Assembly (NCBI GenBank): GCA_009192285.1
Contig: CM018609.1
Span: forward strand, 885,282-949,281
Direction: 5' to 3'
From: Morchella semilibera
Taxonomy: Eukaryota; Ascomycota; Pezizomycetes; Pezizales; Morchellaceae
DNA: 64,000 nt
Shown: positions 1-64,000 of the stretch, piece by piece
How positions within the stretch are numbered: the stretch's first letter is position 1
How the letters are laid out: every line of letters begins with the position of its first letter
Notes under the pieces: model-generated
Told to the model about the DNA's origin: nothing
The model's database searches: none
Seen by the model: only the letters and a program-made list of their open reading frames with translations
Position numbers and translations under genes: made by a program

Positions 1-1370
1 GGTTTCATAATTACATGTACATGTACAGTACCATTAAGCTAGTAATACGGTAGGAATATGGTACAGTAGCTATAGTAATCTGGTTTAATATAGTGATTTC
101 CACTTAGTGGGAGTCGAGGACAATCACGGGGGAACCTGATTAGAAATATGAAGAAACAAAAAGAAAACAAGAGAATAAGATACGAGTACAATCCCCCTTA
201 ATCAACCTCGAAATTAATGGGATCTAATACTAAAGCCCTACCAAAAATTTGAAAACCTGACCTGGTGCACATGTATAATAGACACAGGACTATCATAACC
301 ATCAATAAATCTACTATCTCGGAGTGTTAATTACAATCCACGATAGGGACTTTAATTGCGCTTACAGTCTTTTGCCATGAAGTACGTGCATGAATCACGT
401 TGGTTTTTTTTTCCTTTTTCTTTCTTTCCTTTTCTTTTTCTTCTCTGTACGCTTTCGTCGTCTAGGCATACGCGCTAGAGAGTTTTGGGACCGGTATCCA
501 TGATTCACATATTTTTTGTTTTGCCGACGCGTTATTCCCCTCGATTTAGGGTCTATTCGGTTAACACAAAAATCCATAGATTGGTTGCAATCTATGGATT
601 GGGCCTAATAAGATAATCACCTCCGGGGGTGTTTTTTTTATTCAACATATGGATTGCAACTAATGGATAAGTCCCTCTCTTATACTTTACGTATTGTAGG
701 AAAATCTGCCCTATCGGTATACTCCATCCCTGCCAAATTTCTAGTAATTTCGAGAAGAAATGATAAAATTCGGTGTTTTTTCCAACAAACATATCTCTCA
801 AGATATATATACATGTACCTATCCCTTCCTTATTTCCGGAAAATGCCAGCCGTTGTGGAAATGGGAATATTGCGGTATATAAGTATGTATGTCTTTCGAT
901 TGTACGTACATGGATCATGGAGTCAGGCTTTGATGTATCAGATTGAGATCTTCATAGTCTGCCTCATAAGGTTTCAAATATCTGATATATGGTCACGATT
1001 AGGTAGACACTGTTATATACAATTCGGTAGCATACCCCGCTCTTGTTTATTGTACTATAGGTTTGACTATGATGATTTACTCGGTTGGGATAAAGTCTAA
1101 TATTCTAAGTTATACGTGGTATATGATCCTTTATCCTGGCCCTAAGCTTTGAATTAAATTTTCAAGGCCTGCGCATGTCAGGTACTACCTGTGACGAGCA
1201 AAGGAGGAAGATTCGGCATAGTATTGCGGCTGAGGTACTTTATAGAGGCGTTTGATTTATGCATATACCACCAGGTGTTTGGGATAAAGCTTAAGCTTTC
1301 ATGCATCATTCCCTCCTCTTGACATATACGTATTTACAGATCGAGAACACACAAAAAAAATATTACCAAA
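1..1370. other. Intergenic, no gene seen
   Basis: No reading frame here shows a recognisable motif. It contains two overlapping TACATGTA palindromes at 12-25, a pyrimidine-rich tract at about 404-445 and a perfect hairpin at 571-600 (listed separately). The longer frames at 592-1100 look like chance ORFs. Confidence 0.6.
571..600. repeat. Perfect 13-bp hairpin with 4-base loop
   Basis: The arms AATCCATAGATTG (571-583) and CAATCTATGGATT (588-600) are exact reverse complements separated by GTTG. Related words recur just downstream (ATATGGATTGCAAC near 648-660). It has no T-tract and lies far from any gene, so a terminator role is not supported. It may be the tip of a degraded inverted-repeat element. 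Confidence 0.85.
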
Positions 1371-2322
1371 ATGCCACCAATCATCAAATTACTCTGTTTT
1401 GTGGTCCTGATTACCTTTTACGTACTACTCATATTCCAACACCTAAGGATCATCAAGGACACCGTCAACCAAACCATACTTCCCGAAGGCTTCAAAAAAA
1501 CTCCTCAAACACTACGGAAGTGGAAGACAGCGCTAGTTTTTTCTGGAATTTTGACTAGTATTCTAAACATCACCCTCATAGTTTTCTGCCTCTACCGCCC
1601 CCTGGTCGGCACCTGGGATAACAAGACCTCCCCCTGGACTAGAAGACGCCTAGCAAGGACTTATTATGTGCTTCTCAACACCGTACTACTTCTAATGTGT
1701 CTAGCCCCGATACTAGTCTTTGCTATGTCGCCGTTATTTGTTACCGGCATGGAGTGGAAGAGGGAATATAAGGATGCGTGCAAAGGCATGGCCATCATAG
1801 CTGCCCTCGACTCGCCAGAAGAGAGATCCACGAATGATATACGCTTCACGAACCAAACCACAAACCTTGGATTCAGGATGTCAATGTACCCTATCCCTGT
1901 GCCAGAAAGAATGGATCCGAATGGGGTCTACAATTTCTCCGTTACGACCAGCGGTGAGGGAGCGTCTTCGAATCCATCATGGACCCATATTGAGTATGAT
2001 CTTGGCCACAAACGGTACCGGCGTTTTGGATAGCAGCAATGCCGTTGTTCAAGAGGGCGAGTATGACGTGGGAAAACACTTCGGCATTCCAAAAATGGGT
2101 CTGCAGGGGGACCTGAGTAGCTTCGATGCTCACTGCCACTGGGATTCAGCAGTGAGGATTATGGACGCGGAGGATAAGGTGGTTGCCAAGACGGCGCAGT
2201 TTACGATGTGTGGTCGGCTGCAGGCGTGTGTTGATGAGAGTTTGGGGGATTTGGCTGCGGTGCCGGTGGGGTTGTTGGTGCTGCAGAGAGCGGGGAGGGA
2301 CTCGACTTGCTGTGGTGTGTAG
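1371..2322 (+). pseudogene. Three-TM membrane family copy B, one frame break
   Basis: This is a member of the five-copy family best seen intact at 5892-6977 and 20052-20984. The frame from ATG 1371 encodes hydrophobic segments at about residues 4-22, 54-76 and 100-124. The family-like SPLFVT...W...Y...C.G stretch, LDSPEERS and GVYNFSV follow. That frame stops at 2033. The homologous continuation (GKHFGIPKMGLQGD, KTAQFTMCGRLQAC, AVPVGLLVLQRAGR, CC) lies in another frame from about 2030 to 2322, with no splice sites between. A single-base shift in a T/G run near 2025-2033 explains it. That could be real decay or an assembly indel. Function is unknown. The topology suggests a membrane protein with its C-terminal domain on the non-cytosolic side. 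Confidence 0.6.
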
Positions 2323-4172
2323 AGATCTCTGGGGAGGGTGGTGTGGTCCTCATGGGACCTTTGGTGTTTGTTTGCTTGCATTGAGTTTTGTTGTGGTTTT
2401 CATCTTTCATTATTCTGGATCAGGGGATATATAGCTTTTCAATGAAACTTTCATCAGCAAGATCAGAAAACAAGTTCCAACCCGTAAATATTTAACAGCC
2501 AGGCCGCAAGGTGTCAAACGGATAATATATTAGGTAATGAATTGTGTACTTTACCAGAAGACTCTATTGTTCGAGGCCGCAACAGTCGATTCTTTCCTGC
2601 TTATGTTTTAAAAAAAACGATAATGTAGCCACAATTGACCCCCTTAGATCCATATGGAGCCCCCATGCTCGGAACTATATCACTTTCCACCTAAACCACG
2701 ACATATGTAGAGGAGCTAGTCAACACGTATATTCGAAACCCAGACAGACGGGTGAGCGGTACGGTACCGAGAGTCATGCTGAAGAATATTTCGTAGGCGC
2801 TTCCACATTGAAAAACGAGGCCTCGAAGGTCGCTCCACGATTAACAGGTACCGTACCATTATCCGTCAGCATGATTCTTCCTTTGGTACCTGCTCCCACT
2901 ATCCAGGGACACTTCTAGCCGAATAGCCAAAGACCCCCTGGATAAATTAGAAATATCTTTTCTTAGTTACGGGTGAAAGATTCGTCCGGGTCGTCCCCTT
3001 TTTAGGGGGCCCATGCCTCAACCCAGAAGTTGGGCGATTCGGACCTCTATAAGTTGGGCCGGCTGAAGCAGTATCTCTTGGTTTAAGATCTTCGAATTTT
3101 AATTTGGACTGGCATGGCTGTCTATTGGACAATAGTATTGAATGGAAAAGTGCAGAGTTGATTGGATAGGTAAGCACATGAACTGATTGGTTCCCACTTA
3201 GACATACCCGTTTTTTAAGAGCCTGATATGGCTGATGAAACCTATAATAGTTTTCAACGTACATTTCTGGTTATTGAACACCAAAATCCCTAGCCTAGAG
3301 CCTTTCGTTTCCATCCTTCGCCCCAATTAGGAGCTTGAAGTTGATTCCTAAATCCACAGGCGGAAATAGTTTAATATATAAGATCGCTCGATATCAAATG
3401 AGGCGCGAAGAATTTCAAACCACCCCATCTTGTAGGCTTATGAGCGGTAGATAAGATAAGCCTCATCTTCTCTCACTCGTCTGGGGATCGAGTGAGGAAT
3501 TATGAGCCAAGACCCGAAACAGTTCTCCGCAAAAAAAGGGAAATGACCAACTCCCTCTTGGGAATCCGCTGATGACGTATGTTCTGAAGAACTCTGGTAA
3601 ACCCTTTTTTGGGTTGATTGGCCGATAAGTAAACCTCGTGGGTGACAGCTAGCTACATACATGTAGACGTCGAGTAAAGCTTGTTAGTAATCACTTCCTA
3701 CCTTTAATGGTATCCATCACCCAGTGCATCTATTTATTTTCGAGACATTATTATTATTATGGTGTTCTCAAACAAGTTAGAATGAGGCTCGTGTTGTGAG
3801 GAATACTAAGGATAAGGTATGTTAGCTCGACTCACTCAAGAACTAGTGGGAAGCTTTTGAGGCTCCGTCAATATTACGACAATATACACACACTAGAGCC
3901 TAAATGGAGAGCTAGAGATGAATATCAAAAAAAGCCCTAGTCACCACACAAATTGCAAATCCCGCACTACTTGTATACAAATATAAAGTACCCTTGTTTA
4001 CAATCACCCATCTATCTCAATTCCATCAAAACTTCAGAACATTTAAACCTCAAACCATTTTATCAAGACACCACAACGTCCATCGATTATCCCCAAAACC
4101 TACTTAAAAGCAAATATACAAACAGTATTTGCAGTTAGAATCCCTTGTTCTTTCTTCACTGTCACTACGGCT
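2323..4172. other. Intergenic, no gene seen
   Basis: I see no supported gene in this stretch. It holds a TACATGTA at 3658-3665 and an 11-bp pair GGTACGGTACC / GGTACCGTACC (2758-2768 and 2847-2857) inside otherwise unstructured sequence. The open frames lack motifs and overlap on both strands. Confidence 0.5.
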
Positions 4173-4445
4173 ATGAAGTCCACTACATCTCAATCGCCTC
4201 TTTCAAAGGCTACTCTCCACGCCACTACCACTACAAAAATTTCTACAGCTGTCAAAACTACCACTACCAAACCAATCGACGCTGCTACCACCAACACTGC
4301 TACTACCACCGTCACCACTGTTGCCCCAAACCTCGAGGCACCTGTAAAGCTCCCAGCTATTCCAGCACGCGCATACATGAAGCCAGCCAGCCACCGTCGC
4401 GACAGCGTTTTTGCCAGAGAGCTTCCGGGGTCAGGGGGGAAGTAG
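4173..4445 (+). CDS. Possible small Thr-rich protein (90 aa)
   Basis: The frame from ATG 4173 encodes a Thr/Ala/Lys-rich low-complexity stretch (residues 3-50). A more ordinary C-terminus follows with APVKLPAIPARAY and a basic HRRDSVFAREL segment. There is no signal peptide or membrane segment. Low complexity alone can keep a frame open, and the complementary strand is open too, so this may not be a gene. I recognise no family. Confidence 0.22.
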   Translation: MKSTTSQSPLSKATLHATTTTKISTAVKTTTTKPIDAATTNTATTTVTTVAPNLEAPVKLPAIPARAYMKPASHRRDSVFARELPGSGGK

Positions 4446-5891
4446 GGGCACCTCACGAGAGGTGCCAAGTACTGGTTGCACCGATCGGCGGTAGAGCTGG
4501 GAGCGGGGGACGGGCAACTTTCTGTTCTCTTCTTCTGTCTCTTTTACTGATAACCAAAGGGTTATTTGGGTGCAAAAATGTTACTTGGAGCGGTTTCTCA
4601 TTTTTTCCTCTTTCTTTGGCGTCGATGTAGAAGATGAGGGCATGGAGGGCTACGTATGGATCTGGTTCAGAAAGTGGCGGGGGACTAATATCTTTAATAT
4701 TCTGTAGACACGGTTTGAACTTATGAAATTCTTGTACATGCGGATCTGTGGGTGGGTTTCTTTTTCTAAATAGTATGCACAACTTCTGGTCTTGGTAGCT
4801 ATAACGTAGTCGAGCAGGCAGATATCGGGCTTGCCTGTTACAGTCTCGATCTCCCCGAATCTTGAATTTACTTTGATGAGCTTTATATCTCTCTACTATG
4901 AATGCTTGTAATGATGAAGCTTAAATACATGTCCCATATCTATGCTTTTCATGCACTATATTGTGGTACCCTGGGCATCTCCCTTCGTTTGAGAGGACCA
5001 CATGTCCTGTTTAATCAAGTAATTATACGTTCCTGACAGTCATAGCCACCAGATCCAATTCCCGGCGAAATATCTTACCATACGTATGCCCATTGAGAGT
5101 CCAGATGCAATTTGCGGGCTTGATAAAAGTTATACCTACTGCTTCCTCGCGCTCAAGCTATTAAAAATAAACCCCCTTTTTTGTTTGTTGGTATTGTCTC
5201 AGCTCTTATCTCGGGGGGGGGGGGGTAAGGGGCCGTTTTCTGTTTGTTGCTTCTGTGCATATAATACCTTAAATAGACTAAAAATGCTGTATTTGCTGGA
5301 CATGTCTTTTCTCGGGGGTGTTTTTGTATCGATTCGTTCTACCCAGGTAGTGAAACTCGTGACTATAGAGATCATAGAGGATCACTCGGTCTTGGCATTC
5401 GGGTGTTGGACGCATGGTGGAAATGATCGCACCCGCGGCGATGTGTGATATGTATCCACTACACCTAACTTCTGCTGCCGTAGATGAACTTTTCTGGGAT
5501 TTGGATTGATCACTGCTCCAGATAAGATGTGATTTATGAACAAAATCGGGTTCTTCGTTCTGTAGCCTGTTCTGGTAGTGGGAATTAAAGACCAATCAGC
5601 TTATTGGAGCGGTAGCTCAGATACTAGGATATCATACAATAATAATAGTAGCTGTAGAATCTTCATGTTAGTATATCTATGCTTTGATACTCTGTAGATA
5701 ACAACATACCTCGAACCGAACATACGTAGTGTATCACTCGTCGTTGTCGTGCTTGGCTCCTACGTTAGTATATTGATGCCAAAAATAGCTATTCCTCATC
5801 AACTCCACAAAGGGTCCCTTATCAACGTCAGAAGCTCACCGTATCATCAATTTCCATCACACACTCTTTCAAAGTCCAACGGATTACCACA
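4446..5891. other. Intergenic, no gene seen
   Basis: No supported coding region. It holds a poly-G tract at about 5213-5226 and one TATCACTCG (5732-5740) about 150 bases upstream of the membrane-family copy that starts at 5892. Confidence 0.5.
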
Positions 5892-6977
5892 ATGTCCTAC
5901 GTACCTCCCTCCCCTCCCCCTGCACGATGGAATTACCTCACCAGTAAGCTACCCTCATCGCACACTCTCTTTGTAAAAATTCCTGTTGCCGTTGCCGTCG
6001 TCGGAAATCCACTCCTCGCATGGCAACATTATGCCTACGTCTCCATCACCATCAACCCCCTCTCCCATCCGTCACTCTCCACGAATCAATCGCGTATAAC
6101 CCTGCGCGAAGACTTTAGCATCCTCGTGACGCTCGCGCTCCTTATCAGCGTCTTCAATGGCATTCTTGCTTTCCACTTGCTGCGTCTTACACTCGTCGGA
6201 CTCGGTAACCTTCGCGAGTACACAGACCTACGCTCGCCATTGAGCTCGACGGTCACCAAAGTGCTCTGGCGCAGCTTCACGGTGCTAGTGGTGTTGCTTG
6301 CAACGGCGATCGCACTGGCACTGACCTTTGTGCAGTTTGTGAGCCCGTTTGTGACGCCGGAGGTCGCGTGGGAGGAGCGGTATAGGCACGAGTGTGACGG
6401 GCTAAACTTGAGGGCTTTCTTGGATTCTGCAGAGTCAAGGCCAGCGAGGAACGTACTATTCGGAGATCTCCAGAGCATGGGGAGCTATCGTATGGTCATG
6501 GAGAAGGAGGATGATGGTAGGAATAACTTCTCGGTGGTATCGGTAAGAAGTGCACCGAAAGCATTCAATCCAAGGTATGAAAGTGTGCTCTATGATTTTG
6601 AGGGAAGAAACCTGCAGGCGTTTGGTGCCGATGGGGAACTGGCTCTGGAGAGTAGTTTTGGTGTCGGCGCCGCTTTTGCAGTCGAAGAGATGGGACTGGA
6701 AGGTGATGCGGGACCATTCTCAAGGAGATGCGTGTTTGATCCAACGGTGGAGTTGAGAGAGAGGGGCGATGAGAGATTGGTAATGAGAACGGCTCAATTT
6801 ACGATCTGTGGACAGCTGCAGCTTTGTGCAAGGAAAGATTCTTGGGAAAAGATGCAAATTGTAGCAGGGCTGGTGGTATTGATGAGAAAGGAACGACCAG
6901 ACAAGTGTTGCAAAGGAAGCATAATCCCAGGAATGGCAGGAAGAGATTCAGGCTGGAATGGGGAGGGGCGTACTTGA
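5892..6977 (+). CDS. Three-TM membrane protein, unrecognised family, intact copy A (361 aa)
   Basis: This is the most convincing open member of the family. ATG 5892 sits in CCACAATG context and the frame runs unbroken for 361 codons. Membrane segments are predicted at about residues 28-50 (ending in the family motif ITINP), 75-98 and 128-152 (ending SPFVTP). The C-terminal domain of about 200 residues has an early Cys (YRHECDGLNL), LDSAESRPAR, NNFSVVSV, CVFDPTVEL, RTAQFTICGQLQLC and a CCKGSIIPG tail. These motifs recur in the other copies, and the six cysteines suggest disulfides. I do not recognise the family and cannot assign a function. The nearest homologue in the window is the copy at 20052-20984. 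Compared with it, this copy carries a longer N-terminus (Pro-rich, residues 5-12) and an acidic insert (KEDDGR) in place of the DPDP motif. Confidence 0.8.
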   Translation: MSYVPPSPPPARWNYLTSKLPSSHTLFVKIPVAVAVVGNPLLAWQHYAYVSITINPLSHPSLSTNQSRITLREDFSILVTLALLISVFNGILAFHLLRLTLVGLGNLREYTDLRSPLSSTVTKVLWRSFTVLVVLLATAIALALTFVQFVSPFVTPEVAWEERYRHECDGLNLRAFLDSAESRPARNVLFGDLQSMGSYRMVMEKEDDGRNNFSVVSVRSAPKAFNPRYESVLYDFEGRNLQAFGADGELALESSFGVGAAFAVEEMGLEGDAGPFSRRCVFDPTVELRERGDERLVMRTAQFTICGQLQLCARKDSWEKMQIVAGLVVLMRKERPDKCCKGSIIPGMAGRDSGWNGEGRT

Positions 6978-8646
6978 TGTGATTTTGTTTATGCTTATTG
7001 CTTATAGCACTAATGGTATATTTGGACACTCGAAGTCTTCATACTGATGTATGCAATATGCAGCGCGTAGATTGTGTACCCTTCTTTTTGGAGAGGGAAA
7101 GAGAATGGGGAGGGGGGTGGAAAAGGGTGTATGTACATTTACGTGTAAATGTGGGCATGTACATTAGTACATGTATGTACATGCAAGTACACTAATGTAT
7201 TGCAATGACATTTAATTATGATTCTGTAGTATTGTACTTACATGTATGATATATGTAATTTATGAGACAAACATCGTGAATGAATAAATGCAATGCGATT
7301 ACGCGCGAATACTCTAAGATCTAATCGGGGGGAAGAAGTTCCAGAGTCCGCCAAGATAAATGTATGTAACCTTCTCTCCTCTTTAGCCAATCCACACCCG
7401 AACAATTTCTCTTTCTCCTCGTTTAACCATTCTGCTGCGGTCGAGCCCCCCCCCCCCCCCCCCCCCACCACAACCCCTTAAACTTCTTCAACAAATAAGT
7501 GTGGTGATTCTTGTCCATTAATGTCTCTCCTAATGATACCCCCCCCCCCCTTCTCCTCGATCCGGCGAATCGGCGATGGTAACCCATCCCCGTGACATCG
7601 ATTTAGCTGACAAGCGACCTCTTACACAGATGGCCCCAGAGAGGGAGGAGACTGAAAAAAACCAGGATATATATCCGAGCCTCCACCGAATCACCCAATG
7701 GTTCTTTGCCGAAAGATTTACCGACTCTTCCTAAGGCACTCTCGAGCTGCAGTAAAAGAAAACAATAGGTCCCCGTCACATTTGTGTGTGTGTGTGTGTG
7801 CGTCTCGATGGCGAATGAAAAGCAGAACGGAGACGTGACCCGCCTTACCCTCTATTATTGGCCGTGGCGACCACCCAATAACGACGGGCTATGGGCTAGA
7901 AGGAAGGGAGTGCACGAATAATAGGATTCGAGGAAAAATTTCCCCCAATATAGGTGCAACCATAGAAAATTGACCTGAGGACTTGAACCTCGAAAAACAG
8001 TCGCGGGGGGTCGAGTGACACTCTATGAAGAGCAAAAATCCGCACAGTTTCAACGCGACTCTAAAAGCGTACTTTGAAAAAATCACCTTGCCCAACATCT
8101 AACGCACGGCTGTCGGGTCGTAGCTTCACGAATACAGTTACGGCCTACTATACCTCTTGGCAAAACCAGTATGCTTAGTCACCTAACCCCCACCACCGAG
8201 TGACACCCGATGACCAAATAACCGGTCCACTGCATGCTATTGCATCCAGCCCAATATTAACCCAATAAAATGGTCTCGCTACCAAGATCCTCCCCCTTGT
8301 CCGCGGGCATACTATGTGACACCGACATGACCCGCACAGGGAGGGCTGACGGGGGAGTTGGCACGACGGTGGGTATGTATGCTGTCGATTTCTACAGCTG
8401 TTTCGAGGTCTGGTATATATAGGTGGGACAGAAAAAAGGAACTCATGCCGTTGGGGCAGGTGCGAGCGGGTGCACACACTAGGAAGCTTTTTGGCTACTT
8501 GATTGGGAATTGCCGTCTCATCAAATGATCCTACACTGTAATGTAATACAAGACTAATTCGATCGAAGACACTACACTATTGAGTAAAAAGATAAAGGAG
8601 AAAGAAAAAAAAGAATACACGAACCGATCACTGCGTAGAGTGCTGC
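6978..8646. other. Intergenic with repeats, no gene seen
   Basis: Contains a cluster of near-palindromic ATGTAC/TACATG words at 7128-7196, including two TACATGTA (7167-7174 and 7239-7246). It also contains poly-C runs at 7446-7466 and 7540-7549 and a TG microsatellite at about 7783-7800. No supported gene. Confidence 0.5.
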
Positions 8647-9655
8647 CTAGAGATAGTCTCTTCCCTCGACTCCGTGAACCCTATGTTTTGACTTGCAGCA
8701 ATTGCCTCCCCTCTTAGCTCTCCCCAGCATAAGCAGCCCAACGGGCACCGCCACATCCAGCCCCACGCTCTCCTTCGCACAAACCACCAACGGGCCACAA
8801 ATTTTGAACTGCGTCGTCTTGACCAGCACCTCTCCCTCCCTCTCCCTCGAATCCACAATCCTCACAGTCGGATCGAATACGCATCGACTCTCAAACAGTT
8901 CAATATCTCCCTTCATGTTGAGGGCAGGTAGAAGAAATTGCTTTCCCGTCGTAAAGTCTCCGTCGAAACAACGGCGTTTTTGGTCGTGTGGATGGTATAC
9001 CGACTGGATGAGAGGTTGTATTCGATGCGTTCTAAGTCAGGCGACCCGAGGTTTGTGCTGTTGCTCATTACATTGAAGTTATAGATGCCACTACCATTGA
9101 ACCCAGTTGCAACGGGGTCAGGACTCATCGCCATGCTAACGGTTTCCCCAGAGAACCGGTTCTCGAAAGTCACTTCGTTCGTCTGACGCACGCCAGGTAG
9201 ATCAAGAGTACCCACAAGTCCATACCATCGCAGGAATGCTTGTATGCGCTCCTCCAGCTCCACGCGGGAGTAACGAACGGCGCCACAAAAAGAACTGACG
9301 ACACAAACACCGTAAAGAGACAAGCGACGAGTAGATAGAGATAAAAGATAAACGAGGATCTACGGCCGGGAGAGCGAGCACCAGGGAGTTTGTCGTCACT
9401 ATAAGCGATACAGAGGGGGATGAGGAGAAATTTGATGCATGCAACGAGATTGCTGGTACCCGTGAGGATGGCGAAGATGAGGATACCAGCAAACTCGCCA
9501 CGAATGTCGCTGGATTTGTTGGTGGAGCGGGAAGGATTCCATTCGGGCTCAACGGTAGTTTTGATATAGATGTAATGCCAGACGGCGACGCCGATATAGT
9601 TGGGGAGGTATATAATGAAGAATACACATGGTGGGATGTACGATTCAATACCCAT
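8647..9655 (-). pseudogene. Three-TM membrane family copy C, two frame breaks
   Basis: On the minus strand a frame from ATG 9655 encodes three membrane segments (residues about 8-32, 52-78 and 104-130). APFVTP...W...Y...CDGMDLWVLL follows. The homologous continuation shifts frame near 9200 (LPGVRQTNEVTF, MSPDPVATGF, GIYNFNV, ERIEYNLSSSRY). It shifts again near 8925 (KGDIELFESRCVFDPTVRI, KTTQFKICGPLVVCA, AVPVGLLMLGRA, CC). Both shifts fit one missing base at GG or CCC runs and neither has splice signals. All family landmarks are otherwise present at normal spacing, so the copy is young or the shifts are sequence errors. The conserved MSPDPVATGF resembles MDPDPYAVWGF of the 20-kb copy. Confidence 0.6.
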
Positions 9656-10549
9656 GATGTGTTTGAGTAGTAGAGGTTGCGGATGTGTGGGGAGTGGTGT
9701 ATGTGTAGTGTCGATGGATGTTTGATTGAGTAGGAAGTAGATCGAAGGTAGCCGTTGTTGAGTTGTTTTATGCTAGGTGTATAGGAGGAAACTTTCAAGG
9801 TGTATCCGAAGCTGTTTGAGTAAGTTTGTATGAAAACAATTCAATGATCTCAATCACCAGGGCACGGGGTGAGGTCAGCAGCTGCCTGCCAGGTCAATAG
9901 GAGCCCTCTCAATACTATGTCGCTGAGTCCCTTTATTGTTTGAGTGTACAACGTCCCCTCAAACGACGACCTATGGGCACAACGGTCCGATGATCTGTCA
10001 CTTCGTAGTTATAGAACTCGTCGCCTGTAATATATTCTATTCACAAAGTATCACTCGCCCACGTGATATATGGAGTATCGTGAGATCGAGAGGATCCGCT
10101 TGGTTCGATGGTATATATATGTAGTTATGTCGCGGTAGAAGAGAATCGTATCCAGGATCGACCGACATGAAGGTGCTATTTTTCTTTCAGGATGCAATGT
10201 CCTTGTTTGTGGGTAATTTACTATTGACAATGAAAGAACACGTGATTGCCAAGCGAACACGTTGTTTTGATTGTTGGAATGTTGAGAGAATAAAAGGTGC
10301 TAGGCACAAACATCTACCACTGGGAAGATTTCTCCATTACAATATACACCTACCCGTCGGTCGACATCACAGTCTTTAATGAATTAAGAGGCTTTCTAGG
10401 GTACAACAAATTTAGCAATCTACATCATATGAACAGTTTAAAATAAAGGCCCCCCGGTGCCATCAAAAAAACATGAGTGGGATAAACCGAAGCGGGAATT
10501 TGAGGTAGATACATGTAGGTATAAAAAGCCTTGTCAAGAAGACCTAGCT
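9656..10549. other. Intergenic, no gene seen
   Basis: This is the upstream side of copy C and the downstream side of copy D. It carries TATCACTCG (10049-10057), followed by CCCACGTGATA, and a TACATGTA at 10510-10517. No coding region is supported. Confidence 0.5.
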
Positions 10550-11400
10550 AGCCAGATAACCATCAACTAATTTTGTACTCTTCCTCCATAACCAGCTAGA
10601 ATTCCCTTCCTTCGATCCCTGGAATCCTATGCTTCCCGATACAACATCGCCCTCCCCTCGCCGCCCTCTGCAGTACCAGCAAACCCACCGGAACCACCAA
10701 CATATGTCCCAAACTTTCATCAGCACTGCATCGTCCGGCCACGACCTCGTGTTTCAACTAGTCCACGACTTGCACGGTCGGGTCAAATACACAATACCCC
10801 CCAAAATGTTCCGTGTCTGCGTGTAACCAGTATCCTAAGCTGTGGCCCTAGCTTAAACGTACCTTCCTGAATGAAGTAACTGTCATTCAAGGCACAGTGC
10901 GGTTCATCCCCAAGATTATACTCGGTATGTGCCTATGGCGGGGAACCTGCAGACACACCCGTGCTAACAACAGAGAAGTTGTACACCCCGCGGCGGTCCA
11001 TCTCTGCCGACAGAGTGGGGCTCACGGTCATGTTAAAACCATCATTTCTGGCTAGGCTTATGAAGCGTATATTGTTCGTCGAACGCATCTCCGGCGAGTC
11101 TAGGGCAACTCTAATATCCATACCTCAACACACATCTTGATAAACCTTCCTCCAATACACGTCAGCGACAATATATACTGATACAGGTGTCAGTGCAAGT
11201 ATGATAACAACTATTGTAATTGTAATGAACGCGCCGAACACCCTGGCACCGCCGGCTCAGAGGTAATCCACCAGGTTCGTATTGAGATTCTTTGCCTGAG
11301 CGTATGTAAGGCCTAGGTGAACACACCATAGGCGGCGAAGCAGTTGAAAGGAACTATTACAAAGGCGAGGTTGCGGATTGTATTAAGTCTCCGTATCCGC
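10550..11400 (-). pseudogene. Three-TM membrane family copy D, heavily decayed relic
   Basis: Fragments on the minus strand match the family. A hydrophobic stretch ends near 11180. A segment at about 10935-11121 then reads MDIRVALDSPEMRSTNNIRF, GFNMTVSPT, MDRRGVYNFSVVSTG. Traces of the C-terminal region lie around 10550-10730 (VCWYCRGR, corresponding to GLLVLMRAGR). The pieces are in several frames with at least one in-frame stop before MDIRV, so this cannot encode a full protein. It resembles copy B (LDSPEERSTNDIRF) more than A or E, so it probably arose from the B lineage. Confidence 0.6.
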
Positions 11401-11665
11401 GGCCTGGTAGCTCGTTGTAATCGTTTAGTGGGTAGATAGTTATATCAGCGTGCCTCAGGGGGCAACTTAGTAGTATAGAGCTATTTGCTGGTGTAGGTAG
11501 ATAGACAAGGTATCTCGGTAAGATCAAACATGAACGTTTTGCTTCTGTGGATATTCGGGGGTTAGGGGTAGTTATTCTTGGAGGTTCTGGGGCGTGATGG
11601 AAAATTAAAGAGGGCTGAGTATAGACGCACATATTGCGATATTATATTTAGAGTTCTTACAAGTA

Positions 11666-11838
11666 CAGTTGAATCTCTCTATAAGGGTACGTCGGGACCA
11701 AAGATTGGTACCCTTATAGGGCGCTTACCCTTATACTAAGCGTGATTTTGTATGAGCGAAGGCCAGAAGGGCCGTAAACACATACCCTTATAGGGCGGTT
11801 ATTCTTATAACGGGTACCTTTATAGGGAGATTCGACTG
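11666..11838. mobile_element. MITE with TA duplication and TATAGGG-type terminal repeats (173 bp)
   Basis: The left end CAGTTGAATCTCTCTATAAG and the reverse complement of the right end, CAGTCGAATCTCCCTATAAA, form terminal inverted repeats of about 26 bp. Each is flanked by the dinucleotide TA (11664-11665 and 11839-11840). CAGT-type ends with TA duplication are typical of the Tc1/mariner-pogo superfamily. There is no ORF, so this is a non-autonomous element. Internally the word ACCCTTATAGGGCG and variants recur as sub-terminal repeats. Confidence 0.8.
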
Positions 11839-13593
11839 TAGCGTGTTCAACTACCGCTAAGGCCCCTTGGATAAGACTAGTCTCTTTTTGTAGGTTCGTA
11901 GTGTAAGCCACACCATTTCTCTGTGGCTTATGCCGGGAATCCTCCAATGGACTTTGCGGTAATAGTACGGAATATGCACTACACTACACGTGGCATAAAG
12001 CCCCATGTAATAGCATCCTCATACATTCAAATACTACATGTATGGTACTATGCCTCCAACTATATCATCGCTCTGCTAACAACCAATGAGAAACAGGTAC
12101 CTGTGACTCGCGGGATAAAGAGAATGGTAATAGGACTTATACTCTCAAAAGTATGTGTATGTGCTTCCTAATAGTTATGCCAAGAACCAGCCTAGGGGGC
12201 GAATCAGCTACTGTCAGAAACCCTTTTCTAAAGTCCTTCAAACCCCTCCGATAATATTACGATCTTACTAATATGATGCGCGGGAGTCCTACTAGGTCCA
12301 CCAACCGCTGGTGAAGTTGACCCGAATAAGCCATTGACGGCCGCCAGCACAACCCATGAGCCGGAGCGAGGCCATTACCAAAGGCTTTCATGCAGATCAC
12401 ACAAAATCACTCGCGTGGGTGTGTGGCGGGCAGCTGGCCGAGTGATGGGGGGTGGTTCATGCAACTCCACCATAATGGGACCAGAGCCTTACAGGTCACA
12501 ACCTTCCACCTCTAACTCTGGCCGAGCTAGACTATCCTATCCCCCGAACACAAAAAATTTCTCTCATAATAGTGCTCTATGGCCTAATTGTGCTACTCAC
12601 GTGTGTTTCCAAGACCGCTGTGGGCGGTGGTGATTGGCGATGATTGTGGTATTCTAGAACCACCAAGCCCTGAAGGGGTGGGTGCCATGGCCAAGGAGTG
12701 AGGCCTTCGCTTGAAACAGAAAAGTACATAGCTGGGGAGTATTAGTTGGAGTTGAGAATCGGTTAGCGTTTAACTAAACCCCACTAATAAGTGGGTGGAA
12801 ATCAAGGCCTTGACCAATCAAATAGATATGAGACTAACCACTTACGTAACTCCCGCAGTTACAATTTATTACCTATCAGGGCACTTCATGAATTCATCTG
12901 TTATAATGTTATGGTTTCCATGCCTACATTTGAGTAATATATATCTGCACTAACGATTTAGTGGTCGATGTCGATACCTACTCGAGCGGGAGGTATATAG
13001 AAGATTGTTGCCAAGGCCTTGCATAAGTTCGAGTCTTGGCAACTTTCAGCGGCCTGAGCTACAAGACTTCCAGAATATTCATTATTTCGTCACTCGCGTA
13101 GTTAGGGTTGCTTAAACGAACTTCCGCAAAACATCTCAAATGGAGTGAAAGGTTTATAATTCACATTACAAAAGGTTTTAGAGCCCGTTCGGCAATAGGC
13201 CAAATTGCAAAACGGCGTTTACAGGGGGTGAAGACTCCGTTTCAACAACCTTTTTTGTTAGATGTTGACCCTTGGAAACTCCGTTTTGATTTGTCTAGCT
13301 GCTAAATGGGCCCTTAGTTGTATGAAGGTCTAGCTGCAGCTGACTCATGATCAGCCCGGCCCGTGGACTATATTAACGGGCGCAGGCAAATTTCGATTTC
13401 AAGTCTATAAGTAGTATTTATTTATACCTCATACACGCATCCCCAAGTCTAGTAGCTTCCGGGGCGGTGATTTATATGATTGTAGTGCTAAGGATGTGCA
13501 ACCTACCGAGAAGGTTCGTCGATCATCAGTTAACATCACCAAAACTCATGATCATAAGATATATCACAGACAGCGTGAGGAACGATTTGTGAA

Positions 13594-13783
13594 TCGAATC
13601 GCCATGAATATAAAGGTACAAAAGTAGCGCGAAGTCGTACCCTTATAGGGTGTGTATCCTTATAGATACCCAAGGAGAGTTTTGTGCTTACGAAGGCTAT
13701 CTTAGCTTGAGAACGTCCCATACCTTTATAAGGCGATTAAATTACCCTTATAAAAGGTACCCTTATAGGGCGATTGGGCCGCG
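13594..13783. mobile_element. Diverged relative of the 11.7-kb MITE
   Basis: The left part (GAATCGCC...TATAAAGGTAC near 13594-13619) and the right part (GGTACCCTTATAGGGCGATT, about 13758-13777) match the ends of the element at 11666-11838. Internal ACCCTTATAGGG words are also shared. The outer ends and target duplication are no longer clear, so this copy is older. Confidence 0.65.
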
Positions 13784-14469
13784 GCCGTCTCGAGCGAACA
13801 GATCGATAGCATAAATCAAAGGAAAATAAAGGGATAAGAAAACGCTCAATTTGGCCTGTCAAGCGCTCTAGCACTTATAAACCTATATGAAAAGCAAAGT
13901 AGATCTTAATACAGAGCCCTTTCAGCGGTAAAGATTACAGAAAAAATTTCCTTCCCGCATATAGCGTTGATTGATTGATTGATGCTTCATAGTACATGCA
14001 TGCAGCCCGTAGGCTATGGCAAAACGCTTCCTCCCACTCACCGGAGGCAGGGTAAAACCTCCCTCCCCAACAATTAAACAAACACAAAAGCAAAAGAAAA
14101 CGTCTACAATCCTTCTCAACACTAGCCAACCCGGTACGCTCACTATCTCGAGCCTCATCATTCACCGGGCAAGCAACTTCCCCTACTTATCATTCTAGTT
14201 CAAACGTTGCATGCACTTGCTCCTTTGTTCCCATAAAGGTCCATGTCGTTAATAATTTTCTCTTGGTGTCGGAGGATCCTGAAGTCCCACATATAGCAAC
14301 TAACATATACGTAACGGAGTAAACATTGGTTTAACAGAAATTAGATGGGAAACAAAAAATCAAACCTTGTGGGTACCATTGGAAATAAAGGGGCTGAGAT
14401 TTCTACGCTGTGCCAAAAAGGGAGAGGAGAAAGAGGAGGATACTACCAACTCCAAACACCAAAATAGCA

Positions 14470-15452
14470 TTAAAAATTACCCGCTGTCACTACCCTTTTA
14501 CCTCCCCTCGCAGACTCCCCTACATCGCTCAGCCCTCTATGTGGCGATCCTGCCTGTCCAAATCTCATATACTTCTTTTGGATATACTCTCCATGGACAT
14601 TTCTCCTATGCTGCCGCATGTTGTCCTTTCGACCGAACCCTTTCTCACCAACCCTTCGACACCCCACTACCGGACAGTCGATCAAAACCGGCTGCTTCTT
14701 CTGTATGCGAGTAGATTCGTGGTGATAGCCGATATTATCTCGTGTTTGAAAGGTGCAGGAGTACCCGTTAAACCGGGAAGCATTGGGCGGTTCGTCACAA
14801 TTACGGAGGCAAGCGTGAAGACCACTAGAAAACATCATGATTAATACTTGTCCTGCTGAGAGTAAGTAAAGAGAAAGTCTCACATGTGATTTCCACCGTA
14901 ATGGTTAGGGCAAATAAAGTTTCCCAGTCGGGAAATATCTGGAAATACTTCCTCTTGTACAATGTTTCCCGCAAACTCTTCTTCTCCCAGGCCCGTTCCT
15001 GGGGTTGTGAACATGGATAAAGTTGGCGGGAACACATCGGGAGACTGAGACCCCGATCTACCGCCCGCACTGCTTGATGTATCACAGTATAGGCCGTGGC
15101 CTGGCACACCTGGTGCTGATACAAGCTGAGCTTCCAAAGGTGCTGGGTAGGGAGGGATAAAGATATTAGGACTAGCTCCTGGGTGTCCAAATTGTGGCCG
15201 GTGATTCGGTACATCGGAGAATGGTGGAAGGCTTCTAGATGATTTATTGTATTGGTGATGGGAGGCCCCGAGGCTAGGTTTTGGGCCCGTAGAGAAAAAA
15301 GGCGGTTCATACCATAACAAGCCATTCTGAGCCTCCGGATCATTGAGATTAGTATGATCACTACCGTCAGAATTTTGGTTTAAAAAACTGCCATCAATTC
15401 GGACACAGTTAGCTAGTCGTTTCCTGCTTGACAAATAATTCGCTATACACAT
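14470..15452 (-). CDS. C2H2-type zinc-finger protein, two exons (about 307 aa)
   Basis: Exon 1 runs 15452-14884 and exon 2 runs 14824-14470. The intron of 59 bases has a GTGAGA donor, a TTAAT-type branch region and a TTTCTAG acceptor, and frame is preserved. The N-terminal two thirds is Pro/Ser/Gly-rich and likely disordered. Cys/His pairs follow: FICPNHYGGNH, HACLRNC, YSCTF...HHE, then a good finger CPVVGCRRVGEKGFGRKDN...QHRRNVH near residues 250-285. GEKGF.RKDN..QHRRNVHGE is a familiar pattern in ascomycete nuclear C2H2 proteins, so DNA binding and regulation are inferred. An alternative start lies at 15523 if a 38-base intron (GTATGT...GCAG, 15461-15424) is used; that is unusually short. 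Targets are unknown. Confidence 0.65.
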
Positions 15453-15523
15453 TCCACATACCGGTGCTCCCCTTGAACCTGAGCTACCTGGCTTAATGGT
15501 GTAGTATTTTCTTCCAGACTCAT

Positions 15524-16658
15524 GATGATAGCAGCAGCTAATTCAGGCAATAGTGTAATGTTGCCGGGGTAATTGGAGGCTATCGACTGGTGCAATATGA
15601 TATCACTTTTTGTCTCGAGTTTGAAATGGACTGTGCTGTGGCCATGGAGGAGAACACAGAGGGGGTGGGATTCGTAGAAATACGGACTATGCGCATTCTT
15701 GCAGTCTATGCGCAGTAGCTCTACCACTCACAAAGACCTCCCAATCACTCGTACAACTGGTCTTGGTTGGTTGGGAAAGGTATGAAAATTGGTTACCTCT
15801 TGTTGCATGTCTAGGCGGGCCAAAACAACGCACCCCCATTGCATTAGTGGAAAGCTCTGATCTGGACCGGACCGGACCGATCTTGCTAGGGCTCGACGTG
15901 CAACTGATCGGTCAAAATTAAGGTACGTATCCCTTACCCGCCTACTTTCGTTATGAGTCAGAATCCTGATATATTTTGCGGTATGCCGTTACCTTCTTCG
16001 GATCAATGGTTGTTAAAAGTGCTGCCGAAACACTGAGATACTATGGGGTACGATGACGTGACAGGTCCGGACGCAGCATCAGGTACCAGGCTCGACACAA
16101 TACTATTCAGGAGCCGAAATCATCAGGAAACCTCAACAACTTTACCAAAAGTTTATTACCTGTACCTTGGATGCCCTGAACGAAGTGAGGGGATATGAGG
16201 TCAAGAGATAATTCCGCTCTCTAATTGACTATTTTATAAGACTAGGAATCATAGCCAAAGACAAACATTTAAATACATATATCTATCGATCTAGCCAAAC
16301 AATTGGGGTCAATATCTCGGTAGATCATGGTATATGGCCATGCATGCAGCAACCCCTCCTTGTGGGCATGTAGAGATTCAGCACCGCACCAGCGATGCAG
16401 GCTTTCGACTGCGAGTTAGGAGTCACTGGAAAGCAATAATCCTGATCTGAGTACATAAAATGTACAGAGCTCAAGGTGACGCGTCTTGCCTAAGGTCGGC
16501 CATATAGGTTTTTTATACGGGATAAAAACTATTTTTCAGAGGTATTGCCCAAGTCTCTCTAACAAACCACGCGGAGGATCGATGCACATAAATAAGTATA
16601 TCGATCGTTTCTTTAAAAAGAAAAAGGAGGAAGGAAGGAACCAATGGATTTTGGAAGT

Positions 16659-16694
<36 letters not shown>

Positions 16695-19600
16695 GACTAC
16701 AGGTCGGAAAGACATTCCCAACAATGCTAAAAACACCGTTCCTAGCTACGTAGGTTCTATGATATTATTTCGGAGCTCAGAAATATCATTTCATACGGTA
16801 GGATTCCACCCGGGTACCCCCATTTTCTGCAACCTTAGAATACCTCCTCAGGGCAGGCAACAAGTACCCGAAAACACAGTTGTGTTACATCATTGTATTT
16901 TTTCTCTTTTATTCCAATAGAAATTGCATCCCAGGACTTGCATATCCGATCGGGCGGTAAAGTCTCAAATTTTGGGCTCTTGGCGGGCTATCCACTAAAT
17001 ATTTGGACAAAAGAGTCGGTTGCCAAAACGCTCTATTAACGGTAATTCATACCTTCCGCGAGTATATACGTCATGCAGATATGCACTTTTTGCTGCGGCT
17101 CGTATACGAACTTATTTCCTACACATTGCGCACATAGCTTCTTTTTTCCTAGTATATCTGCATAAAAAGTATTGTATAGCTCACATACTCTACATAAGTA
17201 AGTCTCGAGATCAGTGTCGAGGGATCAAACCTGAACAAGTCATATAGTTAGGGCCTCGCTAATTTGGCATATATGATGTGAAGTATAAAGGCCTCCCCCG
17301 CTTTGATGACGGCGTATAATTCAAACGGGTGTCTATTCAGTAGTTACATATCCGCTCCCAGCGATACCCCGAATGGAACTATCGTTGGCATGGGATATTC
17401 TCCGTGTGCAGTGCGCTCTATTTCGCTTGTTATCGGGAGTAGCCTAAAGGAAGGAGGAGTTTCATACCTATGCTAATTGATGATAGTCACGGGAAGAGGT
17501 GACACAAGCTCTAAGCTCGAGCAAGCTGTCGAGCCTTACATATTCCTACGAGCCCAAGCCCGCTCGAGACTAAGGTGCCCTCTATTAAGAAACAATAGTT
17601 AGTAATATTTTGTGATTGTCAAATCCCCGGAAACCCAATTAAACTAGAAATAATATAAAATTTATCTTTGAACACCTTATGTAAGCCTGGGCCAGGCCTC
17701 GCACCCTTGAACATGAGTCTTTTATATTATGGACTAAATCGGATTAAGGTGAAGCTTAGGCTCGTCTTGAGCTATCTTATACCTAGAACTGAAACGAACA
17801 AAAGGACAGAATGGGATAATACGTATTCAAATGGATTCCCGACCCCTAAATTACTTGAGAGTTGGTTAATATCATGCTAACCACTTGTCTAGGATGAAAG
17901 GCCAGTGCATGCGAGGTGGGAACATCGCCGGGGGGTTTCAGTACCAATGGTTTCCTTAAAAAGAAAGGCTGAAGATATCACTGGTCTAGATAGACAGGTA
18001 AAACCGCTACCAGTCAACTCTTGTCGCGCGTTAATATGCGCATCATGAAGCTACAGTAGATGCAGCACTTGTGTATGTACTCTATAGTTGATGTACTTAT
18101 ATACCTTGGTTATTGGCCCCATGTTTTTCTTTTTTTTCGGTCCTGAGCAGATGCGACTTCCTCCTTGCCTTCGTGTGAGGATTAAAGGACTTGACATATC
18201 TGCTTAAGATTATTGTCAGTATGTGAGAAGTAAATGTCTTATGAAATATAGTCTGTGAGAGCTCTGCGGGGATTGAGGCTAGCACCGAGTGGCAAATGTG
18301 TCAAAGGTAATCTCACCAACGGTAGTATAGTGCAGCATAAAGACTGAAATCCAGTGTTTACACCGGCATAGAGACTGGAATTTGGTGCATATACCACTAG
18401 TGGTAAACAATTTGCTACCGCTGGTAAAATTACTTTGACACATTTACCGCTCTATAGAGAGCTGAGTGTCCCAGGACCCAGTACCAGTGGCGGCTCTAAA
18501 TTTGATGCAGATGTATAGTGTCTATTAGCCGTGCCTAGAGGTAAATTGTGTAGCTAAACATACTCAAGTGTGAGGGTTTGGCGAGAGATTACCGGGCGTA
18601 TTCCAAGCTTTTAGGATTGAGATCCGGAGGCCTATTCTATATTCAATAATCTCTGGAGGATTACCTATCTATTCCTGGAAAGATTTTTCTCAACACGCAT
18701 CGAATTCCATTGTCATCTTGAACGACTTGCGGCGCGCCCCGGGCTATTAATTACCCTTGCCTATAAAACTATCAATATAGGCGTCCCCAGTGGGTATCTC
18801 ATTGCTCCTGGAGGAAACGGCTGTTTTGGCGTTTTTTTAAACACAGATTCGATCTTTGGGGAGTTCCAACCTGTCTTTTGGGGCATTAGCAAACATACAC
18901 TTCATTTTATTCTAAAACCGTTCGTCGGGTGTTGGTGATCATATATATATATCGCCACATTTTCAGGTGAAAATAGTGTTATAGGTATCCGTGGATAGTA
19001 AGAGTGATCCCGCTTACGGTGATAATAACCTCCTCTTCATGAGAGTGGTGGTCTTTTGGGTCTTGAGACCGATGGTCCTCGACGCAGCTTCAAAGTTCAT
19101 GTCGGTAATTCTAGAAGACGGAATTATTCAGTTAATATTTGTAGCGGCTCTCTAAGTAGGGTAATAGTGTCCTGCGTTCGATGCACTCGGTTGGTGAAAT
19201 TTGCTGTGAATAGGGATGAGGTTAAAGATCTATGGCTTAGGGTTTGTGCCCTCACCGGGAACCCGTTTTTGGTGCATCCTTTCCCTTAGCCACCCACACG
19301 CATTAGCCTTTTGTGGTAACCATGATATGATAAATACATACATGTACATACCTTCGGTTGGAATTCTATTAAAAGCAGTCACTCCAGTCAAAGACCACAC
19401 CTTCCCGCGTTGATTCTATCATGTTTCCTAGCGGGGTTTAATGACCTCGGAATATGTATCGTACGTATCTCCCGGACGTATGATCATATATGATAGTATG
19501 CGTACATGTAGTAATGCCCGCTCCAAGAAACTTTGGCCAAGTATAGGCAACGGCTTTCAAATACATGAACCCCGAGGTATCAGGAGGCCTTATGCTACCC

Positions 19601-20051
19601 GTCCCTTAAAAACGCATTCACTCGGCTTTGGCAATTATTCCCGGATGTATTGTAAAGCCCTAATGTTTTGCTTGTTTTTTGCCTGATCTAAGTATATTCC
19701 GATGGGCATCGACGATTACGTACACCGGGATGTCCTCCTATAGTATGCTTCTTTACTATCAAACTCGGTTTAGAATGCTGCAAGGTCTATCCATCATAGG
19801 ACTATTTTTTTATATAGCGTATGCAAAAAAGGACGTGATTTATTTCCCAACACGTCAAATTGAAAAGAAAAAAAGAAAAATTCCCTGAACATATCCCTTA
19901 AAACCAGCTGATCTGCAAAACCCAGTGAACAAGCTTGACAATGATGAATCTAGACTATAAGATCTTGTTAGACATGTTTTGAAATTATTAATAGAGATCC
20001 ATCGTATAAAAAGAAAGAGATAACATACTTGTCATTAGGCGATAATTGCCA
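15524..20051. other. Long intergenic region
   Basis: About 4.5 kb without a supported gene. It contains an AC microsatellite (about 16664-16691), a small inverted-repeat element at 18291-18448 (listed separately) and TACATGTA sites near 19338 and 19503. Short frames on both strands show no motifs. Confidence 0.5.
18291..18448. mobile_element. MITE-like element with ~34-bp imperfect terminal inverted repeats
   Basis: The left arm (18291-18325, GGCAAATGTGTCAAAGGTAA then CACCAACGGTAG) mirrors the right arm (18415-18448). Read in reverse complement the right arm is GGTAAATGTGTCAAAGTAAT then TTACCAGCGGTAG. The inside (about 90 bases) holds two diverged copies of AGACTGAAATCCAGTG. There is no ORF. 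I could not define a target-site duplication, so the superfamily is open. Confidence 0.7.
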
Positions 20052-20984
20052 CTATCCTCCCCTAGCATCAATACCAGGAATGATTGCCCCTTTGCAGCAC
20101 CCAATTTTCTTCCTCCCGGCCCTCATCAAAATGAGTAGTCCAGTGGGTACTGCGGCTTTTAATCCATCTGTCTCAATTTCTCCCAAGACACATAACTGCA
20201 ACTGCGAGCAGAGACTAAATTGAACAGATCTCATGAACAGAGCCTTATCTTCGAAGATCTTTAGAGTCGGATCAAATACGCAGGCCTCTGAGAATGCCAA
20301 GGTGTCTCCTCCCAAATTCAAATCGGGCATAACGTAGTGACGTCCAGTGTGAAACTCCGCTGTAGTAATGGTGGTGTTTCCCGAGAATACAGTATAGGTA
20401 CTGTCCGCAAGGTTGTAGTTAATTTGACTCCAAGGCTGATTGGGAAATTGGCTGATGATGGTAAAGTTGTAGGCACCTCTGCTATCGAAACCCCAAACTG
20501 CGTATGGATCAGGATCCATCATCATGTCAAACCCATTCTCTCCCTTGACGTCACTAAATTGAACCGTTCTCGCTGGCTCCCCTGGGGTAGAGTCAAGGAG
20601 TACTCGCATATCAAGTCCATTGCAAACATTCTTGTAACTTATTTTCCATGCAACACGGGGAGTGATGAATGGAGAAACGAGTTGCAAAAGAGAACCGAAG
20701 ATATAGAGCAGGATCACGGGGGTAAACAGCACCCAGAAGAGCGAGGGCCCGGCGAGATGCTTACAGGCGTGGGCCATCTTCAGAAATGTAAACCCAGTAG
20801 CACCGTTGATGACCACCAGAAACACTCCCATGATAACCAAGCCAGCGAAGTGGCCCTGCATGGCTGCGTTGTTAAGAACATAACGGGGGTTATAGAAGGG
20901 ATTAATGGTGCGTTCGATGTAGAGAACGTGCCACCAGATGACGAGAGGGTTAACGGTGAAGAAGAAAAACTTTTCCCACAACAT
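20052..20984 (-). CDS. Three-TM membrane protein, unrecognised family, intact copy E (310 aa)
   Basis: The minus-strand frame is open from ATG 21068, but the in-frame ATG at 20984 (MLWEKFFFF) puts the start at the same distance from the first membrane segment as in the paralogues, so I prefer it. Membrane segments lie at about residues 5-25 (ending ERTINPFYNP), 42-66 and 80-106 (ending SPFITP). The C-terminal domain has YKNVCNGLDMRVLLDS, FDMMMDPDPYAVWGF, GAYNFTIIS, INYNLADSTYTVF, HYVMPDLNLGGD, CVFDPTLKIF, VQFSLCSQLQLCV, AVPTGLLILMRAGR and a CCKGAIIPG end. Two NxT/S sequons (NFT and NTT) support a lumenal or extracellular side. The role is unknown. It is the closest complete relative of the copy at 5892 and the furthest from the rest of the group. 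Confidence 0.8.
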   Translation of the reverse strand: MLWEKFFFFTVNPLVIWWHVLYIERTINPFYNPRYVLNNAAMQGHFAGLVIMGVFLVVINGATGFTFLKMAHACKHLAGPSLFWVLFTPVILLYIFGSLLQLVSPFITPRVAWKISYKNVCNGLDMRVLLDSTPGEPARTVQFSDVKGENGFDMMMDPDPYAVWGFDSRGAYNFTIISQFPNQPWSQINYNLADSTYTVFSGNTTITTAEFHTGRHYVMPDLNLGGDTLAFSEACVFDPTLKIFEDKALFMRSVQFSLCSQLQLCVLGEIETDGLKAAVPTGLLILMRAGRKKIGCCKGAIIPGIDARGG

Positions 20985-23900
20985 TGTGTGCTTGGGGGTT
21001 GATATTGTTCTTGCAAAGGTTCTTTTAGATGGGAGATGATGATGACAGGAATGTTTTAGATGCAGCAAGGTCTCATCTCTAAATTTAATCGGGAGACATT
21101 TAAGCTGGCTAAGAGCCCCCCAATGACGTATTGTAACCCTAATATATATCTGTCCAAAGTCAAAAATGGTGCTTTAGGGCTTCTTCGGGAGGGTACATAA
21201 ATCATCCACAAGTCTCCAGGTCCACGGAAACTATACGGTACCATTATATATATATACGTTAATATCTATAGTTCTGAGGCTTCGTGAAATTTTGTGTTAA
21301 CAATCAAGCACTTCAGCAAGCTTCATCCTAAATCATACAACAGCTTCATAATTCATCCGCTATCACTCGTACGTATTCTACTTGGGTTAGGTCTTCTTAG
21401 TCACGTGTTATATATACATGTAGTTTCTAGCACAACGAAAGTCTTTAATTTTATACCCTAAGTACATGTATCTAATATTAAAACACTTCTAGTGAATACA
21501 AGAGTATCGATTCATATGGATGCTCCCTATGTGCTTTGTCTGAACAGGTTTGTACTATAGCTATCGAATCCTACGCAGCTAGCCTTCAATCATACCTAGA
21601 TTTAAATTAATTCAGGCCACTTAAGTTTATGTTCTGGCGCAAGTTCTGGCCAGAAAGAAATTAAATAGGTTATTAGCTGACAAAGCCCAAATCCTATTCA
21701 AATATCGGGTTTTGCTTATCGGAACTCTGAGAACCACTCTACCTACGCGTACGCTAAGGGATATATTTACAAATAATCCGAACGGAGCCAAGGTTTTGTA
21801 CAGGTAAATGGCACCCTTGGGTAGATCCCTAAGTCATCCAATCACAACAATCCATCTAGTCCTAAATCTCAAGTTTACCCTTAATTACTTCTTAAAACTG
21901 TCCAGGCTACTATCTAGGACGTTAGATATTTAGAATCGCAAAGCTCAAATGATATTAGTAGGGACATGAGAAATCCGCACTTTTGTACAATTGAAATCAC
22001 CGTATCTCACTCGTCGACTTTCTTGGGGAGCATCCCGGCCCCTCAACTTGTGATAAAGTGAGGTCTGCTGGGCTGCCTGGCCATGGGTCCTATATGCCAG
22101 GTGATGTGTCTTGGGCAGATAAGTAATCCCTTTTATCTAATATCGATGCACTTGACCAACTCACTTATTAGGACAAAAAGATCTAACAGTTATAAAGGCA
22201 AGAGAGGCCACACACCACCTTCTCTGTCCTCAAAATCGCGCCAGGGATTGCAAAAATTTACCTAAAATTTCAAACACAGCACCCCCTCCGTAGATAAAAC
22301 AAAGATGTGAGGCAGAAGAGATGGCCCATGATCGACGAGTTCAAAGTCTCTCTCTCAAAATTTAAGCTCACGGACACGCGCACGGCGTCGCTTTCCACCC
22401 CCTATTGGTAGGACTCCTCATCCGATGGTATGGGTAGAGTTTTCTAGTCTATGTACCTACGTGTATCGACTCTTTACTCCAGCTTTTGAAACTGTGGTCT
22501 TGGGAGTGGTACGTAACCCCCGTCTTGGTATCATTGGCACTGGCTTGGCTGTTGGGATTAATGGCTTAGGCGCCAAGCTATCTGCCTTGTATATAAGATT
22601 ACTCTACGAAAAGAAGCTGCAAGGCCATGAACTGGGGAAGGGGAGATGGGTGCATTTATCTGACTCTGATTCAAAAGGCGCATGGCAGGTGATAGTTTCT
22701 GGCAGCCAATTAATCAGGTTGGGTTGCCGAAAAGCAGAACATTCCATAAATTGTAGTTTGATATAACTTCCAAATCTCATATCATTACATGTAGGCAAGT
22801 AGACCCGTCTCGAGGGCGCAAAAATCAACAGGCTATACACGGTAAGAACTAAGATGTAAGCGCACACCAGTATAAAAATGTCTGAGAATAATACTCGGCG
22901 AAGCATGAAATATCACTCGCCACAGGCACCATAACAGTGTTTTCTTGCATGGCGGCGTACGATCTCGGAGACTCGGGGCTGAAATGCATAGGGGCGGCAC
23001 TAGATTTTACTAGGATTGAATACTGTCCTTCACGCTTATGCCCGATATGCATATACCCGAGTCGACGACTAATCAATTCTATGACAGTGAAATCAATATT
23101 CTAGGATAAATAATCAATAATGGTATAATTTAGGAAGGTGAGCCTATACGTTAAATCCCGAGCCGAGTTGACTTTGGTTCCGAGTGATACCCGGGGCGGT
23201 AAATCGGGTTGTGAAGCGACGGCATTTATGCAAATACAGAATGTGGCGAGAAACCATGCCGTTTTATTCCGAATATAGGGGGAGACGACACATTACTGTA
23301 ATACATGTAGTTAAAATTTAGATATCAAGTTTGCACGGGCTAAAAAAAAATAAGGTTTGAAGAGGAGATCTGTCACCGTGTCGTAGGGCTCAAATGACAT
23401 CATGTTATCATGCGAACATGCAAGCATGCATCCGTACTTCGGGTGTAGGGTTAAGGTTGTGTGAAGGGTGTCTTCCCACATGTATCTCCTTATTTTTCAT
23501 TAAACTTTCAATAAAGAGAGTTACCCTCAGCATCTAGGCTGTGCATAGCTGTAACTAGGGTCTAGGGTACCTACATGACATGTAGGTACATGGAGTACAT
23601 GTAGATACTTTCCACGGTTAAAAGATATATGACCGAACTTCCGACCGAGTTAAACTCAAACCCGTGGTGGTACACTTAAGGTGTACTGAGAATTTGACGT
23701 GTTCTCAACCCTGGTTGACATCCTGGTGGTGCAGGGTTTTTGTTGTCACAGGCTATCACTCGTTGAGATCATCTGGTAAATTCACTTGACTCGGCCATCT
23801 GACACCCAAAAACTCTGAGGAGACTAACACACATTATATTCACATTTGATCGACCCCAAATGTTTCACAGAAACTGTCGTTCAGCACCTAACCGATACAC

Positions 23901-25146
23901 CCAAATCTCTTTTAGTCTATCCTTGCATGTCCCAATATTGTTGACCCGTCCGTTTTAGGGCATCATCCGCTATGCAGGATGACGGATGCAGGGACTTTTG
24001 TGAAGGGATCGACACCTTGATATCAATTGAGTGATTGGCGGTAGATTCCGCATTTTCGAGCATGACAGATGCTTGAGAATCCACCCACCTATGACCAACG
24101 GATCATTCCAAATCCAACTCCTTCGTTCGCAAGGGTTCCCCTCCCATAGAGAATACCAGCCCAGAGACCATGATGCCTGGACCCAATCGGGGGGTACTGC
24201 CTCAACGCCAACGATTCGGATATTAAGAACTAGAAAAGTCTGGAAATGCGGTTTGTTTTCCTGAAAATTTTTTCTCTGTCACCAGGGAATCCTTGCAGTC
24301 TTAAACACAAGGCAAGATCCCCCGATCTTCGTACTCGCCTTGGTACTTTCTGGAGAGAGTCTGGTACTAGTGGCCCAGTGGTCTGTGCGGGCTTGGAACT
24401 GCGCCACATGCCCAGGAGATTACGCGTAATGTAATGTGCCGATATGCGGGAAGGCCCGTGTTTGGGTTGGGGTGAGGGAGGATTTGTTAAGCATATCTAC
24501 AATTTGCTGCGTCTGTCACTACATATTCTCCTGTTTTGGGTGGTTGGGGATTGGTCTGAAAAATATGTGATGGTAAGCACTATTTTCTGGATTTTTCTCA
24601 TGATGGACATAATTGGAGTATGTACCTGCAGGCTGGACTATTCCATAGGCGTAGATAGCTCATGAATTATGGGAATCTTACTTCCCGCGCGATCAAAATG
24701 CGCAATCGTGAATTGTCGCTGCAAGGCTAGCCATTCAATCATGATCACTGTCAGAGCTATTGCTACTACTCAATCCACTCCATTTATGCAGTCCTATTGC
24801 GGTGGTTTCCACAAGATTATGTTTTAATTGCCTATTATCTGCGACTAATAAATGCAATACTTGAAGGAAAAACAAAGGAAAGAAAAGGTTTGTCACAGAA
24901 AAACAAGGTAGGTCGTAAAAATGTTCTATCCCCAGCCATCCATCCCAATAACCAGTCTCTGTGTTATCTATCCTCAAACGAAACCCAGTCCGTAAAGAAT
25001 GAACAAGCCAAAAATAAAAATGAAAAAAAGGTGATCCGAAAAAAAAAAACACTAAACTCCACCACCAGACCTTCTCTGTCACCCCTTCCCACAGCCCAAC
25101 TTTCATTTGGTCCGAGACATTAAGGCGTTATTTATTGCAGGCGAAA
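20985..25146. other. Long intergenic region rich in short palindromes
   Basis: No supported gene. TACATGTA occurs near 21415, 21463, 22789, 23303 and 23597. TATCACTCG or its complement occurs at 21361-21369, 22911-22919, 23181-23189 and 23754-23762. A perfect 23-base palindrome lies at 23567-23589. A 113-aa frame at 22425-22766 has some hydrophobic character but no motif I know. Confidence 0.5.
23567..23589. repeat. Perfect palindrome, 11-bp arms with one central base
   Basis: GTACCTACATG and CATGTAGGTAC flank a single A at 23578. Another TACATGTA follows at about 23597. It sits in a non-coding stretch rich in the same words. Confidence 0.85.
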
Positions 25147-25563
25147 CTAGAAACAGCACTCTAAACAGTCGCAACAAGCGTCGCAAGCACAACAACAACA
25201 GATACCGGCGAGTCTACGATGATCAGTCAGTACTATTTTCCTCTATGAAACCTATGCAGAAGAGGAAGAAGGGAAAAGGTGTCCTTACAATCCAGTAATT
25301 AAACCACCGTTACCGCCACCGTTACCCTTCTGCTCTGGAGGCGGTTGCTGGTATTGCATTTGCTGTCGGAATAATTAGCATTGAATGATCAATCACTGTA
25401 GAACAGAGTTCGTGCGAGTTACCTGGGGGGGGTATCCGCCCTGAGGAGGGTATCCGCCTTGCGGAGGATATCCACCTTGTTGGGGAGGGTACTGTCCATA
25501 GGCAGCCTGAGGAGGGTACTGGGGCTGGCCACCGGGGGGTCCGTAGTATTCTTGAGATGCCAT
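25147..25563 (-). CDS. CYSTM-family small membrane-associated protein, three exons (93 aa)
   Basis: ATG lies at 25563. Exons are 25563-25423, 25362-25289 and 25213-25147. Introns of 60 bases (GTAACT...GACAG with a GCTAAT branch) and 75 bases (GTAAGG...CGTAG with CTGAC) keep frame. The N-terminal half is repeats of GGYPPQ and similar (residues 8-47). QMQYQQPPPEQKGNGGGNGG follows. The C-terminus LITGLLAGICCCCACDACC then DCLECCF is the Cys-rich transmembrane module of the CYSTM family, at the extreme C-terminus as is usual. Family members associate with the plasma membrane and are often linked to stress or metal tolerance; that role is inferred here. Because of the introns no single ORF reveals the gene. 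It is transcribed divergently from the NAD kinase gene, with about 0.9 kb between the start codons. Confidence 0.85.
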
Positions 25564-26497
25564 TATGCGTTGTATATGTAGGTTTTGATGAAAGAAACCG
25601 GACGACTGCTTGACGAAGTGTGGATGAGTGAGTGAGTGAGAGAGAGAGAGAGATAAGTAGGTAAGTAGTTGTTATATAGAATTGCGTGGCCTGACTATGG
25701 AGTAGTAGTAGTAACTAGTGGAATGATTCGATTCTCTGAGAACAAAGGGTAATTACAGGCCATCTAAATACTCGCCCTCTTGATCAAGTGCCCAGAGAAA
25801 TTGACAAGCCCCATAACTGAAAAAAGATAATACCTAGCTTGCGACAGCCAGAAACCCAGCCGGCCAACAAGTAAAACCCCTTGAGTCTCAGCTTCCTAGC
25901 AAAAGCAGTAAGGAATAGTGTGCGCGGGCGCATACTGGCCACACACCAATAATGACGTTCTCTAGCTTCCATGCCCCATAGTGGCGGTGTATCAACCTAA
26001 CTCATTTATTTAATTTATCTACTCTCATATAAGTGTGTATGAGAGAGTGTGTGTGTGTGTAGAGGAGGGTGGTTGTGGCAGGCATATTTCCCTCTATGTA
26101 CACTTCGGAAAGGCGTGAAATCACCAACCCACCCGGGTGATTCGGAATGGGCTTCTCAAAAGCTTAGCTCTGACGCCAGGCTGTCTTAGAGTGCCGGGTT
26201 GCCGGGGGGCAGTGGAGGTGGTGGGGGGGGGGGGGGGGAGGGTAGGGGATGTATGGGAAGAAGGAGAAGAAGGGCCGCGTGGATCACAGCGACACTCGGA
26301 GAAACGGCTTGTTAGGGGGGGAGAGAGATACAAAACTACAGGGGGAGTGTGCATGTGGTGGGAGTGGAAATCACGTGAAAGTGGCTTTCTCAAGCAAATA
26401 CCCGATCTTGGGTTGAGAGTTTCGGCCAGATAAGCGATGGGCTTGGCAACGGATGTGAGGTGGGAGGTTCGTTACGTTCTTGTCTATACATGTGTCG
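25564..26497. promoter_or_regulatory. Divergent intergenic region between CYSTM and NAD kinase genes
   Basis: About 930 bases separate the two start codons, so both promoters must lie here. It holds a GTGA/GA microsatellite (25625-25652), a GT tract (about 26046-26060) and a G-run (26222-26238). The NAD kinase side ends in a pyrimidine-rich tract near 26515-26535, inside the proposed coding start. I see no unambiguous TATA box. Confidence 0.45.
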
Positions 26498-28237
26498 ATG
26501 AGACCTCACACGTCAAGCTCTCTCTCTCTCTCAACTCCACGAAACATGCTGATGGGATATAATGCAAGAGTGGCTGTGAGGGTACTGGGGTCACCAGGGA
26601 GGAGGTGTTTCTCTGTATCCGCACGGAAGTGGGAGGTGTTATCGTCGGATGAGCTACCTGATAGGGTCCATCCGCTGTATTCGAGTGAGTTATTTCTCTT
26701 TGCAACTAACTAATATTGGTTGTTGTATTGAGTAATATTACTCCTACACTAGTATTGTTATTATTGCTGCTCCTACTACCTTAATATAGCCACTATTACT
26801 ACTAGTACTATGGTTTGCTGCTAGTTACAGATAACTGACAACTTATCACTAGCACCAGAATCTCCATCTGCTACCTCAAAACTATGGAATCTCACATGGC
26901 CCAAGAAACAACCACGTAATATCCTTCTTGTAAAAAAGCAAAATGTCTCCTTCGTACGCACAGCATTGATACAGCTAGCCAAGTAGGTACATCAGCCTTC
27001 TCTATACCATAGTAGCCTACCCCATTCTTTTAATAGTAACGGTGGTCTAACTAATCCTCATAATAAAAGACACTTAAAGAGTACTTACCCTCAAACTAAC
27101 ATCATTCTCGAACCTTCCGTTGCCCAATCGGTTCACCATGAACTCGCATTTCCTGTCTATACTCTCCCGCCTTCCCCTACGTCTACACCATTTCCTTATA
27201 CGCAAAGCACCTACCCACGCACTCCGGTACCTACCGCGCTACAAAAACCTAAAAAGGCGTCACTATCATCGCCCTCTGGCGATCTCATAAATCCCTATCA
27301 CACTAAGACAGACCTCCTTATCACTCTCGGCGGTGATGGAACAATCCTGCATGCCGCGTCACTTTTCTCAACGTCGCGGCAGGTGCCACCTGTACTGAGC
27401 TTCGCTATGGGGACACTTGGTTTCCTGGGAGAGTGGCGGTGGAGCGAGTTCGTTGAGGCGGTGCGGGTGGTGTTTGAGGGTGCTGGGAGAGTTCTAAGAA
27501 GGGAGAGGCTAAAGGTTGGCGTATACGATCGTGATGGGAAGAGGGTTGGTGGTGATTGGGGCGAGGTTCAGGGGATCGGTGGTGAGTGCTTTCCTGTGAT
27601 GCTGTTCCGTAATTGGGTTAGGGTTGTGTTGATAGCGAATGGTGTCCCAGATGCGCATGCGATGAATGAGGTTAACATTCATCGTGGCAAGGACCCACAC
27701 CTGGCGATTGTGGAGGTGTTTGTGGATGGCAGGTTCTTGACTGAGGGAGTGGTATGACCCCTGCTGACTTTCCTGTCATTTCTATCATTTCCCTGGCGCA
27801 TGTTAGCACAGCCATGTCCACTAACGCTCCTGCAGGCTGACGGCATGATCGTTTCGACGCCTACCGGCTCCACGGCGTACTCCCTCTCTTCCGGTGGCTC
27901 CATTATACATCCCTCGGTCTCTTCACTCCTCATAACGCCCATCTGCCCGCGATCCCTCTCATTCCGCCCACTTGTTCTTCCTGCCGACTCGGTGCTCACC
28001 TTAAAACTGAGCGAGCGAAACCGTTCGGATGAGGTTGAGGTAAACGTGGATGGACGACGATGGGGAGGGATTGGAAGGGGCGAAGAGATTAGGGTATGGA
28101 GCGAAGAGATGAGGAAAGAGGGTGGATGGGGTGGAATTCCGTGCGTGAGGGGTGGGAAGGGGGGCGGAGATGATGGATGGGTTGGAGGGCTGAATGGGCT
28201 TCTGAAGTTTAATCATCCATTTGGTGAGGAGGAGTAG
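26498..28237 (+). CDS. POS5: Mitochondrial NAD(H) kinase, POS5 type, four exons (about 464 aa)
   Basis: Exons: 26498-26684, 26859-26982 (or from 26853, an in-frame acceptor 6 bases earlier), 27070-27751 and 27836-28237. All junctions keep frame with GTGAGT, GTAGGT and GTATGA donors. It phosphorylates NAD(H) to NADP(H). Residues 17-45 (basic, Arg-rich, lacking acids) look like a mitochondrial presequence. The enzyme core starts at [10 protein letters not shown]...NILLVKK (about 70-89). It has LAKHLKSTYP, the nucleotide-binding [18 protein letters not shown] (GGDGT about 191-195), [14 protein letters not shown], the NE motif in [14 protein letters not shown], and [20 protein letters not shown] across the last intron, then [16 protein letters not shown]. 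These match yeast Pos5 closely as I recall it. The C-terminus is longer and Gly/Glu-rich. The alternative is a cytosolic paralogue (UTR1/YEF1), but the presequence argues for mitochondria. Confidence 0.92.
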
Positions 28238-29078
28238 AGGTTTACGTAAAATAGGTCCTTTTTCATTTTCTGATAACGTATAAAGTACATACACTATTTC
28301 CACTATTACCATTGCTCCACCCGGGATACTTCGTGTTGATGTTCTACATTCCCGGTAATCCTGGTAATAAAGAGCCGCCTTGAGACAAATATCCTAAATC
28401 AGCTGAACCTACGGTGATCTCTCCGGGTCTAACAGAGTTAGGTGTCCCTGGAGACTGATTCCTAGTGTTGTATTCCGTCTTCACAACCTTAATCAAATCG
28501 GTGTTTAGTCCTCGACCCAGATCGTCGAGCTTGGGTATGGAGCCTCAAGGATTCAGATATGTATCATGTTAGCGTGGGCGTTAGAATTCCTTTTTTTTTT
28601 CTGGAATATTTCCGTTTTTGGCTGTCTCTAATAATTCAATGAATTCTCAATATGAAATATTCTACTATTTCTATATAACGAACAAGAAAAGAAGTTATTA
28701 TACTTCCGAGATATGATATCCACTAAGCCGTAGATAACCTCTAATACTTTTCTTTGATCTAGACGTACCCGAGCCTCATATCCACGCGTCCAACAGACCA
28801 TTTCTTCTGCTAAGCTCCTCCTTTCCAGTGCCGAGGACACCTATAGATTTCATACCCCGCAATATAAATACCTCCATGTTAGTTGTAGGACTTATCTACT
28901 CAACCTTCTACCCCTCTTCTCCTCCTCTTCTCCTCCTCATACTCTAAGTAGCCCGCTGGCTCAAATCTCTCGAGACTCTCCTTTTTCCTTCTCCTTGGGT
29001 ATCCTTTCCCATTCATATACTTCTTGTTTCAGAGTTAGGGAATCCATCTCCTCATCTCTGGGCAAACAACAATTCTTC

Positions 29079-29320
29079 CGATGGACTGGCCTGGGAATGA
29101 TTTATTCCCGAAAGGTCTTTTCTATTGGTTGGTCAGGAGCATCTCTCCACCATTCCTTCTTTTCTCGGTGGTTCGGATCGAGTATTTTTACTCCCGAACG
29201 GCCTTTTCATTCGGGTGGGAGTTGCCCAGTTGCATCTCTCCACCATTTCCTGCTCCTCTTGATGCTGGGGTTGGGAAACAATTTTACCCCCGGTCAGTCT
29301 TTTATATCAGGGAAACTCAC
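29079..29320 (+). repeat. ~92-bp tandem repeat, about 2.5 units, open in one frame
   Basis: Units share GCATCTCTCCACCATT (29139-29154 and 29231-29246, spacing about 92) preceded by a CCCGAA.GG.CTTTTC.ATT block. In one frame the repeat reads as LG...F.P...F..G...ASLHHF, roughly 30 residues per unit, within an open frame 28995-29381. It may be a fragment of a repeat protein gene. I do not recognise it. Confidence 0.55.
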
Positions 29321-30439
29321 TATTACTGATAGTCAGAGGTTAGTCATTCTTATCATTTATTTCTTTTGTACTTTGTTGTAGTATTGAACTGTACTGACAC
29401 GAAGCTTTAGACATCAGTCATGACAGATCTAGAGATATTTCTGGCTGTTTTGGTAAGTTTTAGTCTCTTCATTGCTTCATGTTCTGTATGCTGATGACTT
29501 GGTAGCTGGGCCTCTATGGGCTTGAGGGTTCTCCTCCATCTTCCCCTCTTCCACACAAACCCTCAACACTATAAGGGAGACGTGAGTTGTCTACATCACA
29601 GGGCTCACAGAGGTGGGCATGGGCCGTCTTTCGTGTTGGCCATTGCCTTTCGGGACGGTACTATCTAAATATCTGTAAGTATTCTCTAGTTTCCATATAT
29701 TTTCTATTAACAGTTCGGATCAGTAGCTAATATCGTTAGCTATAACGTGAGCATTCCGATACATACTTCAATAACGGGATCGAGTACTAAAAAGAGAATT
29801 ACCTCCTAGAGACTGAGGAACTATGGATAGGTTTGGTACTTGTATGTATTCCCCTCACTCCGGACCTTTTAGTCAGGGGCTCTAATGTTATTTAGTGGTT
29901 CAGAAATCCCATTCCTGACGGGAGGAATGCTGTCAGATCTGGTGGCCTTGGTAGTGTGCCTTGGAGGGGAGATGGGGTGGGTACTCCGACTGTGAGCAGT
30001 ACTTTACTGGTTACTCCATCACATGACCCCTTCCAATCTTGAACTAAGAGTGAGTGTGTCTACAAGAGATATAAGTTCTTCCAGGTCTACGGGAGAGGTT
30101 AGTATACCTACTTAATCTACTATCTTTTTAGGAGTTAGTCTAATCGTCCTATGACTTACATTAGCAACAAATAGTAAGAGAGACGTGAGTTGTCTTTTCG
30201 CACCCAGAATTCGCGCCCAGAGTGAAGGTTCGTTGAAACTCTATTGCTTCCTTTTTCTTCATGCTACTGTTCGAGGGTTTAGATTTCGAGTTGAACTATC
30301 GAAGTTGATGCAAAATTCCCAATTTAGGCCGGTAGATTCATAGGGCAAGGTAACAATATCAATGTATGTATCGCTTCATCTATCCATCCACCCATTGGCT
30401 ATATCATTCTAATTATGTTGACTACATAGTTGATATCGT

Positions 30440-30590
30440 GCTGTAGGAGCAGCAACCAACGATTGTGTTGGGTGCCTTCCTCACTAACTGAGCAGAAAGA
30501 TGGATTGGTGTGGTGTCTGTTGCAGGAGCAGCAAAAACGATCCTGTTGGGTGCCTTCTTCTCTGGATAGGAACATTGGACCTGGTTCGCG
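30440..30590 (+). repeat. ~79-bp direct duplication
   Basis: Two copies share GTAGGAGCAGCAA / GCAGGAGCAGCAA, then TGTTGGGTGCCTTC. They start near 30445 and 30524. They lie in the same decayed repetitive block as the 29-kb units, but the sequence differs. Confidence 0.6.
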
Positions 30591-31304
30591 TAGGTTAGTA
30601 ATACTTTTATGCTTGTATTTGAATTATAGCTGACAATTTGTAATTTCCAGTATGGCGGATTGGTCTTCCAGATCCGACCATTCGCCCTTCATATCGGGTA
30701 GCAGAGGAACGCCAAGATTGATTGTACTGTAGATAGAAACAATGCATCTTGCTGTGCGTCACTTGGCTTTTCCGTTTAATACTTCGTCTAATGGATGAGT
30801 ATGTACGTGATTTGAGCACTATTGCCGCTTACAACTTAGTTTATCATCAGCACCCTAGCCAAGGTACCATATTATAAACCCTGAGTGCCTAACCCCATCT
30901 TCAATGATACTTAAATAATGAACCTTTCAATTGAGTGGTAAACTCAAGCCTTGATTGGCGGAAGCTAAGTTGTCTTTTGTGGTAAAATCCTTCTCATGCT
31001 CAGTACGAGTGATGAATTGTGATTGGACTTACCAAAAGAAAAACGCATTAGAGATAAAAAGAGTTTTATGAAAGTAGAACATTTTTGACAAATAGAAGGC
31101 GGTAGGTACATGTATTGAAGAAGTGTAATGTGGGCGTTGGCCTAGGCTAAGCCCCGTCGTTGGTTTCTTATGCATGCATACATGTATGTAGGATATTTAT
31201 ATACCGGAACCTTTCAGTATACCGTCTCCTTAACCCCATAGTTAATTTTTAGGGATATTAAAGCCTGTAATAGGCAAGGAATGTCATAGCAAGATTGGTA
31301 CACA

Positions 31305-31387
31305 TACAAGGCTCTGGGGTAAGGTGAGTGAACAGATCCTCACCTGTCAACACCACATTTACTTTATCCCAGAGCTAGAGCCTTGTA
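31305..31387. repeat. Imperfect inverted repeat (~83 bp)
   Basis: Outer arms TACAAGGCTCT (from 31305) and AGAGCCTTGTA (to 31387) are complementary. Inner arms GGTGAG (31323-31328) and CTCACC (31339-31344) add a second stem. GGGGTAA and TTATCCC pair partly between them. It could be a tiny MITE or a transcript hairpin. It lies about 520 bases upstream of the phosphatase start codon. Confidence 0.6.
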
Positions 31388-31908
31388 CCCATATTCTTTA
31401 GTAGCCCTTAACGGGGCACACCCGCCCCGCGATAAAGCAGCTCCACCGGTCCGATTTCGCAGCCGAATTAAGGGATAGACCCCTACCAAGACTTTCAGAA
31501 CTCTAGATCCAGTATCGTAAGACTACATACATGTAGAGGCTTAAAAACCTACATGTATACGAATATGTAGGTATAGTACATGTAGTAATTTCAGCATAAA
31601 CAATGACTAAGCATCTACTTAAACATCCTGTTTGTTATGTGTGATTACGTAGGCCAAGATCATTGGCTTTGCAATGGCACCAGGGATGTTCAGGGACCCA
31701 TTAGCACGCGTGGGGTCGTTTAGGGCACGTGTAGCCATGTGAGATCTGTTTCAACAGCTCTCGGTAACCCCCCCCCCCCCCCAGACCACAACATCATCTT
31801 CAGCTATCTCACCGGGTCCACCCTAACGTCCCCCGCGCGGTCCTATCGAGTATTCAGCATCACAAAATTACTTCCCGCACAAAGGCAGAGCCAGTAAAGA
31901 CACGGACG

Positions 31909-34900
31909 ATGTCGACCTTCATCCCAGGAGCTTTCCCTACAACAGCTTCGTCATCAACGACAGCTGTTTCTTTTAAGACTGCCTCCTCGGTGAGCTTATC
32001 GGATTCGGCGGCATATCCTGGCAGCGGGCCTCCGCCGAAAAAACGGGACAACCAGGCGTATATTCAGGAGCAGATGCTTCTAAGGCGGGCCGAGTTTATC
32101 CGGCAGAAGAGAGTCAGAATAAAGGTCGGGTCGTGGAACATCGCTGCTATTCCGGGGTGCGAGAGGGATCTAAGTGATTGGATTGTGGATAAGAAGAGAG
32201 ACATACGTACTATTTCTCTAGCAAATTATGCTGAGGATGAGGCTGCTATGGCCACTGAAGATGATGTTGGAATATATGTCATCGCTTTACAGGAGGTGGT
32301 CGATGTAGCTGCTACGGAGAACTTCATAAAGTATACTGATCCAAAGATTTCTCTTAATTGGAAAGCACATGCTCAGGTATTTCTCTTGAATATGCTTGAG
32401 TTCAGTTTGAAGTTGCGAGGTAACCTTTTAATGCCCAGGCAGCTCTACCCAACGGATATGTATGCGTAGCATCCCCACAGCTTATTGGGGTCCTATTGCT
32501 CGTTTTCGTTTCGCCCCGTCTTATGTCGGTTGTGGGATCGGTTTCAAGCACTACAGTTGGCACTGGACTGATGGGCTATGTCGGAAATAAGGGGGGTGCC
32601 GCGGTACGATTGGTACTCGGTGATACCCTAAGACTGGTGTTTGTGGATGTTCATCTGGCAGCCTTTGTAAACAACACCGAACGGCGGAACTGGGACGCGG
32701 CAGAAATTGTCCGACGAGCAAACTTTGAGCCAGTAGCTAAAAACTTCATCGGTCTCGATGATGATGACTCAAAAAATGATCAAAAAAGCTCCCAACAGCC
32801 TGCGGGGGAGACTATCGACAACGCAGACGTCGTGATTTGGTGCGGCGACCTCAACTACCGGATCGATCTCCCGAATGACGACATAAGAAGGCTGCTTTCC
32901 TCATACATGCCGAAGGATCTCCCGCCGACACATGATAGCCCAGGACCATCTGTGCCTTCTACTCCAGTGACGCGATCTCCACCGAGTTTTGAGTTCCCCA
33001 ATAACAGGAACTTTCCGCCTCCTCCAAATGAGGTGCATCCTGAAGCCGGTTTAACCCTGGAAGAAACTATCGATAATATCATGCAATATGACCAGCTCCG
33101 AAAACAACAAAGAGAGTCGAAGGCTTTTGCTTCTTACAAGGAAGGAAGTATCAGATTTCTTCCTACCTATAAATATGATGTTGGAACAGTGGGAGCGTGG
33201 GACTCTAGTGAGAAAGCAAGAGTACCTAGTTGGTGTGATCGTGTATTGTGGAAGGTTAAGGGTGCGGATGGGGATCGGGTCAAAGGTAGAATAAGGAGCC
33301 GAACTAGGAGCTCGAGCATTCTAACATCTAGCGGCGAAGTAATATTTGAAACAGGTGACTCTGACGAAGAAGATTTGGTCGTATCGAGGGGCGAAACTTC
33401 AGTCCCTCACGCACCTAGTGTCAAGAAATTGCCCATATCAAGCTTCAAAACAAACTCCGGTGAAGTCAAACTAGAACAAATCTATTATTCTTCTAGTCAG
33501 AATATTTGTTCATCAGATCATAAACCAGTTGTTTCACTATTCGAACTTACATTCCCGTCCGTTATTTCCGACCTCAGAACAAAGACACACGCAGATGTGG
33601 CACGGGAGGTCGACAAGGTCGAGAACGAGCGACGGCCAATCGTAACAGTCATTGTCGACCACGTGGAAAACCAAGAATACGAAGAAGGGGTGGTAGATTT
33701 CGGTCGTGTTAGACTCGGTCAAAATATAAGCCGATCTATCACAATTGCAAATACTGGGGCAACAGAGGCTGTAGTAAGATTTGTCGGAAAACCATCAGCA
33801 GGAGGGACCGCAGAAACGCCAACAGCCTGGTTGAAAGAAGATAAGGTTTTCAAAGATTGGCTGAAAGTAGATTTTTCCGATGGCGGAAAAGAAGTGAAGG
33901 GGGGAGGTGTGCAATTGCAGCCCGGTGACACATGCTCTATAACTCTATCACTCCTAATAGAGGAATTAGAGGATGTTAGAGACCTGAACGAAGGGAAGGA
34001 AACACTTATGGATGTTCTCGTATTGAGGGTTGACGGAGGCAGGGATGTTTTCTTGCCACTCGGCGGAGAATGGGTTCCAACTGGTTATGGCAGGAGTTTG
34101 TCCGACCTTATCAAAGTTCCTGAGGGGGCCGGCGGAATAAGAGGTTGGATCGAATCAGGATCCAAAGGCGAGGTGTTATACTCTGCGCCGAGGGAGCTCT
34201 ATAAGATGACCGAATTCTTGTTGAGTCATATGCGAGACATTGCCGTTGGGGATGGAAGATGGTACTCAGAACCAGGATGGCCTTTTGTAGATGAGACCTG
34301 GGGTCTTAATAAGGACAAAAGACAAATGCTTAGCACTGGTGTCTGGGAATGCCTTGATAGAGACCTGGACCTTAGCAACCAAGATGCCTTGCGGATTGCG
34401 CTTGAGCTAGAAGAAGATGAAGAATTTAACCCAACAGACGAAGATCTAGTCGAGGTAGTTGCAGGGGTGCTTATGCAATGGCTCCAAGGCTTGAAAGAGG
34501 GCATTGTACCTGTGGAGGTTTGGCAAGACATTCTCAAAGCTGGCGGAGAGAGGAAATTAGCAGAGCAGGTTTGTCCCCTCATCATAATTAGCCTGAGGAC
34601 CTTGTCTGATGATTGAAATACCGGTCTTGATAGGTCCTCGATAAATTATCCTCACAATTTTCCTCTGTACATGCAAATGTATTCGTGTATCTAACAGGGT
34701 TCCTCATGGATACTATCTCCATACTATTATCCCCTCGTCCTCTAGGCAGGGCCCCCACGATTGTCAGGGCGCCTACAGTTAACGAGAGGGAAGAGACCCC
34801 AATGTCCCCAATGTCCCCAATAGCTTCTGCTGCAGCGATGGCATTTCCGCTCCGAAAACAATCTAGAGAGGTAATCATAAGAAGGAGAGTACTGGAGGCG

Positions 34901-35020
34901 TTTGCAGACGTAATCATCCGGAAACCATCGCCTACCGGAGATAAGAAAGGGCGGGGATTGGGTGACCAGGAGAAAACGAAGAGGGCAGCGTTTTTGGAGA
35001 CCTTTGTAGTAGGTGTCTGA
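31909..35020 (+). CDS. OCRL/INPP5B-like inositol polyphosphate 5-phosphatase with ASH and RhoGAP-like domains, three exons (994 aa)
   Basis: Exons 31909-32376, 32439-34568 and 34634-35020 keep phase 0 at both introns (62 and 65 bases). It likely dephosphorylates PI(4,5)P2 and related lipids at the 5 position on endomembranes. The catalytic domain spans about residues 70-525: VGSWNIAAIPG (73-83), YVIALQEVVD, GYVGNKGGAAVRL, FVDVHLAAF, CGDLNYRID (about 290), WDSSEKARVPSWCDRVLWK (about 410-427) and SSDHKPVVSLFE (about 515). All the active-site motifs I know of are present. An ASH/PapD-like domain follows at about 560-705. A RhoGAP-like domain runs to about 900 and ends LTGFLMDTISILL in exon 3. 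OCRL RhoGAP domains usually lack GAP activity, and I see no clear Arg finger. The N-terminus is Ser/Thr-rich, and there is no PH domain as in human OCRL. An acidic insert (DDDDSKNDQ) and a Pro-rich loop sit inside the catalytic domain. Confidence 0.93.
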
Positions 35021-36321
35021 GGTATTAGAATGTAGCGACCGAGAGCGTGTGCTTGTTAGACCTGTCACTTGTAGCATTTTATGTTAATGGACGTGTGCAT
35101 CGGGGGAGTTTGGCTTCGGATTACTTGTAGCGAATTTGGGTGGTGAATACCGGGTTAGAATAGATGGCTCTTTGTTTTCTAGTACTATACCAGTTTCAAT
35201 TCAATGTTTATGCTGTCGTTAAAAAGCTGTAAGGCATCAGCGATCAACCCCTTATCCTCTGAAGAAATATCTTTGGGGGGCTGGGTGTAGGTGCTTTCTG
35301 CCAGCTTCGGCAGACAACCCATCCTCGCCCAAGCGAGATATGATCGATGTGTTTTCTCGCTGCTGTAGAATTAGGGAGACCTAAATGAGGTTAAAAGGAT
35401 ATAAAATATGGTGAATGTAGGCTTGGAAATGGAAGCACTTAGAAATACTATGTAGCGGGGATAACATACTGTAGTTCATTGCACGGAAATATCGCATGAA
35501 GAAAGCCCTGGGTCCTCCAGTATGCCCGCCATTTACTCTAAGATGATGTTAATTCTAGATATACGGCCATCGTATATAAATGCCTCGTTTCAATAGATAC
35601 CTTGCGTAGCGGATGATAAAGGCTATACCTCGAGGATATATAGAAAGGAACAGGACTTACACCTACATTCATTCTCGCAACGCACCGCAAGCGTCATGAA
35701 CAGGTTCGGAATCCAGTGATATAGAATAGAAAGTCTCGTGGGTTTATCGGAGACCTGTATAAATGGAACGAGCTAGAGAAGTGGAGGTGAGTTGCGGAGG
35801 AGTCAAGGAAGCTCCCCAGTGAATGGTGGTTAAAATCCCCCTAGGACTAATTACTTGGAGCTAGTATTAGTACCTCTTTTTGTATGAGCGATATTGGGTA
35901 TTAACTTACGCTCGTTATAACTACGTAGTGTGGAAATAATTTAGTGGAAATAATTTAGTGGTACCATGTGGTGATCAATGATTAGCGTAACCAGTTACAG
36001 TGCACTTCATGTTACATGAGCTTTGAATATACCTGCTCTCACAGATCCCGTATCTACGGTATGTTTTAGAGGGCTATAGGATTGATATAGAGGGAGAATG
36101 TGTTCAGAGCTTAAGTATACCTGCAAAAATCATTTATTTTCACCTTAAACAGCCTACTTGCTTCACAGGATCTCACTCGATTTAATATAATAGTTGAAGT
36201 GGGGCAAATAGTTAAATGTAATTTTACTAAAGCGCCTACCAGAGAACTACATGTATAAGTCCACTGAGCTAAGATACAAAAATTCTAAACCCTGCTACCA
36301 AAAATACATATAACCAGCTAA
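35021..36321. other. Intergenic, no gene seen
   Basis: This is the 3' side of the phosphatase gene and of the minus-strand monooxygenase gene, which converge here. It has a 14-base direct repeat GTGGAAATAATTTA (about 35931 and 35945) and a TACATGTA near 36249. No coding region is supported. Confidence 0.5.
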
Positions 36322-39033
36322 TCACACCTTTGGCGCCAAACCTTTTGCCGCCATTCTAGTCTGTCTAGCACACAGTATATTCTCCCTCCACATCCAAAAT
36401 GCAGCCATCGTCGCTCCTGGCCCAGAAACCACCGTGCCCACAACACCCAACAATATACTCTTGATCCATTCTGTGCCACTACCCCCATGTGCCTTTTTCT
36501 TCAAGTCATTAACGCTCATCGCAGCCCACAGCAAACTGCTCCCAAAACCAAACAGATAGTTCCACCTTGCTACCTGGCCTAGCCCCTCCACTGCGGAGCT
36601 AACGGCAGCAAATGGGTGTGAAAGCCCCGCGAAGAATATTCTATAGCCTGAAGGAGAGGAATACCGGGCGTACAGGTGTCCAACAGCCGAAAGAGCCCCC
36701 GCAACGGCGTAGGTTCTGCGAAGAACCCGGGCATCGGCACCGGGAGCCAGTCTCTCCCCTTTGGCATCGTGTGGGACAACTCCTACAAATTCCCTGTGAA
36801 GAACTGCGCACGTCAATGGGAATAGCTGAAGCCCCACAGCTAGTGCTTGAAGCGTGTCTGTTTTAAAGCCGAACGGGGCGAACATGAGCAGTGCGGGGAG
36901 GGCGATCGAAATAAGAACGGAGGGAATGATGGTTTTTGCCCAGTTTGTGGGGACGACGCGGAGGTCGTAGGAGGCATAGCACTGCCAGGAAGTCCGGGCA
37001 AAGTTCAAAAAGTAATAGATGGGGGCTACAACACCGAACCCATAGCTCTGGTATGCAATTGCGAAGGGGAGGGGACTATAAATGTCAGCGTATACATCTT
37101 CCAGGGGAACGGAGGGCAACTAACGTGTTTGCTAATGTCAATCGGTTTCCATTTCTCCAGGCTTCAACTGTCCATATCGTATGTATTGGGATCAACTCTG
37201 CTACAAAGGATATCATTTGTAGCTTCTGCGTATAATCCAACCCCAAAATACTGGGCGAGATACTCATTATAGCCTTTTTGAAAAAAGTATCCACAGCTGG
37301 GATTCCAAGATATATGTCTCGGATCGAAATCGCACTGCCATTGCCTATCTCCCATTTGCCGGAGTTGATTATCTGTTTGAGGAGGGTAGTTGTACCATTA
37401 TCGTTTTTCCCTCTGTAAATGAGCAATCCAGCAGCACCTGCCAGTAATAAAAAGCCAGATGCCTTCAACGCCCGATGGAGTTTATTTGGCTTCTTCTTGA
37501 TCCCTAGGTCCTGGCTATAATGCATCCATCCATTTACCGATCTTCCAGGTAATGGTAGATAATCAAGCTTGGCAGCACCGATGAGCAAATCAGTGTGCAT
37601 ATCGACAAAGACGTCACCAGCATGTTTAAAGAAGAACATGGAAAGATATTTGTTCTTCCATCCATCGAAGACCTGCCTACGGGTTACATCACCTGCTACT
37701 TTTGTGAGGACCATGGCACGGGCTTTTCGAGAGGCACTGAATTCGTCAAGGTAAGTGCTAAGTTGCTCAGTTGTTGGGGCTGTTGTCTTATGAATATTAA
37801 TCATTTTATGAAGGTTGTTGGCCAGCTCTGCTGCGGTTTCGATTGCGTTATTTCCTCCTTGACCAATGTTGGGAGTCATCTACACACTCGTTAATATATC
37901 TTCAAAACCTCTAAAACCTAAGAAGATTTTTAAGGCTGGAAAGTATATAAAGAACGATACACACCTTGTGGATCGAATCACCAACGCAGGCAAACCTCCC
38001 AAAGTTCCAGGTGTCAAACACGTTCTCTTCTAAAGATGTCATTGTGCTATTCTCATTGTTTTTCAGTATATCTGAAAACGGAATATCCTTGGTAATCATT
38101 TCGTTTCCAAATTCTAAAGCAGTCTTTTCTGCATCCTCTTTGGTGAAGCGTGGACGATCTGGATATATATACTTCTTTTCCAGCTTCTGGAAGACAAACC
38201 AATATACCTGTCCATTTTTTCCAACAACAACGAGGGAGCTGCGCAATTCAGCGTAATTATAGATGGTACTGCCCTTTTCATCTAGCCCGGCGGTCGGGGA
38301 TGAAATTCCAAAGATGCAGCCGAACTTCGTGAACATTCCTAATAAAACGTAACAATATCGTCAGCATTGTACTCAAAACCAGGGCACTAGATAAAATTTA
38401 CTTGTCTTCTCATCGGCCGTAATAAACCCTGGCTTCACCATATCCGCATATCTCCACATTTCTGATCTCACCACACTATGCACGCCGTCCGCCCCCACAA
38501 CCATATCCCCCTTATACTCTCCCCCGTCTTTTGTAAGCACGGTCACACCTGTGCTGTAGTGCTCTATCTTCACCACTTTCTTGTTTAAAAGTATTTTCTC
38601 TTTCTCCGTGACATGCTTCCACATTACTTCGAGAAACGTCCTTCTATCCAAAAAGTTCGTTGGGTATCCAAGCCTTTACCAGTTAGCACACAGTCAGACC
38701 TGGATCATGAAGTTCTTCTCAGGCTCACCTTTTTTCTACCATCTCAAATATATTTGAAACGCTGAACCTCTCTGCATCCCCTGTCTGAGACACCATATCC
38801 TTTAACGGAACTGTGAGTGCCTCGATATCGTCATATATCCCTAGTTGATCAAGGATACGGGCGCCATTGGGGGCAATACTGATCGATGCCCCGGCTTCTG
38901 GAGAAAGCGAAGATCCTGATTCGAGAATAAGCCAGTCAATGTTGGCTCTGGAAAGACTTTCGGCGAGGGTCATGCCAGCGACAGAGCCGCCGACAATTAT
39001 AACTCTAAAGCCAGATTTCCGAGGTTCGTCCAT
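36322..39033 (-). CDS. FAD-dependent monooxygenase fused to a polytopic membrane domain, multi-exon, one frame discrepancy
   Basis: Exons: 39033-38729, 38673-38402, 38338-37965 and 37879 to 36322, with introns of 55, 63 and 85 bases in frame. The N-terminal 450 residues are a group A flavin monooxygenase of the kind acting as an epoxidase in fungal meroterpenoid and indole-diterpene pathways (PaxM class). Landmarks are VIIVGGSVAGMTLAESL (FAD, 10-26), GYPTNFLDRRTFLEV, VVGADGVHSVVR, CIFGISSP and ACVGDSIHKMTPNIGQGGNN. After a hydrophobic segment (ASGFLLLAGAAGLLIY) a C-terminal region of about 300 residues has several membrane helices (APIYYFLNF, IIPSVLISIALPALLMF, the last near GVVGTVVSGPGATMAAF). 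Near 37105-37119 the frame shifts: LTLANT and LPSVPLEDVY are adjacent but in different frames, with no intron that spares the conserved AWRNGNRLT. Either the gene is broken there or one base is wrong. The substrate is unknown. Confidence 0.8.
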
Positions 39034-40760
39034 GATGTTTTTTGCTCGGTTGAAAGGTATGGAAGTACTGGCAAAGCATGAGGGAAGAGCGGTATTAATA
39101 GAAAATATTAGAGGCTATATTACAAGTAACTCATTATCTTGGTTACGAAACTTAAAGCCATGGATACTTTGGGTCATATGACAATATTAGAGCTTCCAAT
39201 GGGATCATAGTATCCTGAACCCAGATAGTATGCCCTTCAACCAATCGTGAAGGAGGTAATCCCTGGACGGAGATAGCGTTTTTGCGGTATCTGATTTGCG
39301 CATAACTAGTTCTTAGTTACACGTATACTCGTATTTGGAGAAACATCCTTTTCCGACAATATGCCCTCTTCAAATTCTGATGGGTATTCAACAGTTCAAC
39401 AATTTTCGCCCATAAAGTTCATATAATATTGCATGTATGAGGTGTAGCCGGGTTAATATTGGTCCTTCTAGTTTCTGAATAGATGATAACAAGCGAGAGT
39501 ACCTGGGATGGTGGTGGTGATGTGTAGATTGATGCCTGAAGGGGTTCCGGAATCCGGTGAGCGAGCTGAATGCAAAATAGGTGGGGGCCGGTCCTATATC
39601 CCTGGAGTTTGTGAATATTTCGAGTGAGAGGCTGTGAACGGTCATAAACGGAGGATTCTTAATTGGACAAGAACAAATTAAACCCGACTACCAGGTTCGA
39701 TTTTATCCAGTGTAAATATGGGAGACATGTAGAACTGTCGATCACCACATGCAGCCTTACTCCGCCCGTAAGTTAAGTACTGCAGAAACCAAAATGTATT
39801 GGTACCTCCATCCTAATATGAGCCTCGCGATCGGCGTACGTATACTGCAAGAACCTAGATATAAAAAAAACCCTCGATGAAACCCCATATATATACGTAC
39901 ATACGTATTCACGTAGAGTATATCCGGCCCGCCCCAACAAAATTGAGTAATCATTCACATAAACCACCAGTTCTACGTTCCGGAGCTGATATACAGTACG
40001 TTAAGCTTTTGGGTGACGATGTTGAGGTCCACAGAGAACTCACTTCGGAGAAAAATTACCCCACCCTCGTTTACTAAAACCGAACTGGGTGTCGATCAAC
40101 GTCAGGACTCATTGATTACCCTTGAAATTCCAATGCGGTCCCCCTGCAGCTTCGGCTATCACGTTAACTTGAAGGCAGTGAGCCTTAGGGCAGTATAGGT
40201 ACGACCACCATCGCCAAGTGGTACTTCTAGACTCTAGCATCTGTTTCTAATGTCTTGGTCAGTGCGGCGTAGGGCTGGAATGTCAGCAAGCACCTAACAC
40301 CAACCCTCCAATTGGCCAGCTAGTCAGACAACACACACAGGCTTGGGGAGAATATTGATCAGACACACATTACCCTCACTCTCAATGAACTCCCACATTC
40401 TTGTCCATGCTTTCCCCGAGCTGAGTCAATTTGACGTATCCAAGAATTACGTGCTATAGCTAGACCCCTAGTTATCGATAAGGGACCTAGTTAAAGAAGT
40501 GTTTGAGATATGTTATGATAGCTAGCTGGCTAAAACCTCCACACCAGGGGTCTGGGAATCTAGGTACAGTTGGTGCTTTGATGTCAAAAGAAATGCAGAT
40601 ATGCCTAAATGAAATGTCATTGTTGAGCTAACCGTGGCGGTGCGACGGTACTCCAGATCCACGCCCATAGATATCCTTGAATATATCGGAGATTAATATC
40701 ATATTTCTATGTTAATATCTAATGGTTCGCCATAGCTCTATATCTACAGTTCTGCATCAA
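39034..40760. other. Intergenic, no gene seen
   Basis: The promoter of the monooxygenase gene should lie just above 39033. I see no third biosynthetic gene between it and the acyltransferase. Frames here are short and without motifs. Confidence 0.5.
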
Positions 40761-42275
40761 TTACAACCTAATACCCCACCCTCCTAGACTCTCATCCCAG
40801 CCGGCCCAGCCATGTTGTCCATGTCCCCAGTACCACCATTCTCCCTTCGCTTCTCCATACAGCATCCTAGCCACGCCCACTGGAACCGGCTCTACACACC
40901 ATACCCCACCATACCTGTACTCATCCACGAAGCTCCCGCTCACAGTCATAAACCATGCGAAGGCCCAAACATATGGGACGCATTTTTCGAACACAGGAGA
41001 GCTCAATCCCGTCCGACGATATAATCTGAGAGCGATTCGCTCAAACGCTATGCCGAACGGTTGGAGCATAAAGAAACGGACTGTACCCAACCCACCACCA
41101 CTCTGGGTAAAGCATCCGGCCCAATGGAGTCCTCCAGACAGGAGAAAGGGAATTGTAAGGTTGACTGACGCGGCGGCAAAGCTTCCTTTCGGGAGGTTAA
41201 GCTTACGGTTTATAAATTTTGCTGGGGCAACGAATACCTATTATTTTCTGTTAGAGGGCCAGGAATTGTTACTTGAGAAAAAAAAATATGGGATATCCCT
41301 TACGTTCTTGAACAGACCATGCCAGGCGGTTCCCCACCACCCGAGTATACCATTTCCCCAGTGGCCATCCCTAAACCCACCGAATATGTCCGGCCACTCT
41401 TTGGCATCCAGCCATCGCCTTCTCCAGCCCCCCTCTGGCCCCAACCCAAAGATACACCCCATTGTGACGGCAAATATTGACAATACCGTATGAGGTGCAT
41501 TAACAGTTGTATAGATTGCCGACCCCATAAACGTCGTCCTCATACACTTTAGAAGCACCTGGTAGACAACTCTCAAAACTCCTTCATCTGGTATGGCAGG
41601 GAACCCTTTTGGCGGTGGAAAATGCTGTGGCCTAGTTGGGCTAGCAAGCAGCGAATCATATATCGGATAGGAATCCCCGTATTTCTCGTGGTGTGCGTTA
41701 CCCCTGGGGGCGTAGTATTCAATATCAATGTCCTTCATCATCAGGCAGAGAAAGTCGAGATACAGCCATATCCAAAACATTCTTATTGCGCGTCGGCGGA
41801 AAAACGGTTTCGCTGAGGTCGCATTGATTTCAGTCTTATGCAGCGGGGGAACGGAGGGTATTTGCCAGTTCCATCCAACACCACGGAGGTTTTGGGTTAG
41901 CTCGACAGCCCAGCCTATACGCTTTGGCAAAGACTTTGGATATCTATCCCCTTTCTCCTCTGGTTGACCCCTTCGCAGGCGAATTAAGTCACGCTGGGGG
42001 TTGATGAAGATGAGAAGATTGAAGGCTGTGTAGGAATGCAGAGCAGCATAGGTACCCACAGCGAATCCGAGGGAAGGGTTTGGTGAGGTTGTATACAGTA
42101 GATTGTAGTGACATGCGAGTATCGCAGGGATGAATATCGCAGGTATAGCCCATGATCTCGAGGGAATACAAAGGGCTATTACCAGCAGTATCGAGGGTAG
42201 TAGAACATCGTGGAGTAGGACAGGGCTTTTGAGCGCGATCGGGTTTGGTGGGGGAGGTTGTTCGGTTGTTGCCAT
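40761..42275 (-). CDS. Wax-synthase-like MBOAT acyltransferase, two exons (482 aa)
   Basis: Exon 1 runs 42275-41304 and exon 2 runs 41237-40761. The 66-base intron (GTAAGG...AATAG) is in phase 0. The protein is polytopic: membrane segments at about 22-40, 45-62, 72-92, 175-195, 255-280, then several in exon 2. The MBOAT-type catalytic region is NVFVAPAKFINRKLNLPKG followed by FLLSGGLHWAGCF, where the His is the expected active-site residue. The DAKEWPDIFGGFRDGHWGNG block matches the wax-synthase-like branch used for acetyl or acyl transfer to terpenoid hydroxyls. It probably O-acylates a small lipophilic product in the endoplasmic reticulum. It lies about 1.7 kb upstream of the flavin monooxygenase gene on the same strand, which suggests a shared pathway (inferred). 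Confidence 0.85.
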
Positions 42276-44483
42276 CCTCCTGATCAGTCGGTCACTTTTA
42301 AACTTATGTGTACCTTACGTCTCTATGTATGCACTAGAGATCCCAGCGCATTCAACAAAAGGTAGCAAGAAGAGAGAGAGAGAGAGATCTAAGTTAGATA
42401 TACACACATATATATGGTACGCGATGAGGTTGATTTTTAAAAAGGACATAAATACAACTACATAGACAGACCCTGCGCGACTCATTCTCAGCCGCACGTA
42501 GATCAATGTCTAGCTTCGGGAAGTTGACCGTATCAAGCTTAAGCTTACATATTCCTTTTTGTTGGTCTTACGGGGCACACAAATGTATGCTAGAGGCAGA
42601 GGCAGACAAATAAGCAGGTAGAGTCGAACACTGTACTAGCCACGTCTGATGTGAGTGGAGAAGTAGGGATTTATCTGGCTCCTGCTGGGAATATATGTGG
42701 TGTCTCTGCTTTTGGGTTTAAAGTCGTGACAACATACTAATATATATATAGGGCATGGAATATCACTCGCCCATTGTTTCTGTGGTATGTAGAAACAAAA
42801 TCTCGGGGAGCTGATATTACAAAGGTCCTATATACGACCGACGGCAATTGCAACATTAACCCATGACATATTGTGAACGACTACAATATCCGGTATATAC
42901 CAGCACTGGTGCTCTCACCGGTGATAGGATTTCTAGTTTGAGTCTACGCCTCTATATCTCAGAGTCTAGAGATTCATGGACTGGATATATACATACATGG
43001 TAAGCCCTTGCACCGTTGCTGTTGTTGGTTGTTTGTGGGTACATTAGGTCTAATAGATTGATCATTTAAGAGGAAGCACAAACCCGCGTTTGTAGCACGA
43101 CCACCCCATTCCAGCTATCACACTACCCATACAAAACCAGCCAGGGCCCACGGCGGTTTGTGGGGTGTCCTCGAGGCTCCTTGATTCTTCCCCGTTAGAT
43201 ATCGTCTCTCAAGATACGGCAGTGCACTGCCATCACCGCCATGAATGCACCTCGAATCCTCCGGACCCATGGGTCACACATTACACAGAATCAACGGCCT
43301 CACACCATCCACCCCGGGGAGGGGCTCGAGAAGATGGGCTGCGCGCATGAACCATATTCGAGTCGTGGTCGAGGGGGCACGGGATCGGACGGTCATGTTC
43401 GATCTTAGCTTACCTACACTGTTGCCTGGATATAAGTATTTATAGGGATCATATACTCTACAAGTCCTTTAATGGCGGTTCCATCCCGTTTTCGTCGTGC
43501 ATACCGCGGTACTCCGCCGGCCTTGTGATGCATAGCAGAGTAATGCATAGCAGAGTAATGCATATGGCGATGTTCTGCCTGCTGCAGGTCCGCTGATCTG
43601 GGCTTATAGATCTTGACCTCTGGGATTGTATGTATCTGACCTTTCTAAACCTAAACACGAGTAACAAGTGAGTGGTAGTTTCCGGGTCACGTGAAGTCGG
43701 GTGTTACTGGGACGTTGGAGGGCCGCCGAACCTCACATTCTATTGAACGCACCGCAGTTGAAGACCATATCTGATCATACAACAAGTCTTTGTGTGTAGG
43801 GAAGAGCCAAGAACAGTGACAAGAATATCTTTTTTCAACTCTTGATTGACATTAGGAACATGGGCCCCGTCCCTCAGAGTTTTTAACTACCCCACCGGCG
43901 CCATCCCGAATTTTTCCACGCCCATTTCCCCACCCCCCACCACGATCATTGACCCCCATACACCAAACACCAGAAAGAAATACAAAGTATTGGTACCAGA
44001 CAGATACCCCCCCACAACCGAAACACCAACTTTAAAACCTCCCAATGCAAATATTGAACAGATCGTAACAAGTAAAAATATACAGACCGTAACAAGTAAA
44101 AAATATGCACAGATCGTAACAAGTAAAAATATAACCCCCAATGAATATCTAACCATATGAAGAGAAAAAAAAAGAAAGAAAGAAAAGAAAGAAAAGTGAA
44201 AGAGAGATGAAGACAAAAGAAATTGTAGAGATCGTGATTGTAGATAAAACTCCGACAGAAAAAAGAAAGAAAGAAAAGACATGATATGTACCAAACGCCA
44301 GCCACGGAAAAAAAAAAGAAAAAAGGGAAAAAAACGTTAAACCTCCAACCATGCGAGCCGTTAGATCTGCAATATGAGACAAAGAAAAAGACAAGAGGGA
44401 ACGTAGTCATCAAAGGAGAGGAGGTAGGCAAGAAGGGCGAGAAAATACGGCATCGAAGAATCTAAGATACCTTCGCCCACGTT
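42276..44483. other. Intergenic with purine tracts and short repeats
   Basis: Contains GA repeats (42371-42388), TATCACTCG followed by CCC (42761-42769) and a 16-base direct repeat TGCATAGCAGAGTAA (about 43528 and 43543). A threefold repeat of GTAACAAGTAAAAA lies at about 44066-44133, and an A/G-rich tract at 44160-44340. No supported gene. Confidence 0.5.
44066..44133. repeat. Three copies of a ~25-base direct repeat
   Basis: The word CAGA.CGTAACAAGTAAAAA occurs three times (starting near 44058, 44083 and 44110), spaced 24-27 bases apart. Read on the plus strand it gives repeated QIVTSKN, but the surrounding frame has no gene character. Confidence 0.7.
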
Positions 44484-45026
44484 CTAGTAGTAGTAGAACA
44501 TGACTTCTCTCAAAGCCTTCTTGCAACCCACGTAGTACCGCGCATTGTACGCCTTGTACGCCTCCGGATTTGTCTTTTTCTTCTGGAGCAGTCCCCTCTC
44601 GGCCAGCACCTCGCCGCGCAGGCACTTTGCAACCTCGCTCCAGTTGTTCGGGTGCTTGTCGGCAAAGTCCTCATCGGGCTCCTGCCCCAGGAGAACATCC
44701 ACGCGGAAGAGGTACCCCCTCTTGAACCCGTCGTTGACCCACTTCTCCAGGAACCGTGACATGGGCTTTGTGGTTCTTGGGATGACCCACTCGATTGGGC
44801 GGATTGGCTTCTTGGCTGTGACTCGGGGCTTGCCCTCGCTGTCGAACTGGCAGGGCCAGTGCACGTAGTACTCTGGCGCGGGGCCGTCGACATTCCACTC
44901 GTTTTCTGAAGTGGTTTCGGCAGTGGCTGGGGCGTCGTTGGATGCAGATTCTGGAGGGGGTTGGTTAATCGTTGTAGCAGTAGGCAGGGGTGGTTGTGAC
45001 CTACCTTGGGTAGGGAGGGAAGGCAT
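44484..45026 (-). CDS. Unrecognised soluble protein (180 aa)
   Basis: The minus-strand frame runs from ATG 45026 to a stop at 44484. The first 45 residues are Pro/Thr/Ala-rich and probably disordered. The rest is compact, charged and aromatic: YYVHWPCQFDSEGKPRVTAK, IRPIEWVIPRTTKPMSRFLE, KWVNDGFKRGYLFRVDVLLG and a Lys-rich end YKAYNARYYVGCKKALREV. There is no signal peptide or membrane segment. GC-rich third positions and the ordered C-terminal part make it look like a real gene. An alternative form would splice a GTAGGT...CCAG intron (about 45002-44950) within the low-complexity head, keeping frame. I do not recognise the family. Confidence 0.6.
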   Translation of the reverse strand: MPSLPTQGRSQPPLPTATTINQPPPESASNDAPATAETTSENEWNVDGPAPEYYVHWPCQFDSEGKPRVTAKKPIRPIEWVIPRTTKPMSRFLEKWVNDGFKRGYLFRVDVLLGQEPDEDFADKHPNNWSEVAKCLRGEVLAERGLLQKKKTNPEAYKAYNARYYVGCKKALREVMFYYY

Positions 45027-46848
45027 TATTGGCTTTGTCTTGGAGTTGATCGAGTGACTTCTGGTGATTGATGAGAATGTTGGCTTTTGGGATGAAGGCT
45101 GGTGATGGGTAGAACTGTCGGAGGGATTGAGGTCGGGTAGAGGAATTGCAAAGTATAAGGAATATAGACGGATAGACGGGGGTAGTAGTGGTGATTCTGT
45201 AGATGGAAGCTATAGATAGAACAATTGGGTTTAAAGATTTGTGTATGCCTAACGTCTGATGGGGTATGGATCGATCAGATGGAGTGGTAAAGAGGTAGAG
45301 TACGCGTTGGGAAGAAGAAGCAAGTTAAATAACCCAAGGGGGGCCCCCCTCCCCCAACTAAACAACCGCACATCCATAGAAGGGCCGTGTCCCGCCCGCC
45401 ACAATTGAAACCTCTGAGTGCGATTCTATCTTGTTTTGGCCCGCGGATCTGGCCCTTTATATGTATGTACTTGTTTACATGAATGCCCTGATATATATAT
45501 ACATATACATGTGGTACTAGCTCTTTGTTCACATTGTGTGCATCTCCACAGTCCCAGAACAAAAAAAGAACCAACAGGCATGCACTAATATAAGCGAGGC
45601 CTACCCACCCCAGGCTCTACCGCGTGGGTGTGCGTGTTGTTGTGTTGTGTGGGTATGTATGCCCTGTCTCAAAGCCGGAGACGACAAACAGAAAAGCTTA
45701 ATTCCACCACCTCCCAGCTTATCGACATTCACCGCATGAAGTATGCATGTAGATACTATGTATGTACATGTACGTATATACCCATCCACCTCCTTTCTAT
45801 GGGTAAGTATCCAGCCAACGAACTAAGCAGCTACGGTTATAACCAGCACATCAACCCCTTCAAAGAGCGCATCACGTGTGCGAGTGAGTGCTTATGAACC
45901 GGACAATAGAATGGGGCGGCCATCACCACGGCAACAGCTGCAACGGTCTCTCTTCTATATATATGGGGACAAACGTTTCTTTCATGTCCCCCCCCTCTGT
46001 CCCTGTTATGGACCCCACTCCGCCTTCAACGGTCTCTATATATATATGGGGACAAACGTTTCTTTCATGTCCCTCTCCCCTCTCTGTCCTGCTATGGATA
46101 GCTACATGTATTAATGTTCATACAGTAGACGCATACCCACTAATAGCACCAGCGTAGATATCACCGGTAGATACTACCCCCTCCCCTCCTGCGCTGTACC
46201 CACCCGCAACAGAGAGTCCAAAACAGAAGCGCCCAGTATATACCAGCTCGAGTGATGCCCCATGACCCACCCCCCACACCACATGTGCTTTGCATCATAG
46301 CAAGGGCTTCCTTCCAGAACAATCCTCTCCTCACCACCCGTGATCTTGTCTCACCACAATCACATGCCTACCGCATCACACCACACTCACTTCCGGACGG
46401 TTTCTGCCCTCACGGATGTTTTACTTTTCGCGCAAAATACTTGATATCCAACGACTTAGCTAACGCGCGAGTAGTTCAGAGAGGTATATAAATTCCATGA
46501 TCCAGCTATATATGTAGGTAACCAACCTTTTCTACTCCTTCCCGTCGCCGTCGGTCGCTGGTCAACGCCGCCTACTAAAAACACACCACACACAGACACA
46601 CACGAGCCCAAATCTCCCTAGCAGCATAGGTAGGATATAATACAAAAAAAGACGGGAAAAAACCACTACATGATGGTATCGTTCGCCATATAGAGCCGGA
46701 GGAGGAGGAAGCATCATCAGAAGGAAAACCAACCCTAAAAGAAATCAAGAAAAACGACGCTAAAAGAAGCCCCACCGTAAAAAAACGCGCATCCCAGACA
46801 AAATGAAATGTAGAAAGAAAAGCATAACCCCCATTCTTATGATTGTAT
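45027..46848. other. Intergenic with a tandem duplication
   Basis: Includes the promoter side of the 180-aa gene, an 86-base direct duplication (45941-46100, listed separately) and TACATGTA near 45767 and 46103. No gene is supported. Confidence 0.5.
45941..46100. repeat. 86-bp tandem duplication
   Basis: CAACGGTCTC begins copies at 45941 and 46027. Both contain TATATATGGGGACAAACGTT then TCTTTCATGTCCC and end in a CTCTGTCC...TATGGA segment. The copies differ by a few bases and small indels, so the duplication is recent. Confidence 0.85.
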
Positions 46849-47987
46849 CTACCTCAGGTCGGCGCCTCTATACGAGTAGTCCATGTCGATGGGTGAGATC
46901 GGCATGTCCAATCCTACATGCGGAGGCGCGCTCCCAACCCTCGTGCCCGCCGGTGGGATTCTCCCGTGCTGGCTGTTTGTGATATCGTACGGCTCCCTGC
47001 CCTCGCCCCATGGTACCGGGTTCCCGGGATGCGCTTCGTAGCCGTCGTAGGAGCCGATTGAAGAGGAGCGCTGGTGGGACGAGTTGGAGGCACTGATGGG
47101 GCGGTGGAAGCTGCTGTCGTATGCACTGACCGGGCGGTGGGATTGACCATCTTCATCGTCGTCGTGGTTCTTGTTGATGAGCGCGTATTCGTCGTTTGAG
47201 CTGAAGGCATCCTTTGTGGTTTCCTGGATGTCCTGGCTGGGGACCGTAAGGTCTTCAAACGGTGAGCACGAGTGCTGGCGGAAATACCAAGCTGCGTAAC
47301 CAGCGATTCCGGTGGTGCCGAGCCATGAGAACCTGTGATCTTCATTAGAGCCTTGGCGGGGATCGCTGAGGTGGGGGGGGTGTGTGTGTGTGCGAGATAC
47401 GTACCACATGACAACACCGAGCCCGACAGCGGCCCTGTTCATTTTGCACGCCTTTTCGGCTTCGCCAGTTCCTGCGGGGAAAAGCGCACATCCGCCCTCT
47501 GCCTTTATCTTGTCATCCGTTTCCTTCTTTTCGCCGTCGGAGATGCCGCCGTTTGTGTATGCCGCGACAGAAACGAATGCCGCGAACCAGAGGAGCTAAT
47601 TGTAGTTAGACTTTACTGTTCAGGGAGGGGGGGGGGGGTGTAGATATGGCACGGGCCAACGTACAGATATCATGGAATTCACCACCGATAACCCAGTACG
47701 GGTGCGCGATCATCTGTGTTCTAGCAAATCTCGGAGCTTGGGTAAGATAGATAAGACACGGTATCATCAACCAACACTAGCACCATATATCAGCGATCGT
47801 TCCGCAAAGACATTATCTCCAAAGAAAAAGGACTGCCGACCATGGTGAACATGTATTTCGCAGCACCACTGGCTGGGCCATCAGCCACCAAACTTGCCAC
47901 CAAGATCCCCATCAGCACGACGGCCCAAACCGCTTGGACAACATGAAGGATCATGTTGGCCTTCTTGAGGATGGCCACGTTGACCAT
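46849..47987 (-). CDS. MARVEL-domain-like membrane protein, four exons
   Basis: Exons are about 47987-47841, 47776-47665, 47595-47405 and 47332-46849. A four-helix arrangement is visible: VVQAVWAVVLMGILVASLV (residues 13-33), KYMFTM joined to CWLMIPCLIYLT, a third segment ending LLWFAAFVSVAAYT, and AVGLGVVMW/FSWLGTTGIAGYAAWYF. The loop APRFARTQMIAHPYW and GGCALFPAGTGEAEKACKMN before the last helix are typical of fungal MARVEL proteins. The C-terminal 130 residues are hydrophilic and Ser-rich (RPVSAYDSS, RPISASNSS). Such proteins shape plasma-membrane domains. Splice sites are GT-AG, but by my reading exon 2 ends one base into a codon while exon 3 begins in phase 0. Either that junction is wrong by a base or the sequence has an indel. 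Confidence 0.72.
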
Positions 47988-49284
47988 CTTGAATTAAGTT
48001 TACTGTTGATTGTTTATTATTAGGTGGTTTGTTGCGGCTGAAAGGTGGTGGTAGTGACGTCGAGACTAGCGGGGGTTGAGATTGAAGAAGGTCTCTGAAC
48101 TGACTCTGATTCTCAACGTCCTTGAGGGATGGATGGTGTTTGATGGAGTACAGAAAGGGTAGAGCGAGAGAAGCTAGGGGGGGGGGAGAGAAAGGAAGGG
48201 AAGGGAAGGGAAGAAGAAGAAGAAAAAGAAGAAGAGAAGGGGGGGGGGGACGTCTGGTGAGGAATGGATACTAATTAATGTATGTATGTATCAAGCCACA
48301 ATTGTTTTTTCTTCTTCATGTCAGCCTGCAGCAGCAACAACCTCAGCTATCGGGAAGAGGTGGACTGGGAATCTACATGTATGTAGGTACTTGTAGGCAC
48401 GTGTATCATGTAGTCTGTATTACACGGGTGCGATGTGAGGTTAACTGCACAGCCATCAGTCCTGCTACATACATGTATGTAATTGAGGAGATTAGATGGA
48501 TGGATTGACGGGACAGAGGGCGGGGTGGGGGCTGTGAACGTTACCTTAGATACATACATGTTGGGCTGTTTTGCCGTGAGTGCCGTTCCCTCCTCTCTCT
48601 CTCTCTCTCTCTCTCCCTCCCCCTTCCCTAGCAAGGATCCCTCACACCCCATACCCTGTGATTCGTAGTCGTCGTCGTGGCTCTGCGTCTTCGCTTGGCT
48701 TTGATACAGAGAATACTACAGAGAGAGTAGGGCTGAGTGGGTGAGTAATTGAGGAAGGGACACTGGCTGACACACACAATCACAATCACAATCACATACA
48801 ATACACAGACACATATTACATACACACAGACACACAGACACACACAAGAGAAGGTAGAACAGCAGTCCATGAGAGTCCCCTCCCCTCCTCCCCTCCCTTC
48901 CCCTCCCTCCCCCGAGAAATCCCCCGAGACACTGTCGCCAAGATGATAGACCATAGAGCCTCATTACATACTAGACTCGAATCATCCTAGTTAGTTGCCT
49001 TGAGCGCGCGCGAGTTGTTTCTAATAATAGCCAGACACCAGGTAAGTAGAGTAGAGTAAGTAGCCTTATACAGTACCTAAATCGACATCTGCTATTCACG
49101 TCGATATTTCAATTCAACATCCAGCGGCTTAACTCTCGAGTGGACAGGCAGGATGTAGTAGTAGATATATAGCAGACAAATCACCGACACGACCGTATCA
49201 TGAAATAAACCAGGCCAGCTACTTATATCTACATACTCACATACATAGCAAAGTGCACATACATCCACAAATACCCACGAATAA
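47988..49284. other. Intergenic with microsatellites
   Basis: Upstream of the MARVEL gene lie purine tracts (48176-48250) including GGGAA repeats. A CT microsatellite (48593-48614) and an ACACAG/ATCACA-rich stretch (48770-48845) follow. TACATGTA occurs near 48374 and 48472. Frames here reflect these repeats and are not supported as genes. Confidence 0.55.
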
Positions 49285-49713
49285 ATGATCATGAATAACC
49301 CACCACTACTACTACCTGTTATTCACTACCTCTTGCTCACTCTAATCCTCCCCCTCACAACCGCACTCCCAGCCCCCTCAACAACGCCCAAACTGCTCTG
49401 CACAACCACCGCACAGTCCCCCGCCGCCAGCCTCCTCAAGAGCGTCATGGCCCTCTACACGCAGTCCTGCCAGACGCCCGCCTCGGTCCCTGCCTCGCGG
49501 GCGTGCGTCACGCTGGCCCAGAGCGCCGAGAGGGGCTACGTGATCAGTCTCTGTGGGTGGGGGGCGGGCTTCGGGACGTGTGCGGATGCAGAGGCGGCGG
49601 TGGGGGCGCTGGTGGACGGGTGTGCGGAGGGTGGGGGGGCGGAGGGACAGCTGGCCGGCGGCTGGGGCACGGTGGTGGTGGGGAGGGTGGTGGGGAGAAC
49701 GGACGCCAGGTAG
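49285..49713 (+). CDS. Small secreted Cys-containing protein (142 aa)
   Basis: From ATG 49285 (a second in-frame ATG lies at codon 3) the protein opens with a signal-peptide-like stretch: PPLLLPVIHYLLLTLILPLTTALPA, with a likely cut after residue 28-30. The mature part has six Cys in LLCTTT, SCQTPA, ACVTLA, LCGWGAGFGTC and GCAEGG. It ends in a Gly-rich tail. There are no membrane segments. Coding G+C is markedly higher than in the flanks. Size, secretion and Cys content fit the loose class of fungal small secreted proteins. Function is unknown, and effector activity is only a possibility. Confidence 0.62.
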   Translation: MIMNNPPLLLPVIHYLLLTLILPLTTALPAPSTTPKLLCTTTAQSPAASLLKSVMALYTQSCQTPASVPASRACVTLAQSAERGYVISLCGWGAGFGTCADAEAAVGALVDGCAEGGGAEGQLAGGWGTVVVGRVVGRTDAR

Positions 49714-50848
49714 TGGAATGGGAATACCTACGCCCAGTACGTGAGGTTGTTTCTCTGCTGGACGGGGAAAGTACTAGTAAGCATAATGGAATTGAGGATG
49801 TTGTAAATATCTACTCTGTATCATACATACATACACAGCTACGTCTAATGGCTAGAATCTTTACCCTCATATATTTATATACGTCTAATGCCTAGAATCT
49901 TTACCCTCACATACTTATATACGTCTAATGCCTAGACTCTCTACACCCTCACTTATATACGTCCAATGCCCAGATCTTTACACCTTGACTCCCCAATTAC
50001 ATGTAATCCCCCTCACACACTCTCACTCGATCGCCATCCCAAGCCACACTCCCAGATAAGATAAGCCGGATCAGCCCGCGCAACCGTTACACGAGCCATG
50101 TATTAATAGCAACTGTCCTCGCGACATAAAACATGTACCGTCTCTCTATACCAATTGCAACGTTACAGCAGGGAGTGGTTTATTTTTGGCTCGTGTCGCT
50201 AGGCACAGATGCCACATGTAGAGCACAACGCGGCGCCGAGGCTGGCATGGGGTTGGAATTAACAGGATTGGTATTGCATTGGTACTTCAAGCTTTGGGTA
50301 GCTGGAACGGTTTTGAGTGGTAGGTGTAGATAGTGACCGTGGTGGTGATTTCTACATATACCTATTCGGTCCGTTGTAGTCTACAAGGTGTCGCTGTTCT
50401 AGTAAGCTTATTCGCCTGTGATGTGCCATGGACGTTATCATGAGCTCCCCTAACTACTCTATAGCTACTGCACGGAGGGGCTGGGGTCATCGTTCGGTAG
50501 ATGGTAGATTAACCGTGGGGCACAGGCGCACCTTGTAACGCAAATATCAATTCAGTCACACACTATCACTCGATTTTAAGGTTTCCCTAGCGGCACTTCC
50601 GGATGAGCTGATAAGTCAACATGCAACACAGTAATACAACTAATCAGACACTGTTGGGGCCTTTGGTCACTATTCGCTCTACTCTCCCCAACCAACCATA
50701 TTTAAACTACCACAGTACTCCGCACGTGACATAATAATTCATTAATAAAAAACCATGACAACTACGTATACATACTCTTAATCATAACCGCCATAGTACA
50801 CGCCCCAAGCTCGTCCAAGCAAGCCAGTTCCATCCCCGCGGCGAACTC
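49714..50848. other. Intergenic with a 40-bp minisatellite
   Basis: The minisatellite at 49841-49990 is listed separately. TACATGTA lies near 49997 and TATCACTCG at 50564-50572. A 66-aa frame from ATG 50133 is open but lacks any motif. Confidence 0.5.
49841..49990. repeat. 40-bp minisatellite, four units
   Basis: Units begin at 49841, 49881, 49921 and 49959 with ACGTCTAATG or ACGTCCAATG. They continue CCTAGAATCTTTACCCTC and end in TTATAT. The first two are 40 bases, the third 38, and the fourth is diverged. It lies just downstream of the small secreted protein gene. Confidence 0.9.
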
Positions 50849-51303
50849 TTAAGCCGCCGTCACACAGCTCTCATCCAAGATAGTCGAGGTGACCGTCGGC
50901 AGGGGACACAGGACCGGGCAGACCGTCGGGCACGGGAACCCGCCCTCCAGGCCGCCAGTGAGGGTTTTAGTCTTCGGGATGCACGGGAGAGTGTACGTGG
51001 TGGAGGTGGTGATGGTGGTGGTGGGCACAACGCAGCGAGCGACGGGGCAACCCAGGGTCTCTTTTGAGCCGGGCTCGCAGCGGTATCCGGGGTGGATGGT
51101 GGAGGTGACGATGGGGCAGGCGGTAGGGCAGACCTTGGTCGGGGCGGGGGTGACTGTTGCGGCGGGGACTGCGGAGGTGCTGTGTGCGCGCGCGCATGTT
51201 AGTTGTGGGTTCTTGATATGGTCATGATCTTGGTTGGTCGAACAGGGTGGGGGACTCACAGAGATGCAGCAGCGGCAAGGAGGATGAGGGTGAAGCTCTT
51301 CAT
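50849..51303 (-). CDS. Secreted Cys-rich protein, two exons (124 aa)
   Basis: Exon 1 (51303-51260) encodes MKSFTLILLAAAAS. An 80-base intron (GTGAGT...CACAG) is followed by exon 2 (51179-50849), in frame. The N-terminus is a clean signal peptide with likely cleavage near SAVPA. The mature chain has about 11 Cys and an internal near-repeat: VCPTACPIVTSTIHPGYRCE, then PCPTVCPVLCPLPTVTSTIL...C. A TTTITTSTTYTLPC linker lies between them. No membrane segment follows. I do not recognise a named family. Similar short CP..CP/TSTI proteins occur in ascomycete secretomes, so a wall or host-interface role is only a guess. It converges with the small secreted gene at 49285. Confidence 0.75.
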
Positions 51304-53249
51304 GTTTGCGAAGGGGTTTGTGGAGGTGGGTTTTTTGTAGAGTGTAGTTGGGTAGAGGCTAGGTTGTACTTGATGTTCTGTGATGGCAGTGGGCTCCAGT
51401 GTTCGAACGAGTGGAAGAGGGGCAGAACCATAGGGTTTATATATCCTGTCTTTAAGCCCATTGAGACAGACATCATGTCAGGTACTAACTGATAGATTGC
51501 TGCTGCTGTGCCTGAAACAGGAATATATCCCCGAGAGTAATCATTATGGCGAGCAGAGCAGTGGTACATAGCCGTAAACGCTTGGCCCGAGAGTATCGCG
51601 TAGGCACAGCCCAGCCTGAGGTATCTTGGCTGTGCGACTGAGATTGATCAATCGATAGCATATCCCTATAACTATGCCATGATTATTGATAGGTATATAC
51701 TTTGGCGCCTTGAGAGATTCCCAAGAGCTAGTGTCAATCCTGAGGGAATTATCCCCAACCCCGTTTACTGCAATTGGCACTGCATGACCAGCAGTTAGAT
51801 AGATGGTTTCTCACCGGAGTCGTCTGATGTTGTTGCTTGATAGGTGTCCAACCAATGGATTAGTTGGTAGGATGTATGTATACATATTATAAGCCTGGGC
51901 AGTGTGAGATGGGTAAAGCTACCACCCATAGCCAGCCAATAGGAACGCAGAACGACCACAGATCAAGGCTCTAATAATCAAATAGTAATATGGTTTCGGT
52001 GCTCTTACTGGATGCACATGTAACCTCGTCGCTATTATATTAATTAGTAAGAATTCTCTACCCACAAACCAAGCAGCCTGGGCCACCCAGCTGCAGTTAA
52101 ATTCAATTGAACGTACATAACTTGATCATGATGGTTACAAGACTCTAGAGGGATGGGTGGATGGATGGAATGTGTTCTCAAGTAGTGACTGGCCCCCACA
52201 GTTAATATCTACTTAAGGTGTTTCAGGGGTAACAACATACATATTGTGATCATGAGTATCTGCATGTGCCGCAGCTACAACTACATGTAGAATGGATGGA
52301 ACCTTCATTAATTACATGTATCCGTAACGGTAATCAGAACCTAAACGCGACGTCGACGGGAATACCTCGTATAGATACGTAAATCTAGATAAGACGTTGT
52401 TATCCGACATGTACTTCCTAGGCAGTTGCCACTACTGATATGTCCCGATTACTTTTCATGGGTGTAGACCTAGGTACAATTGCAAGGCAGCTGCACACAA
52501 AACGGTTTGATTATATATACTTATATATGGAGTAAGCTTAAAACTCAGCTAGACATGACGATAATGCGGTAGTTTTTCGTTTATACTTTTGAAAACCGGA
52601 GTCATCGGAACATACTAGTGCTGATCCCTTGCGGTACATGTAGTTATTGGCCCTTGCAAATACCATGGTGTATCATGGACTAAAGTAGATACAAAGTATT
52701 ATAACCTTCATACATGTACCATGCAAGTTAAGTGTATCTATGGACATAGATGTCAGTACTACATGCATGCCTCGGTAGATTTGTGTTTGGCTTGACTGGG
52801 GTTGGGGTTGGGGGGGTTCCGGGACCGTTCTACCGACTTTGGGGGCCGTGATACTTGAATGCAATCGAGTCCCTTCGCCCCCCGTCCGGCCGATCTAGTT
52901 AGTGACTTTCTTACCGATACGAACCGGAACCGGATAGTTAGAATGATTCTAATCTAATAGGAGAATTAAGAGGGGTTAAATATCCTGATACATGGGGCCA
53001 TTTAGGCAATTAAATACTTTCATTCCAATTGCCATTGATATCATCGTCGCTATCTATTTAAACTATTCTGGTTATGCCAATTCTGCTGCTGCTGCTGTGG
53101 TGCCGATACATACATGCATACAACGCTTTTTTGCCCAGTTATAAATGTCTAACCGAGTGAAAATAAAACAAAAAAACTCCTAAAATAAAACATCATCATC
53201 AGAAGAGGTCGTGTGGAAAAAGAGACATCTTGGCAGGAGGATTGATCCA
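51304..53249. other. Intergenic, palindrome-rich, no gene seen
   Basis: No supported gene in about 1.9 kb. TACATGTA occurs near 52283, 52313, 52633 and 52712, the densest local group in the window. A short GCT-type tract is at 53080-53098. Confidence 0.5.
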
Positions 53250-54327
53250 TTATAGGGTGAGCTTTGAATCACCCGATGCCGTTCGACTCAACCGGTCCGC
53301 CTGCGCATCATCATGATACGCTTGGATTCTCCCTCTCACAGTCTCCAGGACATCCCTCTCGACCTCTCCTAGCACCAACCACTCCGGTAATAGGATCCTA
53401 TCCCTTTCAATCACCACGCCCTCTTCTCCAACCCTATCCCCAAACTTCTCTCTCTCGGGTTCAAGCTGCTCTACCCCAATCTCGATGTCCTTCTTCTTCC
53501 TCGACTCCCTGAGGTCCTTGCCAACCATTCCTGCTGTCCACCAATGCCTAGGATAGGTCCTTTGGATATTCCCCAACACGAGCGCCACTGAAATCATCAA
53601 CGCGCTACTCACTACAACAGCTGGTATCAAGAACCACCCCATATGTCGCACCCTATCATCCACTGCCGCCAACAGTGCCGTGGCTCCAGCAGGAGGATGA
53701 ACCGTCTTCGAGACGCCCATTAATACGCTTGCAAGGGCACACGCGAGTGCTCCCGCGAGCCACACATATTCAGTCTCGAAGCGCGGATGATAAGCGAATA
53801 GTTTCGACACTACTACGCCGGTGAGCGCGGATATGAGCTGGCCAAAGAATGCATTCCGGGGCTGCGAAAGCGGCGAGTCGATAGCGTTGTACAGAAGGAT
53901 TGCGGCTGCTCCCTGCGCGCAATATTAGCCCCAGCTCTTTGGTAGCTCTGGCTGGCAGGGGGTAGCTCACATATGATCCAATGATTATTGGGCAACCCAA
54001 AGATATAGCTTCAGGCCAATGCATAAACACCGCCTCGAGTACCAATACACCAGCAAAAGCTCCTACGAATGCTAATAGCCATATTACCAAATCTGGCTCT
54101 TTCTCGGTTTTGAGTTCATTTCTGTGGCCGAGAAAGTGGCGGATAGGACCGGGGAATCGGCGGATGAGGCGAGGACCACTGAAGATGTAGGGGTTAAGAT
54201 GCTTGTCAATGTCGAAATTATAGTTCCATGTTAACCACCGTGAGTGGGGTAGTTGTTTACTGTTATTTTTTGAGTTGGAAGAAGAAGAGGAGGCAGATGA
54301 TGAGTCTGTTGATTTTGGGACTGCCAT
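53250..54327 (-). CDS. HPP-family integral membrane protein, two exons (339 aa)
   Basis: The first in-frame ATG is 54327; the frame is open upstream but has no earlier ATG. Exon 1 runs 54327-53971. The 58-base intron runs GTGAGC...GCGCAG and exon 2 runs 53912-53250, phase 0. After a Ser/Asn-rich head (residues 5-25) comes WLTWNYNFDIDKHLNPY and then the membrane core: VIWLLAFVGAFAGVLVLEAVF, CPIIIGSYGAAAILLYNAID, NAFFGQLISALTGVVVSKLF, YVWLAGALACALASVLMGVS, the name-giving HPPAGATALLAAVDD, and MGWFLIPAVVVSSALMISVALVLGN. The last 110 residues are charged and cytosolic. HPP proteins have been linked to nitrite transport in cyanobacteria and plants. In fungi the substrate is not established. Confidence 0.9.
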
Positions 54328-56400
54328 TGCTTTATTTCCCAATTTCTGGTCGTCGCTGTTGTTATTCCAGGAGCTTGATCCAGAGGGTGGGACCGAGGGT
54401 GATATTAAGTGACGGCATCTCAAAACGTCACAACCAGCCCCAGCTTCGCAATTCAACCAAAATACCCTTAATCAAGCAACACCAACCCAATACCACAAGT
54501 CAAAGCAAAGCAGATGGTTTAGAAGAGAAGGGGGTACATGGGACTCTCCGCGGAGATATATATAATCAATTATTTCTTTCCAATTACATAACCTCGTTTG
54601 TGGGTGTGGCAATGACGATGATGGGCTTTCTTTGTCTTTGTTGCAGTGGTTGCCTGTTCTGGGTTTCCATGACAAACAGAAAACCCAGGATTGGAGTTTT
54701 CTGGGAAGGAATGAGACAGCCTAGAAGTATATTAGATACTTGTTACGTTTCTCCTTTCCTGAGAATCGAAGGTGCTTCCTGTCGACGAGCGGCGTTGTGT
54801 GTAGCTCAGAACCCCAGTTCCATCGCTTGAGGTGTTGATTTTGTGACTCCAACATTGATCATGAGTATTTCAAATCACAACAAACAAAAGAACGAGAGAA
54901 CAGCGTAGGGTGGTTAGGATATGCTAAGCTCACCGTTATTTGCTCTAGACATACCCCTTTCTCACATACTCTATTGTCAGCATGTAACTAGTTAGAGCAG
55001 TTAACCAAATGGGGGGACTACCCACCTAACCTCTGTAGTTCCAACTTCCTACATACATTTCCCCAGGGTCTGAGTCATTCCCCAGAACCCTAGTTTTTTA
55101 GTGATTGTCAATCACTCCGGTACCATGCATGCGCACAGTTATAAGCCGTACATCACGGATCATCACTCACCTATCGTGAGCTCTTGGCAATTACTAATAG
55201 GAGACACTCGGTGCAGTTATAGCCTTGGCAAGGTCTTATGATCTTCTTTATTGGTACTATGATAGGTGAGTGAGTGAGTGGGTTAGATGATTGGTTGGTT
55301 TTCGGTTGGTTTCCACTGCTTACTGGCTGGGTAGTGCGGGAGTTTCTGCAGTACAACCTTTTACATAACAGATGCTTATATTTCGCGCATTGGTGCCAAA
55401 TTAGATGGAAAAGATGTGTCTCGGGAAAAGACTGGTACCTAGGCGGTGCAGTGTGTTTCCGATGCCGAACTCTATGGGTTTGGTTAAGTGATGCTGATTG
55501 GGATACTGAGTAGATCAGCGGTGGTTCAGGATTTAAGTGTAAGCGTAAAGTACTTACCTACGCAGTTAAGCAATGTATTGATCGATCGCCCAGTAATTCC
55601 ACGATAAACATTTCGATACTGCCCTGGCACATGAGTTTGACTAGGATTTCTAGAAAATGCAGCCTTTACAGACCGGTTTCACACACTACAGACGTTGAAT
55701 TGAGTTACGTCATTGTCGGCTTGTTGAATATGTCCTAAGAGCATCTCTGGAGAACCTGAAATCGCCGATTAATTACAATTTACTCCGTTACATAACCCGG
55801 AGAATACCGGGGTGTACTTATTTGGATGAGAGCACACGTGGGCATATCAAGCTTTCTGTATCCTTCTTACGCTATTTTACTTATATTCGGGCGTATGTAG
55901 GATATAAACCCAAAAACAATGTAAATGCTTTACTTGTGAGGTAAAGCGGCACCATCCCACGTTCTTTCTCCTACAGTTAAGTACAGGTGATTCTTATGTG
56001 GTTAGTTGTCTTTGGGCCAGTTTAGTAATCTCGGGCTGGTATGGTCTTACTCCAATTGGCACTTATAACCTGTAATTATGCAGATTGAAAAGGTAATTCT
56101 TGATATCGCCCGTAAATCGAATAGTGTCAGCCGTTCGCGAATTCACATTGTAGCAGGTATGAAAAAGTTGTTCTTATTATCCTTGACAACCCACAGGACA
56201 CTAACGGTGATGATTTCTAATTACAATTACGGTCTGGTATGAAGTAGGATTGATCAGCAAGTAAAAGAAATATAATTATTTTATACAATCTTATTTAAAA
56301 TGGAATTGCCATGAGCACATTTGTTTCTAGAACTTTATTGCCTAGGGATATATTGCTTATCAGAGAGATGTCACCCCGGCGATGACTCTATGACGAGTAT
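54328..56400. other. Intergenic, no gene seen
   Basis: Contains a 12-bp perfect inverted repeat, CACTCACCTATC (55164-55175) and GATAGGTGAGTG (55261-55272), about 85 bases apart. A short GTGA tract follows. No coding region is supported. Confidence 0.5.
55164..55272. repeat. Short inverted repeat, possible MITE remnant
   Basis: Exact 12-bp arms CACTCACCTATC and GATAGGTGAGTG bound a 109-base segment with no ORF. The arm resembles the dispersed TATCACTCG word in spirit (ATCACTCA). No target-site duplication is obvious. Confidence 0.5.
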
Positions 56401-56819
56401 AGTATACTTGTAGATGACAAGCTTCGATTGCTTTATTATTACATGTAGTTGCTTATGCTGGTGCCGAGAAATTAGGTCTGTTTTTTTTGTGTGTGTTGCT
56501 AGATCACTTGGTCCATTATTCATCCCGTCAGTTCCCCGCTGGACTCCTAGAGCAGGCTGCTCGTACAGAGTCACCCGTCTATCTTCCCTCTCATCTTTTT
56601 CCTTCTCCCTTTACCTTCCTCCATCTCTTCTCCATCTCAACACTCAAAGATTGGTTCAATTGTGGCCGGCTAATGGGTATTCAATCCCAATCCCATCACC
56701 ATATAACCTCTCGTCTTCTAAGGTCGAGAACTTCCTTATCTCTTCCGTCAAAGATTAGAACTATTCCAGGAGTTCTCTCATGGCTCTTCATCCGTCAATC
56801 TTTATGACTGTTATCCCCT

Positions 56820-58660
56820 CCTAGCATCACGGGTTCTCCGCCGACCAGTGATGTGGCTGGCTGGGAACTCGGGCCTAGGAGGGGGAAGAGGGTCGTTTCG
56901 CCCTTCGTTTTGTGAGGATATCTTGTATCTTGGTGAGTACCTTTCTTTATCTATTTCCTTTCTCTCTCCATGAAATTCCTGCTAGAGTCATCTAACACGG
57001 TGGTCGACTCTAGCAGTGAAATAGCTACCGATATCACTTTACACAAGTTTCATAAAATGAATACATAATACTCCAATCAAAGAAGCACTCTCAGATCGCG
57101 GGCTATCTCCATCTGTACCAGTGATGTGGCAGATGGGGAGCTCGGGCCTGGGGTGGGGCTATGGTCCGGACTCAAGAGTTCCATGGTATTGAGAAACATA
57201 TTCTTATCCTTTAAATCTGTGGGTACTCTCCTCCATTTATTATTTAATTCTCTGCAGCCTCTATTGGCTTTTGTAACTTCCGCCACCAGCACTACAAATT
57301 CCGAGATGTAAGTAATTATAATAGACAATTTGATTGCTAATAAAGTATCTCAGAGATAGGGAACCACTACCTCTCGTAAATAGCAGATATTTCCTCTTCA
57401 GTGACATCAGGCTGGCCTGGTGCTCAACATAGGAATTTGCGCTCGTTATGGGCGTCACCTCCCAGATCACGAGTTTCCCGTCTGGACCAGTCATGTGGTA
57501 GTTGGGAACTCGGGCCTGGTTGTGTTAAGGCAGCTAAAGAGGAGGCAAAATCAAGACATTTAGTCCTTTTGAATTGCAAAGATTTGGTAAGCATTCTTAT
57601 TTTGTCCTGTTCTTTTGGGTGAAATTCTAACTTATTTCTATAATAGCCGCTGGCGGCTAGAGGACGAAGCTTTCTCTTTCATGATATGGAAAATACACCG
57701 GAAGAGCTCAGATCACGGGCTCTCCATCTGGCCATTGATGTGCTAGATAGAGAACTCGGGCCTAGGGTGCAAGGGTTGAGAGTAGTCCTTATCTTGCCAA
57801 AGAGCTCGTAAGTACTCCTTTCCTTGTTCTATGAATTCTCTGACCGAAATTCTTACTTATCCTATGATAGCCTGGCTTGCCTGTTGGAACGACGGATACT
57901 TCGACTATCAGTGGCTAAACGAGTTTTCTTTTCCCTTTCGTGTAAACTGGTATCAATGATACCCTAATTGAAGGGGTCTTATAGGCCATGAGTTCCCCGT
58001 CTAAACTAGTAAAGTGGTTAACGGGGGACCCAGGTCTGGCCTAAGTTTGAGGGGACAAGCAGGTAAATCCGTTTATTTTGCCCTATCATCTATTTAGCTA
58101 GGCTAGATTCTGACATATATATGTATGATAGCCCACATATATCGGCGCCCGATAACTGCCATACTGGCAGAGAAAATCGGAGAGTCCTCCTAGATTACGA
58201 GCCCCCGTCTGAAGCAATAATGTGGTAGATGGAGAATGTAGGCTGGCTTAAGACGGCTACTATATATACTCTAAATACCTGACCTTTCCTGATTATGTAG
58301 GTAGGCTTATAATCTCTACATCATCTGCTTGGCTAAAATCCTGACTTGTTCATATAATAGTCCGCATATACCGACGCCCTACAACTATACATGTTGATCA
58401 TACCGAGCATAAAACCGTCTTAATCCCCAGCTGGATGGGAATCCTAACGGGTAAGCGAAACAATTCTCGCCTCTAAACTTTCTACCGCTAACTTGAATCA
58501 AATATAGACTAGAAGGCTCTAGATAAACAAGCTCAGCATTATTAACAACCTTACTGGCTGAGTACTAACCTGCGGATGCTTTCCCTAGCTCTGTGATTAG
58601 ACCAGTGATGTGATGGGTAGAAAGCTCGGGGGGCCTCTGAATGAGCCGAGACCAGGATAT
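56820..58660 (+). repeat. Degenerate tandem array of exon-intron-like units (about 7 units of 210-390 bp)
   Basis: A core of about 45 bases (ACCAGTGATGTGG, then GGGAACTCGGGCCT) recurs at about 56840, 57115, 57480, 57735, 58000, 58215 and 58600. Most cores are preceded by AGATCACGGG-like words. Several units are followed by a donor-like GTAAG, a pyrimidine-rich stretch, a CTAAC/CTGAC-like word and an acceptor-like ATAATAG (for example 57591 to 57647, 57808 to 57870). The array therefore looks like a gene built from repeated exon plus intron units that has decayed. In one frame the best cores read DVxDxELGPR. I see no intact ORF and no known domain. Confidence 0.6.
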
Positions 58661-60180
58661 TTGGGAAATGGTGGACTCAGGATCAGCTTATGCACGGACA
58701 GACTAAAGTGGATGAGAAACGGGAATGTGTGGGACTCGAGCCGGGGCTAGCCCCGAGATCAGTTTAGACATGCACAAGTCATTTGCTGCGCGCAACGTAA
58801 TCTGCTGCAGGTCTTTGGATCGAGTCCGTAACCATTGTAGTTGTATGTTTAGGCAAAGCATTCGACATATTTAACTGATGTATCAAACTTATATAAGCCT
58901 TTTCCCAGGCGTGAGTAAATTTGTTGCCAGAGATGTACTCAGGGTGTCGGAAAGTGATGCACTTATGATTTATCAACTACCAGGTGATTACATACCGCAT
59001 GAGGTTATTTCCAGGTTAATATGAACATTTAGGTTCTTTTTGTGACTAGGAACTAAAGTGGAGAGTCTGTTAAATCTTTTCTGTGGCCTTTATCACTCAT
59101 TTTTCTACCTTTAATTAGTGACTTCCCTATGAAGCAAACATTTAGTATATATCCAGACATCTCTAGGGATAAAAAGAATTTTTAGTACATGTGGAGAAAT
59201 CTATGGCGACCCCCAACGCGATCTAGACACCTTTTTTTCTCTCTCTGAGTATATCATATAATATATTCAAAGCACCTAAGCTATAGCGCTATATATAGTA
59301 CCTGTTATCCACGCCTCAATTAAAACATCCAAGTTCTCAACACTCAGCACAACTAGCTGACTTTCTACATATAGCTTAGGAGAGGTAAGACTTAGTTAGA
59401 GGTTTCTACAAAACGCCCCGCCAAAGCGCCTCTCAAATAAGTTTTCATAACAGTGGTTAGCGTTGCAACGTTGTGAACGGGGGGGGGGGGTGTTGCAACG
59501 TGTGTTGCATCACCTTATGTCACTCGCGAGACTCTGCGCAGTGTTTTCCTTTTTTGTTAAATCCATTAATTACATGCAGCCTTCCGCGGCATTGTTCGGT
59601 CGGTTGTTTTGTTCATCGCCTACAGCGCTGGGATCGACTGTATCCACGTGCCTCGCGTTTGATGTATCCACATAGATTCGTAGCCATAGCTACAGATTAG
59701 GAACATTGATCTTGGTTAAATAAAAGTAGATACTTAACCCTCTATCTTCCTTAGTTTTCATAAGCTTACTGAAAGCGTCCCTTAATAAGAGATTTCTGCC
59801 TGTTGTGGGCCAAGGCCGGAGCTTAATTAGGGCTTTTATTTCTGGCCTGTTCTGGGGTGGTGGTGAGATGATGGTGGTGGGTGCGGCCATTGCATATAAC
59901 TTATATGCAGGCAAACAAACACGTACTTATTTGGAGGTTTGTTGAGTTATCCATCACTTACGTTAGCACCATTGAATTTATCTCAGGGTCACCTATAGAT
60001 TACATGTAGGCAAATAATAAAAACTTGCCCACGATCCATGGACCGTACATGTCGTTAATTCAATATATATAATTCAATATATATATATATATACTGAGAT
60101 AAAAGAAAGAAAAAAAAAACACCGGCAGTACGTCTGGAACCGCAAACCTATCTTTGATAGCCGCAATTATCTGGCTTACC
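58661..60180. other. Intergenic, no gene seen
   Basis: Contains a palindromic CGGGGCTAGCCCCG (58744-58757), a poly-G run near 59479-59490, a TACATGTA at 60002 and an AT tract at 60062-60091. No supported gene. Confidence 0.5.
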
Positions 60181-60816
60181 TCAGCTACTTGTGGTACTGT
60201 CCGAGCCATCGATATCAAACACATCAAAATCCTGCCCCCCTCCTCCCAATATCTCGATTGCGTTATGATCACTATCCACTCCTTCAGACTCGAAATCTAC
60301 GATCCCCGAAACCATCTCGGTCGCCCGCCAGTCAATGCATCTGGCCCATTCGTTGAGAGCGACCACACCTAAGGTGCCTTCCTTGATGGGTGTTCCCTGT
60401 ATGGTGAATGACGAGCCTTTCATCGCCATCGACTGCGCTGTTGCGAAGGGGGATCCGGACACACTATTGCCAATTGCAGACTGCCATATTGCCGCCGGGG
60501 TACCTGCCAGTCATATTATTAGCGGGGGAACTACTGGAAGCCATCCGCTATATTGCATGGTAAAGATTTTGTCACAAAGAATAGTGTGCAGAATAAAATA
60601 AATATCGACATGCAAGGTGTACCAAAACTCAGTCTATACATATATAAATATGTACTTACCACGAGCTGCACCCACAGAGCTAAATCCCAGGAGAACAGGT
60701 ATGCCACCAGTATCGGCACCGGGGGTCAGGTATTCATTGGCATATAGGTAGAGCTTTTTTCCCCCAGAGATGAATTTGTTTGTGCAGAGAATAAAGGTCA
60801 TTGATTTGTAACTCAT
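60181..60816 (-). CDS. IFI6/IFI27 (ISG12)-like protein, second copy, two exons (159 aa)
   Basis: Exon 1 runs from ATG 60816 to 60660, the intron of 156 bases is GTAAGT...GGCAG, and exon 2 runs 60503-60181. The signature region is GGIPVLLGFSSVGAARG, spliced to GTPAAIWQSAIGNSVSGSPF and ATAQSMAMKG. It corresponds to the Gly/Ala-rich helix pair of the interferon-inducible 6-16/27 family: a hydrophobic P.LGF...G...G.A.A.WQS.IG....GS.FA..QS. The intron splits the same Gly codon in the same phase as the neighbour at 62479-61636, which supports tandem duplication. The C-terminus differs: acidic, with GGGGQDFDVFDIDGSDSTTS. Metazoan family members sit in mitochondria or nuclear membranes. The role in fungi is unknown. 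Confidence 0.75.
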
Positions 60817-61635
60817 CTTGCCTTTTGGCCGCAGAAGCTAGGCCCCGATATTTGAACAGTTTGAAATGATTTGATGAAGACCGTTGCTGAAAATTAAAGA
60901 ATAAGTTTAGGCAATCATAACTACCGGTACTTATAGCTAGATACTGAAGTACTAGTAGATTGGGAAAAAGAAATTATTAGGTTTGTTTGCTGATTGATGT
61001 CTGCTAGTGCCGTACCTAGCCATCCTAATATAATTGTAACAGGTCATTTTAGAGTCTAATATTCGGGGTTGTGCAGAGTTCCTTAATATTCACCTCATAC
61101 CAACTTAAGTATAGCGCTGTAGAAAAACATATAGATGGGCTAGGCAAAAAAGAATTTGAAAATCGGACGTAATGTGAGATCGGGCTGAGGTTCAGGTGTA
61201 CTGTCACTCTCTGGGTATTGACGGACACGGCCTTTTTGGCCAATAGGAACAAATGAACTGGGCCTGGCTGTTTCTCTTTGGCGGGAATCCGTCAATACCC
61301 AGCATCTATCATCACCCCGTGAACGACAGTACTCAAGCTTAATCCGGGGAAAACACATCAGCTAAAATGACACTTTTGGAATATATACTTTATATGCTAA
61401 GAGATTTATGAGTTGAGTAGCTATCGACATGTTGAATTGTGCACCTGTATTAGTACGTATCTTATACGCTTCTGACTAGCTACAGTTAAAACATGTCAAA
61501 CTGACTGTCATTATCCCAAGATTTCAAAACTACTTGTATTGGACGGTTATCTGGGCAAACGTAAATTAAATTTCAGAACACTTCACTAGAACAGCTAGCT
61601 AACTACGCTATCAAGTGCAGGGTGAGCCTTCACGT
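60817..61635. other. Intergenic between the two IFI27-like genes
   Basis: Holds the promoter of the 60.8-kb gene and a 15-bp inverted repeat (61211-61302, listed separately). No further gene is supported. Confidence 0.5.
61211..61302. repeat. 15-bp perfect inverted repeat with 62-base spacer
   Basis: CTGGGTATTGACGGA (61211-61225) and TCCGTCAATACCCAG (61288-61302) are exact complements. The spacer includes GGCCTTTTTGGCC, itself a small palindrome. It lies about 330 bases beyond the stop codon of the 62.5-kb gene. Confidence 0.9.
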
Positions 61636-62479
61636 TCACCACCTACCAAACATCCTCCCAAACCCCTTTGCAGCCTCATTCGCCGCCCAACTCGCGCCTT
61701 TAACAGTCTCGTTCGCCGCCCAACCTGCCCCTTTAGCTGTCTCATTTGCAGCCCATACCGCCCCCTTGGCCGCATCATTCGCCGCCCTCTCCGTCTCCCT
61801 CCCAACACATCTTGCCAGATCCTCATTCTTTCTCCAGGCTTCGCTCCCCGCTAGGCCTGCAGCCTGCGCCCACCCGTTCCAGTTTGCACCTTGCGCCCAG
61901 TCTACACTCTTGGCCCAGTCTACGCCTTTGGCCCAGTCGTTGGCGGCAGCTAGCGCCCCGGCGCCGGCGCCGGAGCCGATAAGCATACCGCCGACGGAGA
62001 CGAGGGTGCCATTAGCTGACATGGATTGGAGGGTAGCGAAGAGGGAACCGGCCGTGACGTTGCCGATGGAAGATTGCCAGGCTGCGGCGAGGGTGCCTTT
62101 GTGGTGTCAGTGAGTTTATATACTCAATCACGAGTATTGGTCGCATTAGTAATTCCCAGCTGTACTTCTTCTTCCTCTATAAAAATATGTACCCTAAGGG
62201 AAGAGAGGAGGGGTAATGCTACAGATTTCACTTTTGGGGGCCAGACCGTGATCCAAGGGGCCAAAATAGATTAAACTAGAGTTAATAAAACTCACCAGCA
62301 CCTGCTCCACCCCCACCGAAACCCAGAGCAATGGGGACGACGATAGTCGCTACTCCGGCCACAATAAGACAAGAGATGACCCCACACTCTACAGGATGCT
62401 GCTGCACATATCCGAGCAGCTCCAGACCATCGGGGCCTAGTTGGTCTACGGGAAAGACGAAGGTATTTGTTTCTCCCAT
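61636..62479 (-). CDS. IFI6/IFI27 (ISG12)-like protein with Trp/Ala-rich repeats, two exons (214 aa)
   Basis: Exon 1 runs from ATG 62479 to 62296, a 199-base intron follows (GTGAGT...CAAAG), and exon 2 runs 62096-61636. A non-coding upstream exon with a GTAAGT...TTACAG intron (about 62553-62487) is possible. Residues about 31-110 are the 6-16/27 module: VISCLIVAGVATIVVPIALG, FGGGGAGAGTLAAAWQSSIG, NVTAGSLFATLQS, VSVGGMLIGSGAGAGALAAA. These are two hydrophobic helices with the WQSSIG motif. The C-terminal 100 residues are an unusual series of short Trp/Ala repeats: DWAKGVDWAKSVDWAQG, then three rounds of about 11 residues around WAANETAKGA, ending FGRMFGRW. The repeats would form amphipathic helices, which may bind membranes (inferred). 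Its partner lies 0.8 kb downstream on the same strand. Confidence 0.82.
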
Positions 62480-62894
62480 GTCGGTGTCTGTAAGGGTGGG
62501 GGGGGGTATCAGTACTTGGTATGTTTTGGGTATAGGTGATTTGTATGCACTTACTGGGTTGTTGCTGCTACCGTTCACTGTTTAGAATTGCAGTTTCAAA
62601 TCCTGTGAATGCGGGAACTCAGATAAGGGTTGTTTGTCTGAGGGATATTGGGGCGGGGTTGGTGGTATAAGTAGGCTTAGTTCAGGCGGTCAATATTTAG
62701 GCAACCAGCTACTCTAGAGGCACATGTTTACCAGTGGGAGATTATTGGTTGAATATTCCCATCACATACGGCTGCTGTTGCTCTAGACTGTAAATCCTAT
62801 CCAAATTGATTTCTCCGTTTCCCTGCCCGGCGAGCTTTCACATACAAATATTTCTTGGCTGCATGCGCAGCCTTTGCGCGGAGAAGGCTCTAGA

Positions 62895-62962
62895 GGGATA
62901 GAGGGGTAGAGAGATAGAGAGATAGAGGGGTAGAGAGATAGAGAGATAGTGGAGGTAGAGAC
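62895..62962. repeat. GA-rich minisatellite
   Basis: Repeats of GATAGAGA and GGGGTAGAGA alternate over about 68 bases upstream of the 62.5-kb gene. Confidence 0.85.
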
Positions 62963-63452
62963 GTTGCTCTACCCTGTTGGCCACCACCTGAAGGCATTCA
63001 TGAAAAAGCAATCATTTCCAGAAGCCCAATTGGGGAAGTCTCAAGTGTACCAAAAAAATGTAACATTTTCAACCGAGTAGAGTGTAGCAACGGCACCAAA
63101 TTAACCACATTTTCTACAGGATTCCGTGAGAGGTTCAGTAGTAATATATATAGCGATAGGTACATGCACATAATTGGCCTGGTGAGTCCTCAAATGAGGA
63201 TATGTTTATTTATGGTTTATATACATGTATGTACGTACTTGTGTGCTGTATACAAGTAAGTATCTTGGAGAAACTTCGAGCTGTGCAGTATTTGTTATGG
63301 AGGATGAAACCGTTCTAGGTCTCATCTGGTAGATACCCGGTATCGATCTGGAAAACGTTTATCCTTCCCAGCCAAGCCCTAAACGTGCTTATCTTGTTAC
63401 TTGTTAAGAGAAACACAGCACACGGCCTGTCGATAGATCATATCATAGCTAT

Positions 63453-63486
<34 letters not shown>

Positions 63487-63539
63487 CACAGATCAACCCA
63501 AGACAAGTCTCCCAACATCTCGATCGAATTCTCATCTGG

Positions 63540-63660
63540 TCCAAAGTTTCGGAACGCTAGATACAGCAGCGGATGCGGGGTCGGGCCGACGACTGAATAC
63601 GCCGCTAACCCTGCGAGTTGAGTTTAATTCAACGACATCAAAATCCTGTCTTCCAATATA
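63540..63660 (-). pseudogene. Possible tail of a third IFI27-like gene
   Basis: On the minus strand GACAGGATTTTGATGT (near 63635-63650), preceded by ATATTGGAA, closely matches the coding tail of the gene at 60181 (ATATTGGGAGG...GGCAGGATTTTGATGT, encoding QDFDVFD). It reads RQDFDVVELNSTRRVSGVFS before a stop. The rest of the gene is not found in the window, so this may be a duplicated fragment or the last exon of a gene that is broken here. Confidence 0.35.
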
Positions 63661-64000
63661 AGGGGGGGGGGGCGGGGGCGATCTTTCTGATCTATTTATT
63701 GTCCTCAAAACAACTTATTCCCCCACACAACACCATATACATATACCTACATACCCCAGATGTATGAACTGTACATGCATCGGAACAATATTATCGAAGC
63801 GTTTCCACGTGGATCACGATCACATTAGACGGGGAAGGGAGGGGCTGCAAAAAAGATCTCTTTACCTCTGTTACTTCTTTATTTAGTCACTATTCTACTC
63901 TCAGTACGTTACTCGTCCCACGAGATATATTAAAACCCCCCCCTAACTGAATCCTGTATAACGTGAGTATAATTGGGAGGTTGTGTGTGTGTGCTCGCGC

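Follow-up and report, generated by a model that had tools for sequence, protein, structure and literature searches.

A small family of predicted three-helix membrane proteins, partly decayed, in the morel Morchella semilibera

The copies and their divergence

The window analysed here is a stretch of 64,000 nucleotides of the Morchella semilibera genome, and within 20 kb of it lie five copies of one gene family, all of them located by searching the genome with its own proteins at the places given by a first-pass annotation. Four such searches, run at E <= 10, returned an identical set of six places, the sixth lying on another contig (C6), so that the five copies first described are joined by at least one more, and all copy numbers are lower bounds. 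Two of the six copies are open, namely copy 2 (5892..6977, plus strand) and copy 5 (20052..20984, minus strand, read from the ATG at 20984), which are single ORFs of 361 and 310 aa, respectively, each for three predicted transmembrane (TM) helices followed by a six-cysteine C-terminal domain. The remaining four are broken. Copy 1 (1371..2319, plus strand) has one frame break: the three-TM part is in frame with the beginning half of the C-terminal domain (1371-2030), and the rest of that domain, as far as the terminal CC, is encoded in a different frame (2026-2319). From the assembly alone, a true mutation and an assembly error are indistinguishable as the source of this single break. Copy 3 (8650..9655, minus strand) is split into three pieces, each in a frame of its own (9207-9655, 8955-9206 and 8650-8964), and a stop follows the last piece at 8647-8649; it thus has two frame breaks rather than the one first reported. 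Copy 4 (10599..11262, minus strand) is a relic with several in-frame stops and a frame change and is closest to copy 1. The copy on the other contig (C6:259529-260098) is likewise a relic with stops, is closest to copy 3 and is without one stretch of the C-terminal domain.

The relationship between the copies is significant, as had been claimed. Copies 5 and 2 match at E = 1.8e-41 with 35% identity in the own-genome search, in which the C6 relic follows at 1.3e-17 and the best pieces of copies 3, 1 and 4 at 4.5e-14, 5.6e-14 and 2.4e-12, respectively, and the alignment of copies 2 and 5 scores 404 against a maximum of 57 among 200 shuffles. At the DNA level, a search with copy 2 returned a match to itself only, and the copies are therefore strongly diverged, again in line with the initial description. 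Copies 1 and 4 match each other at E 1.3e-21 with 43% identity. Between copies 2 and 5, codon identities are 0.46, 0.61 and 0.31 at positions 1, 2 and 3, and synonymous sites are saturated. The ratio dN/dS, which had been proposed as a check, was calculated between copies and gave pooled values of 0.34 (bootstrap 0.17-0.62) for copy 3 and the C6 relic, 0.28 (bootstrap 0.13-0.49) for copies 1 and 4 and 0.45 (bootstrap 0.21-0.83) for copies 1 and 3, while one small piece of the copy 3-C6 pair (dN 0.25 versus dS 0.29) is near an absence of constraint. Nor is the C-terminal domain more variable than the membrane part, with 37% versus 31% identity between copies 2 and 5. Change between the copies is constrained at the protein level and not diversifying.

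Membrane part and C-terminal domain

Three membrane helices are predicted for the family proteins, which upholds the topology first suggested: three segments pass the hydropathy cut-off in copies 1, 2 and 3, and three long helices appear in the structure models of both copy 2 and copy 5, although in copy 5 only two segments pass the cut-off and the first helix falls below it. Charge by the positive-inside rule gives a mixed picture and does not decide the orientation: the balance of K/R minus D/E favours an outside C-terminus for copy 2, the opposite for copy 5 and neither for copies 1 and 3. A sequon is found in loop 1 of copies 1, 2 and 3 and not in that of copy 5, and copy 1 has an additional sequon in loop 2, a loop placed inside by the proposed topology.

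The C-terminal domain comprises about 200 residues with the cysteine pattern C ... C-V-FDPT ... CxxxxxC ... CC. Because these six cysteines share one pattern across the readable copies (identical in all four in which every position can be read), the evidence suggests a disulphide-linked, extracytoplasmic domain. Copy 2 has no cysteines beyond these six, and copy 5 has one extra, in loop 2. At one conserved place, copies 1, 2, 4 and 5 have the sequon N-F-[S/T], where copy 3 and the C6 relic have NFN. Sequons and conserved cysteines both favour a C-terminal domain outside the cytosol.

Structure models were made for residues 17-361 of copy 2 and residues 2-310 of copy 5 (the first model residue being read as M). 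They are weak (mean pLDDT 61.1 and 59.6), and in both the three long helices are followed by 10 or 11 strands and, last, by a C-terminal helix; the domain is accordingly predicted to be strand-rich. In the structural comparison advised at first pass, Foldseek found no fold match at E <= 0.001. Its weak match of the copy 2 model to Arabidopsis AT5G01750 (1zxu; probability 0.80), which we take to have a LURP-one-like fold, together with the order of strands and C-terminal helix in both models, could be read as pointing to a lipid-binding, tubby/LURP-one-like barrel built around the C-terminal helix. We give this reading very little credence: the match has E = 0.038 and a TM-score of 0.22/0.39, the copy 5 model has 331 matches, and the 50 listed do not include 1zxu, and neither open copy matches LOR at E <= 10. 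A comparison search of the host genome found no LOR (PF04525) or scramblase (PF03803) protein, a miss that weighs little in an exon-wise search.

Known families and systems

The family is an orphan, without a match to any known family searched, as the first-pass annotation had supposed: Pfam, NCBIfam, PHROGs and the PDB gave no match of weight, the best E being 0.048. No Pfam family matched copy 2, copy 5 or the first piece of copy 3 at E <= 10; the first piece of copy 1 had four sub-threshold matches (best E 0.064), nine rows of alignment A3, scanned at E <= 1, gave five families, each in one row only, and for no query tested did a match exceed the family's gathering score. With copy 2 as the only query, the best matches among PHROGs and NCBIfam had E 0.094 and 0.048, respectively, far under the cut-offs where these are given. 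A sequence search of the PDB with copy 5 gave no match, a profile search gave four (best E 0.67), and with copy 5 alone as query viral contigs gave none and prokaryotic genome contigs 15 pattern matches, none of them confirmed. The family was not found among the matches listed in open-licence literature on morel three-TM proteins and orphan genes (titles and starts of abstracts).

Fungal Sur7/PalI, claudin-like and tetraspanin proteins are also small, multi-span proteins with extracytoplasmic cysteines, but they have four helices and loop domains, in contrast to three helices, a C-terminal domain and no Pfam match here. HET-domain (PF06985) incompatibility genes are often multi-copy and fast-evolving in ascomycetes; the HET domain is absent from the family proteins and from the nearby genes, and the only two matches to it in the genome lie on other contigs than the cluster (C3 and C19). 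CWR-2, which acts in allorecognition at the cell wall remodeling checkpoint of Neurospora crassa, resembles the family in being a filamentous ascomycete membrane protein without assigned biochemistry, but it is described as having two PF11915 domains, a type of unknown function, and as crossing the membrane with eight transmembrane regions (PMC9550227), and the three predicted helices of the family, which has no Pfam match, are not of this eight-TM type. Within the same genus, a study of Morchella importuna names two incompatibility-linked genes, mimpvic32 and mimpvic33, the latter, like the family here, without a known domain (PMC8940278). The first has 8 introns and encodes a protein with a CorA-like domain, whose length is 765 aa according to the text and 773 aa according to the table, and the second encodes a protein of 1311-1324 aa and has 2 introns, whereas copies 5 and 2 are uninterrupted frames of 310 and 361 aa.

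Origin, decay and possible function

Birth-and-death evolution, as first proposed, is supported: in one strain's genome, the duplicates are clustered, intact members stand beside dead ones and the copies have diverged independently. We put at about even the chance that this is a small orphan family of morel integral membrane proteins that arose by local duplication and is now in decay; small decaying orphan clusters are an ordinary thing in fungal genomes. In the mechanism that we propose, the protein would enter the secretory pathway with its N-terminus kept in the cytosol and would display the domain of about 200 residues, closed by three disulphides, either at the hyphal surface, on the outside of the membrane, or within a compartment lumen, where it would most likely bind a partner (a wall component, a small molecule or another protein). 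Single copies would be dispensable, and for this reason duplicates would arise and die.

The constraint between copies, the low copy number and the breakage of four of the six copies would also fit a membrane protein that is older and ordinary, serves some routine function and is more widespread in the Pezizomycetes, with copies now being lost in this species. A domain that is widespread is usually covered by a Pfam model, whereas the open copies match none, and we consider this origin rather unlikely. Less probable still is that some of the frame breaks are assembly errors and that more than two copies are intact. Copy 1 is only one frame break from being open, and the published assembly was built from long fragments and Illumina mate pairs (PMC7014384), but copy 3 would require two separate errors, copy 4 and the C6 relic contain stops and the latter also lacks part of its domain.

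The first-pass annotation had further raised self/non-self recognition, in which the C-terminal domains would be polymorphic recognition surfaces and the array a haplotype cluster. The copies are indeed clustered, strongly diverged and in part dead, and in the M. importuna study, known het homologues are invariant between compatibility groups, and its authors infer further incompatibility genes (PMC8940278). A recognition role is nevertheless unsupported, since dN/dS between copies (0.28-0.45) indicates constraint, variability is no higher in the C-terminal domain than elsewhere in the protein, the HET-domain matches are not near the cluster and the two mapped M. importuna genes are other proteins (PMC8940278); divergence between paralogues is, moreover, uninformative on alleles in either direction. 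We regard such a locus as very improbable, and as a long shot at best the more specific proposal that a three-helix anchor with a six-cysteine domain forms a new fungal surface recognition protein and one missing morel incompatibility locus. The genes behind vegetative incompatibility in the genus are mostly unknown, and if copies 2 and 5 were polymorphic between compatibility groups, they would be a molecular candidate for a poorly understood trait in morel cultivation. On the reading of a decaying orphan family, the cluster adds to a cultivated mushroom genus a family with a clear and testable six-cysteine signature.

Two further candidates for the origin and death of the copies were rejected. 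A transposon origin was set aside, as within positions 1-24000 the copies are not linked by any repeat, direct or inverted, of >= 40 bases, and a BLAST comparison of the window with itself matches only copies 1 and 4 to each other. Repeat-induced point mutation (RIP) as the killer of copies is not supported by a composite index that is negative in all six, from -0.05 (copy 4) to -0.64 (copy 2). Pointing the other way, the highest composite index of the window's 64 bins of 1 kb (+0.47) is that of bin 11001-12000, into which copy 4 reaches with its N-terminal end, and the index is above zero in 11 other bins.

A six-copy family and its surroundings

The cluster is a real, unnamed, small family of membrane proteins with a clear cysteine signature, and this family lives and dies through local duplication. 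Copies 1 (1371-2319) and 2 (5892-6977) lie on the plus strand, and copies 3 (8650-9655), 4 (10599-11262) and 5 (20052-20984) on the minus strand. All five, as claimed in the first-pass annotation, were recovered when copy 5 was used as a protein query against the whole 56.76-Mb genome (56,756,124 bases, 23 contigs): it matched copy 2 (E 1.8e-41, 35% identity), pieces of copies 3, 1 and 4 (best E 4.5e-14, 5.6e-14 and 2.4e-12, respectively) and a relic on contig C6 (C6:259529-260098; E 1.3e-17). The identical six places, and none beyond at E <= 10, came up with copy 2, copy 1 (first piece) and copy 3 (last piece) as queries, with the search tool giving lower bounds for large families, and at the DNA level copy 2 matched only itself. 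The alignment score of copies 2 and 5 was 404, against a maximum of 57 among 200 shuffles.

The family also proved as unrecognised as first described: copies 2 and 5 matched no Pfam family at E <= 10, no Pfam family was common to two of the nine rows of the family alignment scanned at E <= 1, NCBIfam and PHROGs gave no match below E 0.048, and the PDB held no relative by sequence. Structure prediction and fold comparison, proposed in the same annotation, yielded no Foldseek match at E <= 0.001 in the PDB (both models) or among viral models (copy 2 model). One match of the copy 2 model, to Arabidopsis 1zxu, reached a probability of 0.80 (E 0.038) and was absent among the matches listed for the copy 5 model; this model-based resemblance may be taken as a lead only.

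On its left, the cluster is flanked by a NIPA-type magnesium transporter (positions 5762-6871 of stretch L012), past which lies an F-box/ankyrin gene, and on its right by a NAD kinase (26987-28234), preceded by an ORF (24731-25120) with a sub-threshold RecG_wedge match (E 0.0092). Stop-to-stop ORFs of at least 110 aa starting before 24 kb number 29, seven of which belong to the family; a Pfam scan of 10 of the remaining 22 gave no match at E <= 0.05. Also on the left, the match of L013:8134-8547 did not rise above chance (E 0.18). In the interval from copy 4 to copy 5, overlapping minus-strand ORFs (14473-15542) show a C2H2 zinc finger-like stretch by eye and no Pfam match at E <= 1. Elsewhere, the minus-strand region 36325-42275, which may be a secondary-metabolite gene group, contains a FAD-binding domain ORF (38728-39114, E 2.2e-07) among neighbours that have no Pfam match, some of them membrane-rich by eye.

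Decay and constraint

Copies 2 and 5 are uninterrupted, in agreement with the two open copies described earlier; copy 1 is in two frames, and copy 3 is in three, rather than carrying the one single-base shift ascribed to it. Copy 4, which most resembles copy 1 (43% identical at the protein level), has a frame change and several stops, and the C6 relic contains stops, lacks a stretch of the domain and is closest to copy 3 (76% DNA identity in a 485-column BLAST match; 66% over 843 columns, gaps counted). No signature of repeat-induced point mutation shows in the six copies, whose composite index runs from -0.05 to -0.64; the highest such index among the window's 64 1-kb bins, +0.47, falls at 11001-12000, a bin that adjoins copy 4 and overlaps part of it. 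Three copies of a short repeat, with TACCCTTATAGGG as the core, occur near the copy 4 relic (11690-11735, 11764-11809 and 13619-13664).

Copies 2 and 5 share 46, 61 and 31% of the bases at codon positions 1, 2 and 3 (287 codons), with saturation at synonymous sites; identity is slightly higher in the C-terminal domain (37% of 194 codons) than in the membrane part (31% of 93). The between-copy part of the dN/dS comparison suggested by the annotation gave values of 0.28-0.45, pooled over in-frame pieces: 0.34 for copy 3 and the C6 relic (98 codons, bootstrap 0.17-0.62), 0.28 for copies 1 and 4 (97 codons, 0.13-0.49) and 0.45 for copies 1 and 3 (87 codons, 0.21-0.83), with 1000, 984 and 993 of 1000 resamples, respectively, yielding a value. 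Individual pieces of the first pair ranged from dN 0.15/dS 0.66 to dN 0.25/dS 0.29, the latter entering the pool shortened (22 versus 32 residues), and one small piece (18 codons, dN 0.40/dS 1.04) stayed outside the pooled estimate. Since every copy in these three pairs is broken, constraint may have been stronger while the copies were alive.

Membrane anchor, C-terminal domain and possible role

Hydropathy finds the three membrane segments originally assigned to the family in copies 1, 2 and 3; in copy 5 the first helix scores below the cut-off, leaving two. Both structure models (mean pLDDT 61.1 for copy 5, 59.6 for copy 2) have three long helices, followed by strands, 10 in copy 5 and 11 in copy 2, and by a C-terminal helix. 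Past the third helix no stretch is hydrophobic enough to form a fourth span: the highest mean over 19 residues is 0.92 for copy 2 and 1.18 for copy 5. Six domain cysteines recur in the four fully readable copies (1, 2, 3 and 5, with copies 1 and 3 read piece by piece). The first follows helix three, the second belongs to the motif CVFDPT (CHWDS in copy 1), the next two form CxxxxxC and the last two are the terminal CC. They are the only cysteines of copy 2; copy 5 has a seventh, in loop 2. At one conserved place, copies 1, 2, 4 and 5 carry NF[S/T], a sequon for N-glycosylation, where copy 3 and the C6 relic have NFN. These recurrent cysteines and the sequon point to an extracytoplasmic domain, a placement that loop charge balance favours in copy 2, opposes in copy 5 and leaves neutral in copies 1 and 3; copy 1 also has a sequon in loop 2, which would then be inside.

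The self/non-self recognition role suggested for the cluster is possible but unsupported: comparisons between paralogues, which are copies of a single genome and not alleles, give no sign of diversifying selection, and the genome's two HET-domain matches lie on contigs C3 and C19. Morchella importuna is likewise reported to have two HET-domain genes, invariant between compatibility groups (PMC8940278), and its mapped incompatibility-linked genes encode proteins different from the cluster family. Most likely, the family would provide a three-helix anchor bearing a surface or luminal binding domain.

Telomere repeats and rRNA

An array of TTAGTTAGGG marks the end of C7, the contig carrying the cluster (stretch L016). 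Roughly 121 kb separate this end from copy 5, so the cluster does not sit at the extreme tip of the chromosome. This ten-base unit, not TTAGGG, is the telomere repeat; a three-unit pattern had 251 genome matches and its reversed control none. Those listed, on C1 to C5, include the starts of these contigs, contig-end-like high coordinates (one C1 array ends at 7,341,398) and some interior arrays (C1:1462166-1462270 and C1:4005228-4005410, for example), which may be former chromosome ends or places where scaffolds were joined. A ten-base unit has already been reported from Morchella: the respective papers give the identical unit, written AACCCTAACT, for Morchella sextelata (PMC13208314) and TTAGGGTTAG for M. 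crassipes, with a genome GC of 47.3% (PMC7014384). A single 5.8S rRNA-like match, among 39 of 1209 candidates scored, lies at C19:2699587-2699758 (stretch L011), with 39.5 bits, under the 42-bit family cut-off.
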